This document shows positions 1-64,000 of a stretch of 64,000 bases of DNA, piece after piece. Under the pieces are notes generated by a model. The model ran no database searches. It was not told the origin of the DNA and saw nothing but the letters and a program-made list of their open reading frames with translations. How positions within the stretch are numbered: position 1 is the first letter of the stretch; each line of letters begins with the position of its first letter. The stretch comes from Desulfotomaculum nigrificans DSM 574 (lineage in GTDB: Bacteria > Bacillota > Desulfotomaculia > Desulfotomaculales > Desulfotomaculaceae): the NCBI RefSeq assembly GCF_000189755.2, contig NZ_KI912183.1, positions 2,569,755 through 2,633,754 of the forward strand, read 5' to 3'. The position numbers were made by a program, and so were the translations under genes.

Positions 1-402
1 GGAGTACAGGTCGCCTGCCCGGAGGAAACAGTTTTCGATATTGCCGGGGACGGCAGCATTCAGATGAACATCCAGGAGCTGGCCACTGCTGTAGATTATG
101 AACTGCCTGTCAATGTGGCCATTTTGAATAACGGTTATCTGGGGATGGTTCGCCAGTGGCAGGAATTACTTTACAATCGCCGCTATTCACACTCTGAAAT
201 GACTAACCCGGACTTTGTTAAACTAGCCGAAGCCTATGGGGCCGAGGGCTACCAGGTTACCCGCAAAGACGAGGTGGCAGAGGTGCTGCAGTCGGCCATC
301 CAGTCCCGCAAACCTGTGTTGATGGACTTCGTGGTGGAGCGGGAGGAAAATGTATTACCCTTTGTGCCGCCGGGTAAGGCGTTAAATGAAATGATTGATT
401 AA
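1..402 (+). CDS. ilvB: Acetolactate synthase large subunit, 3' end (partial)
   Basis: Open from base 1 in frame 1 to the TAA at 400-402, so the gene enters from the left edge and only about 133 C-terminal residues are visible. It contains the end of the thiamine diphosphate site: GDGS, then [14 protein letters not shown], the classic acetohydroxyacid synthase pattern. The enzyme condenses two pyruvates (or pyruvate plus 2-oxobutyrate) in the first common step of Val/Leu/Ile synthesis. The small subunit ilvN follows after 20 bases, which supports this copy as the regulated AHAS catalytic subunit. A second large-subunit gene lies at 2089. Family assignment is certain; the N-terminal two thirds cannot be judged. 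Confidence 0.95.
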
Positions 403-422
403 GAGAGGGGGCTAAAATCGGC

Positions 423-1930
<1,508 letters not shown>

Positions 1931-1942
1931 CTTTGGAGCATT

Positions 1943-2066
1943 CCTTTGGGGTCAGGCTGTTGGCTATTAGCTATTAGCTTTTAGCCAGCAGCTGATCCGA
2001 AGGGGTTTTGGTAAAAAGTACGGATAAATTAGGCAAAGTGCTAAAGGCCAATGGCCAATAGCTAAC
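1943..2066 (+). repeat. Intergenic inverted repeat built of 7-bp units
   Basis: The gap between ilvC and the second ilvB carries tandem heptamers: GCTATTA at 1963-1969 and 1970-1976 with a variant GCTTTTA at 1977-1983, and GGCCAAT at 2046-2052 and 2053-2059 followed by AGCTAAC. The two blocks are partly complementary and could fold into an imperfect hairpin. Related inverted repeats occupy the next two long gaps of this operon (5313-5448, 8336-8396), which suggests a dispersed intergenic repeat rather than a gene-specific operator. Confidence 0.5.
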
Positions 2067-2088
2067 TGCCCGAACGGGAGGGATTGCT

Positions 2089-3762
2089 TTGGAAATTACC
2101 TGTGCCGAAGCGTTGGTTCGCTGCCTGGAGATGGAAGGTGTCGAGTTAGTATTTGGTTATCCCGGTGGGGCCATCCTCCCTGTATACGATGCCTTAAAGG
2201 ACAGCAAGGTTAAGCATATTTTAACCCGGCACGAACAGGGGGCGGCCCATGCTGCCAGCGGCTATGCCCGTGCCACCGGTAAAGTGGGGGTGTGCATGGC
2301 CACCTCCGGCCCCGGAGCCACCAACCTGGTTACCGGTCTGGCCAATGCCTATATGGATTCAATTCCACTGGTGGCCATCACCGGTCAAGTACCCACTTGG
2401 CAGGTGGGTACCGATGCCTTTCAAGAAGTTGATATCACGGGCATTACCATGCCGATAACTAAACACAACTATCTGGTAAAGGATCCCCAGATGCTGCCGC
2501 TGATAGTCAAGCGGGCTTTCCACATTGCCAGAACAGGCCGACCTGGGCCGGTACTTATTGACTTACCCAAGGATGTGGCCGGCACAGTGATTAAATTTAA
2601 ATACCCCACAGACGTTCAACTGGTGGGATATAAACCCACCGTTAAAGGGCATGTGGCCCAGATTAACCAGGCCGCCAAATTGATGATGCAGGCTGAGCGC
2701 CCAATCATCTATATCGGCGGCGGTGTGGTTAATGCAGATGCTGCAGAGGAACTGGTGTGGCTGGCCGAAACCATTGATGCCCCGGTGGTCTCCACTCTGA
2801 TGGGATTGGGGGCATTCCCCGGTGACCACCCGCTGTTTTTGGGAATGTTGGGCCTGCACGGCAGTAAGGCAGCTAACCTGGCGGTAACGGAATGTGATTT
2901 GTTAATTACCCTGGGCGCCAGGTTTGACGACCGGGTTACCGGCCGGGTGGCGGGATTTGCTCCGGGGGCAAAAGTAATCCATGTGGATATTGACCCGGCG
3001 GAAATAGGTAAAAACGTAAGATCCCACCTCCCTATAGTAGGTGATACCAAAAATGTGCTGCAGGAATTACTGGTACGACTGGATAAAAAGCAGAACCCTG
3101 ACTGGATCGATCAGGTAGCCGCCTGGAAAAAACAATATCCTTTCCGCTACCGGAAAGATGGCGGGCAGGCCCTGAAACCTCAATTTATAATAGAAGAAAT
3201 TTACCGCCGGACCAATGGGGAGGTTATCTTGGCCACCGATGTAGGTCAGCATCAAATGTGGGCAGCCCAGTATTTTAAGTTTCGACGTCCCAGAAATTTT
3301 ATTACTTCCGGTGGTCTGGGAGTAATGGGATTTGGTTTACCCGGCGCCATCGGGGCCCAAATTGGCCGGCCCGATGAGACAGTGGTGCTGGTCACCGGGG
3401 ATGGCAGTTTTCAAATGACCCTGAATGAACTGGCTACTGCCGCGGAACAAAACCTACCTTTAAAAATATTTGTGCTTAATAACCGGTGCCTGGGTATGGT
3501 GCGGCAATTGCAGGAGTTTTACTGCAATAAGCGCTACCATGCCGTGGATTTAACCTTTGTGCCGGATTTTGCGGCCCTGGCTGAGGTATACGGATTTCGG
3601 GGTCTGCGGGCAGACACGCCGGACAGCCTGGCCATTGCCTTGACCTATGCCTTTAGCCATCCCGGTCCGGTACTGGTGGACTGCCAGATAGATCCCGAGG
3701 AAAATGTATTGCCCATGGTACTGGCCGGTCGGGATATTTGCGATACTTTGGATTGCGATTAA
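2089..3762 (+). CDS. ilvB: Acetolactate synthase large subunit, second copy
   Basis: 557 residues, full length for AHAS. Seen: the N-terminal GYPGGAILPVYDAL and RHEQGAAHAASGYARATGK with the catalytic Glu, GQVPTWQVGTDAFQE, and the ThDP motif GDGSFQMTLNEL followed by NNRCLGMVRQLQEF. Translation starts at TTG 2089, six bases after GGGAGGG. The ThDP loop (NNRCLG) and the tail differ from the copy at base 1 (NNGYLG), so the two are paralogues, not a recent duplication. No small subunit directly follows, so it probably shares IlvN or works alone. Another pyruvate-type ThDP enzyme is possible but less likely given the operon. Confidence 0.9.
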   Translation: MEITCAEALVRCLEMEGVELVFGYPGGAILPVYDALKDSKVKHILTRHEQGAAHAASGYARATGKVGVCMATSGPGATNLVTGLANAYMDSIPLVAITGQVPTWQVGTDAFQEVDITGITMPITKHNYLVKDPQMLPLIVKRAFHIARTGRPGPVLIDLPKDVAGTVIKFKYPTDVQLVGYKPTVKGHVAQINQAAKLMMQAERPIIYIGGGVVNADAAEELVWLAETIDAPVVSTLMGLGAFPGDHPLFLGMLGLHGSKAANLAVTECDLLITLGARFDDRVTGRVAGFAPGAKVIHVDIDPAEIGKNVRSHLPIVGDTKNVLQELLVRLDKKQNPDWIDQVAAWKKQYPFRYRKDGGQALKPQFIIEEIYRRTNGEVILATDVGQHQMWAAQYFKFRRPRNFITSGGLGVMGFGLPGAIGAQIGRPDETVVLVTGDGSFQMTLNELATAAEQNLPLKIFVLNNRCLGMVRQLQEFYCNKRYHAVDLTFVPDFAALAEVYGFRGLRADTPDSLAIALTYAFSHPGPVLVDCQIDPEENVLPMVLAGRDICDTLDCD

Positions 3763-3788
3763 GTTTTAAATAGTGGGAGGAGGACCCT

Positions 3789-5309
3789 TTGAGTAACCGG
3801 GTATATATCTTTGACACCACCCTGCGGGACGGCGAACAGTCCCCGGGGGTTAGCTTGAATATGACAGAGAAACTGAAAATAGCCAGGCAATTGGCCCGAC
3901 TTGGTGTGGACATCATTGAAGCAGGGTTCCCCATTACCTCTCCCGGAGACTTTGCCGCGGTGCAGGCCATTGCCAGGGAAGTGCGGGGAGTCACCGTGGC
4001 CGCATTGGCCCGGGCCAATTTCAAGGACATTGATGGGGCCTGGGAAGCAATCAAGGAAGCAGAACAGGCCCGTATCCATACTTTCATTGCCACTTCCGAT
4101 ATCCACCTTAAATACAAACTGCGCAAGGATCGGGAACAGGTCATTGAGGCCGCGGTGGAGGCAGTGAAAAGGGCCAAAAAATATACCGCGGATGTGGAAT
4201 TTTCTGCCGAGGATGCTTCCCGCTCGGATTTAGATTACTTGTGCCGGGTGTTTGCCGCGGTTATTGAGGCCGGGGCCACCGTCATCAACGTGCCGGACAC
4301 AGTGGGTTACAGTACCCCTGAGGAATTTGGTCGCTTTATCAAAGCCATCATGGAAGGAACGCCGGGTATTGAAAAGGCCATTGTAAGTGTTCACTGTCAT
4401 GATGACCTGGGCCTGGCGGTGGCTAACTCCCTGGCCGCCGTGGCCAACGGTGCCCGCCAGGTGGAAGGAACCATTAACGGTATCGGCGAGCGGGCCGGCA
4501 ATGCCGCCCTGGAAGAGGTGGTTATGGGTCTTTATACCAGGAAAGACCTGTACGGCCTGAGCACCGGTTTTAATACCAGGGAAATCTACCGCAGCAGCAG
4601 GCTGGTCAGTTCGTTAACCGGTATGCCGGTGCAGCCTAACAAGGCAGTGGTGGGCAAAAACGCCTTTGCCCATGAATCAGGCATTCACCAGGACGGTGTC
4701 TTAAAGGAACGGACCACCTACGAAATTATGAACCCGGAGATGGTGGGCATTGCCGCCAGTAACCTGGTTTTGGGCAAGCACTCCGGTCGTCACGCTTTCC
4801 GGGAGCGCCTGCTGGAGCTTGGTTATAACCTGACCAACGAAGAATTGAACCTGGCCTTTGCCAGATTTAAATCCCTGGCTGATAAAAAGAAAGAGATTAC
4901 TGATCAGGACCTGCAGGCCATTGTCGAGGATGAAATCAAACATATCCCCGATACCTACACTTTGGAATACCTGCACATTTCCAGTGGCACCACCGTGGTA
5001 CCCACTGCCACTGTGGGACTCAGGATGGGAGATGAATTGAAGGAAGATGCCGCCTGCGGTGATGGTCCGGTAGATGCCATTTATAAAACAGTAAATAAGA
5101 TTACCGGTTTGCAATGCAAGTTAGTGAACTATGCCATAAACGCCATCACCGGCGGGACCGATGCCCTGGGGGATGTAACGGTAAAAGTAAAGCAAGCCGG
5201 TGGGGAAAAGATTTATACCGGCCGGGGTGTCAGCACGGATATCCTGGAGGCCAGTGCCAAGGCCTATGTTAATGCGGTAAATAAAATGGTGTATGAACAG
5301 CAGTCTTAG
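3789..5309 (+). CDS. leuA: 2-isopropylmalate synthase
   Basis: 506 residues. The N-terminal TIM barrel opens with [14 protein letters not shown] (from residue 9) and has the metal-binding [13 protein letters not shown] segment and the [14 protein letters not shown] signature; the C-terminal part is a LeuA dimerisation/allosteric domain ([24 protein letters not shown]). It condenses acetyl-CoA with 2-oxoisovalerate, the committed step to leucine, and is normally inhibited by leucine at the C-terminal domain. Start is TTG 3789 behind GGGAGGAGG. It is distinguished from cimA downstream by GEQ rather than GTQ in the signature. Confidence 0.96.
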
Positions 5310-5312
5310 GGG

Positions 5313-5448
5313 CATTTCTCTGGGGTCCCGTCGTTAGCCTCATGGGTATTCCTTAAGGGTCCGGTAGTTAGTCGTTAGTAATCCACTACTAACGACAGGA
5401 CTCAAGGAAATGCAGAATAAGTCTAACGACAGGACCATAAAGAATGCA
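5313..5448 (+). repeat. Nested intergenic inverted repeat
   Basis: The leuA-leuC gap holds a perfect 10-bp stem, GTCGTTAGTA (5371-5380) and TACTAACGAC (5387-5396), with a 6-base loop. An outer, imperfect pair lies around it: GGGGTCCCGTCGTTAG near 5322 against CTAACGACAGGACC near 5423. No T-run follows, so it is not an obvious terminator. It resembles the elements at 1943-2066 and 8336-8396. Confidence 0.5.
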
Positions 5449-5503
5449 GTATTAGTCTAGACTCTAAATAACTACAGTATGAGCTGGAGGATGGTGAACG
5501 ACC

Positions 5504-6766
5504 GTGCCAATGACTATAACAGAAAAAATACTGGCCAAAGCTGCAGGTAAAGACAGCGTAAAACCGGGGGACTTAATTAATGCCAAGGTTGACCTGGTAT
5601 TGGCCAATGACATTACCGGCCCGGTGGCCATTAAAGAATTTGCCAAGATCGGGGTAGACAGGGTTTGGGATAAAGATAGAGTGGCTCTGGTGCCCGACCA
5701 CTTCACTCCTAATAAAGACATCAAGTCCGCCGAACAAGCTAAGATGGTGCGGGACTTTGCCCACAACCAGGAGCTTACCAGCTACTTCGAAGTGGGCCGC
5801 ATGGGCATTGAACACTGTCTGCTGCCCGAACAGGGGCTGGTGGGCCCCGGCGACGTCATCATCGGGGCGGACTCGCATACCTGTACCTACGGCGCCCTGG
5901 GGGCTTTTGCCACCGGCGTGGGCAGTACCGACCTGGCCGCAGCCATGGCCTTGGGAGAAACTTGGTTTAAGGTGCCGGAATCCATTAAGTTTGTTTATAA
6001 CGGCAAATTAAATAAATGGGTCGGAGGTAAAGACCTTATTCTTTACACCATCGGCAGAATCGGGGTGGACGGTGCTCTGTACAGAGCCATGGAATTTTGC
6101 GGCGAAGCCATCAGCCAGCTTTCCATGGATGGCCGTTTTACCATGTGCAACATGGCCATTGAAGCAGGCGGCAAAAACGGCATCATCCAGCCCGATGAGA
6201 TCACCCGCCAATACGTTGAAGGACGCACCAAACGTCCCTATACCTTCTTCACCAGCGATCCGGATGCCCAATATGCGGAAGTATACGAATTCGACGTTAC
6301 CAAAATAGAACCCCAGGTGGCATTCCCCCACCTGCCCGAGAATGCCCGCCCGGTTAGCGAGGCCGGCCAGGTTGATATCGACCAGGCGGTGATCGGTTCC
6401 TGCACCAACGGCCGCATGGAAGATCTGCGCCTGGCTGCCGAGGTTCTTAAAGGGAAGAAAGTCAACAAGCGTGTCAGACTGATCATCATCCCCGGTACCC
6501 AGGAGATTTACCGCCAGGCCATGCGGGAAGGTCTGTTTGATATCTTCCTGGATGCCGGAGCGGTTATCAGCACCCCCACCTGCGGCCCCTGCCTGGGTGG
6601 ACACATGGGGATCCTGGCCAAAGGCGAGCGTTGCATTGCCACCACCAACCGGAACTTTGTGGGCCGCATGGGCCATGCCGAAAGTGAAGTGTACTTGGCC
6701 AACCCCGCTGTCACAGCGGCCAGCGCCGTGACCGGCCGTATTTCTCATCCCGAGGAGGTGCTGTAA
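5504..6766 (+). CDS. leuC: 3-isopropylmalate dehydratase large subunit
   Basis: 420 residues, the shorter LeuC/HacA type. Fe-S ligands are visible: [12 protein letters not shown] at about residue 300 and the pair in [10 protein letters not shown] at about 360; [13 protein letters not shown] is the substrate region. With LeuD it isomerises 2- to 3-isopropylmalate through a [4Fe-4S] cluster. The start is GTG 5504, 13 bases after GGAGG (a long spacing); the in-frame ATG at 5510 is the alternative. The TAA abuts the leuD ATG. Confidence 0.95.
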
Positions 6767-7267
6767 ATGAAGCTGCAAGGTAAGGTTTGGAAGTTTGGCA
6801 ACGATGTTGATACGGATTTAATTATCGCCGCCCGCTATCTTAACAGTTCGGACCCGGCGGAACTGGCCCGCCACTGTATGGAAGATGCGGACCCTCACTT
6901 TGCCCTTAACGTAAAGCCCGGCGACATCCTGGTGGCCGGTAAAAACTTCGGCTGCGGCAGTTCCCGTGAGCATGCCCCCATAGCCATTAAGGCCGCCGGG
7001 ATATCCTGTGTGGTGGCCAAATCCTTTGCCCGGATTTTTTACCGCAACGCCTTTAACATCGGCCTACCCATCTTTGAGTGTCCCGAGCTTATTGATGAGC
7101 TAAATGAGGGGGATACTATCAGCGTGGACGCAAACACCGGAACCATCGTTAACCTCACCACCGGCAAGGAGTACCAGGCAGCACCGATACCGGACTTCAT
7201 GCGGCAAATCATTGGCGCCGGCGGACTCATCAACTATGTAAAAGGACGGGTGAATCAGGGTGTATAA
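6767..7267 (+). CDS. leuD: 3-isopropylmalate dehydratase small subunit
   Basis: 166 residues, the normal length of the stand-alone swivel domain. Signature: [13 protein letters not shown] near residue 15, [14 protein letters not shown] near residue 60, and [17 protein letters not shown]. It completes the active site of LeuC. The ATG directly follows the leuC stop, with GAGGAGGTG inside the leuC 3' end, and its own end overlaps leuB by 8 bases, so leuCDB is tightly coupled. Confidence 0.96.
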
Positions 7268-8330
7268 AATAGCATTATTGCCCGGTGACGGCATCGGGCC
7301 GGAAATCGTGCCACAGGCGGTACGGGTACTGCAGGCGGTGGGAGAAAAATACAACCGGGAGTTTCAATTTGAGACAGCCCTCATCGGGGGAGCAGCCTAT
7401 GATGCCACCGGGCATCCTCTACCGGAAGAAACCTTGGACGTCTGCCGTAACGCTGACGCCATTATTCTGGGAGCGGTGGGGGGTCCCAAGTGGGATAACC
7501 TGGAACCCCACCTGCGCCCGGAGCGGGGTGCCCTGCTGCCGCTGCGCAAGAAGCTGGGCCTGTATGCCAACCTGCGGCCGGCAGTGGTTAATCCAGCTCT
7601 GGCCGATGCCTCAACTTTAAAGGCAGACATTGTGTCCGGTCTTGATGTGATGATTATCCGGGAATTAACCGGTGGACTTTATTTCGGAGAAAAGCGCCGT
7701 GAAGATTTACCCGGCGGCGGACAGAAAGTGGTGGAAACCCTGGAATATACCACTGCCGAGATTGAACGGGTTGTTCGCCTGGGTTTTGAGATGGCCAGAA
7801 AGAGGAATAAAAAATTATCATCGGTGGATAAAGCCAATGTATTGGAGAGCTCCCGGTTATGGCGGGAGATTGTGGAGAGGCTGGCCGAAGAATACCCGGA
7901 TGTGGAACTGAATCATATACTGGTGGATAACTGCGCCATGCAACTGGTGCGCAATCCCAAGCAATTTGATGTGATGGTTACCGAGAACATGTTTGGGGAT
8001 ATCCTGACCGACCTGGCTTCCCAGCTTACCGGTTCAATCGGCATGCTGCCCTCTGCCAGCCTGGGTGGGGAAGTGGCCCTTTACGAACCCATTCATGGTT
8101 CTGCACCGGACATCGCCGGCAAGAACCTGGCCAATCCCATTGCTACCATCCTGTCTGCAGCCATGATGCTCCGCATCAGCTTCGGATTGGAAACTGAGGC
8201 AGCGGCCATCGAGCAGGCTGTGGACAGAGTGCTGCAGCAAGGCTACCGGACCGGCGATATTATGCAACCGGGCAAAATTAAGGTTGGCACGGTGGAAATG
8301 ACGGAAGAAATAATTAAAGCATTGGAATAG
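7260..8330 (+). CDS. leuB: 3-isopropylmalate dehydrogenase
   Basis: 356 residues. Features: the N-terminal [23 protein letters not shown], the substrate segment [36 protein letters not shown], and the Mg2+/NAD region [28 protein letters not shown]. It oxidises and decarboxylates 3-isopropylmalate to 2-oxoisocaproate with NAD+. The GTG start at 7260 lies inside the last codons of leuD. Confidence 0.97.
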
Positions 8331-8335
8331 TACTT

Positions 8336-8396
8336 AAAGGTCCAGCTTCGCTATTCGACCTTCGCTTACATGTACTCAACAGCTAATAGCTGGACC
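8336..8396 (+). repeat. Intergenic inverted repeat between leuB and cimA
   Basis: AAAGGTCCAGC (8336-8346) pairs with GCTGGACC (8389-8396), enclosing a heptamer-like AGCTAAT/AGCTGGA segment. Arms and inner motif recall those at 1943-2066 and 5313-5448. Confidence 0.45.
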
Positions 8397-8430
8397 CCAA
8401 ATAAGCGCAGTATAAGCTAAATGAGGTGGT

Positions 8431-9999
8431 TTGCTTGGGGATTTAACACCGACCATCAAAATCTATGACACCACCCTGCGGGACGGCACCCAGGGCGAAG
8501 GGGTTAGTTTTTCCGCTGAGGATAAAGTTAAAATTGCCCTGCGGTTGGATGAAATGGGCTTTCACTATATTGAAGGCGGCTGGCCCGGTTCTAACCCCAA
8601 GGATATGGAGTTTTTTGAACTGATAAAGCAGTACCCCTTAAAACAGGCCGTGGTTGCTGCCTTTGGCAGCACCTGCCGCCCCGGTGTGCCGGCCCATCAG
8701 GACACTAACCTTAAACGTCTGGTTGAGTCCGGCGTTAAACTGGCCACCATCTTCGGCAAGGCCTGGGATTTCCATGTAACCAAAGCCCTTAATACCACCC
8801 TGGAAGAGAACCTGCGCATGGTGAGGGATTCAGTTGCCTACCTGAAAAGCCAGGGACTAAAGGTGTTCTTTGATGCGGAGCACTTCTTTGACGGTTTTAA
8901 GGCCAACCCCGATTATGCCCTGGCAGTGTTGCAAGCGGCAGCCGGTGCCGGGGCCGATGCAGTGGTACTCTGCGATACCAACGGTGGCAGTCTGCCCTTT
9001 GAAGTACAGCAGGCCGTAAGCCGGGTAGTGCGGCAATTGCCGGGAGTACCGGTGGGTATTCATGCCCATAACGACGGTGAATTGGCGGTGGCCAATACCA
9101 TTATGGCCGTACAGGCCGGGGCCACCCAGGTGCAGGGAACGGTAAACGGTTTGGGCGAGCGATGTGGTAATGCCAACCTTTGCTCGGTTATTCCCAACCT
9201 GGCTTTTAAACTGGGCTATCAAACCATACCCCGGGAAAACCTGGTCTACCTGACGGAATTGTCCCGCTTCGTTTATGAAGTGGCCAACTTAAATCCGGTG
9301 GCTAACCAACCCTTTGTGGGAGAAAGTGCCTTTGCTCATAAGGGGGGCATCCATGTCAGTGCCCTGATGAAAGAGACCGGTACCTATGAACACCTGGCCC
9401 CGGAACTGGTGGGCAACCAGCGCCGGGTACTGATGTCCGAACTGTCCGGCCTGTCCAACCTGCTGTATAAATATAAAGAGTTACACCTGGACAAAAACAG
9501 TCCCGAAGGACGGCAGGTGCTGGAACAGCTGAAAAATATGGAGCACCGGGGCTACCAGTTTGAAGCGGCGGAAGGCTCCCTGGAGCTGATGCTGAGAAAA
9601 GCGGTAAACGGCTACCGGGAACCTTTTCAACTGGAGAGCATGCGGCTGATTTTGGAGATGCGGGAACAGCAGCCCATCTACTCAGAAGCAGTCATTAAGC
9701 TGAGAGTAGGCGAGGAACTGGTGCATACCGCTGCCGAAGGCAACGGCCCGGTCAACGCTTTAGATAACGCTCTGCGCAAAGCCCTGGAAACCATTTATCC
9801 CCGGGTGGCTGACCTGCGGCTGCTGGATTACAAAGTTCGGGTACTGGAAGAAAAAGCAGGTACTGAGGCTTTGGTTCGGGTTTTAATTGAAACAGGTGAC
9901 GGTAAGAAAACCTGGGGCACAGTGGGTGTGTCAACTAATATTATCGAAGCCAGCTGGCAGGCCCTGGCCGACAGTATGGCCTATGGTCTGCTGGAATGA
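8431..9999 (+). CDS. cimA: (R)-citramalate synthase
   Basis: 522 residues, typical of CimA. The N-terminal DTTLRDGTQGEGVSFS (GTQ, not the LeuA GEQ), GIHAHNDGELAVANT, the NGLGERCGNANL signature and a C-terminal LeuA-type dimer domain are seen. It condenses pyruvate and acetyl-CoA to citramalate, which LeuCD and LeuB can carry to 2-oxobutyrate for isoleucine without threonine. The start is uncertain: TTG 8431 lies only one base after AGGTGG, and no better in-frame start is visible. Its last 30 codons recur as a diverged relic at 24555-24646. Confidence 0.92.
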   Translation: MLGDLTPTIKIYDTTLRDGTQGEGVSFSAEDKVKIALRLDEMGFHYIEGGWPGSNPKDMEFFELIKQYPLKQAVVAAFGSTCRPGVPAHQDTNLKRLVESGVKLATIFGKAWDFHVTKALNTTLEENLRMVRDSVAYLKSQGLKVFFDAEHFFDGFKANPDYALAVLQAAAGAGADAVVLCDTNGGSLPFEVQQAVSRVVRQLPGVPVGIHAHNDGELAVANTIMAVQAGATQVQGTVNGLGERCGNANLCSVIPNLAFKLGYQTIPRENLVYLTELSRFVYEVANLNPVANQPFVGESAFAHKGGIHVSALMKETGTYEHLAPELVGNQRRVLMSELSGLSNLLYKYKELHLDKNSPEGRQVLEQLKNMEHRGYQFEAAEGSLELMLRKAVNGYREPFQLESMRLILEMREQQPIYSEAVIKLRVGEELVHTAAEGNGPVNALDNALRKALETIYPRVADLRLLDYKVRVLEEKAGTEALVRVLIETGDGKKTWGTVGVSTNIIEASWQALADSMAYGLLE

Positions 10000-10033
10000 G
10001 ACAAATAAAAAAGATGTGGATAATCCTGAAAGG

Positions 10034-10057
10034 CCTGGTATTAATTTAAATACCAGG
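10034..10057 (+). terminator. Hairpin after cimA
   Basis: Perfect 9-bp stem CCTGGTATT / AATACCAGG with a 6-base loop, followed by TCTAATTTATTT. The T-run is broken, so it is a weak intrinsic terminator at best. It marks the end of the ilv-leu-cimA operon before the sigma-54 regulator. Confidence 0.5.
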
Positions 10058-10157
10058 TCTAATTTATTTAGAAAATAAACTTTTAGCAGAGGAAGTAGTT
10101 AGATTATGTAGAATATTTAAATTATTCTTAAATAAAGATCCGGGAGTGAGAGGATAA

Positions 10158-12215
10158 GTGAAAGAACTAACTGTAATCACTAATGATACAGTGACTCTTG
10201 AGACCATTCAACGTCAAATCTATTCTCTCATGGGTGAAGATATTAAAGTAAAGGGTTACAATCTGGAGGATGACGAGGCTCAAAAGATACAGGGACGTGT
10301 TGTTCTGATTTCCTGCTCCAGTATAGCCCCGGATATATTTAAAAAATATACCTTTGAAGATCAGGTACATATTATTGTGGCTCAACGATCGATTGACAAG
10401 TCTGGTATTAAAAAATTGCTTGGAGTTAAACCTGGAACCAGGGCAGCGGTCATAGTTGGGCATCGGAATGCTTCAGAGGTAACGATACAAGCAATTAAGG
10501 GGTTAGGTATTACCCAAATAGACTTTGTAACTGAGCAGGAATATTATAACGGTACACGTAATGTGGATATCATCATTACGCCGGGAAAATCTCTGCGGAT
10601 ACATGCTGATATACCGGTGCTGGATATAGGCATACGTAATTTAGATGTTACCACTGTAGTGGAAATTCTAATGGCTTTTCATATATATGATAAATACAAA
10701 TGCCATGTATCGAATAAATATACGAGCCCGATAATTGAATTAAGCCAGGAACTTCATAGTGCATTTACACAAATCTCTCAAATGAAAGATTCATTAGAGA
10801 GTTTAGTGAATGCCAGCCATGACGGGGTAATAATGGTTGACAAAAATCTCGAAATTTCAGTGATAAATAATAAGGTCTGTGAAATGTTCAGAATTAAAAA
10901 AGAAAATGTACTTGGCAAATGTTTCTCAAGGGAATTGGGCTTTCCCTGTGACTGGCAGGAGGTTTTAAACAATACTGTTATAAGGTATGGCGAAAACAGC
11001 CTGCTAATAGGTGTGACTCCGGTTTCCTCTTGTGATGGGGACATCGGCAGAGTGGTGACGTTCCGGGATGTTACTGAAATTCAAAAGTTGGAGCAAATAG
11101 TTCGTAAAAATACTACAGCCCGTGGCCACGTTGCTCATTATACCTTTAAAGATATTATTGGCGAAAGCCCTGAAATAGTGGAAACTAAGAAAATAGCAGC
11201 TCAGATAGCCAATACAGAAGGAACGACTCTAATATATGGGGAAAGTGGTGTGGGCAAGGAATTATACGCCCAGGCTATTCATAGAAGTTCTAAGCGAAAA
11301 AATGGGCCTTTTGTAGCCATAAACTTTTCTGCACTACCGGATAATCTTGTAGAAAGTGAGTTGTTTGGTTACGAAGAAGGGGCTTTTACTGGTGCCCGAA
11401 AGGGTGGCAAACCTGGCTTTTTTGAAATGGCACACGGGGGAACTATTTTTCTCGATGAAATTGGAGATGCGGATCTCTACATTCAAACCCGGTTACTAAG
11501 GGTTCTACAAGAAAAAGAGGTTATGAGGATAGGGTCAACCAAAGTAATTCCAGTTGATGTCAGGGTAATCACTGCAACTAACAAATACCTACCTCAACTG
11601 GTAAAAGAGAAAAAGTTCAGAGAAGACCTTTATTATCGGCTCAATGTGCTGCCTTTAAGTATTCCACCTCTAAGAAAACGTGGCAAAGATGTTTTACTAC
11701 TTTTTGATCACCTATGTACACAAAAGGGGCTTACTTTTCGGTTGACTGAAAGTGCACAGGAGTTGTTACTGAGCCATTGTTGGCCTGGAAATGTGCGTGA
11801 ATTGGTAAATTTAATAGAATATCTTTGTTGCACAAAACCTTATAATGATGTGATCGATATTAAAGATTTTCCTATTCACCTTATTGAATCGGTCACATCT
11901 TGCCCGGTACCGGTTCATATAAATCATTCTCCTCTGGTTACAAGCGATAAAAATGAGAAAAACACCTGCGATAACTATGGATTAACCAACGAATTAGTTA
12001 AAGTTCTAAAGCAAATATATATAAACCAGCAAAACGGGATTAATTCAGGGAGGAGAAGCTTAGCCAACTTAATTCCCGGCATTACCGAGGCAAGGATCAG
12101 ATCGATTCTGAAGGAACTGGAAAAAAAGGGTTTGTTAGAATTAAACCTCGGGAGAAAGGGAGCCCGGTTAACATCCAGGGGTATTGAGGCAATAAAAACA
12201 ACTGATATAATTTAA
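10158..12215 (+). CDS. Sigma-54-dependent transcriptional activator (PAS, AAA+, winged helix)
   Basis: 685 residues; GTG 10158 behind GGGAGTGAGAGG. Layout: an N-terminal sensory region of about 200 residues, possibly PrpR_N-like; a PAS domain (about 210-315, SLVNASHDGVIMVD onward); then an AAA+ domain with Walker A GESGVGKE near residue 361 and the sigma-54 contact loop GAFTGA near 408. The C-terminus is not the usual Fis-type helix-turn-helix but looks like a winged helix (SLANLIPGITEARIRSILKE, then KKGLLELNLGRKGARLTSRG). Consensus -24/-12 promoters at 12375 and 20648 are its likely targets. It probably senses a small carboxylate or aldehyde from the neighbouring pathway; the ligand is unknown. 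The coding sequence is clearly more AT-rich than the leu genes. Confidence 0.9.
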   Translation: MKELTVITNDTVTLETIQRQIYSLMGEDIKVKGYNLEDDEAQKIQGRVVLISCSSIAPDIFKKYTFEDQVHIIVAQRSIDKSGIKKLLGVKPGTRAAVIVGHRNASEVTIQAIKGLGITQIDFVTEQEYYNGTRNVDIIITPGKSLRIHADIPVLDIGIRNLDVTTVVEILMAFHIYDKYKCHVSNKYTSPIIELSQELHSAFTQISQMKDSLESLVNASHDGVIMVDKNLEISVINNKVCEMFRIKKENVLGKCFSRELGFPCDWQEVLNNTVIRYGENSLLIGVTPVSSCDGDIGRVVTFRDVTEIQKLEQIVRKNTTARGHVAHYTFKDIIGESPEIVETKKIAAQIANTEGTTLIYGESGVGKELYAQAIHRSSKRKNGPFVAINFSALPDNLVESELFGYEEGAFTGARKGGKPGFFEMAHGGTIFLDEIGDADLYIQTRLLRVLQEKEVMRIGSTKVIPVDVRVITATNKYLPQLVKEKKFREDLYYRLNVLPLSIPPLRKRGKDVLLLFDHLCTQKGLTFRLTESAQELLLSHCWPGNVRELVNLIEYLCCTKPYNDVIDIKDFPIHLIESVTSCPVPVHINHSPLVTSDKNEKNTCDNYGLTNELVKVLKQIYINQQNGINSGRRSLANLIPGITEARIRSILKELEKKGLLELNLGRKGARLTSRGIEAIKTTDII

Positions 12216-12261
12216 TGGGTTAAAATGGGGCAAAAAATTATAAATGGGATATGGGATGGCC

Positions 12262-12305
12262 AAAGGGATAGATACGGGAGCAAAAAATAATGTATCTATC
12301 CCTTT
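12262..12305. terminator. 14-bp perfect stem between regulator and AOR operon
   Basis: AAAGGGATAGATAC (12262-12275) and GTATCTATCCCTTT (12292-12305) with a 16-base loop. It lacks a good T-run but lies just after the regulator stop and upstream of the sigma-54 promoter. It could be a terminator, or a distant relative of the AAAGGGATAAG hairpins at 35127 and 47654. Confidence 0.5.
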
Positions 12306-12374
12306 AAATGTTGTAAATTAGGTTAATAAATAGTTGTTTCCTTAATATTGAAAATAAAACAATAATTAAAAATA

Positions 12375-12392
12375 TTGGCATCATTATTGCAA
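12375..12392 (+). promoter_or_regulatory. Sigma-54 (-24/-12) promoter of the AOR operon
   Basis: TTGGCATCATTATTGC has GG at 12377-12378 and GC at 12389-12390 with exactly 10 bases between them, as required for RpoN. The predicted start is near 12402, before the ribosome site AAGGGAGG (12413-12420). The adjacent regulator carries the GAFTGA loop, which makes this assignment strong. Confidence 0.85.
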
Positions 12393-12427
12393 TTTTAAGT
12401 AAGCAAACTTATAAGGGAGGCTTACTT

Positions 12428-13132
12428 ATGAATGTAGATTTAGAAAAGTGTTTGGGATGCGGAAGTTGTGTTCCATACTGCCCAATGAGGGCTCTGTCAA
12501 TAGTGGAGGATCAACTTTCAATTAACCATGATGAGTGTGTAGAATGCAATATTTGTTACCGGGCCAATGTCTGCCCGACCGAAGCCCTCTTAATTACGGA
12601 GTTAACCTGGCCAAGGATAGTAAGAAACGTATTTAGTGATCCTCTCATGTCTCATGATACCACCGGTGTTCCCGGTCGTGGTACTGAAGAAATGAAAACA
12701 AACGATGTTACAAATCGCTTTGTAGAAGGGCACCTTGGCATAGCCATTGAAATGGGCCGGCCAGGTACCGGAACACGGTTCTATGATGTAGAAAAGGTAG
12801 CCCAGGCGGTAGCTAAATTTGGTGTTAAGTTTGAAGTGCTTAACCCTGTTACTAGCTTGATGACTGATACTGTAACCGGCAAAATCAAGGAAGATGTTTT
12901 AAATGAAAAAGTTCTCTCAGCTATCATCGAATTTGATATCGAGGAAGAAAAAGGGCCTCAGGTGTTACAAGCAATTAAGGAGGTTTCCTCACAAATTGAA
13001 ACTGTTTTTAGCCTGGATGTATGCGCAAAAGTACCATCCGATAATTCATTGCCTTCCGAAAAAGCAGCTTATACCAGCGGAATAACACCCAGCATAAACG
13101 GAAAAACAAATGTCGGATTAGGTAGAGTTTAA
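12428..13132 (+). CDS. Dicluster ferredoxin-like protein with unknown C-terminal domain
   Basis: 234 residues. The first 60 hold two [4Fe-4S] motifs, CLGCGSCVPYCP and CVECNICYRANVCP (the second with one extra residue before the last Cys). The remaining 170 residues form a domain I do not recognise, starting PGRGTEEMKTNDVTNRF. It is first in the sigma-54 operon and upstream of AOR, so it is a candidate electron acceptor or partner subunit of AOR. RBS AAGGGAGG, ATG 12428. Confidence 0.8.
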   Translation: MNVDLEKCLGCGSCVPYCPMRALSIVEDQLSINHDECVECNICYRANVCPTEALLITELTWPRIVRNVFSDPLMSHDTTGVPGRGTEEMKTNDVTNRFVEGHLGIAIEMGRPGTGTRFYDVEKVAQAVAKFGVKFEVLNPVTSLMTDTVTGKIKEDVLNEKVLSAIIEFDIEEEKGPQVLQAIKEVSSQIETVFSLDVCAKVPSDNSLPSEKAAYTSGITPSINGKTNVGLGRV

Positions 13133-13152
13133 GAAAACAGGGGGGAATTTAG

Positions 13153-13779
13153 ATGACACATACATTACACCGCGCCGGCACATGGGAAAATTTACAAAAC
13201 GATTATATTGTTTTTGCAATGGCTGCACAGAATGTCAACCGTGACGGGGCTGCTCCCAAACTTCGTAAGGCATTAGAGATAATTTTAAGCCACAACCCGG
13301 TTAATTTTGGGGACATGAAAACCGGCAATAAGTTTTCCGCCGGTGAACAGAAAGTGTTGGAAAAAATCCAAGATAATTCCATTGTACACGGGGTTTTCAC
13401 AGATCAAAGTCAGGTTGCTGCAGTTCTTAGCGATTTAAAAAAAGCAGATTTAGGGGTATCGGTTGTAGTATCCGGTTTATTGGAACATGTAGATCAATGT
13501 TGTCAAAGCATAAATCAACAAAGACATACAGTAGAGCACTCTCTTGGGATCTGGGGGAATATTGCGAGGCTTCCAGAGAAAGAAACGCTTCAGGTTACCA
13601 CTATGTGCGGACACGGTATGGTCGCCGCCAGCCTGGTTGAATATCTGGTGGAAGAAATAAAAAATAACAGGCAATCAGTTAAGGAAGCTGCACAGGAACT
13701 GGCAAGAATGTGTCACTGTGGAGTAGTAAACCCGGTTAGGGCTGCAGTTTTATTAGAAGAAATGGCCAGAAGGGGTTAA
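13153..13779 (+). CDS. Conserved unknown protein with Cys/His motifs, AOR operon
   Basis: 208 residues, no family recognised. No signal peptide or membrane segment is seen. Two patches look functional: TTMCGHGMVAASLVEYL near residue 155 and MCHCGVVNPVRAAVLLEE near 190, with a CC pair near 115. Grouped Cys and His residues suggest a metal or cluster site. It lies between the ferredoxin-like gene and the DUF2148 gene in the AOR operon, preceded by GGGGG at about 13140, so a role in electron transfer or in cofactor assembly for AOR is plausible but unproven. Confidence 0.65.
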   Translation: MTHTLHRAGTWENLQNDYIVFAMAAQNVNRDGAAPKLRKALEIILSHNPVNFGDMKTGNKFSAGEQKVLEKIQDNSIVHGVFTDQSQVAAVLSDLKKADLGVSVVVSGLLEHVDQCCQSINQQRHTVEHSLGIWGNIARLPEKETLQVTTMCGHGMVAASLVEYLVEEIKNNRQSVKEAAQELARMCHCGVVNPVRAAVLLEEMARRG

Positions 13780-13828
13780 CAAACCATTCTTAGCTAACCA
13801 ATTATTTGTTTTAAAAAGGTGGTTGCCT

Positions 13829-14341
13829 ATGAATGTACTTGAACAAGTGGCCAGTCTGATGGAATTATCTGCTCATACCGCGCCAAAGACAGGTGGAAAA
13901 AGCTTTATCACGACCAAAATAATTAAGGATGATGCGCTTAAAGTTCTGGCCGATGAAATGGTTCACTATGGGGTAAATACAGGTAGAAAAGATTTTGACC
14001 GGGACGCCAAGGGGGTAGCTGCTGCAGATGCGGTCTTATTGATAGCGTTAAAAGACCCTAAAGCCGCCGGGCTGGATTGTGGTGCCTGTGGGTTGGAAAA
14101 GTGCAGTTATTTAGAACAAGTTGAAGGACCGCAATTTGTGGGGGGTATATGTGCCTGGCGATTGATAGACCTAGGGATAGCTTTGGGTTCAGCTGCCAAA
14201 ACGGCAAGTATACACAATGCTGACAATAGAATCATGTACAGGGTCGGAGTTGTGGCAAGGGCCAAGGGATATATAGACGGTCAAATTGTTGTGGGAATTC
14301 CTCTGGCAGGCCAGGGGAAGAACATCTTTTTTGACCGTTGA
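13829..14341 (+). CDS. DUF2148 ferredoxin-domain protein
   Basis: 170 residues from ATG 13829, chosen because AAAGGTGG (13815-13822) is six bases upstream; an in-frame TTG at 13823 is too close to it. The sequence has the DUF2148 hallmarks LDCGACGLEKCSYLEQ and GGICAWRLIDLGIALGSAAK, with several conserved cysteines probably binding an Fe-S cluster. Function is unknown in the family. It sits between the unknown protein and the MoaD-like gene and is likely co-transcribed. Confidence 0.8.
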   Translation: MNVLEQVASLMELSAHTAPKTGGKSFITTKIIKDDALKVLADEMVHYGVNTGRKDFDRDAKGVAAADAVLLIALKDPKAAGLDCGACGLEKCSYLEQVEGPQFVGGICAWRLIDLGIALGSAAKTASIHNADNRIMYRVGVVARAKGYIDGQIVVGIPLAGQGKNIFFDR

Positions 14342-14425
14342 GTTGGAATGTATATATTAACATCTAAAGGATAAAAAAACCAGCATTAATTGGCAGAAAT
14401 GGTTAGGAAGAAGGGGGTTAGTCAC

Positions 14426-14737
14426 ATGGCTAAGGGAAAGGGGGAGCGGCCTGGCAAGGTTACCATAAAGCTACTGGGACATATATCAAATTTTGTAGGA
14501 ACAAACGAGATTTACGTTGACTGGTACGAAGGTGATAAGGTTGAGGTTATTGTTAGCAGAATGATCGAGCAATTTCCTCCTAAGGCTGCTAGTCTGTTTT
14601 ATAACATGGAGAAACGTATCTTATCCGGGGCAATTTTAGTAATTAATGACACCGTTATTAAAATGCCTGAGGAATTTAATAGATCTATATATCCTGAAGA
14701 TAAGGTTAAGGTCTTACCCGTTCTAGTCGGTGGATAA
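14426..14737 (+). CDS. MoaD/ThiS-like sulfur carrier protein
   Basis: 103 residues from ATG 14426, eight bases after AGAAGGGGG; earlier in-frame starts (TTG 14390, ATG 14399) lack a good ribosome site. The beta-grasp fold is suggested by VTIKLLGHISNFVG and VLVGG at the end, the C-terminal GG that is adenylated and thiocarboxylated in MoaD. Directly upstream of AOR, it probably supplies the dithiolene sulfur of the tungstopterin. Family is clear; the dedication to AOR is inference from position. Confidence 0.85.
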   Translation: MAKGKGERPGKVTIKLLGHISNFVGTNEIYVDWYEGDKVEVIVSRMIEQFPPKAASLFYNMEKRILSGAILVINDTVIKMPEEFNRSIYPEDKVKVLPVLVGG

Positions 14738-14775
14738 TTAATTGATCAACTGATCCTAAGATTGGGGGTTCGTAT

Positions 14776-16632
14776 ATGAAGGGTTATGCAGGAAAGTTAC
14801 TGCGAGTTAACCTGACAACAGGAGCTATCGGTTCGGTGGAATTAAAGCCTGAGGTAGCCAGGAAATACCTGGGGGGCCGGGGATTGGCAGCACGTATTCT
14901 ATTCGATGAAGTTCCGGCTGGGGCAGACCCGCTGGGGCCTGAAAACAAGGTAGTAATCGGGGCAGGCCCTCTGGCTAACAGCAAAATTCCCGGCAGTACC
15001 CGCTACATAGTTTGCACCAAGTCTCCTCTTACCGGTGGTTGGGGGGATGCGCATGCCGCGGGTGCCCTTGGGCCTATGATTAAGAAAGCCGGCTTTGATG
15101 CCATCATCATCGAAGGAAGTTCGCCAAAACCAGTATATATTTATGTAAATAACGGGAGTGCTGAAATCAGGGATGCCTCACACCTGTGGAGTATGGAGAC
15201 TGGGGCATGCAGGGATCAAATTATCACGGAAACAAATCCAGGTGCAGAAGTAGCTGCCATAGGAATTGCGGGCGAGAACCTTGTTCCCTATGCCTGTGTA
15301 ATCAGTGAGTACAACCGGGCAGCCGGTCGCAGCGGCACAGGAGCTGTGCTTGGCGCTAAGAAGGTAAAAGCGGTTGCCTTCTATGGAGAAGCCCAGTTGG
15401 AAATGGCTGATCCAGAAAAGGTCGACAGAATCCGTAAGCAAATGATACTTGATATTAATAACAGTCCTGCCTGTCAGGGCTTTAGGACCAATGGCACCGC
15501 TAACGGTGTGGCTCCCCACAATGCGTTGGGAATGTATCCTGCCTATAACTTCAAAGAGGGTGTATCCGACAATATTGATTTAGTCAGCGGGGAAACCATG
15601 ACTCGCACCATACTGGCCAAGAGAGAAGCCTGTCCTAATTGCCCGGTCTTTTGCAGAAGAATTGTAAAAGTAGATTCAGGTCCTTATGCCAGTGATTCCC
15701 GCTATGGTGGACCTGAGTTTGAAACTATCGGTTCCCTTGGTACTTGTGTTGGTATCTATGATCTGGCAGCTATTACCAAGGCTAATGAACTTTGTAATAA
15801 GTTTGGGGTAGACACAATTAACGTAGGGTTGTCTATTGCCTGGGCTATGGAGTGCTATGAAAAAGGTATCCTGACTAAGGAAGATACAGGCGGACTGGAT
15901 CTTACCTGGGGTAATGTGGATACAGTACTCTATCTGATTGAAGCTATTGCTAAGCGGCAGGGTTTGGGGGAGCTGCTTGGTAAAGGCCTGAAAGTAGCTT
16001 CTGAAATTGTAGGAAAGGGCTCCGATGCATTTGCTATGCAGGTTAAAAACCAAGCCTTCCCGGTTCACATGCCCCGTGGAAAGATTGGCCAGGGCCTCTC
16101 ATTTGCCACCTCGAACCGTGGTGCCTGCCACTGCCAAGGAACCCACGACACCAATATGGAAGCCGGCAAGATAATGCCGGATATCGGATTTGATGAGAAG
16201 TTTAAGGGGCTTTCCCGCTTAACCAAAGAACATAAAGCAGAGTTGGAAAAACTGGCCCAGGATATGAGGGGCTGGCAGGACAGTTTGATAGCATGCCGCT
16301 TCGTATCATGGGACTATGGCCCGACCACCCCGGCTACCTTTGCTGAATTATTAAACGCATTAACCGGCTGGGATGTAACTCCAAAGGAACTTATGGAAAT
16401 TGGTGAAAGAATATTTAACCTTTGCCGGATGTTCAATGTTCGTGAGGGAATGAACCGAAAGGATGATACCCTACCGGCCCGTTGTGGCGAATCGCTGCCG
16501 AGGGGGGCTACCGCCGGTTCCGTAATTACTAAGGAAGACCTAAACCGATTACTTGATGAGTATTATGAACTGCGCGGTTGGGATAACAATGGTATTCCTA
16601 CTCCGGAAAAGCTGAGATCTTTAGGGCTTTAG
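14776..16632 (+). CDS. aor: Tungsten-containing aldehyde ferredoxin oxidoreductase
   Basis: 618 residues, the usual AOR length. The N-terminus GKLLRVNLTTG and KYLGGRGLAARILFDE is diagnostic; the cluster ligands CPNCPVFC are at about 286, 289 and 293, with a fourth Cys at about 507 (SLIACRF), matching archaeal AOR spacing. It oxidises an aldehyde to the acid with ferredoxin through W-bispterin and [4Fe-4S]. The neighbouring dehydrogenase and glycerate kinase make glyceraldehyde or a related C3 aldehyde a reasonable guess. ATG 14776 follows TGGGGGTT. Confidence 0.95.
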   Translation: MKGYAGKLLRVNLTTGAIGSVELKPEVARKYLGGRGLAARILFDEVPAGADPLGPENKVVIGAGPLANSKIPGSTRYIVCTKSPLTGGWGDAHAAGALGPMIKKAGFDAIIIEGSSPKPVYIYVNNGSAEIRDASHLWSMETGACRDQIITETNPGAEVAAIGIAGENLVPYACVISEYNRAAGRSGTGAVLGAKKVKAVAFYGEAQLEMADPEKVDRIRKQMILDINNSPACQGFRTNGTANGVAPHNALGMYPAYNFKEGVSDNIDLVSGETMTRTILAKREACPNCPVFCRRIVKVDSGPYASDSRYGGPEFETIGSLGTCVGIYDLAAITKANELCNKFGVDTINVGLSIAWAMECYEKGILTKEDTGGLDLTWGNVDTVLYLIEAIAKRQGLGELLGKGLKVASEIVGKGSDAFAMQVKNQAFPVHMPRGKIGQGLSFATSNRGACHCQGTHDTNMEAGKIMPDIGFDEKFKGLSRLTKEHKAELEKLAQDMRGWQDSLIACRFVSWDYGPTTPATFAELLNALTGWDVTPKELMEIGERIFNLCRMFNVREGMNRKDDTLPARCGESLPRGATAGSVITKEDLNRLLDEYYELRGWDNNGIPTPEKLRSLGL

Positions 16633-16680
16633 AAAGTATTTACAAGGTATGAAAGCTTATTTTACAAGGAGGTTTTACTA

Positions 16681-17571
16681 ATGAAAAAGATCGGTTTCCT
16701 CGGTTGCGGAGCTATGGGTAAGGGTATGATTAAGAATCTGCTGAAGGCAGGGTATGAAGTTGTGGCTTATGATGTGTCTGCTCAAGCAGTGGAGAATGTA
16801 GTGGCCCTTGGGGCAACGGCCGGCAGCGACCCTGGAAGTATCGCTGCCGAGGTAGATGCTGTAGTGAGCAGCCTGCCTTCACCCCAGGTTGTTAAAGATG
16901 TAATGCTGGGCGAAAACGGAGTAGTGGCTAACCTGAAGGCAAACTTTATCCTGGATATGAGTACCATTGACCCTGGAACTGTAAAAGAAATCTATCAAGC
17001 TGCAAAGGGAAAGGGGTTAGGTTTCTTGGACTGCCCGGTGAGCGGTGGCCCTAGTGGAGCAGACCAGGGTACTTTGGCTATTATGGTGGGCGGAGACCAG
17101 GAAGTTTATGAAGCAGCTAAACCGGTTCTTGATGCTATGGGTACCAACATTTTCTATATCGGAGAAAGCGGTACAGCACAGGTAGTTAAGCTCTGCCACA
17201 ATATGATTGTGGCAGTAAATGCGGTAGCCCTGGGAGAGGCCTTCTTAACAGGTGCCAAAGCGGGCCTAAGCCCCAAAACCCTGGCCGCCGTGATTGCCAA
17301 GAGTGTCGGCCGGAGCGGTGTTCTAGAAATTTTTGGGCCGATCATTCTTGAAAATAATTATGACAACCCCAAGTTTATGTTGAAACATATGTACAAAGAT
17401 ATGGGCCTCTATATGAAGACCGTTGATGCAGTTAACATGTCATCTTACCTGGGTAACCTGGTTCATTCCCTCTACCGTTCCGCTATGCTGCAAGACAAAG
17501 GTGATAAAGACCATACTGCGGTTTGCCAGGTGTTGGAAGAACTGGCAGCTACTAAGATCCCCACTGAATAG
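16681..17571 (+). CDS. Beta-hydroxyacid dehydrogenase (tartronate semialdehyde reductase-like)
   Basis: 296 residues. The N-terminal NAD(P) motif GFLGCGAMGKGM, the substrate signature LDCPVSGGPSGADQGTLAIMVGG and the catalytic Lys region QVVKLCHNMIVAVNAVALGEA define the 3-hydroxyisobutyrate / 2-hydroxy-3-oxopropionate dehydrogenase family. With glycerate kinase in the same regulon, reduction of tartronate semialdehyde to D-glycerate is the best guess; 3-hydroxyisobutyrate or other hydroxyacids remain possible. AAGGAGG before ATG 16681. Confidence 0.85.
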   Translation: MKKIGFLGCGAMGKGMIKNLLKAGYEVVAYDVSAQAVENVVALGATAGSDPGSIAAEVDAVVSSLPSPQVVKDVMLGENGVVANLKANFILDMSTIDPGTVKEIYQAAKGKGLGFLDCPVSGGPSGADQGTLAIMVGGDQEVYEAAKPVLDAMGTNIFYIGESGTAQVVKLCHNMIVAVNAVALGEAFLTGAKAGLSPKTLAAVIAKSVGRSGVLEIFGPIILENNYDNPKFMLKHMYKDMGLYMKTVDAVNMSSYLGNLVHSLYRSAMLQDKGDKDHTAVCQVLEELAATKIPTE

Positions 17572-17613
17572 TATTCTGTTGACCTGATTAATTGAACGAG
17601 GAGGTTCAAAGTA

Positions 17614-18645
17614 ATGGGTAAAAAGCGAGCTTTAATTACTTTAGCCATAGTAACCCTGATACTGTCCCTAATCATTGCCGGATGTGGCAGTGGCAGCAAA
17701 AATGAGACGGCCCAGGGGAATAAGCAGGACGGGCAAAAAATTGTTATGAAGTTTGCAGCGGTTAACAACGGAACACACCCGGCTGTCGAGGCGCTTAAAA
17801 AAGTATTTAAGCCCCGTGTGGAAGAACTCACCAGGGGTAAAGTAGAAGTTCAAATTTTCGATAATGCCCAACTGGGCGGCGAGCGGGACGTAATGGAACA
17901 ACTGCAGTTGGGTACGGTTCAGGGGTCTTATATCAGCCCTGTGCTTGGTTCAATTGAACCTAAAATAAATATTTTGGATTTACCGTTCCTATTTAAGGAT
18001 GAGCAGCATGTTGATAAGGTATTAGACGGACCAGTCGGCGAAAAATTACTGGCTGATCTCCCCAGTAAAGGAATGCGTTGCCTGGGTTATATGGAAAACG
18101 GCTTCCGCGTAATTACGAACTCCAAGCGCCCCATCAACAAATTGGAAGACCTCAAAGGACTAAAAATAAGAACCCCGGAGGCTCCGGTATCGGTAGCGAT
18201 CTTCAAATCGCTGGGGGCCAATGCGACTCCGCTGGCCTTTAGCGAACTGTACAGCGCGCTACAACAGGGTGTAGTTGATGGCCAGGAAAATGCTTATAAC
18301 ACTGTAGCTTCGTCCTCTTTCTTCGAAGTTCAAAAGTATGTTGCTGAAACCAATCACATGTGGGGTAGCTATGCCATCCTGGTAAGTGAGAAGTGGTGGC
18401 AGGGATTGCCCAAAGATGTCCAGGAGGCAATTGCTCAAGCAGCTAAAGAGGCAAGTAAAGAGCAGCGTAAAATCTTCCGGGAGAAGACTGCTCAAAGTAA
18501 GCAAACTTGTATAGATAAGGGCATGCAGGTAACTCAGCCCGATTTAACTGAGTTTGTCAAGGCTGTTCAACCGGTCTATGACGATATGTTTAAACAGCAT
18601 CCTGACTTCAAAACCATCGTTGATGAGATTATGAAACTTAAATAG
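17614..18645 (+). CDS. dctP: TRAP transporter substrate-binding lipoprotein
   Basis: 343 residues. A signal peptide ends at a lipobox (LIIAGC, Cys near 28), followed by a Ser/Gly/Asn-rich linker. The body is DctP family: QLGGERDVMEQLQLGTVQG, DLPFLFKDEQH, and LKGLKIRTPEAPV, whose Arg normally holds the substrate carboxylate. It delivers an organic acid to DctQM. The position after AOR and the hydroxyacid dehydrogenase suggests a small hydroxy acid. RBS GAGGAGG, ATG 17614. Confidence 0.93.
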   Translation: MGKKRALITLAIVTLILSLIIAGCGSGSKNETAQGNKQDGQKIVMKFAAVNNGTHPAVEALKKVFKPRVEELTRGKVEVQIFDNAQLGGERDVMEQLQLGTVQGSYISPVLGSIEPKINILDLPFLFKDEQHVDKVLDGPVGEKLLADLPSKGMRCLGYMENGFRVITNSKRPINKLEDLKGLKIRTPEAPVSVAIFKSLGANATPLAFSELYSALQQGVVDGQENAYNTVASSSFFEVQKYVAETNHMWGSYAILVSEKWWQGLPKDVQEAIAQAAKEASKEQRKIFREKTAQSKQTCIDKGMQVTQPDLTEFVKAVQPVYDDMFKQHPDFKTIVDEIMKLK

Positions 18646-18655
18646 AACCTCCGGG

Positions 18656-18692
18656 AGGGGCGGGCCTTGGCCCCGCCCCTAACTATCTTTTT
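18656..18692 (+). terminator. GC-rich attenuator hairpin between dctP and dctQ
   Basis: Nine-pair stem (18656-18664 with 18672-18680), nearly all G-C, and a T-run at 18688-18692. It looks like a real intrinsic terminator inside the operon, and would let the binding protein be made in excess over the membrane subunits. The dctQ ribosome site AAGGGAGG begins right after it. Confidence 0.8.
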
Positions 18693-18707
18693 AAGGGAGG
18701 AGAGATA

Positions 18708-19208
18708 GTGGTGTCTTCGGAACATTGGCTTCATCGTCTCGACTGGCTGATAAATCGTATTACGGAGATACTAGTTGTATTTCTGTTTATCTCCATGGTA
18801 ATTCTTGTCTTTGCCCAGGTATATACCCGCTTTGTGACTAACAATTCCCTTACCTGGAGTGAAGAATTATCCCGTTTCACTATGGTGTGGATGGTGTTTC
18901 TTGCTTCCACGCTTGCCTTCAAACAAGGCTCCCATATTACAGTGGACAATTTGGTCCAGAAACTTCCCCCCGGCTTAAACAAAGTAGTTCGTCTAGTTGC
19001 ATATGCTTTTATGCTTATCTTTCTGGGAGTCATCTTGTGGGGTGCTTACAAGGTATTGCCAACAGTGGCTCTACAAAAATCAGCTGCTAATAGCATCGTC
19101 ATGGCCTATGTATACGCTGCTATACCTGTAAGCATGTTCCTTATCGCGGTTGAGGTTATTAAAGGCATTGTTAAAACCCTTTCAGAAAGAGGGAATCAAA
19201 CACCATGA
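18708..19208 (+). CDS. dctQ: TRAP transporter small membrane subunit
   Basis: 166 residues with four hydrophobic segments, typical DctQ. The motif around NSLTWSEELSRFTMVWMVFLASTLAFKQG is characteristic (SEE and R in the second segment). GTG 18708 or the next GTG 18711 follows AAGGGAGG. It bridges DctP and DctM. Its end overlaps the dctM start (ATGA). Confidence 0.92.
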   Translation: MVSSEHWLHRLDWLINRITEILVVFLFISMVILVFAQVYTRFVTNNSLTWSEELSRFTMVWMVFLASTLAFKQGSHITVDNLVQKLPPGLNKVVRLVAYAFMLIFLGVILWGAYKVLPTVALQKSAANSIVMAYVYAAIPVSMFLIAVEVIKGIVKTLSERGNQTP

Positions 19209-20491
19209 TTGCCTTACTGGTATTTCTCGTATCACTCTTTTTCTTCATTCTACTTGGCGTACCTATCTTTATGAGCCTGGGATTAAGTTCTCTAACCATT
19301 TGGTTATGGCACTTTGGTTCCCTCGAGCCATCTATCTTACTGCAGAAAATGTTTATCGGGCTTGACAGTTTTCCTTTGATGGCTATCCCCTTTTTTATGC
19401 TGGCCGGGGAGCTAATGAATACCGGGGGAGTATCACGGCGGTTAGTTTCCTTTTCCCAGAGCTTAATTGGCTGGGTTCGTGGTGGCCTTGGTTTTGCTGT
19501 GGTTATAGCATGTATGTTTATGGCCGCTATCCTTGGTTCTGCTTCAGCCACTGCAGCCATGATTGGTATTGTTATGATCCCGGCTATGGCTGAAAGAGGT
19601 TACAACCGTGATTTCTCTTCGGCCTTGATTGCCTCTGCAGGATCTATCGGCCCCATTATTCCACCCAGTATCCCATTCATCATTTACGGGGTAATCGGGG
19701 AGGTGTCCATTGCTAAGCTGTTTGTGGCAGGTTATATCCCGGGCATTATGATGGGCCTTGCCTTCATGATCTATACCTTTTTCTATGCTAAGAAACATAA
19801 TTACCTGGCCGGAAAATTCCCTACTTTAAAGGAATTATGGGTTTCTTTTAGAGAGGCAATTTTAACTTTACTTTTGCCGGTAATCATTATGGGAGGCATT
19901 CTCGGGGGTATTTTCACCCCGACCGAGGCTGCAGTGGTGGCCGTTGTGTATGCCTTTATAGTGGGAGCTTTCATTTACAGGGAAATCAAAATCAAAGATA
20001 TACCTCAAATATTCTTGCGGGCTGCCAACAGTACTGCGATGGTTCTGATGGTTATGGCCACTGCCACGCTGCTGTCCTGGGTGCTGACTCTAGAGCAAAT
20101 TCCCCAGTTGGTTACCAGCGGTATGCTTTCCATCTCCTCCAGCCCGGTGATTTTTCTGCTGGTAGTCAACGCATTTATGATCATCGTAGGAATGTTCTTG
20201 GACGCAGTTTCTGCCCTTACGATCTTAACTCCTGTTTTGCTCCCTGCTGCTAAGGCGCTTCAGATTGACCCGGTACTCTTCGGTGTTCTATTAGCTGTGA
20301 ACCTTAGCATAGGGGTACTCACTCCTCCGGTCGGGCTTAACCTTTACGTTACCTCAAGTATTGCAAAAATCAGCCTTGTACAGATAAGTAAGGCGGTTAT
20401 GCCGTTTATTTACTTGATCGTAATCGCCCTTTTAATTATGATTTTCTTCCCTGCTACGGTTACCTATTTGCCAAGTATCCTGATTAAATAG
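19205..20491 (+). CDS. dctM: TRAP transporter large permease subunit
   Basis: 428 residues, about 11-12 hydrophobic segments. Family patterns are seen: GVPIFMSLGLSSL, FPLMAIPFFMLAGELM, GSASATAAMIG, IPPSIPFIIYGVIGEVSI and LTPPVGLNLYV. It is the Na+-coupled channel of the tripartite transporter. It starts at the ATGA overlap with dctQ and closes the sigma-54 AOR-TRAP operon. Confidence 0.94.
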   Translation: MIALLVFLVSLFFFILLGVPIFMSLGLSSLTIWLWHFGSLEPSILLQKMFIGLDSFPLMAIPFFMLAGELMNTGGVSRRLVSFSQSLIGWVRGGLGFAVVIACMFMAAILGSASATAAMIGIVMIPAMAERGYNRDFSSALIASAGSIGPIIPPSIPFIIYGVIGEVSIAKLFVAGYIPGIMMGLAFMIYTFFYAKKHNYLAGKFPTLKELWVSFREAILTLLLPVIIMGGILGGIFTPTEAAVVAVVYAFIVGAFIYREIKIKDIPQIFLRAANSTAMVLMVMATATLLSWVLTLEQIPQLVTSGMLSISSSPVIFLLVVNAFMIIVGMFLDAVSALTILTPVLLPAAKALQIDPVLFGVLLAVNLSIGVLTPPVGLNLYVTSSIAKISLVQISKAVMPFIYLIVIALLIMIFFPATVTYLPSILIK

Positions 20492-20521
20492 ACTTATTAA
20501 ACGGGTACAAAGGGGGGGATC

Positions 20522-20558
20522 GGGTTAATGGTATAAAACAGGTAAGTTTTATTAACCC
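20522..20558 (+). terminator. Hairpin after dctM
   Basis: GGGTTA (20522-20527) with TAACCC (20553-20558) and an inner ATAAAAC / GTTTTAT pair form a bulged stem 30 bases after the dctM stop. There is no clear T-run. It is a likely transcript end, or an upstream site for the second sigma-54 promoter. Confidence 0.4.
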
Positions 20559-20647
20559 ATTACCTAAAATCACTCCTTAAGATTAGTCATTAAAGTAAAC
20601 TTAAGACAAAAACAAAGCTATTTTATAGTACCATTAAGAGGATTTAG

Positions 20648-20665
20648 TTGGCATTGATATTGCTA
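20648..20665 (+). promoter_or_regulatory. Sigma-54 (-24/-12) promoter of the MFS-glycerate kinase unit
   Basis: TTGGCATTGATATTGC has GG at 20650-20651 and GC at 20662-20663, with exactly 10 bases between, and shares its TTGGCAT-n-ATTGC layout with the promoter at 12375. It lies about 310 bases upstream of the MFS start, so the mRNA would carry a long leader. Confidence 0.8.
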
Positions 20666-20675
20666 TAAGACTGGT

Positions 20676-20978
20676 TAACACAACATCCGGTAGAATTCCA
20701 AGCGTCAGATATTTCAAAATAAAAATAATATTGTGACTTATATAAAATGTTTTCAAACAATTTTTTTTAAATATGTTACTTTCAAGCATTAGCAGAGAGC
20801 TCTGTTCCTATGGTGAAGAAGAGCCAGACAACGAGTTTTCTTGAATTCTTTGGGTGCGCTAAAAAATACAAGTCAAAGGTCTCGGATTAAATCTTTATTG
20901 AAAGGAGTTGAAAGAAGGACAGTTAAGGTTTTGTAGTAATGAAGCCATATCTTAAAAAATTATGGGGGGAACGATAGT
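20676..20978 (+). other. Long untranslated leader of the MFS operon
   Basis: About 300 bases between the predicted sigma-54 start and the MFS ATG without a convincing gene. A 26-codon frame starting ATG 20812 (MVKKSQTTSFLEFFG) is present, but no family is recognised and it ends at once. AT-rich with an eight-T tract near 20762. It could hold a regulatory RNA structure or be the scar of a lost element. Confidence 0.35.
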
Positions 20979-22283
20979 ATGACAGATAAGCGTGGATTAC
21001 TACCTGTTCGATGGCGGATTGCCGTTCTTCTGTTTTTAAGCTATGTAGTCTGGTATATGGACCGTGTTAATATCTCAATTGCCGGTCCGGTAATGATGAA
21101 GGACTTCGGCTGGTCAGCAGCCCAGTTCGGAATGGTTCAATCGGCTTTCTTTATTGGCTATGCTTTTACCCAGGTACCCGGTGGTTGGTTAGCGGACCGT
21201 TTCGGTGGTTCAAAGGTTATTATGTTTGGTACCTTGTGGTGGTCGTTATTTGTTTTTCTGACTCCCCTTGGTGCCACTCTCGGATCAATGATGATTATTC
21301 GTGCATTAATGGGTGTCGGGGAAGGCGTTAACGCCCCGACCCACACTTCCCTGACCGCCCGCTGGATGCCCAGGAGAGAAGCAGGAAGGGCAATGGGATT
21401 CTATTACATCGGTATGCCTGTGGGTATTATGATAACCATGCCCCTTACAGTATGGATTATCGAGAACTGGGGCTGGAAAATGGCTTTTTATTCATTTGCC
21501 TTTGTAGGTATCATCTGGTGTGCCCTATGGTGGTGGTACGGTCGGGATAAGCCCGAACAACACCCCAGTATTACTAAGGAAGAATTGGATCTTATTAAGT
21601 CTGACCAGGATCCACAGGAAGTAATGGATCAACCGACTGCTTGGAAGACAATTTTTACCAATAAATCTGTTTGGGGTCTGTCTATCTCCTACTTCTTCCA
21701 CAACTACCTATGGTATTTGTATATGACCTGGTTACCAGGGTACCTTGCTATGGGGCGTGGTTTTAGTCTGGTGAAAACAGGTATCTATGCAATGCTTCCC
21801 TATATAGTAGCATGTTTTGCAATGCCCCTGGGTGGTTATTTAACCGATACTTGGACTAAGAAATACGGTCCCAATATCGGTCGGCGTTTACCAATTGTCA
21901 TAGGCATGAGCGGTTGTGGCATTTTCTTAGTCCTTGCAGCTTATACACCAAATGCTTACGTGGCTGTCGCTTATATTTCCACCTCAATCGGTTTCTTAAC
22001 CCTGAACTATGGAGCATTCTGGTCTATGCCTCTTAACCTGTCTTCCAAGGACGGCGGAGTGATCAGCGGTCTTATGAATACTCTTGGCACTGTAGCCGGG
22101 GTATTTGCACCAACAATTACTGGTTTTATCATTACCTTCTATAACAACAGGTTTGAAAATGCCCTATACTTTGGTGCCTTCCTGGCATTGGTTGGGGTTG
22201 TAGTCCTGTGGGCTATCTGTAAGGTGAAACCTATTGAATTCAAAAAACCCGTGAACATTACAGGTAACAAGATATCTGTTTAG
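20979..22283 (+). CDS. MFS transporter, anion:cation symporter (ACS) type
   Basis: 434 residues with 12 predicted hydrophobic segments. MFS signatures: YMDRVNISIAGPVMMKDFGWS in the first segment and GGWLADRFGG in the loop 2-3 region. ACS members carry organic anions such as hexuronates, glucarate and phthalate. Its place ahead of glycerate kinase under sigma-54 control suggests a sugar-acid or hydroxy-acid substrate, in parallel with the TRAP system. ATG 20979 follows GGGGGGA. Confidence 0.88.
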   Translation: MTDKRGLLPVRWRIAVLLFLSYVVWYMDRVNISIAGPVMMKDFGWSAAQFGMVQSAFFIGYAFTQVPGGWLADRFGGSKVIMFGTLWWSLFVFLTPLGATLGSMMIIRALMGVGEGVNAPTHTSLTARWMPRREAGRAMGFYYIGMPVGIMITMPLTVWIIENWGWKMAFYSFAFVGIIWCALWWWYGRDKPEQHPSITKEELDLIKSDQDPQEVMDQPTAWKTIFTNKSVWGLSISYFFHNYLWYLYMTWLPGYLAMGRGFSLVKTGIYAMLPYIVACFAMPLGGYLTDTWTKKYGPNIGRRLPIVIGMSGCGIFLVLAAYTPNAYVAVAYISTSIGFLTLNYGAFWSMPLNLSSKDGGVISGLMNTLGTVAGVFAPTITGFIITFYNNRFENALYFGAFLALVGVVVLWAICKVKPIEFKKPVNITGNKISV

Positions 22284-22363
22284 TAACCTCGTACCAATCC
22301 TTAAAGGTATGTATGAACAGGGCCCAATTGTAACTTTTAAACTGTAACTTAAATGTTGCTTCG

Positions 22364-22391
22364 TATCGGGGCATCATGTGATGCCCCGATA
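22364..22391. repeat. Hairpin upstream of glycerate kinase
   Basis: Perfect inverted repeat of 12-13 bases, ATCGGGGCATCA / TGATGCCCCGAT, with almost no loop. No T-run follows. It lies between MFS and the glycerate kinase start and may stabilise or partly terminate the transcript. Confidence 0.45.
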
Positions 22392-22412
22392 TATAACTTC
22401 GGGGGTGAGATT

Positions 22413-23564
22413 GTGAAGGTTTTGGTTGCCGTTGACTCTTTTAAAGGGAGTCTTTCCAGTATTGGAGTTGCCCAATCAATCACCACCGGGATCCACCGGG
22501 TTTTTCCTGAAGCCGAGATACTCTCAGCACCTATGGCAGACGGTGGGGAAGGTACGGTGGAAGCACTGGTAACAGCTGCCAGGGGGGAATTCATTAGCAT
22601 CACTGTAACAGGTCCACTAGGCACACTTGTGGACGCTCAATTCGGATTATTACCGAACGGAACTGCGGTGCTTGAAATGGCTGCTGCCTCCGGGTTACCT
22701 TTGGTGCCGGAAAATAAAAGAGATCCCAGAATTACTACGACCTACGGTACAGGTGAGCTGATTAAAGCCGCTCTTAACCACGGGGCCACCAAAATAGTGA
22801 TGGGTATTGGGGGCAGCGCTACTAACGATGGCGGGGCTGGAATGGCTCAGGCCCTTGGTGTACGATTACTTGATAAAGAGGGTAGGGAATTGGGTTACGG
22901 GGGCGGTCAGCTACACAAACTGGAACGTATTGATATAACCGGATTAGACCAACGAATAAAGAATCTTAAAATGCAAATTGCCTGTGATGTACAAAATCCT
23001 TTGTGTGGCCCAACCGGGGCTTCTGCAGTATACGGTCCGCAGAAGGGGGCCACTCCTGAAATGGTGCAGGAGCTGGATGACAATCTGCACCACTTCGCCC
23101 GGATAATAAAAGAACAGCTTGGAATTGATGTTATTGATGTTCCCGGGGCCGGAGCAGCCGGAGGTCTTGGCGCAGGATTAATAGCCTTTACCGGTGCTGA
23201 ATTAAAGTCTGGTGTGGAAATTGTTCTGGAAACTATTAATATAGATAAATTGCTGCAGCAAGTTGATCTGGTTATTACAGGTGAAGGACAAATTGACAAT
23301 CAATCCGTATATGGCAAAGTACCGGTAGGTGTTGCCATCAGAGCCAAAAAGTATAAATTACCGGTGGTAGCGATTGTGGGTGGAATTGGGCCTGGGTTTG
23401 AGAAAGTCTATGACTATGGTATAGACTCCGTAGTAACCATTGTAAACGGTCCGGTTAATTTAAAAGAAGCAATGTTAAATGCAGCTTCACTTGTTGCCGA
23501 CGCCGTGGAACGTACATTTAGACTGTTAAAGATTGGCAAAGGCTTAAGGGGTGGTAATCAATGA
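22413..23564 (+). CDS. glxK: Glycerate kinase (GarK/GlxK family)
   Basis: 383 residues from GTG 22413, which follows GGGGGTGAG; the longer frame from 22353 would include a hairpin and lacks a ribosome site. Family signatures: VAVDSFKGSLSS at the start, PMADGGEGTVEALV, GIGGSATNDGGAGMAQALG and TGEGQIDNQS. It phosphorylates D-glycerate to a phosphoglycerate (2-phosphoglycerate in enterobacterial members) and joins the pathway to glycolysis. It overlaps the next gene by ATGA. Confidence 0.93.
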   Translation: MKVLVAVDSFKGSLSSIGVAQSITTGIHRVFPEAEILSAPMADGGEGTVEALVTAARGEFISITVTGPLGTLVDAQFGLLPNGTAVLEMAAASGLPLVPENKRDPRITTTYGTGELIKAALNHGATKIVMGIGGSATNDGGAGMAQALGVRLLDKEGRELGYGGGQLHKLERIDITGLDQRIKNLKMQIACDVQNPLCGPTGASAVYGPQKGATPEMVQELDDNLHHFARIIKEQLGIDVIDVPGAGAAGGLGAGLIAFTGAELKSGVEIVLETINIDKLLQQVDLVITGEGQIDNQSVYGKVPVGVAIRAKKYKLPVVAIVGGIGPGFEKVYDYGIDSVVTIVNGPVNLKEAMLNAASLVADAVERTFRLLKIGKGLRGGNQ

Positions 23565-24547
23565 CTGTCAGAACAAAAGCAGCTCTATTACGTGGCCCCT
23601 ATGATATTACTCTGGTAGACCGAGAACTGACTTGTGCAGAAGATGAAGTGATTGTAAAAAACCATTTGATTGGTATTTGCGGGTCCGACAAGACATTTTT
23701 CCGTGGGCAGCTTCCACCTAAAACAGCAGAGTTCCGCCAGGAGCCAAAATTCCCTTTCTATTTAGGGCATGAGAGTGGGGGCACAGTGGTGGAAGTTGGC
23801 GCTAAAGTGCGTGAATATAAACCGGGGGACGAGGTTATTGCCTTTGGGTGGAATAACAATTTCGCCGAGTATTTTAAAGCTAAAGTATGGGAATTACAAC
23901 CGGTTCCGGAAGGCCTGGATAAGGATTTGGCATGTTTGGGAGAACCAATTGCTTGTGCCATGTATTCAGGCATGAATTCAGGCGTACAGTTGGGAGATAC
24001 AGTAGTGGTGATAGGGGGGGGGTTTGCCGGTCAAATTATTGCTCAATGTGCCAAAAAAAAGGGTGCAGAGAAAGTTGTGGTAGTTGATGTGCTGGACGGG
24101 AAGCTGCAGTTGGCTAAGAAACTGGGTGCAGATATTATAATCAATTCAACCAGAGAAAACGTAGTAGAAGCTGTGAAGGTACTGACCCAGGGAAGAGGGG
24201 CTGATGTGGTAGTGGAGGCTGCGGGTAGCGAAGCTTCCATTAACCTGTGCACGGAGATAATAAAACATAATGGCAAATTTGTTTGGTACAGCTGGCTGAC
24301 TACCCCCGTTAAATTAAATATCAGTCGCTGGCATGATGATGGTCTAGAGTTTATCAACACCTGCTTAGTCCATCATACATACCAGCAGCGCTATATATGG
24401 ACACCGGTAGCTTTACGCCCGGTCATTCAGGGACTTATAGATATTAAGCCGCTCATTACACACGAATTTAAACTTGACCAGATAAAAGAAGCCTTTAAGT
24501 TAGTTGATAAGGATGATAGCGCAATTAAAGTAGTATTAAGGCCTTAA
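23561..24547 (+). CDS. Zinc-type alcohol/polyol dehydrogenase (MDR family)
   Basis: 328 residues. The catalytic-zinc region is seen (GICGSDKTFF near residue 38, LGHESGGTVVEVG near 68, LGEPIACAMYSG near 128) together with the Rossmann motif GGGFAGQIIAQCAKKKG. The four-cysteine structural zinc lobe of typical ADHs is missing (the loop runs directly to NFAEYFKAKVW), which explains the short length. It probably oxidises a hydroxyl of the pathway substrate; substrate unknown. It ends the second sigma-54 unit. Confidence 0.85.
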   Translation: MTVRTKAALLRGPYDITLVDRELTCAEDEVIVKNHLIGICGSDKTFFRGQLPPKTAEFRQEPKFPFYLGHESGGTVVEVGAKVREYKPGDEVIAFGWNNNFAEYFKAKVWELQPVPEGLDKDLACLGEPIACAMYSGMNSGVQLGDTVVVIGGGFAGQIIAQCAKKKGAEKVVVVDVLDGKLQLAKKLGADIIINSTRENVVEAVKVLTQGRGADVVVEAAGSEASINLCTEIIKHNGKFVWYSWLTTPVKLNISRWHDDGLEFINTCLVHHTYQQRYIWTPVALRPVIQGLIDIKPLITHEFKLDQIKEAFKLVDKDDSAIKVVLRP

Positions 24548-24554
24548 AACAATA

Positions 24555-24646
24555 AAAACCCGGGGTGCGGCGGGTGTATCCACCAACATTATTAAGGCAA
24601 GCTGGCAGGCCCTGGCAGACAGTATGGTCTATGGCTTGTTGAAGTA
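24555..24646 (+). pseudogene. Relic of the 3' end of a second cimA
   Basis: Thirty codons ending at TAG (24644-24646) read KTRGAAGVSTNIIKASWQAL then ADSMVYGLLK, matching the last 30 codons of cimA (9907-9999) residue for residue except for a few changes. Nucleotide identity is about three quarters by eye. It starts 8 bases after the dehydrogenase stop. The 14.5-kb catabolic island is therefore bracketed by two cimA 3' ends. Confidence 0.85.
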
Positions 24647-24678
24647 GTTTAAAATATAATGTCAGCTTACTAGAGGGA

Positions 24679-24714
24679 GATCTGGAAATAGCTTTCCGGG
24701 TCTTTTTCTTTTTT
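24679..24714 (+). terminator. Strong intrinsic terminator after the cimA relic
   Basis: Ten-pair stem GATCTGGAAA / TTTCCGGGTC (two G-U pairs), 4-base loop, then TTTTTCTTTTTT. Probably the original terminator of the ilv-leu-cimA operon, now used by the island. Confidence 0.85.
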
Positions 24715-25089
24715 AAATTTGTCTAAAAATTATCGGTTAATTCCTGTTGAGCATTCATATTGCCTTGACCTCCAGTGGCATGAAATGAGATGCCTACTTG
24801 CCAAAGCACGAAGATTGGGACGCAGTTGCTCCATCTTTTATTTTTTCTTGTATACATAAAGTGAAAATATTCCTTATAATAATTAGAAGGTTAATAGGAA
24901 TAGTCTGTAGCTGCTTAAATAAAAAGCCCGGGTCATTTTGTTCCGACATACTTAAGGGTATGTAGACTAGTCATTAGAGTAGGTGGATGTATTCTTACAA
25001 TATTTGCAGGTTTAAATTACAACACATTTATAGGTTGTTAAGGCCGACTTAATAATTCCGAAAATCGCCGGTTGAAAAGTTCCTACGGG
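24715..25089. other. AT-rich gap, no gene recognised
   Basis: No frame of convincing length and no RNA gene. Only short hairpins (for example GACATACTTAAGGGTATGT near 24945) are visible. It ends at the IS3-type inverted repeat. Confidence 0.4.
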
Positions 25090-25151
25090 CTAACCCCCTA
25101 ATTTTGGACACATACTCCTGTTTGCTTACACAAGCTTAGAATTTTAATTTT

Positions 25152-25279
25152 CCATCTCACCCTTATGAGGATTTTAGCCAATTCGTCCGTTCCGTCAAGG
25201 GTAAAGGCTAACGCCCTCGCTAACGCTCGCCCTTGACTTCACTCCCGAATTTGGCTGTATTATTATTGGGGTGAGATGG
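25152..25279. repeat. Large palindromic segment within the IS3 end
   Basis: It begins CCATCTCACCC and ends GGGTGAGATGG and can fold almost end to end, with an inner stem around AAGGGTAAAGGC and GCTCGCCCTTGAC. The same segment occurs in the other IS3 remnant at 52702-52832 (opposite orientation), so it is part of the element and is maintained better than the transposase. Confidence 0.65.
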
Positions 25280-25289
25280 AAGGAGAATA

Positions 25290-26110
25290 GTTAGAGCTTT
25301 ATTTCCTTAAGCGGAGCACATTCATGCCGCCGATTCTTTTCATAAAATTCTGTGGGTGTCATATACCGTACCCCTGAATGAATCCGCTTATTATTATAGT
25401 GGTACATGAATTCGCTCACAGCTCTGTAGGCTTCAGCATATGTCCGGAACTCATGAGTCCGTTATCTGTGCGAATTACTGGTTTATTAGCGTTGTTAAGT
25501 AATTTTTTCTTCCATAAAGCCTGCTGCAATGTCCTGGCGGCATCTTTACCTTCACAACGCAGACCTATGTGGTAACCTACGATTCCCCTATCATAAACAT
25601 CAATATAGGATAATACGAAGAAAAAGCGCTGCTCACCGGCTATTAAACCATATTTCAAATCTGTTTCCCATAACTGGTTTGAATTGGTAACAATGCGGTT
25701 CTTGGCTAATCTTTTGGGCACATTCACCTTCTTTTTTCTTTGTGCCGGAGAATTTTCAGCTCCTTGCACAGCCGGTATACTTTTTTCTTATTAATAACCA
25801 AGCCATATGTTTTCCTTAATGCTACGGTCAGTTTAACATAACCATAGGCAAAGCCTTCGTTCTCAATAAATTGAAGCAACCATTTTTTAATTTGGTCATC
25901 ACTGACTATGCTTTGTTGTTTTGTATAAGAGTACCCAGGAATTGGTCTGCCCCCACTTACTTTTATCTGGGTATTATGTTGGTTAACTCGATAATAATAG
26001 GTTGACCAAGGTACACCAACTATTCGGAGTACAACAACTATGGGATAACCCCTAGAGATCCACTTTTCTGCTACTTCAATTTTGTCAGTAAGTGAGGGTT
26101 TTTCTTTTTT
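25290..26110 (-). pseudogene. IS3-family transposase orfB, broken
   Basis: Read on -, the frame entered by the usual -1 shift from orfA gives KPSLTDKIEVAEKWISRGYP through RPIPGYSYTK to RLCKELKILR; then it must shift frame to continue KVNVPKRLAKNRIVTNSNQL and the DDE core (ETDLKYGL, SYIDVYDRGIVGY, RTDNG). About 40 residues including the last catalytic Glu are missing before YHYNNKRIHSGVRYMTPTEF. One frameshift plus one deletion: inactive. Confidence 0.8.
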
Positions 26111-26379
26111 ATCAAATCTTTCAGAATAGCTATCTCAAGGTCTTTTTCCCCGAGCAGCTTTTTGAGTTGTTCATTTTCCTTGGAAATCTGATTATAATCC
26201 TGAACCAATTCAGCATCGGATGTTTTGGTAAGTTTATCTTTTTTGTGTTCCCTAACCCAACGACCAACCATATTGGGATTCAAATCATACCGCCTTGCTA
26301 CTACTGCATTATTTCCTGTTTCTAGGGCTTCCTGAATAACTTGCTGTTTAAAATCAATAGTGTACTTTTTCCTGGTCAT
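26071..26379 (-). CDS. IS3-family transposase orfA
   Basis: 102 residues: an N-terminal helix-turn-helix (KYTIDFKQQVIQEALETG, VARRYDLNPNMVGRWVREHK) and a C-terminal leucine-zipper coiled coil (ISKENEQLKKLLGEKDLEIA). It is the DNA-binding half of the OrfAB transposase and ends in an A-rich slippery stretch near 26100, where orfB would be joined by -1 frameshifting. Intact, but its orfB partner is dead. Confidence 0.88.
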   Translation of the reverse strand: MTRKKYTIDFKQQVIQEALETGNNAVVARRYDLNPNMVGRWVREHKKDKLTKTSDAELVQDYNQISKENEQLKKLLGEKDLEIAILKDLIKKKNPHLLTKLK

Positions 26380-26451
26380 TTATTCATCTCCCTCCGATAC
26401 CATTATTTTAACTCTTAAGAGTCTTGGTGTCCAAGATTGTTAGGGGGCTAA

Positions 26452-27240
26452 GAAGATCCCTTCCGGTGGTATTTTTTCATTGCGGAGATTCAATGGAATA
26501 ATTGCTTGGGCGAAAGCATCTTTGGCAGCTTCATAATTTTTGCTTTGATCATAACTGGCATCCATCACATAAAACTTTGGCCATTGCTTTTAAGGTATTG
26601 AAGCTGTTGCTTTTTCAATTAGTTCAGGACCCATGTCACCATCATTAATATTGGCTGGTGTTACCTCAAAAGCAACTGGTAACTCACTGGCAGTATCAAC
26701 AGCAATGTGTAGTTTTAGCCAAACCAGATAATGGTGTTACCAAAGGAACCTTTTTTACACCCCCAGTCGGCATTACCTGTTAGCTTACTATGTTTCCGTG
26801 GCTGCTTTTCCTCGTAGGCATCAATAGGAGTACTATCTATAGCCACTACTTGATCTTCAATAATTCCCTTTTGGCGACATTCGCTCACCAAAGCGTTAAA
26901 GTGTTATTCAGCAAGGTTAAGATCAACAATCTTTTTAAAAACCCAGCTAAAAGTTGAGACAGAAGGAACTTTACCAATTCCGAAACCACATTGGTATCTA
27001 AAACGGATATCGGATTCTAGTCGGTCCACAAGAGCAGTGAAGGTAGATATCCCTTCTAGAGGTGCTGCAAGAAATGTCCTCAAGATACTTTCTTTGCAGT
27101 AACCTGCGGCACATTGGGGTAATTGACTTCTCAGTTTTCTTGCAAATGGTTCAAGATTGAAGGCTGAAAAAACAAATTTAATCGTTCTTTTAGTTCTAAT
27201 TCCATTAATCTTAGTACGAAAATAACCCTATTAAATGTTC
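26452..27240 (-). pseudogene. IS5/IS1182-like transposase remnant
   Basis: On -, pieces in several frames read LEPFARKLRSQLPQCAAGYC, LEGISTFTALVDRLESDIRF, PSVSTFSWVFKKIVDLNLAE, VVAIDSTPIDAYEEKQPRKH, KLTGNADWGCKKGSFG and VMDASYDQSKNYEAAKDAFA, ending near LRNEKIPPEGI at the border of the IS3 element. This is the DUF772 / DDE_Tnp_1 layout. Several stops and shifts make it dead, and the IS3 element seems to have inserted in it. Confidence 0.75.
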
Positions 27241-27349
27241 TTGCCAACTGAATATACGAGCCGATAAAAACGTAAAAAGGGCAATAATAAACTAGCCGAT
27301 GCATGATACCTTACATCAGTCGAGTTAATCCTTCTGGAAAATGCAGTTG

Positions 27350-28594
27350 TTAAACGGCCAGGTGGACCTCTCTCACCTCCAGACCGAATTTCCTAGCCTC
27401 GGCAATAATTCTTTTCACTCGAAACTTTTCCTGTTTTTGTTTAGCTTTTTCAAAAGATGTTTCATCGTAGTCAACATCGTTCATCAATAAGTTGTAAATG
27501 ATTACGAAGAGCTTTCTAGCTAATGCAATGAGGGCTTTCTTGGCCCCTCGGCGTTGTTTAACCTTCCAGTACCAGGACGATAAATAGCTGTCGCGTATTC
27601 GGGTGATGCACCAAGAACTTCGCATAGGATCCGTTTTAGATAGGTGTTACCTTTGGTCGTGCGAGGGGACTTTTTTTCCCGCACTTTCATTGTTGCCGGG
27701 ACTTAAGCCCGCCCAAGAACAGATGTGTTCCGCGGTCTTGAAGCGGCTCATATCAATGCTTGTTTCTGCCAGAATTGCGGTAGCGGCGGTCTTGTCAATC
27801 CCCGGGATGCCGTCCAGTTGCTCCAGTTGCCTTTGGTATTGCTTAAGCTTTTCCTCCAGCTGTTGTTCTACCTGGTGAAGATGCCCGTAGTGTTGATCCA
27901 ACCATCCCAGCAAAAGCTTTGATAAACTCCCTTTGGTGAACATCCATTTTACCATTGACAGCTTGTTTAATCTCATGGAGCTTACTCCTAGCACGCCCCT
28001 TTACAAAAGTTTCTATTTCCCGGGCAGATATCTTTCCGTGAATGCATAGGTGATCCATAATCGCCCGACCCGATACGCTGAAGATATCGGTGAGAAATGT
28101 TGAAAGTTTAAAGCCGCAGCTTTGTAAGTGCTTTTCAATTCGGCTTTTCTGGGAAGTAATTTCCTCGAAAATGCTTTTGCGGTACCGGGTCAGATTACGA
28201 AGTTCCCGGATAGGTTTAGATGGGATAAAACTTCCCTGTAACAATCCGGCGCGTAAGCGGGTAGCTATCCATTCGGTATCTTTCATATCGGTCTTTTGCC
28301 AGGAACGTTTTTCATGTGCCGGGTGTTGGCAACAATCAAAACCATATTACTATCAAAGGCTTCTTCCAGTACATTATATACAGGTTGCCAATAAACACCG
28401 GTGCTTTCCATAGCTACATTCTGGCAGTTTTCCTTTTCTAGCCAGGCTTTCAGTTCCTCAAGTCCAGCAAGAAGGGTGGAAAAGGTGCTGATGGTTTTAG
28501 CCGGTTCCCTATCAACATTACCTTTTAATAGGCAGGCGACAATAGTTTCCTTGTGGACATCGAGACCACAACAGGTTTCCAGGATGTCTTGCAT
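27350..28594 (-). pseudogene. IS110-family transposase, frameshifted
   Basis: From ATG 28594 (MQDILETCCGLDVHKETIVA) the DEDD N-terminal domain is clear, including VAMESTGVYWQPVYNVLEE. The frame shifts near 28283 (to EWIATRLRAGLLQGSFIPSK), again near 27900 (to HQVEQQLEEKLKQYQRQLEQ and LDGIPGIDKTAATAILAE, the C-terminal Transposase_20 part), and again near 27640. At least three lesions, so inactive. IS110 elements lack inverted repeats and none were seen. Confidence 0.85.
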
Positions 28595-28898
28595 GGACTC
28601 ACTCCTACTCCAAAGGGTTTCAGGGATGATTACCCGAGAAAATATGTAGTTTAGTACCCGTGCTGTTCCCAAGTCTTTAAGAACAAGGGGCGACAATTGG
28701 CTGTGCTCAAAGGCAATCGGGTTAGGTTCGAAATCGAGGTTATACCATCAAAGTATAATCAACCTTTGTCCCTGATAATTCCCAATGTAGCAAAAAATCA
28801 TACCTTTGCAATAACCTAAACTTATTTTCATTATTGGTTGTGCCTTGCCGACATGGAGGGTTCGAAGGAAAACAGTGTTTGTTGGAGAATATACAAGT

Positions 28899-28970
28899 GA
28901 CTTCCCTCCTATTGGTGGTTTCGGTTTGGTCAATTGAAATCTTCTCCAATTGGGGGTGAAGTCCTTTTTT
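28899..28970 (+). terminator. Leader hairpin with T-run upstream of the glpP fragment
   Basis: GACTTC...CCTATTGG (from 28899) pairs imperfectly with CCAATTGG...GAAGTC (to 28963), followed by CTTTTTT. It is an intrinsic terminator or, since the next gene is a glpP relative, possibly a former antitermination site. The surrounding 28700-29000 has no gene. Confidence 0.45.
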
Positions 28971-29010
28971 GTTGACTTCCTAACCCTTGATTTTATAGGG
29001 ATTTTTGATT

Positions 29011-29406
29011 ATGCAAAATGCTCATTTACCTAACCTTATTAAAAGAGCAAAGGAAGCTAACAAGTTATTGTTGGTTCATTTGGATCTCTTCGAGGGGATT
29101 GGTAAAGACCAGGCTGGCTTACATTCCTTAACCAGAATGGGATTAAATGGAATTGTATCCACTAAGGCTCATATTATTAAATTAGCTAGAGAAGAAGGGT
29201 TATTAACTGTACAACGGATCTTTGTGGTAGATTCCGAGTCTCTTAAGACCGCAATTAAAGTTGCCGGAAAAGTTCAGCCCCATGCCATTGAAGTTCTGCC
29301 TTCCACGGTACCGGCTTACGTAATTAAAGAATGGCAGCAATCCTTGCGCATTCCCATTTTAGCCAGTGGATTAGTAAAAACTGAGGAAGATGTGGGAGTG
29401 GTATAG
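29011..29406 (+). pseudogene. glpP: Truncated glycerol-3-phosphate-responsive antiterminator
   Basis: About 131 residues against about 185 for intact GlpP. The core NLIKRAKEANKLLLVHLDLF, GIVSTKAHIIKLAREEGLLT, AIEVLPSTVPAYVIKEW and ILASGLVKTEEDV is well kept, but the first 40 residues are absent (an in-frame TAG lies at 28996-28998) and the C-terminus stops right after TEEDVG. GlpP binds mRNA leaders of glp genes; none are nearby. Probably a remnant left by the neighbouring IS events. Confidence 0.75.
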
Positions 29407-29535
29407 TGAAATATTTCATTATAATACTTAGCAGGTTAATGCCGGTTAACAGCGAAAAAGGATATTATTATATGTTGGATTTCACCTGTAGATTTTACAA
29501 ATACTAAAAAATATCAACCATTGGGGGAGTCCAGG

Positions 29536-30363
29536 TTGCTTGAACAACTCAAGGCGCTAAACCTTGATAGTATTTTGAATATAACCAGCATAATTGATAT
29601 ACTCCTGGTAACCTTTGTCTTTTACCGCTTTATGCGGATTATCCAGGGTACCCGGGCTGTCCAGCTAATTAAAGGGTTAGTGGTTCTTTTGTTGGCCAAT
29701 ACCGTCAGCAGTTGGCTGCACCTGTATACCATTAATTGGCTGTTACAACAGGTGATGACTGCCCTGGTGGTGGCCCTGCCCATTGTATTTCAGCCTGAGC
29801 TTAGAAGGGCACTGGAGACATTGGGCCGGGGTAAATTTTTTATTAAGTCCGTCAGTACCATCAAGGAAGCTGACCGAAGCCGGATGATCAATGAGTTGGT
29901 CAGGGCCGTTCAAGTGTTGACTAAAAATAAGATGGGGGCACTTATTATTATTGAGAGGGTCACTGGCCTGGAGGAATATATTGATACCGGTGTCAAAATT
30001 GATGGCATTGTTTCCGCGGAATTTCTGGTCAATATTTTTATACCCAACACGCCCCTACACGATGGGGCCGTTATTATACGGGGAGACCGGGTGACCGCTG
30101 CAGCCTGTTTCCTGCCCCTGAGCGAAAACCCTTATATCAGTAAGGAACTGGGTACTCGGCACCGGGCCGGCATCGGGGTAACCGAAGTTTCCGATGCCCT
30201 GGCCATCATTGTGTCCGAAGAGACCGGCGCTATTTCGCTGGCCGCGGACGGGGTTTTAGACCGGATGTTAGACGAGTCAACCCTGAAACAAAAATTGATT
30301 GATGCCATGGAGCCCAAAACCCATAATACCCTGAGCGGGATATTTAGGAGGAGCGAATCATGA
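29536..30363 (+). CDS. cdaA: Diadenylate cyclase (c-di-AMP synthase)
   Basis: 275 residues from TTG 29536, five to six bases after GGGGGAG; an earlier TTG at 29521 is possible. Three N-terminal membrane helices are followed by the DAC domain with the DGA motif (HDGAVIIRGDRV, near residue 175) and RHR (GTRHRAGIGVTEVSDA, near 207). It makes c-di-AMP from ATP at the membrane and controls osmotic and wall homeostasis. It overlaps ybbR by ATGA; the cdaA-ybbR-glmM order is the conserved Firmicute module. Confidence 0.95.
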   Translation: MLEQLKALNLDSILNITSIIDILLVTFVFYRFMRIIQGTRAVQLIKGLVVLLLANTVSSWLHLYTINWLLQQVMTALVVALPIVFQPELRRALETLGRGKFFIKSVSTIKEADRSRMINELVRAVQVLTKNKMGALIIIERVTGLEEYIDTGVKIDGIVSAEFLVNIFIPNTPLHDGAVIIRGDRVTAAACFLPLSENPYISKELGTRHRAGIGVTEVSDALAIIVSEETGAISLAADGVLDRMLDESTLKQKLIDAMEPKTHNTLSGIFRRSES

Positions 30364-31340
30364 TCCGGCTGAAATGGAGCAACAACTCCATGATGCTTCT
30401 GTCAGTACTAATGGCTATTCTGCTGTGGGTTTATGTAACCAACGTGCAAAATCCGGTAAAGGAGCAGGAATTCCGGGTGGCCGTTGATACCAGGGGGGAA
30501 ATACCCCAGGGGTTGTCGGTGACAGGTTTGCCCCAAAGTGTAGTGGTCAGGGTGCGGGGGAACAACGCACAGCTTAATGGGGTCAGGTCTACTGATTTTC
30601 AAGCCGTGGTGGATTTAAGCAATTTAAGTGAAGGATCCACCCACCGGCCGGTACAGGTGACTGCTCCCAGTGGCCTGCAAGTGGTGCAGGTTAGCCCCGC
30701 CCGGGTGGACTTAACGGTGGACCGGATTATTCAAAGACAGGTTCCTTTGCGGGTATCTGTTAAAGGAGAGCCAACAGATGGCTTTTCAGCCCTGGAACCG
30801 GTGGTGCAGCCTACGGCAGTTTTGATCCGGGGGCCGGCTAAAACAATTAATCAAATAAAGGTCATAGATATTACCGCCAACATCACAGCAACCAGCCAGA
30901 ATGTGGAGCAAACACTGATGGTTCCGGTGCCGTCCGGCGTCTCAGTTTCGCCGGATCGGGTTAAGGTATTTGTGCCGGTGACCAGGTCACTGCCATCCAA
31001 AGTGCTGCCGGTGGTGGTGCGTTATGCGGGGAACCCGGCGGATCAGTACCAGGTGGTGCGAGCCATTGCTCAGCCGGCTGCAGTACAGGTATTTGCTCCC
31101 TCAGAGGTACTGAAAAAATTGGCCGGTATCGATACCGAGCCGATTAACGTGGACGGCATCAGTGACAACCTTATAAAGGAAGCCAGACTGCAACTGCCGG
31201 CAGGCGTGGTGGACATCGTCCCGGACAAAGTAGAGGTGGTGATCCAGGTTAAGACCAAACAACCAACCACTCCTGCGGAACAACCCACAACCAAACCGGC
31301 GGATGCCGCACCAACCCCTGCGGAGCCAAGTCAACCATAG
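30360..31340 (+). CDS. cdaR: YbbR-domain regulator of CdaA
   Basis: 326 residues. One N-terminal membrane anchor (MMLLSVLMAILLWVYVTNVQ) then YbbR repeats outside the membrane (for example VVVRVRGNNAQLNGV, RVDLTVDRIIQRQVPLRVSV, AVLIRGPAKTINQIKVIDI) and a Pro/Thr/Ala-rich tail. It is expected to bind and modulate CdaA. It is translationally coupled to cdaA through ATGA. Confidence 0.92.
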   Translation: MIRLKWSNNSMMLLSVLMAILLWVYVTNVQNPVKEQEFRVAVDTRGEIPQGLSVTGLPQSVVVRVRGNNAQLNGVRSTDFQAVVDLSNLSEGSTHRPVQVTAPSGLQVVQVSPARVDLTVDRIIQRQVPLRVSVKGEPTDGFSALEPVVQPTAVLIRGPAKTINQIKVIDITANITATSQNVEQTLMVPVPSGVSVSPDRVKVFVPVTRSLPSKVLPVVVRYAGNPADQYQVVRAIAQPAAVQVFAPSEVLKKLAGIDTEPINVDGISDNLIKEARLQLPAGVVDIVPDKVEVVIQVKTKQPTTPAEQPTTKPADAAPTPAEPSQP

Positions 31341-31347
31341 TAACAAT

Positions 31348-31377
31348 AACCCTGCCGAATTTGCCAAAGGCGGGGTT
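31348..31377 (+). terminator. Hairpin after ybbR
   Basis: AACCCTGCC (31348-31356) pairs with GGCGGGGTT (31369-31377), one G-U pair, 12-base loop. No T-run, so at most partial termination before the glmM promoter. Confidence 0.4.
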
Positions 31378-31425
31378 AAATATTGGTGACGCGAAGTGAC
31401 CCATCCGTCATACTATGTTAAAAAA

Positions 31426-31454
31426 TTGACTCTGGAACCGATGGAGGATATAAT
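31426..31454 (+). promoter_or_regulatory. Sigma-A promoter of glmM
   Basis: TTGACT (31426-31431), 17-base spacer, TATAAT (31449-31454): near-perfect housekeeping promoter, start near 31461. The glmM ribosome site GGAAGGAGG follows at 31487-31495. Confidence 0.9.
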
Positions 31455-31507
31455 AGCCTTGGCTTAATATGAGCTTCCTCAAGCAGGAAGGAGGAAATTT
31501 GTAAAGC

Positions 31508-32842
31508 ATGGGAAAGTTATTTGGCACTGATGGAGTCCGTGGGGTGGCCAATACTGAGCTGACTGCCGAACTGGCCTTTCAGCTGGGGCGGGCCGGGGCT
31601 TATGTGCTGACCAAACAGGGTCACCCAAAGAAAGTGGTAATTGGCCGGGACACCAGAATATCCGGTGACATGCTGGAGGCAGCACTGGTGGCCGGTATCT
31701 GTTCAGTGGGGGTAGATGTTTATAAGGTGGGAGTGTTACCGACGCCCGCCATTGCCTTTTTGACCAGAAAATTAGGTGCCGGGGCCGGCGTAGTTATTTC
31801 AGCTTCCCATAACCCGGTGGCGGATAATGGCATCAAATTCTTCGGCCCCAGTGGCTATAAACTCCCTGATGAATTGGAAAGCCGCATTGAAAAGCTGGTC
31901 CTAGAGGGAGGGGAAGAATTACCTAAACCCACCGGCGGAGATTTGGGCAGGACTTACACCATTGAAGATGCCCAGGATCAGTATGTGGCCTACGCTAAGA
32001 GTACCATCAACACCGATCTGCAGGGTTTAAAGGTAGTGGTGGATTGTGCCAACGGGGCAGCTTACCAGGTGGCCCCCCGGGTTCTGTCAGAATTGGGCGC
32101 CGAGGTTATACCCATCTGCCACCGGCCGGATGGAGTTAATATCAACGCTGATTGTGGCTCCACCCACCCCGAAAAGCTTATGGAAGCAGTGGTGGAGCAC
32201 GGGGCGGATTTGGGTCTGGCCCACGACGGAGATGCCGACCGGGTGCTGGCCGTTGACAGTAACGGCAAACTGGTGGACGGTGACCACATTATGGTTATTT
32301 GCGCCAAGCACCTTAAGGCCAGGGGAAAATTACGCAAAAATACCGTCGCCGTTACAGTGATGAGCAACCTGGGTTTGCATAAAGCCCTGGAGAAAAGCGA
32401 TATTGAAGTGGTGGAAACCAAAGTCGGTGACCGTTATGTCTTGGAGAAATTGTTAGAAACCGGTGCCCGTTTTGGCGGGGAGCAATCGGGTCATATAATT
32501 TTCCTGGAGCATAATACTACCGGAGATGGTATAATAACTGCATTACAGTTATTGTCGGTAATTAAGGAAACCGGCCGCTCCCTGGCTGAATTGGCCGGAC
32601 AAATGGAGCAGTATCCCCAAATTTTGAAGAATGTGCGGGTTACTGATAAAAAAATGGTCATGAACAGCCCCATCCTCACCGAAGCCATCCGGCGCTTTGA
32701 GCGGGACCTGGCCGGGCAGGGACGCATTCTGGTACGCCCCTCAGGTACTGAACCCCTGGTGCGCATCATGGTGGAAGGTAAGGATATGGAGCAACTGCAA
32801 AGTATAGTAGATAAGATGGCGGAAATAGTGGGCAGCATTTAA
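31508..32842 (+). CDS. glmM: Phosphoglucosamine mutase
   Basis: 444 residues, standard length. Start [12 protein letters not shown]; the phosphoserine loop [15 protein letters not shown] has its catalytic Ser at about residue 100; the metal loop is [11 protein letters not shown]; the sugar loop is [10 protein letters not shown]; the phosphate site is [15 protein letters not shown]. It interconverts glucosamine-6-P and -1-P for UDP-GlcNAc. Own sigma-A promoter. Confidence 0.97.
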
Positions 32843-32899
32843 TTGTTGCCCACACCCTGATAAGGAGGTGGTACCGGCGGATAACGGACAACTAAATAA

Positions 32900-33047
32900 T
32901 ATCAAGCGCCAGAACCCTGGTTAGTATAAGAGGGTTGACGAGGAGAGGGATGATCGAATATTCGGCGGATGCCCTCCGGCCGGTCACGGCCGTTAACGCA
33001 GTCCAAAACCCGCAGGCAACTGCGGGGCCAAATGACTGTCGGTGACC
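32900..33047 (+). promoter_or_regulatory. glmS ribozyme (glucosamine-6-phosphate riboswitch)
   Basis: The catalytic core AAGCGCCAGAAC starts at 32904; cleavage is expected between A32905 and G32906. P2 is AACCCT / AGGGTT around GGTTGACGAGG; the core GGATGATCGAATATTCGGCGG (spaced over 32947-32967), the GGTCACGG / CGGTGACC pairing and the P4 hairpin CCCGCAG-GCAA-CTGCGGG are all present. It lies 120 bases upstream of glmS. GlcN6P-triggered self-cleavage destabilises glmS mRNA. Confidence 0.95.
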
Positions 33048-33125
33048 AACAGGCGGCATTTTGGTAATGTTTAACGCCCTGGTATGCTATTGCTTTTATC
33101 AGGGTACCATAAACCAAGAAAGAGT

Positions 33126-33153
33126 ATGCCGTAGCCGGTAGAGGCTGCGGCAT
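33126..33153 (+). other. Hairpin between ribozyme and glmS
   Basis: ATGCCGTAGCC / GGCTGCGGCAT, 11 pairs with one G-U, 6-base loop, 9 bases before the glmS ribosome site AAGGAGGT. No T-run. It may shield the cleaved 5' end or tune translation. Confidence 0.4.
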
Positions 33154-33177
33154 GATTAGTTTAAGGAGGTCGGCACT

Positions 33178-35007
<1,830 letters not shown>

Positions 35008-35126
35008 GACTAACATCAATCCGCCTAATTGTGTATTTCCCATTTATTTCTCCCATCCATGCGAAAAAAGGATTCCGATTGGGAGGCAATTAGGGAAAAG
35101 GATTAAGGGGTAAAGGTATAGAAAAT

Positions 35127-35190
35127 AAAAAAGGGATAAGGGCAAATCCTTGAAAAAACAAGGTTTACGCCACTTATCCCTTTTTCCTTT
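35127..35190. terminator. Bidirectional hairpin/terminator, repeat family copy 1
   Basis: Outer stem AAAAAGGGATAAG / CTTATCCCTTTTT (35128-35140 with 35073+100 to 35185), inner stem AATCCTTG / CAAGGTTT. T-runs occur on both strands. The same architecture and core words recur at 47654-47706. It closes the glmS transcript. Confidence 0.75.
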
Positions 35191-35401
35191 TATCCATGAT
35201 CCTGCCCAATTCGGACCACCTTTTTTCACACAAATTAGAGATGTATTTGGAAAATTATGGGAAAAATAATACTGATTTACGGAAAAGCCTTATTATCTCC
35301 CATAATATCCCAATATTTGTCTGATACGGGTTGGCAGGGAGGGGAAGGGAAAGCGTTCATTGAGATATAAAAAGGTGAAGATATGGTGGGGGGCTTACGG
35401 A
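35191..35401. other. Upstream region of the restriction cassette
   Basis: About 210 AT-rich bases with no gene. It must contain the promoter of the four-gene cassette, but no confident -35/-10 pair was found. Confidence 0.3.
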
Positions 35402-37975
35402 ATGAATGAAGTTATAAGTTCTAACGAGCAATTGATAGCAAAAATAAATGAAGTCCTAAAAGTAAGAAAGGGCAGGAAAATAAATATCATTAATGACAAA
35501 CTTACATTATCGGTATTTGGCGAACTTTCCAAGAATCTTAAAAATGTTGAGAGAATCAATTTTATTATACGTAATACTGCTTATGTGCCTGCCGGGCGCG
35601 AACTGCCTCGTGAGTTTGAGATTAGGCAAAACGATACAGACTTGTTTTTTAATTCTTATGACATCATCCAGAAAAACAAGCTCCAGCATCTTGCAAAAGC
35701 GAAATCCATGTATGAATTTATCCAAAAACATGTAAATGTGCGTAAGGCAAAAGAACCTGGGAAAATAACGGGGAACATTATCATGATTGATGATGAAATT
35801 GCTATACATGGCACATCATCTCTTGAAGTATCGAGGAAAACAAAGCGTGGAGAGCTGGCACCTATCCACTTTAACTCTGCTGTCACTGAAAAAGCACAGC
35901 TTGAACATTTTCAGAGGTTGTTTAATATCATCTGGAACAATAATGATTATACCGAGGATTACAAAATGCAGTTGCTTGAAAGCCTTAATTATGTTTACAA
36001 GGACTATTCTCCCGAATTCCTGTACTATTTTACACTGAAGGAGCTTTTCGGCAGTCAGCTTGATAGTGGTGTAGAGCGCTTTGAAAGGGATAAAACAGGT
36101 TTTAAAAAGTCTGTCATCTGGAATAGCCTCTATGATTTCCAGAAAGATGCTGTTGTCTCCGCCATTCAAAAGATAAACAAATACAATGGTTGCATCATTG
36201 CCGACAGTGTTGGTCTGGGAAAAACCTTTGAGGCTTTGGCCGTAATTAAATGGTTCGAGCTTCGGGAAGATAATGTACTGGTTTTATGCCCTGCCAAGCT
36301 CTATGATAACTGGGATTCCTTCAAAAACCCATATATAGACAACGCCTTTGTGAAGGATAACTTTAACTATAAAATCCTTTGCCATACAGATTTGACTAGG
36401 ACAAAGGGATATTCCCGAAGTGGTATTGATTTATCCCGTGTAAACTGGAGCAATTTCGACCTGGTTGTCATCGACGAATCCCATAACTTCCGCAACCGAA
36501 ACGAAGACATTGAGCATATGAGCCGCTATATGAAACTCATGAATGATATTATTAAAAAGGGTCATGGAACAAGCAGGAGGCTTATCGCCAGAATTGACAG
36601 CTATATTGACGTCATCTCCCGCTGTAATTCGGGAGAAGTGGAGCTTATAGGAGGGGAATATCTTGAAGAAGATGTTACCCTTGACTATAAATATGAGATT
36701 AAGGTGGAACATTTGATTGCAGCAGATTTCCTGGAGGATTTGTACTACGACAAGGAAATATTGGAAGGTTTGTACAGGAATGTTTTACATGTATTGAATG
36801 AAAAAAGGGACGCAAAGCTGAAAAAGCTTGAAGAAATTATTGTTAACAAAATCATTAAGACTCCTTATAACCCAGGAAACAGAAAAATGCTTATCTTTTC
36901 TGCTTTTGCGGATACTGCCAATTATCTGTATGACAGCATTGCCGATGAGCTTGCAAAACATGGGATTAATATAGCATGCATTACTGGTTCTGGAGAGCCG
37001 AGGACAACGATGAAAAATGTCCGTTGTGAGTTTAATACTATTCTGCGACACTTTTCACCAAAGTCCAAGCTGGGGCAAGACTTGCCAAAGGATAAGCAGA
37101 TTGATGTGGTCATTGCCACAGACTGTATTTCCGAGGGCCAAAACCTGCAGGACTGTGATGCGGTCATTAACTATGACATCCAGTGGAATCCCGTTGTGCT
37201 GATCCAGCGTTTCGGCAGGATAGACCGCATTGGCAGCCAAAATAAAAAAATTGCCATGATCAACTTCTTTCCCAATTTGGCTCTTAATGATTATTTACAG
37301 CTTGAACAGAGAGTAAGAGGGAAAATGATGGCGGTAAACCTGACCGCTTCAGGGGACGAGGATTTCCTTTCTCTTGAAATGAATGATTTTCTTTTCAGGA
37401 AGAAACAGCTGGAAAGGCTGCAAAAAGAGGTTATCGAAATTGATGAACTGAATGATAACATTTCCCTGACCGACCTGAATATGAATGATTACCTTTATGA
37501 GCTTTCGAACTATATCAAAAATAACCCAGAGATTATGCGGGTGCCCAGGGGTGTATACTCTGTAGCGGAAGGGGAAAGGAAGGGCTGCATCTTTTGCTTT
37601 AAGCATCAGAACGAGGTGGCAAAACCAGCAAACGAAAGCTCCCTTTACCCCTACTACATTATGTACATCAGCAATGATGGTGAGATTTACTAAGGCAGTG
37701 CCAATGCCCGTGAAGCACTAAGGGAGTTCAGGAAGATTGCTTATGGCAAAGCAAAGCCTGAACCAGAGTTGTTCAAAAAATTTAACAGCCGTACCAAAAA
37801 TGCCGAGGATATGTCCTTTTATTCAAGGTTGCTCAATAAGGCGATTGAAGCAATCCAAGGGGATGAGGACCAAAAAGCGGAAATGACCATCTTTGACTTC
37901 GGAGGATATAACAACGAATTTGCCAACTCAAGCACCGATGATTTTGAGCTTATATCTTTCCTGGTGGTGGAATAG
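35402..37975 (+). pseudogene. SNF2-like helicase of R-M cassette, interrupted by one in-frame TAA
   Basis: From ATG 35402 (a TTG at 35360 is in frame but poorer) the frame runs 763 residues to TAA 37691-37693, then continues in the same frame for 93 codons (GSANAREALREFRKIAYGKA, SFYSRLLNKAIEAIQ) to TAG 37973-37975. Seen: an N-terminal region that may be a degenerate phospholipase-D fold, Walker A DSVGLGKT (about 268-275), DESH (about 358), and the motif V/VI region SEGQNLQDCD, QRFGRIDRIGSQN. The lost tail is about 11 percent of the protein, so it may still work, or the stop could be a sequencing error. First gene of the cassette; 10 bases before the DUF4391 gene. Confidence 0.85.
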
Positions 37976-37985
37976 GGGTGAAGCT

Positions 37986-38714
37986 ATGCTGGCGATACCC
38001 AGTGTATATGAGATAAATAAGACTTTTACCATCAAGACATTTATGACTGCTGACCTGACCCAAAAGGAGAAAAAAAGGTTCAGGGAAGTAGTAATTGAAG
38101 TAAAGCTGTTATATCAGGTTGCAGGGGAGGACATCCCCTCGCTGATTAGTGACGAATACGACTGCCAGGCGATTCTGTTTTTCAGTGTCCGTTTGACTGA
38201 GCTGAAAAATGCCAGCTTTGTGGGAAACATCATGCAGCGGTTGGTCAAACCGTTATGCGTAATCAGATTTTACGACCATACCAACTGCCAGGTTTTCTGC
38301 TTCTGTCACAAAAGGCTGAACTTAAACGACAGGACGCAGGTGGTTATTGAGGATACGGTATATTCCTCCCCTGCTTCCATGCAGTTTGCAGACGAAACAA
38401 ATGCGCTGATGCGGGAGTACATTGAGTTTGACAGAATCCAAAACAGGGGCAACAAGCTGGACTTTTACCTTGAAATGATGATCAAGGCGTACATCGTATC
38501 CAACCTTTCCTTATGGTCTGGGACGAGGGCCTTGCTTGTCTCAAAGGTATGGTATAACAGGGATGATATGTTAAAGCTCTATGATAGGCTTAAACGGACA
38601 GAGCAGCTAAAAAAAGAGCAAAAATTCGCAAAAACTGTGGCAGAAAGCGCAAGGATCAATTCAGAGTTAAAAAGGCTGTATGCCCAGTTTGCCAAAATTA
38701 TCGAGAAGGTATAG
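37986..38714 (+). CDS. DUF4391 protein of the R-M cassette
   Basis: 242 residues from ATG 37986 behind AGGGGTGAAG; the longer frame from 37893 overlaps the helicase tail and is rejected. The sequence fits the DUF4391 family (MLAIPSVYEINKTF, LKNASFVGNIMQRLVKPLCV, and a charged helical end RTEQLKKEQKFAKTVAESAR). No catalytic motif is seen. The family is found beside Type III-like methyltransferase/helicase pairs; its role is unknown, perhaps an adaptor between helicase and Mod. Confidence 0.75.
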   Translation: MLAIPSVYEINKTFTIKTFMTADLTQKEKKRFREVVIEVKLLYQVAGEDIPSLISDEYDCQAILFFSVRLTELKNASFVGNIMQRLVKPLCVIRFYDHTNCQVFCFCHKRLNLNDRTQVVIEDTVYSSPASMQFADETNALMREYIEFDRIQNRGNKLDFYLEMMIKAYIVSNLSLWSGTRALLVSKVWYNRDDMLKLYDRLKRTEQLKKEQKFAKTVAESARINSELKRLYAQFAKIIEKV

Positions 38715-38726
38715 GAGGTTAGAAAA

Positions 38727-40640
38727 ATGGAGTTTCCCAAAATACAGAAGGAGATATTTAACCCGATCAGTGAAAATGTTAAAAAACTGGCGGAGTTGTT
38801 CCCGTCAGCAGTGAAAGACGGGCAGGTTGATTTTGACGCTTTGAAAGCTGAATTGGGTCAGTTTGAAACGGTCAGCGAAAAACTGTCGGAACGCTATGAG
38901 CTTGGCTGGGCTGGAAAAGAGGACGCAAAGCGGCTGGCAAACACGGATATTATAGGTCGGACGCTGAAATACATTCCAGAGGATAGTAAAAACCCCGACA
39001 CTACCGAGAATTTGTACATTGAAGGGGATAATCTGGAGGTTTTGAAGCTGCTCCGCAACAGTTATTATAACAGGATAAAAATGATTTACATAGACCCGCC
39101 TTACAATACGGGCAAAGACTTTATTTACAGGGATAATTTTAAGGTTAGTGAGGAGGAAAATGCTGTTTCGGAGGGGGAAATAGACCTTTTAGGAGAACGT
39201 CTAATAGTTAACCAGAAGAGCAGTGGAAGGTATCACTCTAATTGGCTGTCTATGATGTATCCGAGATTGAAGGTAGCAAAGGATTTGCTGACGGAAGATG
39301 GGGTTATATTTATCAGCATTGATGATAATGAAGTAGATAATTTGAAGAAAATTTGTAATGAGGTGTTTGGAGAAGATAATTTTGTGGCTTGTATTATATG
39401 GGAGCGGGCATACTCACCAGTGAATTTGAAAAAACATTTTTCAGAAAACCACGATTTTGTATTATGCTATGCAAAGCAAATAGATAATCTAATATGTAAT
39501 GGGCTAAAAAGAACTGATGAATCAATTGATAGATATAAAAATCCCGATAATGATCCAAGGGGTCCATGGAAACCCGCCGACTTATCTGTGGGACCAGCTA
39601 TACAAGAAAAACGATATGAAATTATTACTCCTTCAGGACGAAGTGTTTTTCCTCCCGAAGGAAGATGCTGGGTATATACCAAAGAAAGATATGAGGAAAT
39701 GTTGGCTGATAATAGAATTTGGTTTGGGGAAAGTGGAAATAATGTTCCATCTGTGAAAAAATTTTTATCTGAAGTTAAAAATACAATGACTCCTATGACA
39801 ATATGGAAGTACACAGAAGTTGGACATTCTCAAGATGCTGCTAAAAAATTAATACAATTATTTGATGGAAAGTCATATTTTGATTATCCAAAATCAGTAG
39901 ATTTGATAAAGAGAATGATAGAGTTATATGCAAAGCAAGATTCAATTATAATGGACTTCTTCTCTGGCTCTGCTACCACTGCTCATGCGGTTATGCAGCT
40001 TAATGCCGAAGACGGCGGCAACCGTAAGTTTATAATGGTGCAGCTTCCCGAGCCGTGTGACGAAAAAAGTGAAGCATATAAGGCTGGATTTAAAAACATC
40101 TGCGAAATCGGCAGAGAACGTATCCGTAGGGCTGGAGAAAAAATTAAAGAAGAAAATAAGGATAAAGAAGGCATTGAAAACCTTGACATAGGCTTCAAAG
40201 TGTTCAGGGTAGCCGATACCAATATCCGCTGGTTCAGCGAGGCAATCAAGTCCGATAACATTACATTGGAAGAAGGCATGATGTCGGATAAAGACAGGCT
40301 TGACTTCAATCCAGGCTTTACCGACATCGACGTGGTTTATGAGATACTCTTAAGGCACAGGGATATTCCGCTGTCTGCAAAGGTGGAAAAGCTGTACGAG
40401 ATCGGCGAACGTACCTATATTTTTGCCGATACGGTGGTAGTCTGCCTTGAGGAGAATGTAACCGAAAGCATTATTGATAAAATTGCGGCCATAGAACCAA
40501 TGCCCATGAAGATAATCTTCCGCGACAGCGCTTTCGGTGACGATATAACCCTTAAAACCAACACTATGCTGCGGCTGGAAGCCCAGATGAAAAAGAACAG
40601 CGGCAATATGAAAAAGGCATACAGGGTAGAGTTCATTTAA
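38727..40640 (+). CDS. mod: Type III restriction system methyltransferase (Mod)
   Basis: 637 residues. Beta-class N6-adenine methyltransferase order: DPPYNTG (motif IV, about 123) first, then a target-recognition region, then the AdoMet-binding DFFSGSATTAHAV (motif I, about 410). It modifies one strand of an asymmetric site and gives Res its specificity. The stretch 39330-39960 is clearly more AT-rich than the flanks, as expected if the recognition domain was exchanged. RBS AGGAGG, ATG 38727. Confidence 0.93.
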   Translation: MEFPKIQKEIFNPISENVKKLAELFPSAVKDGQVDFDALKAELGQFETVSEKLSERYELGWAGKEDAKRLANTDIIGRTLKYIPEDSKNPDTTENLYIEGDNLEVLKLLRNSYYNRIKMIYIDPPYNTGKDFIYRDNFKVSEEENAVSEGEIDLLGERLIVNQKSSGRYHSNWLSMMYPRLKVAKDLLTEDGVIFISIDDNEVDNLKKICNEVFGEDNFVACIIWERAYSPVNLKKHFSENHDFVLCYAKQIDNLICNGLKRTDESIDRYKNPDNDPRGPWKPADLSVGPAIQEKRYEIITPSGRSVFPPEGRCWVYTKERYEEMLADNRIWFGESGNNVPSVKKFLSEVKNTMTPMTIWKYTEVGHSQDAAKKLIQLFDGKSYFDYPKSVDLIKRMIELYAKQDSIIMDFFSGSATTAHAVMQLNAEDGGNRKFIMVQLPEPCDEKSEAYKAGFKNICEIGRERIRRAGEKIKEENKDKEGIENLDIGFKVFRVADTNIRWFSEAIKSDNITLEEGMMSDKDRLDFNPGFTDIDVVYEILLRHRDIPLSAKVEKLYEIGERTYIFADTVVVCLEENVTESIIDKIAAIEPMPMKIIFRDSAFGDDITLKTNTMLRLEAQMKKNSGNMKKAYRVEFI

Positions 40641-40652
40641 GGGGGTGAAACC

Positions 40653-43600
40653 GTGGCCAACCGTATTAACTTTCAATTTGATGACAAACTGAAATACCAG
40701 CTTAATGCCATTTACTCGGTGGTGGATCTTTTTAAAGGTGTCAGCCGCCAGGACGAAGGAACGATCTACCGCAATGTGAACAGAATAAAAAAGATTGGCG
40801 AAGGTGACCCCGTCCGCAATCCTCAAATTGTGAAACCCTCAAGGCTTTTGAGCAACCTCCGTGAAGTTCAGCTAAGAAACATGCTGTTTATTGATAACGA
40901 GTTAAAAGGTAACAACTTTACAATTGAAATGGAAACGGGTACAGGCAAAACCTATGTTTATCTGAGGACAATTCTGGAGCTGTACAAGACGTATGGTTTT
41001 ACCAAGTTTATGATTGTTGTACCCAGTATCGCCATCAGAAAAGGCGTTGAAAAGAGTATTGAGATGTTGCGGGAACATTTCAAGGCCCTTTATGACGGGC
41101 TTGACATAAAAAATCATGCCTTTGTTTATGATTCAAACAACCCCAAAAAGATCAGTAGCAGCTTTGTGGAAACCAGAGATTTAAGCATAGTCGTGATGAA
41201 CATCCAGGCTTTTAACAAAGGCACCAATAAAATCCGCCAATCCGATGAATACGGTCAAATTCTCTGGGAGGATATAAAGTACATAAGCCCTATTGTTATC
41301 ATCGACGAGCCGCAAAAAATTGAGGGTACTGCCAGGAAAAAGAGCGCTTCTCTTGCGGCCATTGAAATGCTTAATCCTTTATTTATACTGAGGTATTCTG
41401 CCACCCATAAACGGCTTTTCAACCAGGTATATAAACTGGATTCCTATGACGCTTACCAGCATGACCTGGTGAAAAAGATTGAGGTTAAGACGGTCCATGG
41501 CTCCATACCCAAAGATTATCCCTATATCCGCTATGTGGAGTTTACCAAGGATTTGTATGCCAAAATTGAGATATTTTGTGTTGAACAGGGCGGGGTTATC
41601 CGTACGAAACAATTCAAGGTCCGCGGTGGAGATTCCCTGTATGAGTGCTCTGGGAACCTTGACCAATATCGAAACATGATTGTCATGGAAGACCCCCATA
41701 AGCTGAAGAAGCTCAAGATTGGCAAGTGGGATGATGTGTTGGAGCTTGCTGTCGGGGAAAGCAATGTAAACATGAGTGATGAGGAAATAATCAGGATCCA
41801 GATCAGGCTTGCCATCAAAAGCCATCTGGACAAGCAGTACAAAATCCTGAAAAAAGGACATAAAATAAAGGTACTTACCCTTTTCTTCATTGACGCCGTA
41901 AATAAGTACAGGGACAGCAGCGCCCCCGATGGCCGAGGGGAATACCTGAGAATTTTTGATGAAGAATATGCCAGAATAATTGCCGATGACAGGTGGAACA
42001 GGGTATTCAAGGAGTATCCAGAGCTATTTAAGGAATACAAGGATGTTTACAAAGTCAGGGAAGGCTATTTTGCCGTTGATAAAAACAAGAATGCGGTTGA
42101 GATCGAAAACTGGGAAAACATTATGGATGAAGAGAAGTTGAAAGCCAAATCCCAGGAGGATATTGACAGGGGGATTGAGCTGATTCTGGAGAAAAAGGAC
42201 GAACTGATTTCCTTTGAGGAGCCTTTGGCCTTTATTTTCTCCCACTCCGCCCTGCGGGAAGGTTGGGACAATCCCAATGTGTTCACCCTCTGCACCCTCA
42301 AAAAGAGCGGTTCCGATATTGCCAAAAAACAGGAGATCGGCAGGGGATTAAGGCTACCTGTTGATATTAATGGTAATCGCTGCACAGATAGCGAAGTAAA
42401 CGAGCTGACCGTCATTGCCAATGATTATTATGACCATTTTGCTGCGGCGCTCCAGCAGGATTTTAACGAGCAGGCAGGATTTAACAAGGATGAGGTCACT
42501 TATGATGTAATTTATAATACTCTTAAAAACGCTGGCATTCCTGAAAACAAGATTATGGAGCTTACCCAGCCTTTTAAGCAGGAACTTTTTGATCAGGGGA
42601 TCATCAATAAGAATGGTGTCCTTACCAGAGATGCCAGGAAAATTGAAACCATCACTTTCACTAATGAAACCCTCCAGGAACACAGTATCATGTTGAAGGA
42701 AAAGTTTGTTGAAGCGATGCTTGCAAAGGGTACCAGGAAGATTCCGATTAAGAACGGCGATGAAGAACCTGTAGAAAACGGCAAACACAGCTATATTTCC
42801 GAGGAGTATTTCGATAAACTGCTTAAAGAGTTAAGCATGCGGATGTCGCAGCGAACCATGTACCAGGTGAAGATTGATAATAAGGCGTTTATAGAAGAAT
42901 GTGCGTCGGAGTTAAATGAAGCTCTACGGTATAAAAGCATAAGGTATGTATACCATATTGAGACAGGAAAAGCAGAATTTGACGAGTTAAAAAAATTCCG
43001 CATGGCGGATCCATCTGTACAACAACTGTTTGACGAGCTTGAGGGGATGGAAACAGGAAAAAGCGAATTTGAGATTATCAATTATATTATGTACCATACC
43101 ATGCTTCCCCGTCTTGCCATATACAGGATTATTTCAAGACTTGAGAAGAAGGACATGCTGAAAAACCAGGATATCCTTGACTTCGTAACGCAGAGGCTCC
43201 AGGAAAAGCTGACCGATTTCATGGCTCAAGGGGTTATCAGATACGAGGCAATTGACGGATATATATTTGATGAATCCACTATCTTTGAAACCGAGCAGAT
43301 CGATAGAAGTATGCTCGATGATGCGGCAAGCCTTGTCTTTAAAACCAATCCAGAAAGTCGGAGGGCAGTTCATAAGTATTATAAATTTGACAGCAAAGGT
43401 GAACTGGAGTTTGCCAAAAGGCTTGATGCGGATGAAAATGTGCTCCTTTATACCAAACTCAAAAAAGGCGGTTTTGTAATCGATACTCCTTATGGAGAGT
43501 ATTCACCTGACTGGGCGGTAATTTATAAAGGGGACAATAACAAGGCGAGGCTTTTCTTTATTGTTGAAACCAAGATAGATAAGGATAAAAAGGATTTAAA

Positions 43601-43721
43601 TAAAGTTGAAACGACCAAAATACGGTGCGGGGAGCTTCATTTTAAAGCTGTTGCCAACGATGTACAATTTAAACAGGCAAAAAACTATGATGACTTTTTG
43701 CAGAAGATCGGTGTTAAATAA
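40653..43721 (+). CDS. res: Type III restriction enzyme, Res subunit
   Basis: 1022 residues from GTG 40653 (GGGGGTGA just upstream). SF2 helicase core: Walker A METGTGKTYVY (about 95-100), DEPQ (about 218), and motif VI KQEIGRGLRLPVD after HSALREGWDNPNVF. The C-terminal nuclease is PD-(D/E)xK-like: SPDWAV (about 952) and VETK (about 970-973). It cleaves DNA as a complex with Mod. The stop codon TAA (43719-43721) lies inside the 8-bp duplication made by IS66, so the protein is unchanged. Confidence 0.93.
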   Translation: MANRINFQFDDKLKYQLNAIYSVVDLFKGVSRQDEGTIYRNVNRIKKIGEGDPVRNPQIVKPSRLLSNLREVQLRNMLFIDNELKGNNFTIEMETGTGKTYVYLRTILELYKTYGFTKFMIVVPSIAIRKGVEKSIEMLREHFKALYDGLDIKNHAFVYDSNNPKKISSSFVETRDLSIVVMNIQAFNKGTNKIRQSDEYGQILWEDIKYISPIVIIDEPQKIEGTARKKSASLAAIEMLNPLFILRYSATHKRLFNQVYKLDSYDAYQHDLVKKIEVKTVHGSIPKDYPYIRYVEFTKDLYAKIEIFCVEQGGVIRTKQFKVRGGDSLYECSGNLDQYRNMIVMEDPHKLKKLKIGKWDDVLELAVGESNVNMSDEEIIRIQIRLAIKSHLDKQYKILKKGHKIKVLTLFFIDAVNKYRDSSAPDGRGEYLRIFDEEYARIIADDRWNRVFKEYPELFKEYKDVYKVREGYFAVDKNKNAVEIENWENIMDEEKLKAKSQEDIDRGIELILEKKDELISFEEPLAFIFSHSALREGWDNPNVFTLCTLKKSGSDIAKKQEIGRGLRLPVDINGNRCTDSEVNELTVIANDYYDHFAAALQQDFNEQAGFNKDEVTYDVIYNTLKNAGIPENKIMELTQPFKQELFDQGIINKNGVLTRDARKIETITFTNETLQEHSIMLKEKFVEAMLAKGTRKIPIKNGDEEPVENGKHSYISEEYFDKLLKELSMRMSQRTMYQVKIDNKAFIEECASELNEALRYKSIRYVYHIETGKAEFDELKKFRMADPSVQQLFDELEGMETGKSEFEIINYIMYHTMLPRLAIYRIISRLEKKDMLKNQDILDFVTQRLQEKLTDFMAQGVIRYEAIDGYIFDESTIFETEQIDRSMLDDAASLVFKTNPESRRAVHKYYKFDSKGELEFAKRLDADENVLLYTKLKKGGFVIDTPYGEYSPDWAVIYKGDNNKARLFFIVETKIDKDKKDLNKVETTKIRCGELHFKAVANDVQFKQAKNYDDFLQKIGVK

Positions 43722-43774
43722 TGGTAAGCGTCAAATAGCCCCCACCTGTACATAAGGTGAAGGCATAGATATTA

Positions 43775-45364
43775 TTATTTATGTGCCCTGCAGTTTGCAG
43801 GTAATGTATCCGACCAGGGGAGAAACTTATCTAAGACATTAGGGTCATTGATATTGGAGTTGGGAAGTTTCTCAAAAATATAACTAAGGTAGTTGAAGGG
43901 GTTTAAACCATTTTCCTTGGCCGTTTCAACAATGCTATAAATGACAGCGCTAGCCCTGGCACCACGCTGGGTGTTAGCAAATAGCCAGTTCTTACGGCCA
44001 ACTACAAAAGGTTTGATGGAACGTTCGCTACGGTTATTGTCAATTTCCAAACGTCCATCTTGCAAAAAGGCCTCGAGCTTATTCCACTGGCTAAGGCAAT
44101 AGTGTATAGCCTTACCAAAGGTACTTTTGGGAAGCACCTGTGAATTCTGCTCATTAAGCCACGCCCAAAAGGCATCCAGCACAGGGCGGCTGCGTGCCAA
44201 ACGAGTTTTATAACGTTCTTCGGGAGTGGCATCTTTTAATTCACGCTCAATTGCAAAGAGACGATTACAAAACTCTAGCCCCTCCTTAGCAGCTACATTG
44301 GCTGAACGTTTTGATTGGGGTAGAGCTTTCAGCGCCTCATCAAACTTACGCCGAGCGTGAGCCCAACAACCGACCAGGATAACATCCGGTACTTTGTTGT
44401 AACCACTATAACCATCCACATGCAGAAAGCCCTTAAACCCATTAAGAAACCTGCTGGGATGTTCTCCCTCCCGGGTTGGCTGGTATTCATAAAGGACAAT
44501 GTGCGGACCCATACGTCCTGTACGATACAGCCAGAGATAAGATTTAGCTTCTGCATCCCGCCCCGGTTCATGAAGGACCTGCAGGACAGTTTCATCAGCA
44601 TGAAGGATATCCTGCTTTAGTAGGTGCTGGTGCATCCTATCGTAGAGAAGTGTTAACCAGCGGTTCGCGCCATAGAGCATCCAGTTAGCAAGGGTTTGGC
44701 GAGAGATTTCGATCCCAATACGAGCTAACTCTTGTTCCTGGCGATAGAGAGGCAGGCCCTGAACGTATTTCTGGCTCATAACGAAAGCCATAGCTGAAGG
44801 GGAAACTAAGCTTCCGGGAAGCACAGGTTTGGGCATGGGAGCAGTGGTAATGGGCGTAGTTATATTTTCACGTTCACAACGACGGCAGGCGTAAACATGG
44901 GACACATGTTTAATTATTTTTACTTGAGCCGGAATAACTTTCAATTCTTGACGCACTTCTGTACTCATTTCGTGCAACGGCCCGCCACAACAAGAGCAGA
45001 TCTGCTCCTCAACGGGTAGACGGTATTCAATAGTTTCAACCGGGAGATCTTTAAGCATCATCTCCCGGTGCCCACGTTGTTTTCTGCGTTTATATGTAAT
45101 GGTTTCTAAAGTCGGCTCAGCCAAGAGCACTTGGGCTTCCTTTTCGGCTTCATTGAAAAGGAGAAGCTGCTGTTGCTCAGAGGCTGTTTTTTCGCTTGAA
45201 GCCCCGAATTGCCGTTGTTTACTTAAGCGAAACTGTTCCTCAAACCAGTTTAGCTTAGCAGTTAGTTCAGCAATTTGCTTTTGCTGTAAAGCACAAAGTT
45301 TTTGAAGTTCTTCGAGGGATTGGGCATTATTAACTATATTATTCATGCCTTTATATTTCGACAT
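43775..45364 (-). CDS. tnpC: IS66-family transposase TnpC
   Basis: 529 residues. A coiled N-terminus (LQKQIAEL-like leucine heptads), a zinc-finger region with CSCCGGPL and CRRCERE, the DDE domain (DILHADETVLQVLHEPG; VDGYSGYNKV; EIDNNRSERSIKPFVVGRKN) and the IS66 C-terminal domain ending in DTLPANCRAHK. Catalytic transposase, full length. ATG 45364; an internal ATG at 45346 is an alternative. Confidence 0.95.
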   Translation of the reverse strand: MSKYKGMNNIVNNAQSLEELQKLCALQQKQIAELTAKLNWFEEQFRLSKQRQFGASSEKTASEQQQLLLFNEAEKEAQVLLAEPTLETITYKRRKQRGHREMMLKDLPVETIEYRLPVEEQICSCCGGPLHEMSTEVRQELKVIPAQVKIIKHVSHVYACRRCERENITTPITTAPMPKPVLPGSLVSPSAMAFVMSQKYVQGLPLYRQEQELARIGIEISRQTLANWMLYGANRWLTLLYDRMHQHLLKQDILHADETVLQVLHEPGRDAEAKSYLWLYRTGRMGPHIVLYEYQPTREGEHPSRFLNGFKGFLHVDGYSGYNKVPDVILVGCWAHARRKFDEALKALPQSKRSANVAAKEGLEFCNRLFAIERELKDATPEERYKTRLARSRPVLDAFWAWLNEQNSQVLPKSTFGKAIHYCLSQWNKLEAFLQDGRLEIDNNRSERSIKPFVVGRKNWLFANTQRGARASAVIYSIVETAKENGLNPFNYLSYIFEKLPNSNINDPNVLDKFLPWSDTLPANCRAHK

Positions 45365-45424
45365 GAAAAGCTAATTTCCTGCATAAATTACCGATAGTTG
45401 AAATTATTTCTTCCTTGCCACTTC

Positions 45425-45781
45425 TTACAAAATGGTACGTGCTTTTACTTCTGAATGTGCTTTTGGCTGTTTCAAAGAAAGGCCATCAAGTAACCAACGC
45501 AACTCCCGGCGGCTAATGTTTACTGTTGAGGAACTAGGCTCCATTGGCCACTCAAACTTCCCGTCCTCCAATCTACGGTAATAGAGCCAGAAACCATTAT
45601 GATCCCACTGAAGGATTTTTAGTTTATCGCGTTTACGATTGCAAAAAACAAAGAGGCAGGGGGAAAAGGGGTCTAGGTAGAAGTATTCTTTAACCAATAC
45701 AGCTAACCCGTCAATTGACTTGCGTAAATCAGTACTACCACAGGCCAGGTAAACCCGCTCTACGCCGATTTCATTAATCAT
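45425..45781 (-). CDS. tnpB: IS66 accessory protein TnpB
   Basis: 118 residues with the IS66 Orf2 signature VYLACGSTDLRKSIDGLAVL and RDKLKILQWDHNGFWLYYRRLE. Needed with TnpA and TnpC for IS66 transposition. Its ATG overlaps the tnpA stop (ATGA), indicating coupling. Confidence 0.95.
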   Translation of the reverse strand: MINEIGVERVYLACGSTDLRKSIDGLAVLVKEYFYLDPFSPCLFVFCNRKRDKLKILQWDHNGFWLYYRRLEDGKFEWPMEPSSSTVNISRRELRWLLDGLSLKQPKAHSEVKARTIL

Positions 45782-46095
45782 AGTTCTGTTAGTGTTTGTA
45801 CTACTTCTTTAAGTAGTTCCGGGTTGAAGCCTGATTGTACTTCGATGACCGCTTGCCCCACTCTTACAACTAGTCCATTTCTATCTTTGTTTGGACTTAT
45901 GTCATTCAATTCCAATGATACCCACTGTGATGGAGTTGCAGTAGGTGTGCCTTTGGGGTTAAGCCTTCTGAGCCAATACCGTAGTTGATGAGGTTTCAAA
46001 TTATGGGCTGCACACCATGCTGTTGTACTTTGCCCACTAGCTACAAAGGTAGCCACTCGTGCCTCCCATTCTTTTCGTAGTTCTGCTTTTGTCAT
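45778..46095 (-). CDS. tnpA: IS66 accessory protein TnpA
   Basis: 105 residues from ATG 46095, after GGAGG at 46104-46108 on -; the longer frame to 46152 lacks a ribosome site. It opens MTKAELRKEWEARVATFVAS, then TTAWCAAHNLKPHQLRYWLR, a helix-turn-helix typical of IS66 TnpA. Confidence 0.9.
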   Translation of the reverse strand: MTKAELRKEWEARVATFVASGQSTTAWCAAHNLKPHQLRYWLRRLNPKGTPTATPSQWVSLELNDISPNKDRNGLVVRVGQAVIEVQSGFNPELLKEVVQTLTEL

Positions 46096-46209
46096 AAAAA
46101 AATCCTCCCTATTAGTATCATTGGGAAGATTATCGCATAAATCAAAAGACATGGGTATGTGGGTACTATTTGACGCTTACAAATAATGAAGTTTGTTATG
46201 TGCTGTGAA

Positions 46210-46247
46210 TACCTGGTTGAAGCTTTTTGCTTTGACCAGGTAGTTTT
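46210..46247 (+). terminator. Displaced terminator of the restriction cassette
   Basis: 14-pair stem TACCTGGTTGAAGC / GCTTTGACCAGGTA (two G-U) with a 5-base loop, followed by GTTTTC. Before the IS66 insertion it would have lain about 20 bases after the res stop. Confidence 0.75.
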
Positions 46248-46373
46248 CAATAAATGGGCTTTGGGGTCTGCTTATTAAAGATTAGTTGTATTTGTCAACT
46301 CAAAATTCCCCCATATGGCCATTAAAAATTCCCCCACCTACCTATAAAAAAGGGGCACCACCTTAATAATCCA

Positions 46374-46802
46374 TTAAGTCAATTGCTGCTTTTGTAACCA
46401 CTCCTTTGTTTCCTTCATCCTGTAGGAACCACCGTTCATGTTGACAATATATGATTGATGAGTTAACCGATCAATCATAGCAGCGGTCATAACCGGGTCT
46501 TGGAAGATTTCTCCCCAACGCTCAAAAGACAGGTTTGTAGTGATAATTGTAGATTTTCTACCTGCCCGAAGCGACAGATGGGTGAACAGCAGCTTGGAGC
46601 CTTCCTTGTCGAACGAAATGTAGCCAATCTCGTCAGCAATGACCAGATCATATTTCTCAAATCGGTTTTGGAAAGTACGCAATGTCTGTTCTGCCCGGCA
46701 CTCCTTGATCCTACTAATTAGTAGGGGAACTGTTGTGAACCACACTTTGTAGCCTTCCAGACAAGCCTTTATGCCAAGTCCAATGGCAACGTGAGTTTTA
46801 CC
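46374..46802 (-). pseudogene. istB: IS21 istB fragment 1 (P-loop to C-terminus)
   Basis: On -, reads FHKGKTHVAIGLGIKACLEG, DLVIADEIGYISFDKEGSKL, STIITTNLSFERWGEIFQD, NMNGGSYRMKETKEWL and stop. The N-terminal half of IstB before the P-loop is absent; in its place the frame runs back through the palindromic junction at 46794-46835 into fragment 2. IS21-type end repeats (AAATTCCCCCA words) lie at 46300-46345. Confidence 0.85.
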
Positions 46803-46835
46803 TTTATGGAAAACTTTTTTCATAACGGTAAAACG
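46794..46835. repeat. Palindromic head-to-head junction of two istB fragments
   Basis: GTTTTACCTTTATG on the left and CATAACGGTAAAAC on the right (13 of 14 complementary) flank GAAAACTTTTTT. Each arm encodes the Gly-Lys-Thr of a P-loop, one on each strand. Nearly the same structure occurs at 55000-55037. Confidence 0.8.
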
Positions 46836-47223
46836 CACCTTAGTATTGCCCTAGGCCTTGCGGGCTGTTACCGGGGTTACTCGGTCCGGTTCTTTACCGC
46901 TGCCGGCTTGGTAACCAAACTGACCGAGGCCCGAGACGATAAAAGGCTGGGCCGGTTAACCGGGGAACTTGCTAAAGCCAACTTGTTGATTGTGATGAAT
47001 TATCTTACGTTTCTTTTCCGCGCCATGGCGCAGAACTGTTATTTCAGGTCATCTCGGAAAGGAGTGAGCGCGGTAGCGTAATAATTAACACAAACCTTGA
47101 TTTTTCTAAATGGGATGAGATATTCAGCGACCACATGCTGGCGGCCGCTCTGGTGGATAGAATTACTTTCAAATCTCATATCCTCAACATGAACGGCGAT
47201 TCGTATCGCCTAAAACATCGATA
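46825..47223 (+). pseudogene. istB: IS21 istB fragment 2, frameshifted
   Basis: Reads FHNGKTHLSIALGLAGCYRG, FFTAAGLVTKLTEARDDKRL, then loses one T near 46995 relative to the inverted copy at 54606-55022, and continues in another frame to NMNGDSYRLKHR. It lacks everything before the P-loop. Followed by IS21 end repeats at 47255-47310. Confidence 0.85.
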
Positions 47224-47254
47224 GTTGACCTGCATCTAAAACTGTTCCTCATGT

Positions 47255-47310
47255 GTTGAGGTGGCTCACTTTTACTCTGTCAGGGGTGGCTCAGTTTTAC
47301 TCTGTCATGT
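47255..47310. repeat. IS21-type end repeats (left copy)
   Basis: Two copies of a word like GGTGGCTCANTTTTACTCTG and terminal CTGTCA. The same end is present inverted at 54526-54582. Multiple short end repeats are typical of IS21. Confidence 0.7.
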
Positions 47311-47575
47311 TATTTTCCTCTGGAGTTTGATGTAAATACAATTTTTCTTTATATTGTTTTCCCCATAGATACATCGAATCCAGTATAGGTTTTAAGCTAA
47401 TTCCTAATTCAGTAAGGGAATATTCTACCCTTGGTGGAACTTCTGCATATACCTTTCTTTCCACAAGACCGTCTTCTTCCATAGATCGAAGTTGTTGAGT
47501 GAGTACTTTTTGGCTTATGCTCTTTATTGATTTTTTTAATTCGTTAAATCGTTGAAATTTTTTATTTAGAAAATG
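47297..47575 (-). pseudogene. HxlR-family regulator remnant
   Basis: On -, reads [20 protein letters not shown] then [38 protein letters not shown] and [15 protein letters not shown]: the winged-helix part of an HxlR regulator. The first 30 residues or so are missing and the last codons (MTE, stop) are IS21 end sequence, so both ends were cut by mobile elements. Confidence 0.8.
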
Positions 47576-47653
47576 TTAAGGCAGTTATTGCTGATTTTTC
47601 GGGGCAACCACCCAAACAATATAATCTTTGATCCGGATATAGAAAGAAATAGC

Positions 47654-47706
47654 AAAGGGATAAGTACAAAGCCTTGAAAACAAGGGCTTTTGTCACTTAT
47701 CCCTTT
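47654..47706. repeat. Hairpin repeat family, copy 2
   Basis: Outer stem AAAGGGATAAGT / ACTTATCCCTTT (12 perfect pairs), inner AAAGCCTTG / CAAGGGCTTT with loop AAAA. Shares outer and inner words with the hairpin after glmS at 35127-35190. Confidence 0.75.
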
Positions 47707-47709
47707 GGT

Positions 47710-47772
47710 TTTATCAACACAAAAGTTAACTACTTGTGATAGAGCAAAAGTTGACCGGCCCCTGATATTACT
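47710..47772. repeat. IS21-type end, second type (left copy)
   Basis: Nearly identical, in inverted orientation, to 54455-54517 (three differences in about 63 bases by eye); both contain CACAAAAGTTAAC and AGAGCAAAAGTTGACC. Confidence 0.7.
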
Positions 47773-47930
47773 AGTTTGTCTCGCATCCACTCCTTTTCTA
47801 ACTTAAGAAGGCGGTGTTCTTCACGGGCTGTCACCAGTTCTTCCACCCATCTAGCGGCTTGATAAAATTTGACTCTACGGCCTTGTTGACAGGCTGCAAG
47901 GCCCAGGGCGGCAGCTAAGTGAGTCTTCCC
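47772..47930 (-). pseudogene. istB: IS21 istB fragment 3 (P-loop and middle only)
   Basis: On -, reads FHNGKTHLAAALGLAACQQG, RRVKFYQAARWVEELVTARE and HRLLKLEKEWMRDKLV, then joins an IS end. Again the 5' boundary is the P-loop, preceded by the AAAGTTTTCCATAA word (47931-47947). Confidence 0.8.
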
Positions 47931-48013
47931 ATTATGGAAAACTTTTGTGATACTTACTGGTGGCGGTGCAGTGTTTACCAGATTGTCATTACCGGCGGCA
48001 ATGCTTTATTTTC

Positions 48014-49057
48014 CTATTGTTCCAATTTTACTACCTCATAGCTTACGGAATCGCCTTTTATATAACAGCGCAGGTAATGGTAATACCCCCCCTGCCCCGG
48101 CGGGGCATATAAATTTGCCCCGGCTCCTGCGGTGATAAAATAAGGGATTCCGTTTATATTTAACCGATTATACAAATGGATATGTCCCGAAAAAACCGCA
48201 TCCACATGATATTTTTCTACTAACTTTATAAATTCCATAGCTGCCCTTGGATTTTGCCAACTGGAGCCATAACCAATTGGTAAATTTGATATGGTATCAG
48301 GCCCGCCGGCCCGAAAAGGAGATACGGGTGGTTCATGTCCAAAAATAAATATGTGGTTACATCGACTATGAGCTCTGGTTAGGTCCTGCACCAGCCAATT
48401 CCATTGTGCACTGCCTGGGGCCAATTTATTCCCATTTGATCCGGTACTACCTTGCCAGGCTGTGTCAAGTACAATAAAATGTGATCCATTGTGGTCAAAC
48501 GAATAATAACTGCGTCCTGCAAGGAGGAGCTTATCTGCAAATACCTTCTGAAAATTGATTTCCCCGTTTTTATCTTGACCGGTTGGATCACCTCCCCGTA
48601 CTAATTCATGATTTCCTATTACCGGGTACCAGGCTGTTCGTAAGTTACTAAGATAGTTCCTAAACTCAACAAGGTTACTCTGCGGACCACCCTTATCAAC
48701 CCCATCACCTAAGTAAAAAACCAATGCAGGATTATCTCGGTTGATCTGGGCAATAGCTTTTTTTAAAACCATATTACCCCGCCAGTTCTCTTTTCCAGGT
48801 AGTATTTTAGAGTCACCAAATACATCAAAGATAAAAGTGTCCTGATTAAGGCTTTTTGTATTGTTATTACCAAATTTAACCGTAGTTGAGGTTTCATTAT
48901 TCTTTGGTGAGGTTGTTAATTGCTGAGAAGTAACTTGATTGGTTTTAGGTTTACTGACTGATGAAAAGCCCAAGTCACCCTGCCAGTATAAATAAAACAT
49001 GCATAAACATAACAGTAGGGAAACAATTAAGGTACCTCTTTTAAAAATGATAATCAT
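48014..49057 (-). CDS. Membrane-anchored metallophosphoesterase
   Basis: 347 residues. One N-terminal hydrophobic segment (LIVSLLLCLCMFYLYWQG), a Ser/Thr/Asn-rich spacer of about 45 residues, then a calcineurin-like domain: FDVFGDSK (the usual DxH is DSK here), LGDGVDKGG, VIGNHELVRGG, FIFGHEPP and FSGHIHLYNR. It probably acts outside the membrane on a phosphoester. It is divergent from and adjacent to an alkaline phosphatase, hinting at phosphate scavenging. The altered first metal motif may change metal use. Confidence 0.85.
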   Translation of the reverse strand: MIIIFKRGTLIVSLLLCLCMFYLYWQGDLGFSSVSKPKTNQVTSQQLTTSPKNNETSTTVKFGNNNTKSLNQDTFIFDVFGDSKILPGKENWRGNMVLKKAIAQINRDNPALVFYLGDGVDKGGPQSNLVEFRNYLSNLRTAWYPVIGNHELVRGGDPTGQDKNGEINFQKVFADKLLLAGRSYYSFDHNGSHFIVLDTAWQGSTGSNGNKLAPGSAQWNWLVQDLTRAHSRCNHIFIFGHEPPVSPFRAGGPDTISNLPIGYGSSWQNPRAAMEFIKLVEKYHVDAVFSGHIHLYNRLNINGIPYFITAGAGANLYAPPGQGGYYHYLRCYIKGDSVSYEVVKLEQ

Positions 49058-49316
49058 CTCCTTGGAAAATATATTTTACATTTATCCTTCTACTCTCCGG
49101 CTCCTATAAGTACTATCGGTTGCGTGGGGAAATTTTTTAATAGATCGAATCCTTAATTTGTGTGAAAATTCCTTGGCCAGGTGACCCTGAACAATCGTTT
49201 GGGGGAGATGTTGTCCATAGCCCGGCCTTTTATTCCAACAAAGAATCTGTGCCTGGGCGGGACTTCCGTACCCCTTTCTAAAAGGTTGCCCCCGATTCGC
49301 TAACGCTTTGTATAAT

Positions 49317-49372
49317 GTTAACAATAACTTTTACATTCATCTAAAAAAAGCTAAAAGTAAAATTAACACAGG
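49317..49372 (+). promoter_or_regulatory. Possible Pho-box-like repeats before the alkaline phosphatase
   Basis: TTAACA near 49317, TTTACA near 49329 and TTAACA near 49363 resemble PhoP half-sites (TTHACA), with a TATAAT at 49311. Spacing is 12 and then irregular, so this is tentative. A palindrome GTAAAATTTTAC lies at 49377-49388. Confidence 0.3.
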
Positions 49373-49417
49373 TGGTGTAAAATTTTACCCATAAAAAATA
49401 TGAAAGGGGTAATCTCA

Positions 49418-51052
49418 TTGAAACGTATATTTAAGACAGGTGTAGCTCTGGCCCTGAGCTTAAGTTTACTTTCAAGCCAGTTAATCTGGGCGGGAGTAAA
49501 TACGGCAGAGGCCGCGGGGAAAAAAGTAAAAAACGTAATTATGATGATTCCCGACGGCATGAGTGTTGATGGTACAACCCTTGCCAGGTGGTATAACGGT
49601 GGCCAACCCCTGGCAATGGATGAAATGGCTTGCGGTTTAGTAAGAACATACTCATCTGATGCTGCCATTGCTGATTCTGCACCTGCCGGTTCAGCATTTG
49701 CCACCGGTTATAAATCTCATACCGGTTATGTGGCAACCCTGCCTGAAGTAGCAAATATGCCTGGTTTAAGACCGATTACTGAAGAAGATAAAAATAGGCC
49801 TGTAGCAACCATACTGGAAGCAGCCAAGTTAGCCGGCAAAGCAACCGGTGTTATTTCAACTTCTGAAACTATGCATGCCACTCCTGCTGATTTCACTGCT
49901 CACTCCACTAGTAGAAAGGCCTATGATGATTTGAGTGAACAACAAGTTTATAATAATGTAGATGTAGTCTTAGGGGCCGGTTGGAAATTCATGGATGGTA
50001 ATAATAGAAAAGATAAGACAGATTTAATTTCTGTTATTAAGAACAAAGGGTACGATTACGTCACCACACCTGCAGCATTACAAGCATCCAAGTCTAATAA
50101 GATATGGGGACTGTTTGCCCCAGAGGCATTAGCCTATGAAATGGACCGGGACCCTGCTAAAGAACCCAGCCTGGCAGAAATGACCGGTAAGGCAATTAAT
50201 GTTTTATCACAGGATAAAGATGGTTTCTTCCTAATGGTAGAAGGAAGTAAGGTTGACTGGGCAGCCCATGCTAACGATCCCGTTGGAGTAATAAGCGATA
50301 TCCTGGCCTTTGATAAAGCTGTAAAAGTAGCCCTCGATTTTGCTAAAAAAGATAAAAATACTGTTGTTATTGCTGTAACAGACCACGGAAACGGTGGCTT
50401 AACTATTGGTGATGCCGGTACAACAAAGACATATGACGAAGAACCCCTTGCCACTTTTATTAATCCTTTAAAGAAAGCTAAGTTAACCGGTGAAGGTATC
50501 GAGTCAAAACTAAATGCAGACAGAAGTAATATTAAGGAAGTTATGGCCACATATTTTGGTATTACTGACCTGACCGAAGCAGAAATAGCTGCCATTAAGG
50601 CAGCTAAACCCGGCAGCATGAATTATGCTGTAGGGCCTATCATTAGTAAGCGTGCTCATATTGGTTGGACCACCGGCGGTCACACCGGTGAAGATGTGGT
50701 GCTGTATGTGTATGCGCCAAATGGTGTTGAGCGGTTGACGGGAGTTGTTGAAAATACAGATATTGCCAAATACATGGAAGAAGTTTTAGGTTTAAGCTTA
50801 ACAGATGCAACCAAGAAGCTTTTTGTAGATGCTAATGCAGCTTTTAAAGCAAAAGGTGCTAGCGTTGAATTAAAAGATTTTGGTAATAATAATATGGTAC
50901 TGGTAGTTAAGAAGGGAGCAACTACTTTAGAATTACCCATTAATACTAACATTGCAAGAATGGGAGATAAAAAGGTTGAATTAAGTGGTGTAATAGTGCA
51001 CAACGGCGGAAGAACCTTTGTACCGCAAGATGCAGTTAGCTTAATTAACTAA
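49418..51052 (+). CDS. phoA: Alkaline phosphatase with C-terminal stalk-like domain
   Basis: 544 residues from TTG 49418, chosen because AAAGGGGT ends 7 bases upstream; the ATG at 49400 lies before that site. A cleavable signal peptide (LALSLSLLSSQLIWAG, then AEAAG) exports it. Phosphatase motifs: MMIPDGMSVDG, the nucleophile region ADSAPAGSAFATG (Ser about 86), MLEGSKVDWAAHAND-like VEGSKVDWAAHANDP, AVTDHGNGG and HIGWTTGGHTGEDV. The last 70 residues (VVKKGATTLELPINT, GRTFVPQDAVSLIN) resemble copper-amine-oxidase-N / stalk domains used for wall attachment. Confidence 0.93.
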   Translation: MKRIFKTGVALALSLSLLSSQLIWAGVNTAEAAGKKVKNVIMMIPDGMSVDGTTLARWYNGGQPLAMDEMACGLVRTYSSDAAIADSAPAGSAFATGYKSHTGYVATLPEVANMPGLRPITEEDKNRPVATILEAAKLAGKATGVISTSETMHATPADFTAHSTSRKAYDDLSEQQVYNNVDVVLGAGWKFMDGNNRKDKTDLISVIKNKGYDYVTTPAALQASKSNKIWGLFAPEALAYEMDRDPAKEPSLAEMTGKAINVLSQDKDGFFLMVEGSKVDWAAHANDPVGVISDILAFDKAVKVALDFAKKDKNTVVIAVTDHGNGGLTIGDAGTTKTYDEEPLATFINPLKKAKLTGEGIESKLNADRSNIKEVMATYFGITDLTEAEIAAIKAAKPGSMNYAVGPIISKRAHIGWTTGGHTGEDVVLYVYAPNGVERLTGVVENTDIAKYMEEVLGLSLTDATKKLFVDANAAFKAKGASVELKDFGNNNMVLVVKKGATTLELPINTNIARMGDKKVELSGVIVHNGGRTFVPQDAVSLIN

Positions 51053-51084
51053 CAGACAAGTATAATTATAATTTTAGGGCATAT

Positions 51085-51116
51085 GACTTTATGGGAGAAC
51101 CATAAAGTCTTTTTTT
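51085..51116 (+). terminator. Terminator of the alkaline phosphatase gene
   Basis: Perfect 10-pair stem GACTTTATGG / CCATAAAGTC, 5-base loop, seven Ts. Confidence 0.92.
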
Positions 51117-51119
51117 ATG

Positions 51120-51640
51120 TCTAAGTTAGGGAATTATGTACATTCAAACCCTTTTTGCATGCTTCCACCCCAATGGCAGTGGCAAGATGGGTTTTACCGG
51201 TACCTACATTGGCTTCCGTTACAGCCCTCACGACCTGTTCAAAACTGCTTTTAGCGTTCAACATGGCTACCGCCTTTAATACTTTGCCACGCTCGCTTGC
51301 TGCAACCATCCAGGTACTCCCGTAATGGGTCGGGCAGCATCCTAAAATGCCTCAAAACCATAATGTTGTTTAAAGTGCAGAAAAGCATCAGTCACTTCTC
51401 GTTTTCCTTCACGGAGTATGGTCTTGGCTTTCCCAAAGTCAACCCGTGCTTCCCCAGGGATATGCATTGTAAGCATCCTCCGTTCACCCCTTGCAGTTTT
51501 TCGCTCTACTACAAGGGTAAGGGTTTAATTGGGTGCATGCAATGGCCTTTGCAATTTTGGGGATTTTCGAGTTGCAAAAGTGGGGATTTTCTTTTGCAAC
51601 TCTGTCCATTTTTATCTTACAATAAACAAGGGAGCATTCG
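51120..51640 (-). pseudogene. IS21 remnant: istA end fused to istB P-loop
   Basis: On -: IS end repeats (51540-51605, GGGGATTTTC words), istA-like pieces (MHIPGEARVDFGKAKTILRE; ERGKVLKAVAMLNAKSSFEQ), then directly VGTGKTHLATAIGVEACKKG and stop. The N-terminal part of istB is deleted exactly up to the P-loop. Confidence 0.7.
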
Positions 51641-51644
51641 GTCC

Positions 51645-52335
51645 TTAATTTCTTCGTCCAGTCTGTAGAAAATCAATTTGACGTAGTTGGGTTTTGTGCA
51701 TCAGTTTTTGGTGTGGGCCGATCAAACCATTAAGTGCCCTTTTAAGATCTGCTTTTTTGTTTTTCAACCTGCACTGGGCCAGGTCAGACAAGATTTCCGG
51801 GTCCTCTTCACCGACAATTATTGCTTCAATCATGTCACGCCCCGATTTGCCCAGTACGTCGCTGGCCACGGAAGACAACTTGATATTGGCACCTTCAAGG
51901 ACCTTTTGCATACGGTTGATTTCTCGTGCCCGCTCTTCGATAAGGTTCCGGCGGTAACGGATGAGTTCCCGCAATTCCCTTTGTTCGCGGGAAGGAATAT
52001 AACTGCCTTGCAAGAGGCCATGGCGGAGCAAACCGGCAATCCATTCTACATCTTTTACATCGGTTTTACGCCCGGGGACATTTTTGATGTGTTTAACATT
52101 TACCACCATTGGCTGGATGTCTTCCAGTTCCAGCAAGTTAAAGATGGGTTTCCAATACGAACCGGTGCTTTCCATCGCCACATGGGTGCAACCTTTGGTT
52201 TTAAGCCAGTCCACCATAGAAATAAGGTCATCGGTCATCGTTGAAAATGTCTTTACCTTCAGTAGTGATGACACAGGCCACTCCGTTCTTCTTATGAACG
52301 TCAAGCCCGTAGCAATGGGTGTACACAACTTCCAT
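51645..52335 (-). pseudogene. IS110-family transposase remnant
   Basis: ATG 52335 gives [20 protein letters not shown], then a shift near 52250 is needed to continue [40 protein letters not shown] and LIRYRRNLIEERAREINRMQ. It stops after LMHKTQLRQIDFLQ, without the C-terminal Transposase_20 domain. Different subfamily from the IS110 gene at 27350-28594. 52340-52583 is its non-coding flank. Confidence 0.82.
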
Positions 52336-52583
52336 GTGTTCTTTCTCTCTCTACGGCAGTTAAATTGAAGGGTTGGTGCAACAACCATATGTGGTTATTC
52401 TATCCTGCGTGCTTCCCCGAAGGGGGGCAACAATCTGTGGTGCACATGGTCGTTGAGGTCTATCTATAAGACGGGCTCGCAGCACCAAGTAGATACGACC
52501 TCCCTTCGCCAGCCGTATAATAAAGACTCTTCACAGCAGCATTTTCATCCTTCTGCTGGTGCCGCGCAAGCGGCATGGGGGTC

Positions 52584-52900
52584 TATAATAATAAACGGAT
52601 TCACTCGGGAATACGGTATATGTCACCGGCTGAGTTTATGAAAAGAACCAGCGGCAAGAATGTGTTCCGCTTAAGGAAATAAAGTTGTGATTATTCTTTT
52701 CCCATCTCACCCTTAATAACCATTACAGCCAAATTCGGGAGTGGAGTTAAGGGCGAGCGTTAGTGAGGGCGTTAGCCTTTAACCTTGACGGAACGGACTA
52801 ATTTGGCTAGAATTGGCCAAAAGGGTGAGATGAGAATGGTTATCAAAATAAAATTCTAAGTTAATTAAGAAAACAAGAATATGTGTCCAAAATTAGGGGG
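52584..52900 (+). pseudogene. 3' remnant of an IS3-family element
   Basis: Thirty-two codons, YNNKRIHSGIRYMSPAEFMK then RTSGKNVFRLRK and stop at 52680-52682, followed by the palindromic segment (52702-52832) and the terminal repeat ending GTGTCCAAAATTAGGGGG at 52900. It is a relative of the element at 25094-26447 in the opposite orientation. Confidence 0.85.
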
Positions 52901-53003
52901 TCAGTCCGGGTTAAACGACAGCTTGGGAAGTTGCATGTTGTGGCTGGTGGGCGGCGGTGAAGGCTGTCTTATTTAATATTTAATAACCCAGGGAGTTGAT
53001 TTT

Positions 53004-54026
53004 ATGGGATTTGGATTCAGAAAAAGTATTAATCTTGGAGGTGGTTTTAGACTTAACTTTAGCAAAAAGGGAATTGGTCTAAGCGCAGGAGTAAAAGGCT
53101 TTCGTGCTAGTATAGGGCCCAGCGGTGTGCGAATGCGGACCAGCATTCCTGGGACCGGCATCTACTACGAGGAACGCTTGGGCGGTAGGGTTAAGAAAAC
53201 TACTACAAAGACGTCCCCTCCCAACTATGTTCCCGCTGTTACCCAACCCCAACAAATTAAGTTAGGGCTGCTTCAAAAATTTACGACTCCTGCAGAAGAA
53301 ATTGCCTTCGTTGACGGAATAAACTTACTGTTAAAAGGAGAAAAAGAGTCGGCATTACCAAAATTCCGTGAAGCAATCGATAAGAACAACGCTTTTGCTG
53401 ACGCCCATTTCTGCATTGCTATGGTAACATCCGATGATGACGAACAACTAAGGGCCATCCGCTCTACATTAGAAAATAAGACTGAATACGGTAAATATTT
53501 TAAAAAGTATGGTATATCTATCGGATCCCATATTTCTATAACTGATGAACTAAAAACACAGATTACCAATGATGATCTTGGACTTTTTATCTTAGCAGCG
53601 GAATTATACCAGGAATTTGACCTAATTAATGAAGCTATAGAACTTTTAGAAAGATGCCCCTTTATTAACGAACCAGTTGTTATGCTTTCTCTAGGAGAAC
53701 TCTATTTTGATGCCGGCCGATATGAGGATTCAATCAAAACACTTCAGAAACTAGAGAATAACGATGCAGTTGGTACAACTGCCCTTTTGTATCAGGGACT
53801 GGCGTTTCGGGAGATTCAACAATACGAAGCTTCAGTAGAAGTTCTTAAGACTGCATTAAAACGTAAAAAGGGGCGAAGCCAAGAAATCCTACTAGAAATA
53901 CGTTATCAATTAGCCTTAACCTATGAGGCAAACGGAGATATTAAAAAGGCCAAGAAAGAATATGAGAAGATAATTGTAGAAGATATTGATTTTAAAGACG
54001 TTAAAGAAAAATTAAAAATGAGGTAA
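53004..54026 (+). CDS. DUF4236 protein with tetratricopeptide repeats
   Basis: 340 residues. The N-terminus is DUF4236 (GFGFRKSINLGGGFRLNFSK, GLSAGVKGFRASIGPSGVRM, SIPGTGIYYE), a short Gly/Arg-rich fold. After a linker, residues 90-335 form a helical TPR array (LLLKGEKESALPKFREAIDK, SLGELYFDAGRYEDSIKTLQ, ALTYEANGDIKKAKKEYEKI). A protein-interaction scaffold is likely; no enzyme motif. ATG 53004 follows AGGGAG. It stands alone amid IS debris, with a weak hairpin at about 54183-54202 downstream. Confidence 0.85.
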   Translation: MGFGFRKSINLGGGFRLNFSKKGIGLSAGVKGFRASIGPSGVRMRTSIPGTGIYYEERLGGRVKKTTTKTSPPNYVPAVTQPQQIKLGLLQKFTTPAEEIAFVDGINLLLKGEKESALPKFREAIDKNNAFADAHFCIAMVTSDDDEQLRAIRSTLENKTEYGKYFKKYGISIGSHISITDELKTQITNDDLGLFILAAELYQEFDLINEAIELLERCPFINEPVVMLSLGELYFDAGRYEDSIKTLQKLENNDAVGTTALLYQGLAFREIQQYEASVEVLKTALKRKKGRSQEILLEIRYQLALTYEANGDIKKAKKEYEKIIVEDIDFKDVKEKLKMR

Positions 54027-54214
54027 AAATTGTGTGGATGGTGTTATTAACGCTGCATAATGTCCTAAAGGATTCTCAACCAGCGAAAAGTTTGATACAA
54101 TAATCATACTTGTTGGTGGGACGTCTCTTGTGATACTGTTGGCGCAGTACCATTATATCCATCTATTTCTGGACAGGCAATCCCATCAGCTTCTGGGCTT
54201 TTTAACTCAGCCTT

Positions 54215-54409
54215 AACATTGTTACAACCAACCTGGACTTTGAAAAGTGGCCAGAGGTGTTCGGGGATGTACGTATGACCGAGGCCTTGGTTGATCGTTT
54301 AACCCATAGAGCCGACATCCACTTAATGAATGGTGAAAGCTATCGTTGACGTGAAACCATACAACAAAGGCCAACACCAAACCCATCTCAACAACTTAAC
54401 AATGAGTGA
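54215..54409 (+). pseudogene. istB: IS21 istB fragment, C-terminal part
   Basis: Reads NIVTTNLDFEKWPEVFGDVR, MTEALVDRLTHRADIHLMNG and ESYR, then an in-frame TGA (54347-54349) before RETIQQRPTPNPSQQL. Followed by the second type of IS21 end (54455-54517). Probably the other half of the element represented by fragment 3. Confidence 0.8.
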
Positions 54410-54454
54410 CGCTAGAGGTAAATGTAGGCAGAATTATCTGTTAGTTTACCATTG

Positions 54455-54582
54455 TATATCAGGGGCCGGTCAACTTTTGCTCTATCACAAGTGGTTAACT
54501 TTTGTGTTGACAAAACCAGAGCCACATGACAGAGTAAAACTGAGCCACCCCTGACAGAGTAAAAGTGAGCCACCTCAACACA
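54455..54582. repeat. Adjoining IS21-type ends (right copies)
   Basis: 54455-54517 is the inverted match of 47710-47772, and 54526-54582 the inverted match of 47255-47310. The two different IS21 ends abut each other here. Confidence 0.7.
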
Positions 54583-54605
54583 GAGGGACAGTTTTAGATG
54601 CAGGT

Positions 54606-55022
54606 CAACTATCGATGTTTTAGGCGATACGAATCGCCGTTCATGTTGAGGATATGAGATTTGAAAGTAATTCTATCCACCAGAGCGGCCGCCAGCATGT
54701 GGTCGCTGAATATCTCATCCCATTTAGAAAAATCAAGGTTTGTGTTAATTATTACGCTACCGCGCTCACTCCTTTCCGAGATGACCTGAAATAACAGTTC
54801 TGCGCCATGGCGCGGAAAAGAAACGCAAGATAATTCATCAACAATCAACAAGTTGGCTTTGGCAAGTTTCCTGGTTAACCGGCCCAGCCTTTTATCGTCT
54901 CGGGCCTCGGTCAGTTTGGTTACCAAGCCGGCAGCGGTAAAGAACCGGACCGAGTAACCCCGGTAACAGCCCGCAAGGCCTAGGGCAATACTAAGGTGCG
55001 TTTTGCCGTTATGAAAAGTTTT
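54606..55022 (-). pseudogene. istB: IS21 istB fragment, inverted twin of fragment 2
   Basis: On -, reads FHNGKTHLSIALGLAGCYRG, TEARDDKRLGRLTRKLAKAN, LLIVDELSCVSFPRHGAELL, SVIINTNLDFSKWDEIFSDH and NMNGDSYRLKHR with no frameshift. It lacks the N-terminal half. The open frame extends to 55196 only because it runs antisense through the next fragment. Confidence 0.85.
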
Positions 55023-55037
55023 CCATAACGGCAAAAC
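55000..55037. repeat. Second palindromic istB-istB junction
   Basis: GTTTTGCCGTTATG (55000-55013) and CATAACGGCAAAAC (55024-55037) are perfectly complementary around AAAAGTTTTC. Each arm is the P-loop coding start of an istB fragment on opposite strands. Confidence 0.85.
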
Positions 55038-55198
55038 ACATCTGGCCATAGCCTTAGGGGTTGAGGCCTGTCGGAAGGGAAAAATTGTACGTTTCTTTCG
55101 TGTATCCGACTTGGTGAGTGTGCTACAACAGAAACATGCTGAAGGTACCATGACCAAATTCCGTAAAGAATTACTGAAAGCAGAGGGAGTGTACAAAA
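55024..55198 (+). pseudogene. istB: IS21 istB fragment, P-loop and middle, cut by IS256
   Basis: Reads KVFHNGKTHLAIALGVEACR, KGKIVRFFRVSDLVSVLQQK and TMTKFRKELLKAEGVYK, then runs into the IS256 end. A third istB subtype by sequence. Confidence 0.8.
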
Positions 55199-56665
55199 TT
55201 TTGTGTAATTGGATTATTCCGTCAGATATTGGGTAGGCTTATAGTGGCTCTTACCTGTCGGGAGGATAGGGCAATGCTGGGGAGCAACCCGAGCGCCCGC
55301 AGGGTTCTGCCGGAGATAGCTGAGGATATTATTCCCAGCTTTCTTCCTTTTATGACTATCTCCGGGAGAACTAAAGCGATAAACCCGTTACCTAACCCAT
55401 TGTTTTTAGGCAATCCCTGGCTGAACTCTATCCCCAAAGTATATTGCAAGTTGGGAGATACAATTCCTCCATTCCCGGATTGGCATAGTCCACTTCTTTG
55501 AGATTGATTCTGTTGCCAAGTAAATAATCTTTCTTAAAGCATCGTCAGTTGGGTAAGCAGTTTTTGTTTTGGTCACTTTCCTTAACTGCCGATGGTAACC
55601 TTCGATAATGTTGGTCGTGTAGATCATCTTCCTGATCTCATAAGGATATTCAAAATAAGCCGTTAGTTCCAGCCAGTTGTTTTCCCAAGACTTGATTATG
55701 ATAGGGTGTTTCTTGCCCCACTTCTCTTTAAATTCCTCAAAGGCAAATTCAGCCTCTTCAAGGGTCAAAGCCTGGTAAACCTTCTTAAGGTCAGTCATTA
55801 CTGCCTTCTGCTCTTTGTAGGATACATATTTCATAGAGTTACGAATTTGGTGAATAACACATAATTGTATCCTTGTCCTGGGGAAAACAGCGTTAATGGC
55901 TTCACTGAAACCGGAGAGACCGTCTTTGCAGGCAATTAAGATGTCTTCAACACCCCTGTTTTTAAGGTCATTGCAGACACCGAGCCAAAAACTGGCGCTT
56001 TCATGCTCGCCAATCCAGATGCCTAGTATCTCTTTTTGGCCGTTCATGTTAATGGCCAGTACACTATAGGCTGCTTTATTGACAATGCGGTTATCCTTAC
56101 GCACCTTGAAGTGAATAGCATCAAGGAAGACTACGGGGTAAACCCGATCCAACGGTCTGGCTTGCCATTCTGCAATCATAGGTAGGATTTTATCAGTTAC
56201 CTTGCTGACCATAGCTGCAGAGACTTCAATGCCGTAAATATCCCGCATATGGTCTTCTATGTCCCTGGTGGACATGCCCTTAGCGTACATGGCAATAATT
56301 TGTTCTTCAAGTTCATTGGCTGTAGTTTCGTATTTCTTGATGATCTGTGGCTCAAACTCGCCATTACGATCACGGGGAATCTTAATTTCTGTTCTGCCCA
56401 TTTGGGTTTGAACAGTCTTTTTACTGTATCCGTTCCTACTGTTGCCAGAAAGATCCCCGGCAGGGTCATGTTTTTCATAGCCCAGGTGAGTATCCATTTC
56501 CGCCTCGAGAATTTTTTGAATGGTGTCCTTAAAAAGATCCTTTAGCATGTTATGGACATCATCCATGCTTTTGCATTCCTTAGCTAATTCTGCTGCCAAT
56601 CTGTTCTTTACGTTTTGCATAATTGATTCAACTCCTTATTAGTAGTTATAACCAATTACACAAAA
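55199..56665 (-). mobile_element. IS256-family element
   Basis: Ends carry inverted repeats TTTTGTGTAATTGG (55199-55212) and CCAATTACACAAAA (56652-56665). It encodes one intact transposase on -. No target duplication is visible, and the left flank is istB while the right flank is an efflux adaptor, so a deletion or rearrangement has happened next to it. Confidence 0.88.
55406..56620 (-). CDS. IS256-family (mutator-type) transposase
   Basis: 404 residues, full length. N-terminal LFKDTIQKILEAEMDTHLGY and NSRNGYSKKTVQTQMG; DDE core with YPVVFLDAIHFKVR, ILIACKDGLSGFSEAINAVF and the C-terminal Glu helix in TTNIIEGYHRQLRKVTKTK. C/D-x2-H region LCVIHQIRNSMKYV is conserved. ATG 56620 behind AAGGAGT. 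Likely active. Confidence 0.95.
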   Translation of the reverse strand: MQNVKNRLAAELAKECKSMDDVHNMLKDLFKDTIQKILEAEMDTHLGYEKHDPAGDLSGNSRNGYSKKTVQTQMGRTEIKIPRDRNGEFEPQIIKKYETTANELEEQIIAMYAKGMSTRDIEDHMRDIYGIEVSAAMVSKVTDKILPMIAEWQARPLDRVYPVVFLDAIHFKVRKDNRIVNKAAYSVLAINMNGQKEILGIWIGEHESASFWLGVCNDLKNRGVEDILIACKDGLSGFSEAINAVFPRTRIQLCVIHQIRNSMKYVSYKEQKAVMTDLKKVYQALTLEEAEFAFEEFKEKWGKKHPIIIKSWENNWLELTAYFEYPYEIRKMIYTTNIIEGYHRQLRKVTKTKTAYPTDDALRKIIYLATESISKKWTMPIREWRNCISQLAIYFGDRVQPGIA

Positions 56666-56976
56666 CTAATTACGTCCTCTTTGCAGAAGTACTTTGGGAG
56701 AATGAATTAAAAACTCTTTTAATCCCCCGTGAGGCAGTTTTAAGCCAGGATGGCAAGAGTAAGGTCTTTGTATTTGATCACGGAGTAGTTAAAGAAAGAC
56801 AGGTTCAAACAGGAGCTGCCGATGGTAAAAATATAGTTGTAACTTCAGGCCTGAGTAAGGGCGAACAAGTAATTGGTGGCAACCTGGATAACTTGAAAGA
56901 TGGGATGAAGGTAAATCCCCAGTCTGACCAGGAGGGCTTTCAGAAGAATCCTCGCGGTAAAGGGGAGGAGCAATAG
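56666..56976 (+). pseudogene. RND efflux adaptor (membrane fusion protein), 3' end only
   Basis: About 100 codons: LFAEVLWENELKTLLIPREA, KVFVFDHGVVKERQVQTGAA and GLSKGEQVIGGNLDNLKDGM, the C-terminal beta-barrel/membrane-proximal domain of AcrA/MexA-type adaptors. The first two thirds (signal, lipoyl and hairpin domains) are missing; the frame now starts inside the IS256 end. It ends 2 bases before the pump gene. Confidence 0.85.
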
Positions 56977-56978
56977 CA

Positions 56979-59900
56979 ATGCACATAACAGAACTATCTG
57001 TTAAGCGGCCCAAGATGATGACAATGGTTATTCTTGTCTTTGTGATATTGGGCTTATATACCTATCGGCATATTGGGGTGGAACTTTATCCCGCCATTAA
57101 TACGCCCTTTGTTTCCATCTCAGTATCCTACCCGGGGGCGGGGGCGGAAGAGATTGAAACCCAGGTCGTAAAGCCTATAGAGGATGCTGTTTCCTCCATA
57201 AGTCAACTGAAGACCATTACCTCAACCTCATCCGCCGGGTTAGCTAATATTAACCTAGAATTTGAATTAACTGCCGATGCTAACCAAGCGGCTATAGATG
57301 TACAGAAAAAGCTGGACGCGCTGCGGCAGCGTCTGCCCGACGGAGCGGATGACCCGGTTGTAATCAAACGGGACATGAATGCTTCACCGGTAATGATGTT
57401 GGCTTTAAGTGGTGATGCTTCCCAGGTGGAGCTTTATGACCTGGCCAATGATGTCATCAAAGAGCGCTTACAAAGGGTGGCCGGGGTATCGGAGGTCAAC
57501 ATTTTTGGCGGACAGCAGCGGGAAATAAAGATCGATATAGATAGGAGTAAGCTGGAAGGCTATGGCCTTTCAATTAACCAGGTAGTAAACCAGTTAAGGG
57601 CGGAAAACCTGAACGATCCCAGTGGAAGGATGGATCGACCGGAAGCGGAGTACAATGTGCGTGTTCTGGGGGAATTCCGCAGTGTGCAAGAAATTGAAGA
57701 TATTCAAATACCCACTGCCAGCGGGTATTCAGTTCCCCTTAAGGACATTGCTACCGTCACCGACGGCTATAAAGAGGTGCGAGTTTACAGCAGAGTAAAC
57801 GGTCAAAACGCTGTTGGTATCCAGATTTACAAACAAAGTGATGCCAGTATGGTGGCAGTGGGCAATGCCGTTAAACAAGAATTGGCATCTATTCAACGGC
57901 AGCTGCCGGCGGGCATGAATTTAAAAATTTCACGGGATAACTCCGACTTTGTGCAAAGATCCGTTAACGGCACCCGGAGCAATATCCTTGAAGGTATTAT
58001 AACCACTAGTTTTGTTTTATTTATTTTCTTAAGACAATGGCGATCTTCCTTTATTGTACTGTTGGCCATTCCCACTTCTTTAATGGCTACAGTTATGATG
58101 ATGTATTTCTGCGGTTTCACCTTTAACATGATGTCCTTAATGGGGTTGGCCCTCTGTATCGGTATCTTGGTGGATGACTCCATCGTAGTCTTGGAGAATA
58201 TACATCGGCATATAAGAATGGGCAAAACTCCCTGGCAGGCAGCCATTGAAGGACGTAGTGAAATTGGTATGGCAGCCGTTGCTATTACTTTGTCAGACGT
58301 GGTGGTATTTACTCCCCTGGCCTTTATGAACGGCATGATAGGGCAATTTTTCCGCCAGTTTGGTTTAACCATCGTATTTGCAACCCTGTTTTCTCTGTTT
58401 GTTTCCTTTACTCTAACCCCCATGCTGGCATCCCGCTTGTATAAAGAGGGTGAGGAAGGAGGGGCGGCAAAGCCAACCAGCAGATCCATCTTTAACCTAC
58501 TTTGGCAATACACCATTCCTCTGGGGCAGAAGGTTAAAAACAAGTACATGGTTATGCTGCACTGGTCCCTTAACCATAGAAAAAAGGTGTTGGGATTTTC
58601 TGCCTTGGCATTTTTCTTTAGTCTTTCTCTTATTCCATTGAAATTAGTGGGAACTGAGTTTATGCCCAGATCAGATGAGGGTGGACTAACGGTGTCGGTG
58701 GAACTGCCGGTGGGCACTCCCCTAGAGAAAACAAATGAGGCCATTCGTCGATTAGAACAATATATCGGTCAAGTGCCGGATGTTCAGTATTTTAATACTA
58801 TGGTTGGCGGTGGTGGTGGCAGGGGTTCCTCCAGCGGAGCTAATACCGGGCAGATTGAAGTACAATTACGCTCAAAGGATCAACGGCAAAAACCTACCTC
58901 TGAGATAGCAGATGAAATACGCAAGTTCGGTATGACCATTAAGGATGCCAAGGTCTTTGTATCAGAGTCCGATTCAAGAGGTGGCGGAGGTGGTTCAGCC
59001 GTCCGCATTTTGGTAGCTGGTAAGGACCCGGAAAAAACTAACGAATTAGCCAACCAGGTTAGGGATATAGTAGCAAAGGTGAACGGCACCACCGATGCCA
59101 GAACTGACTGGAGCCTGGGACAGCCGGAAGTTCAGATTAAGGTGGATCACAGTAGGGCTGCCTATTATGGGGTTTCTGTACAGGATGTGGCTAATACCGC
59201 CCGGGCGGCCATTAACGGCGAAAGTGCCGGGGTATTCCGTGATGGAGATAAAGAAGTGGATATAACTGTCAAGATGGCGGACTCTGACACCCAGGATATC
59301 AATAACCTGGAAAACCTACTGGTGACTAGCAATGGTAAATCTGTAACACTGGGGCAGGTAGCAACCCTGGAGTATGGTAGCGGACCTAAAAGTATACGAC
59401 GGGAGGACAAACAAAGGATCATCACAGTAACTGCCGGTGTAAAAGATCGTCCTCTGGGTAATGTTATGGATGATATAAGAAAGGAACTGGCCAAGATAAA
59501 GTTGCCTGCTGGTTATTCTATTGAATTCAGCGGTCAGGACCAGAGTATGAGGGAAAGTTTCTCAGAATTGGCCTCTGCTTTAGTCCTTTCGGTGATTCTG
59601 GTGTACATGGTATTGGTTATGCTATACGAGTCCTTCAGCACACCCCTTATTAGAATGCTTTCTCTACCCCTGGGTATTGTGGGGGCCTTAACGGCTCTGG
59701 CTCTAACGAAAAATAATATCAACGTATTCACCCTGATCGGGATTATCATGCTGGATGGTTTGGTGGCTAAAAATGGTACCCTGCTGATAGATTACACCCA
59801 TACATTAATGGGGCGGGGCAGAACCCTTAAAGAGGCACTAATCGAAGCTTGCAATACAAGGTTAAAGCCCATTTTAATGACAACCATTACGATGGTAGCA

Positions 59901-60116
59901 GGTATGCTGCCTACAGCGCTGTCCATAACAGAAGGTGCAGAAAACCGCAGTGGCATGGCCTGGGTATTAATTGGAGGTCTCCTAACATCAACTATCTTTA
60001 CTTTGTTTGTGATACCAGTGGTATATACCATCTTTAACGATTATAAAACAAAATGGCACAAGAGAAGAAACCGTAAAAAGGTTGCTATGCAACCTACCCT
60101 TGACATAAATATTTAG
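56979..60116 (+). CDS. RND efflux pump permease (AcrB/HAE1 type)
   Basis: 1045 residues, twelve membrane helices in the usual 1+5+1+5 pattern with two large outer loops. Motifs: TELSVKRPKMMTMVILVFVI, YPGAGAEEIETQVVKPIEDA, GLALCIGILVDDSIVVLENI (the Asp pair for proton relay), FMPRSDEGGLTVSVELP and GIIMLDGLVAKNGTLLIDY. Two Gly-rich stretches (GGGGGRGSSSG; SRGGGGGS) lie in the second outer loop. It needs the adaptor that has been truncated upstream. ATG 56979 after GGGGAGGAG. Confidence 0.94.
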   Translation: MHITELSVKRPKMMTMVILVFVILGLYTYRHIGVELYPAINTPFVSISVSYPGAGAEEIETQVVKPIEDAVSSISQLKTITSTSSAGLANINLEFELTADANQAAIDVQKKLDALRQRLPDGADDPVVIKRDMNASPVMMLALSGDASQVELYDLANDVIKERLQRVAGVSEVNIFGGQQREIKIDIDRSKLEGYGLSINQVVNQLRAENLNDPSGRMDRPEAEYNVRVLGEFRSVQEIEDIQIPTASGYSVPLKDIATVTDGYKEVRVYSRVNGQNAVGIQIYKQSDASMVAVGNAVKQELASIQRQLPAGMNLKISRDNSDFVQRSVNGTRSNILEGIITTSFVLFIFLRQWRSSFIVLLAIPTSLMATVMMMYFCGFTFNMMSLMGLALCIGILVDDSIVVLENIHRHIRMGKTPWQAAIEGRSEIGMAAVAITLSDVVVFTPLAFMNGMIGQFFRQFGLTIVFATLFSLFVSFTLTPMLASRLYKEGEEGGAAKPTSRSIFNLLWQYTIPLGQKVKNKYMVMLHWSLNHRKKVLGFSALAFFFSLSLIPLKLVGTEFMPRSDEGGLTVSVELPVGTPLEKTNEAIRRLEQYIGQVPDVQYFNTMVGGGGGRGSSSGANTGQIEVQLRSKDQRQKPTSEIADEIRKFGMTIKDAKVFVSESDSRGGGGGSAVRILVAGKDPEKTNELANQVRDIVAKVNGTTDARTDWSLGQPEVQIKVDHSRAAYYGVSVQDVANTARAAINGESAGVFRDGDKEVDITVKMADSDTQDINNLENLLVTSNGKSVTLGQVATLEYGSGPKSIRREDKQRIITVTAGVKDRPLGNVMDDIRKELAKIKLPAGYSIEFSGQDQSMRESFSELASALVLSVILVYMVLVMLYESFSTPLIRMLSLPLGIVGALTALALTKNNINVFTLIGIIMLDGLVAKNGTLLIDYTHTLMGRGRTLKEALIEACNTRLKPILMTTITMVAGMLPTALSITEGAENRSGMAWVLIGGLLTSTIFTLFVIPVVYTIFNDYKTKWHKRRNRKKVAMQPTLDINI

Positions 60117-60156
60117 TTATACAGTTAAACCCAAACTCAATCTATTACTCACTCCA

Positions 60157-60194
60157 AGAAAAGAACTGGCATAAACAGTTGCCGGTTCTTTTCT
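60157..60194 (+). terminator. Terminator-like hairpin after the RND gene
   Basis: AGAAAAGAACTGGC (60157-60170) pairs with GCCGGTTCTTTTCT (60181-60194), with one mismatch/G-U, 10-base loop; the 3' arm itself is T-rich. Confidence 0.75.
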
Positions 60195-60221
60195 ATGGGG
60201 GGTGTTTTAAACCTTAAAGTG

Positions 60222-60278
60222 AAACCTGTTAAATTACCAGCCTGCCATAGAAAAAACCGAACATCCTTTAACAGGTTT
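60222..60278. repeat. Inverted repeat upstream of the two-component genes
   Basis: AAACCTGTTAAA (60222-60233) and TTTAACAGGTTT (60267-60278), 12 perfect pairs, 33-base spacer. Possibly a second terminator or an operator; no T-run. Confidence 0.5.
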
Positions 60279-60351
60279 GGGCTTGCCCCCTGAGGTATCT
60301 AAGATAGGTAAAAAGTAAGGAGGTTGGTTTTTGGCCAACCAATAAGTTTAA

Positions 60352-60365
60352 CATTTTTGTGATAA
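60352..60365 (+). promoter_or_regulatory. Shared motif ACATTTTTGTGATA, copy 1
   Basis: The same 14-base word occurs at 62670-62683 within a palindrome upstream of the SHOCT gene. Candidate binding site for one regulator acting on both units. Confidence 0.4.
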
Positions 60366-60465
60366 TTCTTTGCAGGCTTTGACAAAGACTTATTTAAAGT
60401 CTTACTATAGACACAGCAACCATCCCTTGTGTTATCAAGGTATGTTCAACAAAGGAGGGAATTCC

Positions 60466-60687
60466 GTGGGTCCGTTACGTGTACCGGTGGCGGATGATGA
60501 AGAAAAAATTCGCCAGGTGATTGGCATTTATTTAACCAATGATGGGTACCAGGTGGGGGAAGCGGCGGACGGCGAGGAAGCAGACACCCACATCAACCGG
60601 CTGCGGGATAAGCTGCGGGCAGCCGGTGCCGAAAACTTCATTAAAACTGTCTGGGGTGTGGGCTATAAATTTGAGGTGAAGTCATGA
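60466..60687 (+). pseudogene. Response regulator with large internal deletion
   Basis: From GTG 60466 (AAAGGAGG 7 bases upstream), 73 residues instead of about 230. Residues 1-39 are the start of a receiver (VADDEEKIRQVIGIYLTNDG, YQVGEAADGEEA; the usual VVDDE is VADDE), and residues 40-73 jump to the end of an OmpR-type winged helix (DTHINRLRDKLRAAG, IKTVWGVGYKFE). The phospho-acceptor Asp and the recognition core are gone, though the frame is preserved. It overlaps the kinase by ATGA. Confidence 0.88.
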
Positions 60688-62147
60688 AAATCAACAACAT
60701 TGTCACCAAGCTGTGGGTGATCATGACCATTTTGGTGCTGGTTGTGATCGGCATTGCTGGGGCGGCCCAGACCAGCTTTATGGAAGGATTGTACTATGAA
60801 CAGCAGGCCGAGCAGTTAAAAGTTCTGGGCAATAAGGTGGCAGACATTGCCCGGGCAGAACACGATCCTGTTGTGCTGGATCAAAAACTGGCCCTCATTG
60901 CCGAGCTTTATGACGCCAACGTCATGATATTAAATGAAAAGGGTATTGTTATACACTGTCAGGGCATGGGTATCAGCACCAAGGATATGCCGATGGATAT
61001 GAACAATCCTCACCACAGCCCAATGGATCTGGAGGATATAAAAAAACTGTACCAGGGTCAGGTGGTGGTGCATAGAGGTAATAACCCCTACTTTAATACC
61101 GATGTGCTGTCGGTGGGTATTCCCTTTAAAGACACTCACAATATTGACCGGGTAATCATGATCCACGCTCCCCTGAAGCCCCTGGCCGATGAACTAAAGC
61201 ACCTGCAAATGCTGGCCATCTACACCGCCGTGGGGGGCATTGTCCTGGCCGCCCTGTTAAGTTTGATATTCTCACGAGTTATTTCGAAGCCTCTGGTGAA
61301 AATGAACAAAGCAGCCCTGGCAATGGCCAGTGGCAATTACCAACAACGGGTGGACATTCAGACCAACGATGAAATCGGTCTTTTAGCTAACTCTCTAAAT
61401 ACTCTGGCCTCCCGGTTGCAGGAAAAAATCAGTCAACTGGAAAAGCAGGAGCAAATCCGCCGGGAGTTTGTCACCAACGTGGCCCATGAAATCAAAACTC
61501 CCCTGGCTGTTATGCAGGGGTTTACCGAAACCATGATTGATGGGTTGGTGAAAACAGAACAGGAACGAGATGAATATCTCAATAACATTTTAGAAGAGAT
61601 CAATCGTCTTAAGCGACTGGTCAATGAGGTGTTGGACCTGAAGCGCATGGAGGAGGGTCACTTCGATTTTGACCAGGAACCATGTGACTTAAGGGAGATT
61701 ATTGACCGGGTGCGGCGGAAGCTCACTCAACTGGCTGTTGAAAAGGATATTCACTTTGAGATCGGCGTAGAAAAAAACCTGCCCCTTGTTACTTGCAACA
61801 GTGATCGTATTGAACAGGTCTTGATTAACTTGATTGATAATGCTATCCGGCATACCCACACTGGTGGCAGAGTGATTCTCCGAGTGAGCAGCAAGGCCAA
61901 TCAGGTGCACCTGCGCATCAGCGACACGGGCGAGGGTATTGCACCGGAGGATTTGCCAATGATTTGGGAACGTTTTTACAAAGGGGACAAGTCCCGCACC
62001 CGGGCACGGGGCGGCACCGGTCTGGGACTCGCCATCGTTAAGATGATTGTGGAGGGCCACGGTGGACAGATCAATGTGGATAGTAAGCTAAACGTAGGAA
62101 CAACCTTTAACATTGTGTTGCCGGTAAACAATTGCAGTACGAAATAA
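60684..62147 (+). CDS. Sensor histidine kinase with Met/His-rich sensor region
   Basis: 487 residues. Two membrane helices (about 10-30 and 172-195) bracket an outer sensor; HAMP (SRVISKPLVKMNKAALAMAS), dimer/H-box with His about 268 (FVTNVAHEIKTPLAVMQGF), N box NLIDNAIRHTH, G boxes DTGEGIAPEDL and GGTGLGLAIVK. Residues 92-118 are rich in Met and His (GMGISTKDMPMDMNNPHHSP), suggesting a Cu/Ag-type ligand. Its own regulator is deleted, so its output is unclear. Confidence 0.93.
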   Translation: MKINNIVTKLWVIMTILVLVVIGIAGAAQTSFMEGLYYEQQAEQLKVLGNKVADIARAEHDPVVLDQKLALIAELYDANVMILNEKGIVIHCQGMGISTKDMPMDMNNPHHSPMDLEDIKKLYQGQVVVHRGNNPYFNTDVLSVGIPFKDTHNIDRVIMIHAPLKPLADELKHLQMLAIYTAVGGIVLAALLSLIFSRVISKPLVKMNKAALAMASGNYQQRVDIQTNDEIGLLANSLNTLASRLQEKISQLEKQEQIRREFVTNVAHEIKTPLAVMQGFTETMIDGLVKTEQERDEYLNNILEEINRLKRLVNEVLDLKRMEEGHFDFDQEPCDLREIIDRVRRKLTQLAVEKDIHFEIGVEKNLPLVTCNSDRIEQVLINLIDNAIRHTHTGGRVILRVSSKANQVHLRISDTGEGIAPEDLPMIWERFYKGDKSRTRARGGTGLGLAIVKMIVEGHGGQINVDSKLNVGTTFNIVLPVNNCSTK

Positions 62148-62237
62148 GCACCAGACCTGGGATTACAAATTATTGAATAGCATGTTTGGTAAAAGTATAA
62201 TTATTTGCATAATTTTGGATAAAACAGTTGCCATAAA

Positions 62238-62263
62238 GAGAGCAGGCCAGTTGGCCTGCTCTC
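62238..62263. terminator. Bidirectional terminator between kinase and SHOCT genes
   Basis: GAGAGCAGGCCA / TGGCCTGCTCTC, 12 perfect pairs, 2-base loop. Followed by CTTTAT-type sequence on -, so best suited to the SHOCT transcript. Confidence 0.75.
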
Positions 62264-62264
62264 C

Positions 62265-62501
62265 TTAACGGGAAATTTCTTCTTTCAGTCGTTTGTATTC
62301 GTCATCCGTAATTTCGTTACGGGCGTAGCGGGACTTTAAAATCTCCAGGGCATTGGATGAAGAACTTTCCTTAAGGGCGTTTTTCACCCCGGCACTTACC
62401 GCCCAGTAAACCACAAGTCCCAGTAGAGCTAGTTGGATTAGCATCATAAAAATCCCTCCAAACCATCCCATGCCATAACCGCCATACATCATTGGCATCA
62501 C
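62265..62501 (-). CDS. Small membrane protein with SHOCT domain
   Basis: 78 residues. Met/Gly/Tyr-rich start (MMPMMYGGYGMGWFGG), one membrane helix (IFMMLIQLALLGLVVYWAV), then a C-terminal SHOCT motif (ALEILKSRYARNEITDDEYK RLK, split here) typical of short regulatory tails. Often found beside metal-efflux and copper genes. Preceded on - by GAGGAGG. Function unknown. Confidence 0.85.
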   Translation of the reverse strand: MMPMMYGGYGMGWFGGIFMMLIQLALLGLVVYWAVSAGVKNALKESSSSNALEILKSRYARNEITDDEYKRLKEEISR

Positions 62502-62663
62502 ACATTCCTCCTCTATTATGGTTAGTTTTATTGTTTACCCTAAAGGGGTTGTTTTAAAAGGATGCCCTATGCAAGGACAAAATCTATCTGCAAAATCTAT
62601 CTGAAAGATGTGACCGTCTTACAGCTTTAGTATACAACCGGGTTGTTACAGCCATGTTACAGG

Positions 62664-62690
62664 AATATCACATTTTTGTGATATTTTCAC
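62664..62690. promoter_or_regulatory. Palindromic operator-like site, motif copy 2
   Basis: AATATCACA-TTTT-TGTGATATT is a perfect 9-bp inverted repeat upstream of the divergent SHOCT gene, and contains the 14-base word shared with 60352-60365. Confidence 0.5.
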
Positions 62691-62704
62691 CCGTTGTAAT
62701 GTGG

Positions 62705-62795
62705 AAAACAGGGGCTTAGCTGTAATAGCACCGGTTTTACTGGTTTCCGGCATTAACAATACAAACTCCTCGCCCCCGAACCGGGCAACCGATGG
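62705..62795 (-). pseudogene. GGDEF (diguanylate cyclase) relic
   Basis: On -, about 28 codons read SVARFGGEEFVLLMPETSKT then GAITAKPLFST: the active-site GGEEF strand and its neighbours. Nothing upstream or downstream matches a complete domain, so it is a scrap of a lost gene. Confidence 0.55.
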
Positions 62796-62815
62796 CTCAC
62801 AGAATGTAAAAAATC

Positions 62816-62848
62816 AAAAACAGGTTACCCGGTGGGTAGCCTGTTTTT
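62816..62848. terminator. Strong symmetrical terminator
   Basis: AAAAACAGGTTACCC / GGGTAGCCTGTTTTT, 15 pairs with one G-U, 3-base loop, T-run on + and A-run (T on -) at the other side. It lies about 80 bases after the crcB pair reads out on -. Confidence 0.85.
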
Positions 62849-62929
62849 GCATGACGTATATGATGTGTTGTTCACGTAAATTGAGATTCTTGAAAGCTTA
62901 CCTTGTAAAAAAAGACGGTGTTTTGTCTG

Positions 62930-63292
62930 TTATAGTATTTTTCCCACCCGATACCCCAGGTAGGCAAATAAAATACCCAGCAGTGCGCTGGATAAAAGGT
63001 ATACCAGGCATAGAAGTATTTTGTTTTTTCGCCTTAATTCGTTGGACTCCAGCTCAAAGGTGGAAAAGGTGGTATAGGCTCCCATGAAGCCGGTACCGAA
63101 GAAAAAGAAGACCCGCGGGTGTAACTTGTTTTGGGCAAAAAGTATTCCTAAAAGAAATGAGCCGGTCAGGTTAATCACAAAGGTGCCGAAGGGAAAGTCG
63201 GTGCGGTGTTTGGATTGCACGAAGTTTCCCAGTAGAAATCGGCATACCGCACCGAGAAAACCCCCGGCAGCCACTAATAGCAAAATATTCAT
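62930..63292 (-). CDS. crcB: Fluoride channel subunit CrcB/Fluc (second)
   Basis: 120 residues, four membrane helices. Family motifs: GGFLGAVCRFLLGNF, FPFGTFVINLTGSFLLG (the Asn of the pore) and GTGFMGAYTTFSTFELE (the Phe box and Na+ site). Dual-topology or heterodimeric F- exporter. It starts 27 bases after the first crcB with GGAGG in the gap, so the two probably form a heterodimer. Confidence 0.94.
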   Translation of the reverse strand: MNILLLVAAGGFLGAVCRFLLGNFVQSKHRTDFPFGTFVINLTGSFLLGILFAQNKLHPRVFFFFGTGFMGAYTTFSTFELESNELRRKNKILLCLVYLLSSALLGILFAYLGYRVGKIL

Positions 63293-63319
63293 CCCTATTC
63301 CCTCCTAACTTTCAGCCGG

Positions 63320-63703
63320 TTACGGATTTTCAAAAAGGACGGTGGCCAGCCGGATGCCCGCCCAGGACAGGAGGAAACCCGCCACCAAACTGATTATCTG
63401 GTAGGAAAGGGCGGTTAGGTATTGTTCCTGTAAAATTAAATTCATGGTTTCCACCGAAAAGGTGGAAAAGGTGGTAAAGGAACCTACGAAGCCAGTATTA
63501 ACAGCCAGCAGGTAGTGTCGGGGCAAATTCCAGCGCAACAGGCTGCCGTAGGCCACAAAGCTCAGCAGAAAACTGCCTATTAAATTTACCGTTAACGTAC
63601 CATAGGGAAAGATAGACACACTCAGGTTGTGGGCGAGGTTGCCGATGCCGTAGCGGCAAAGGGCACCAAAGATTCCCCCTATGCCAACTGCCAGAATATC
63701 CAT
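63320..63703 (-). CDS. crcB: Fluoride channel subunit CrcB/Fluc (first)
   Basis: 127 residues from ATG 63703, eight bases after AAGG; GTG 63712 and ATG 63709 are too close to that site. Motifs: GGIFGALCRYGIGNL, FPYGTLTVNLIGSFLLS and NTGFVGSFTTFSTFSVE. Four membrane helices. First of the tandem pair; lies 10 bases downstream of the stress protein gene, so all three are likely one operon. No fluoride riboswitch is visible inside the window. Confidence 0.94.
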   Translation of the reverse strand: MDILAVGIGGIFGALCRYGIGNLAHNLSVSIFPYGTLTVNLIGSFLLSFVAYGSLLRWNLPRHYLLAVNTGFVGSFTTFSTFSVETMNLILQEQYLTALSYQIISLVAGFLLSWAGIRLATVLFENP

Positions 63704-63713
63704 GTTCATCACC

Positions 63714-64000
63714 TTACTTTACAATTACCACCGGGCATTTGGCAAGTTGTACCACCTTGTGGCTTACGCTGCCCAGGAAGATTTCCTTGATTTCACTCAT
63801 ACCCCGGCTGCCGATGACAATCTCGTCGTAGTTTTCTTCAACAGACTTTTTAACAATGGTCTCGCCAATGTCGCCCTGGGCGGTGACATATTCTGCCCGG
63901 AGGTTTTTAATTCCCTCAAACAGTACTTCGTAGCGGTGGAAGACCGGGCGGGTTTTTTCTCCCACCAGTTTATAATACTCCTCCTGGTCTATACCCAAAT
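63714..64000 (-). CDS. Universal stress protein (partial, runs off the right edge)
   Basis: At least 94 residues to the stop at 63714; intact UspA proteins have about 140-150, and the frame is open to the window end, so the N-terminus lies outside. The C-terminal ATP-binding motif is complete: GSRGMSEIKEIFLGSVSHKV then CPVVIVK (G-x2-G-x9-GS). Upstream of and probably co-transcribed with the crcB pair. Confidence 0.9.
   Translation of the reverse strand, partial: LGIDQEEYYKLVGEKTRPVFHRYEVLFEGIKNLRAEYVTAQGDIGETIVKKSVEENYDEIVIGSRGMSEIKEIFLGSVSHKVVQLAKCPVVIVK

Follow-up and report, generated by a model that had tools for sequence, protein, structure and literature searches.

Do the five genes at positions 12428-16632 of the window (the whole stretch of 64 kb analysed here) form one dedicated unit for the aldehyde ferredoxin oxidoreductase (AOR) that the last of them encodes? 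A preliminary description of this DNA had suggested such a partner and maturation module. Checks of the open reading frames bore out its gene set and boundaries, and genes for a ferredoxin-containing protein (FDX), a protein of 208 residues (X), a DUF2148 protein, a MoaD-like carrier and AOR lie co-directionally on the + strand. The apparent AOR operon nevertheless splits into two parts, one of AOR with the MoaD-like gene and one, independent of it, of FDX with X.

Genes and promoters of the window locus

FDX (12428-13132, 234 aa) consists of a 2[4Fe-4S] ferredoxin domain (about residues 1-57) and a C-domain, and is followed after 20 nt by X (13153-13779). The DUF2148 gene, the MoaD-like gene and AOR come after further gaps of about 49, about 84 and 38 nt. 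The DUF2148 protein (13829-14341; PF09918 at 99.3 bits, cut-off 25) is Cys-rich with a putative Fe-S motif; its frame has a TTG start at 13823 and a likely ATG at 13829. The frame of the MoaD/Urm1-like carrier (14426-14737) opens at 14390, with a likely ATG at 14426. AOR (14776-16632) contains both of its domains at full length (AFOR_N 249 bits, cut-off 29.8; AFOR_C 450 bits, cut-off 27), and C286, C289, E316 and C507 are common to all 13 aligned AOR sequences, one of which is a duplicate.

The gene run extends past 16632, still on the + strand, to an enzyme of the 3-hydroxyisobutyrate dehydrogenase or tartronate semialdehyde reductase type (16681-17571; NCBIfam rows all below equivalog cut-offs) and then to a TRAP transporter (17614-20491) comprising, by family scan, DctP (17614-18645), DctQ (18708-19208) and DctM (19205-20491). 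Further + strand genes encode an MFS transporter of sugar-acid type (20979-22283; MFS_1, top NCBIfam row of D-galactonate transporter type, below cut-off), a glycerate kinase of GlxK type (22353-23564; TIGR00045 at 504 bits, cut-off 168) and, by family scan, a zinc-dependent medium-chain alcohol dehydrogenase (23561-24547). By eye, the alcohol dehydrogenase resembles genes of one cluster (cluster 10) near FDX-X in 15 loci, including one duplicate.

A sigma-54 dependent regulator with AAA+ and PAS domains, PrdR/PrpR-like (10158-12215, + strand; Sigma54_activat 223 bits; PrdR and PrpR as top NCBIfam rows, under cut-off), is presumably the activator of the FDX-X-AOR operon. An exact -24/-12 sigma-54 promoter motif, TGGCATCATTATTGC, lies at 12376-12390 on the + strand, 37 nt 5' of the FDX start codon, and a second exact motif at 20649-20663 on the same strand precedes the MFS gene. 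Two such motifs in 64 kb exceed chance only modestly (0.37 expected; at least two in 6 of 100 shuffles). A raw count over 167 loci, some of them overlapping, gives exact motifs in 19, and in L037 and L101 they stand 5' of FDX. Terminator-like sites at 12150-17700 are no more frequent than by chance (5 against 5.6 expected), and sigma-70 promoter-like sites number 15 against 10.0 +/- 3.6 expected.

The FDX and X families

FDX had been called a dicluster ferredoxin. Fer4-type matches in its first part (Fer4 at 38.6 bits, cut-off 21.1) and eight cluster cysteines invariant in 74 FDX sequences agree with this. R84, E88, K90, R111, E168 and K226 are invariant in the same sequences, and N92 and N228 of the C-domain are nearly so. 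Beyond the ferredoxin part, Pfam and NCBIfam scans gave no family match confined to the C-domain. The predicted FDX structure has a pLDDT of 93, and its fold-search rows, with Z up to 8.4, mostly cover the ferredoxin part and hardly probe the C-domain. In one locus (L103) FDX carries an inserted Fer4_20 and Pyr_redox_2 unit.

The preliminary description placed X in no recognised family and pointed out two Cys/His patches, and both observations hold. No Pfam match was obtained for X, NCBIfam rows were insignificant (best E 0.0084, 15.7 bits against a cut-off of 151) and the PDB profile search gave no family; none of these searches yielded a homologue of FDX-X whose function is known. The patches MCGHGM (151-156) and MCHCGV (186-191) contain the residues that are best conserved in what is a real family. 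H6, R7, D17, C152, G153, H154, C187, C189 and N193 are invariant over 79 of its sequences, and C152 and C187 stand 35 apart in 125 of the 128 X ORFs with at least 180 aa. Mean column identity is 40-43% in the X and FDX alignments, against which such invariance is enzyme-like. The MCGHG motif is similar to that of the proline racemase/DAP epimerase superfamily; the DAP_epimerase profile matched one of the 79 members, at E 0.07 only. X is predicted with a pLDDT of 95, and the PDB fold search returned PII-like, ferredoxin-like and designed-protein rows with a best Z of 5.2, which is the level of common arrangements. The notion that FDX and X are copies of each other was rejected (hhalign 1.8%).

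An ORF for the FDX C-domain lies directly upstream of X in 121 of 134 cases. The other 13 comprise four tandem second X copies, six ORFs at a stretch edge, one fragment and two real exceptions, both acidobacterial X without FDX (L120 and L124). This count used the C-domain alone; a longer FDX profile also caught ordinary ferredoxins (false pair in L036). Among 398 genomes searched, the window's own included, X was found in 26 and the C-domain in 25, all 25 with both, and the X of the remaining genome (G261) is a 33-residue fragment. Twelve of the 26 are additional to the positive genomes of a first search over 200 genomes, and 11 of these 12 have both genes. FDX and X are a near-obligate pair, separate from AOR. 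Multiple copies exist in single genomes (nine in G133, four each in G145 and G191), and several adjoin their own transporter. A survey of record titles, which kept 80 of 98 loci, placed X in Firmicutes/Bacillota, Deltaproteobacteria, Chloroflexi, Acidobacteria and others, mostly in metagenome-assembled genomes; no relatives were confirmed in viral contigs. A literature search, with most subscription journals outside its reach, found no paper recognisably on the pair.

Three known duplicates (L046=L081, L057=L037, L065=L043) were dropped from the counts over 102 loci and 106 rows only, and were kept in those over 134 ORFs and 107 stretches and in the counts of C152-C187 spacing, same-strand runs and neighbours named by eye. 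The 102 loci exclude L121 and L133, which have no X after overlap filtering, the 106 rows exclude X shorter than 160 aa, and the 5-kb distances between AOR and X exclude short X fragments.

Neighbours and proposed function of the pair

TTT/TRAP transporters lie near X in 50 of 102 loci and a CODH-like protein in 28, and the redox partner genes over 106 rows are CooF (30), CODH-like (29) and FNOR (23). In 31 of the 102 loci, some on short stretches, none of AOR, CODH-like, TTT or TRAP is present within eight genes. Other neighbours include LarA, PdxA, CoA-transferase, FAH, an oxamate carbamoyltransferase subunit and amidase. Such chemically diverse neighbours indicate no single reaction. Gene names in other loci (e.g. 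glxK) were assigned by eye from cluster representatives, among which those of TctA/B/C, GntR, PdxA, CoA-transferase, FAH, IlvD and others were scanned against families; named by eye, glycerate kinase is near FDX-X in only five distinct loci besides the window. A 2-oxoacid oxidoreductase subunit was not recognised as a regular neighbour. In three loci, a gene resembles pyruvate oxidoreductase by eye (cluster 54).

The CODH-like neighbour aligns with the CODH of the window genome at an hhalign probability of 100% (E 3.6e-45). Four checked C-cluster cysteines are absent and the B-cluster cysteines kept in 22 of 26 aligned sequences (two shorter ones were omitted), and hence these 22 should not oxidise CO. 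At the four loci that retain the C-cluster cysteines (L035, L082, L107 and L134) there may be a link to CO. As a general idea, CO production by FDX-X for an adjoining CODH was rejected on the same 22 of 26 sequences.

We infer, with a probability of about 0.5, that FDX and X are two subunits of one new Fe-S oxidoreductase for organic-acid catabolism. The near-obligate pairing, the enzyme-like conservation, the confident structure predictions, the multiple copies with transporters of their own and the linked redox genes favour this reading. The lack of homologues with known function in Pfam, NCBIfam and PDB, the chemical diversity of the neighbours, the 31 loci with none of the four common neighbour types, the two unpaired acidobacterial X, the few loci with glycerate kinase and the small excess of sigma-54 motifs weigh against it. 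The enzyme would act on small organic acids, often hydroxy- or sugar-acids. X would carry the catalytic metal site (C152, H154, C187 and C189), its Cys/His residues being placed by the secondary structure of the predicted model in two loops linked by a helical hairpin, and this site would probably hold a site-differentiated Fe-S cluster. The FDX C-domain may help to bind the carboxylate substrate via its invariant Arg, Lys and Glu residues, and the 2[4Fe-4S] domain would give electrons to, or take them from, a partner that can be exchanged. In some loci this partner would be a set of a CODH-like protein, a CooF-like ferredoxin and an NAD(P)H oxidoreductase that uses FAD, and elsewhere AOR, CooF with AOR or, in one locus, the inserted flavoprotein unit. 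The window pair would belong to a predicted sigma-54 regulon of TRAP/MFS uptake, FDX-X, AOR with its own MoaD carrier, the tartronate-semialdehyde-type reductase and glycerate kinase. Since glycerate kinase is part of this predicted regulon, carbon may enter glycolysis as glycerate.

A wider proposal is tentative, and we would not expect it to hold in full: FDX-X may be the founding member of a two-subunit Fe-S enzyme class, with a catalytic CGH...CxC cluster site and a fold to which no solved structure is close, for a chemically new low-potential reaction of hydroxy- or oxo-acids (e.g. oxidative decarboxylation to an aldehyde for AOR), and the CODH scaffold may be reused, without its CO site, for electron transfer or docking.

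Alternative explanations and known systems

The window genome has seven AOR genes and one X. AOR was found in 148 and X in 14 of 200 genomes searched, and G043 has X and no AOR. Of 102 loci, 11 have AOR within eight genes of X, or 12 if an edge fragment in L072 is counted. Among 24 X and 83 AOR, a gene of the other kind lies within 5 kb for 5 and 6, respectively. X is thus mostly found without AOR, an outcome that the preliminary description had named as refuting its proposal, and FDX-X is unlikely to be a dedicated AOR helper. The MoaD-like gene, in contrast, is an AOR partner. Its product ends in VLVGG, confirming the C-terminal GG described before, and scores weakly and below cut-off in family scans (TIGR01687 31.3 bits against 49.5; Urm1 19.4 against 21.8). 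In 14 chosen genomes AOR is within 2.5 kb of 26 of 33 MoaD-model matches, most of them below the model cut-off, and linkage of MoaD and AOR genes is described in the accessible part of Iyer et al. (2006; PMC1779556). DUF2148 is loosely associated with the set: it is present in 5 of 107 stretches, three of them distinct, and two of five DUF2148 matches lie within 5 kb of AOR. Beyond the window all five families co-occur in one locus, L037, which shares its contig with L057. The X of L037 is closer to the window X than any other; in this locus the run is broken by a transposase-like ORF and the DUF2148 ORF is shortened to 104 aa, and the L037 genome gave no PF09918 match.

These data bear on a dedicated AOR module, in which FDX would supply or withdraw electrons, X and DUF2148 would deal with sulfur or cofactor and MoaD would bring tungstopterin sulfur. 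The gene order of the window, the presence of all five families in L037, the AOR linkage of MoaD and runs of AOR with FDX-X in several loci, which do not form one clade on the X tree, all speak for it. On the neighbourhood and genome counts, however, we reject AOR maturation as the general role of FDX-X and keep it for MoaD, and the module first described is only partly supported. We retain the module because of the counter-example of L037, and regard it as unlikely.

A regulatory or sensing pair, with X binding a metabolite and FDX reading redox to control adjoining transporter or catabolic genes, would fit the weak PII-like or ferredoxin-like resemblance of the N-terminal half of X, and GntR-type genes near X in 25 stretches, along with other regulators. 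However, so low a Z is common, profile scans convincingly matched no DNA-binding or signalling family, conventional regulators are already present in many loci, and invariant Cys, His, Arg and Lys residues with flavoprotein linkage suit an enzyme better; such a pair seems quite improbable. If FDX-X served to activate or repair oxygen-sensitive metalloenzymes that vary by locus (AOR, CODH-like, IlvD, LarA), this would fit the several neighbours that belong to metal or Fe-S enzyme families. Such a role is decidedly improbable, as some same-strand runs consist of FDX, X and a transporter only (L034, L039 and L101; L059 adds one short ORF), and in a CODH-like protein that lacks the active-site cysteines there is nothing of this kind to activate. 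A motif likeness of X to McrC and a weak Foldseek row prompted comparison with McrC and McrD, accessory proteins of methyl-coenzyme M reductase. McrC carries nitrogenase-like clusters. That FDX-X is their bacterial counterpart could be argued from a 19-residue similarity of the window X to McrC (47%), a weak Foldseek match of the FDX C-domain to McrD (8w33_B, E 0.054, TMq 0.25) and the order D-C, like mcrBDCGA. We rejected this homology as very improbable: TIGR03264 gave no match in the window genome at E up to 10, the hhalign probability was 2.6%, the PDB profile search lent no support and McrC-like residues are only partly conserved in the X family.

If the oxidoreductase reading of FDX-X is true, Pfam and NCBIfam lack an enzyme family found across several bacterial phyla, the genes around this family put it where organic-acid catabolism begins, and CODH-like genes that lost the CO site gain a setting.

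Among known systems, McrC/McrD of methyl-coenzyme M reductase activation is alike in short sequence resemblance and gene order and, by the weak Foldseek match only, in the ferredoxin-like fold with inserted loop of McrD, and differs in that profile-level homology was not found. The AOR-linked MoaD clusters, in the accessible part of PMC1779556, also have a MoaD-like gene beside AOR, sometimes with a ferredoxin; FDX-X is no part of that set and occurs mostly without AOR. Ni-CODH sets with CooF and FNOR, including mini-CooS, are like the commonest enzyme neighbours of FDX-X, namely a CODH homologue, a CooF-like ferredoxin and an FAD-dependent NAD(P)H oxidoreductase, but these CODH homologues mostly lack the C-cluster cysteines; FDX-X has no mention in the accessible parts of PMC8776680 and PMC6344411. 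The NADH-dependent phenylglyoxylate dehydrogenase differs in its 2-oxoacid oxidoreductase subunit, which is no regular neighbour of FDX-X. Its PadH and PadI are alike in the modular ferredoxin/FAD link to NADH, and are matched below cut-offs by the partner flavoprotein (PadH 292.6 bits, its best NCBIfam row) and ferredoxin (PadI 67.8 bits).

Pairing and conservation of FDX and X

The five genes named in the preliminary description all lie on the plus strand with short gaps, and encode a ferredoxin with a C-terminal domain (FDX, 12428-13132), a 208-aa protein (X, 13153-13779), a DUF2148 protein (13829-14341), a MoaD-like carrier (14426-14737) and aldehyde ferredoxin oxidoreductase (AOR, 14776-16632). 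Family scans bore out the assignments of 2[4Fe-4S] ferredoxin with a family-less remainder, DUF2148 and full-length AOR, and the carrier has a GG C-terminus with a weak MoaD/Urm1-like score. The suggestion that the 208-aa protein fits no known family also held, as 79 members gave no convincing match in Pfam or NCBIfam and the X profile gave no credible match in PDB.

X is a real family. The window's genome has one copy, and none was found in 8 congeners. Counting this genome, X was found in 14 of 200 genomes by single-sequence search and in 26 of 398 by profile search. Among named genome contigs, scanning turned up 98 relatives, of which 80 were retained, with contig titles of Firmicutes, Deltaproteobacteria, Chloroflexi, Acidobacteria, Gemmatimonadetes, Nitrospirae, Methylomirabilota and others. 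One genome (G133) carries nine copies, several adjoining their own transporter.

Across 107 stretches around X relatives, an FDX C-domain ORF lies just upstream of 121 of the 134 X ORFs, and the only C-domain ORFs lacking X are three fragments. The 13 X ORFs without upstream FDX comprise four tandem second copies, six at a stretch edge, one fragment and two acidobacterial ORFs, which look genuinely solitary. Tandem second copies were seen in loci L073, L074, L095 and L113; in the acidobacterial L120 and L124, the ORF 5′ of X is of another kind (549-607 aa). With a query that excluded the ferredoxin part, the C-domain was found in 25 of the 398 genomes, every one among the 26 with X, where both profiles were derived in part from genomes of this set; the 26th X-positive genome has merely a 33-residue fragment. 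Both X and C-domain were present in 11 of the 12 positive genomes beyond those of the single-sequence search.

Invariant residues were H6, R7, D17, G101, G135, C152-G-H154, C187-x-C189 and N193 in 79 X sequences, and the 8 cluster cysteines with R84, E88, K90, R111, E168 and K226 in 74 FDX sequences. Of the 128 X ORFs with at least 180 aa, 125 share a C152-to-C187 distance of 35. AlphaFold models were confident (pLDDT 95 for X and 93 for FDX). In the model of X, C152-H154 and C187-C189 are in the loops that flank a helical hairpin (159-170, 176-186) on either end; judged from secondary structure, not coordinates, this placement should bring the two motifs close to each other. No close match to X was found among PDB structures (best Z 5.2), searches which barely probed the FDX C-domain.

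Extent of the unit and its relation to AOR

An exact sigma-54 promoter motif (12376-12390) lies 37 nt 5′ of the first start codon and 3′ of a sigma-54 activator gene, and a second (20649-20663) precedes genes for an MFS transporter, glycerate kinase and zinc alcohol dehydrogenase. A 3-hydroxyisobutyrate dehydrogenase/tartronate semialdehyde reductase type enzyme (HIB-type, 16681-17571) and the TRAP transporter DctPQM are located between both motifs. Genes and order of the five-gene unit were as described, but the unit extends beyond them. The two motifs are the sole exact matches in the 64 kb, against 0.37 expected, and since two or more occurred in 6 of 100 shuffles, the count alone is modest evidence; motif placement is stronger evidence. 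Genes for 3-isopropylmalate dehydratase and citramalate synthase (5504-9999) lie immediately 5′ of the sigma-54 regulator, and several minus-strand ORFs resembling transposase pieces by eye (25416-28696) lie 3′ of the glycerate kinase unit.

FDX and X had been proposed as genes possibly dedicated to AOR as partner or maturation factors. Neighbourhood counts argue against this, with AOR within 8 genes of X at only 11 of 102 loci, and FDX-X mostly occurs away from AOR. AOR is present in 148 of 200 genomes. In 14 chosen genomes (the window's own, 7 congeners and 6 more that carry X), AOR lay within 5 kb of 5 of 24 X, X within 5 kb of 6 of 83 AOR, and AOR within 2.5 kb of 26 of 33 MoaD-model matches, most of them below cut-off; MoaD-AOR linkage is already published (PMC1779556). 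The window's genome encodes 7 AOR homologues, of which one has an internal stop, as well as 2 CODH that score above cut-off.

A quick tree built from 106 X requires at least 10 changes to account for the 14 rows linked to AOR, hence AOR-linked X are scattered. The nearest partner of the window X is that of locus L037 (SH-aLRT 98), which contains FDX, X, CooF, MoaD, an opposite-strand transposase-like ORF, AOR, MFS, HIB-type enzyme and a 104-aa DUF2148 ORF. All five families are therefore kept together in the sister locus. HIB-type enzyme, AOR and FDX-X occur together in the window, L037, L041, L053 and L054, with MoaD in four of the five and a weak partial match adjoining the L041 AOR. From these recurring loci and L037, the AOR link is, by raw locus counts, real in a subset.

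Neighbours and proposed function

Within 8 genes of X, TTT transporters occur at 37 of 102 loci, TRAP at 15 and either at 50, a CODH-like protein at 28, and at least one of AOR, CODH-like, TTT and TRAP at 71. Among enzymes, those most often found nearby are a CooF-like ferredoxin, an FAD-dependent NAD(P)H oxidoreductase (FNOR) and a CODH homologue. The 26 CODH-like sequences aligned (391-603 aa; e.g. L068:1214-2698) all keep four B-cluster cysteines, and the four C-cluster cysteines checked are absent in 22 and kept in 4; these neighbours are possibly non-CO electron-transfer or docking proteins. In one metagenome-assembled contig (L103:5864-7984), FDX has a Fer4_20 and Pyr_redox_2 flavoprotein unit (GltD/NfnB-like) inserted before the C-domain. 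This insertion and the CooF/FNOR/CODH-like neighbours point to electron exchange of FDX-X with NAD(P)H. Further neighbours include LarA, PdxA, CoA-transferase III, FAH, IlvD, PanB, RraA-like proteins, amidase and an oxamate carbamoyltransferase subunit, and from this variety different FDX-X paralogues probably have different substrates. At L058:1901-7278, a same-direction run 5′ of FDX-X encodes a CoA-ligase-domain protein (FdrA-like), AllG (oxamate carbamoyltransferase subunit) and an amidohydrolase, which suggests purine/oxamate breakdown.

Pairing, conservation and gene contexts of FDX-X are direct observations. The activity, cluster, substrate and direction that we infer for FDX-X would be those of a two-subunit oxidoreductase acting on organic acids, in which X may house the catalytic cluster, the FDX C-domain may bind part of the substrate carboxylate and electron partners would be interchangeable. 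In D. nigrificans, AOR might handle an aldehyde from the same pathway, with its cofactor supplied through a MoaD of its own; entry into glycolysis would be through glycerate kinase.

A kinship of FDX-X with McrC/McrD, considered in the light of reports on the MCR activation complex (PMC12176620) and the McrD structure (PMC11301259), failed in profile comparisons. The FDX-X pair is absent from the covered parts of PMC8776680 and PMC6344411, a partial literature coverage that does not establish unpublished status; the former describes mini-CooS and CooF/FNOR gene contexts, and the latter Ni-CODH clades.
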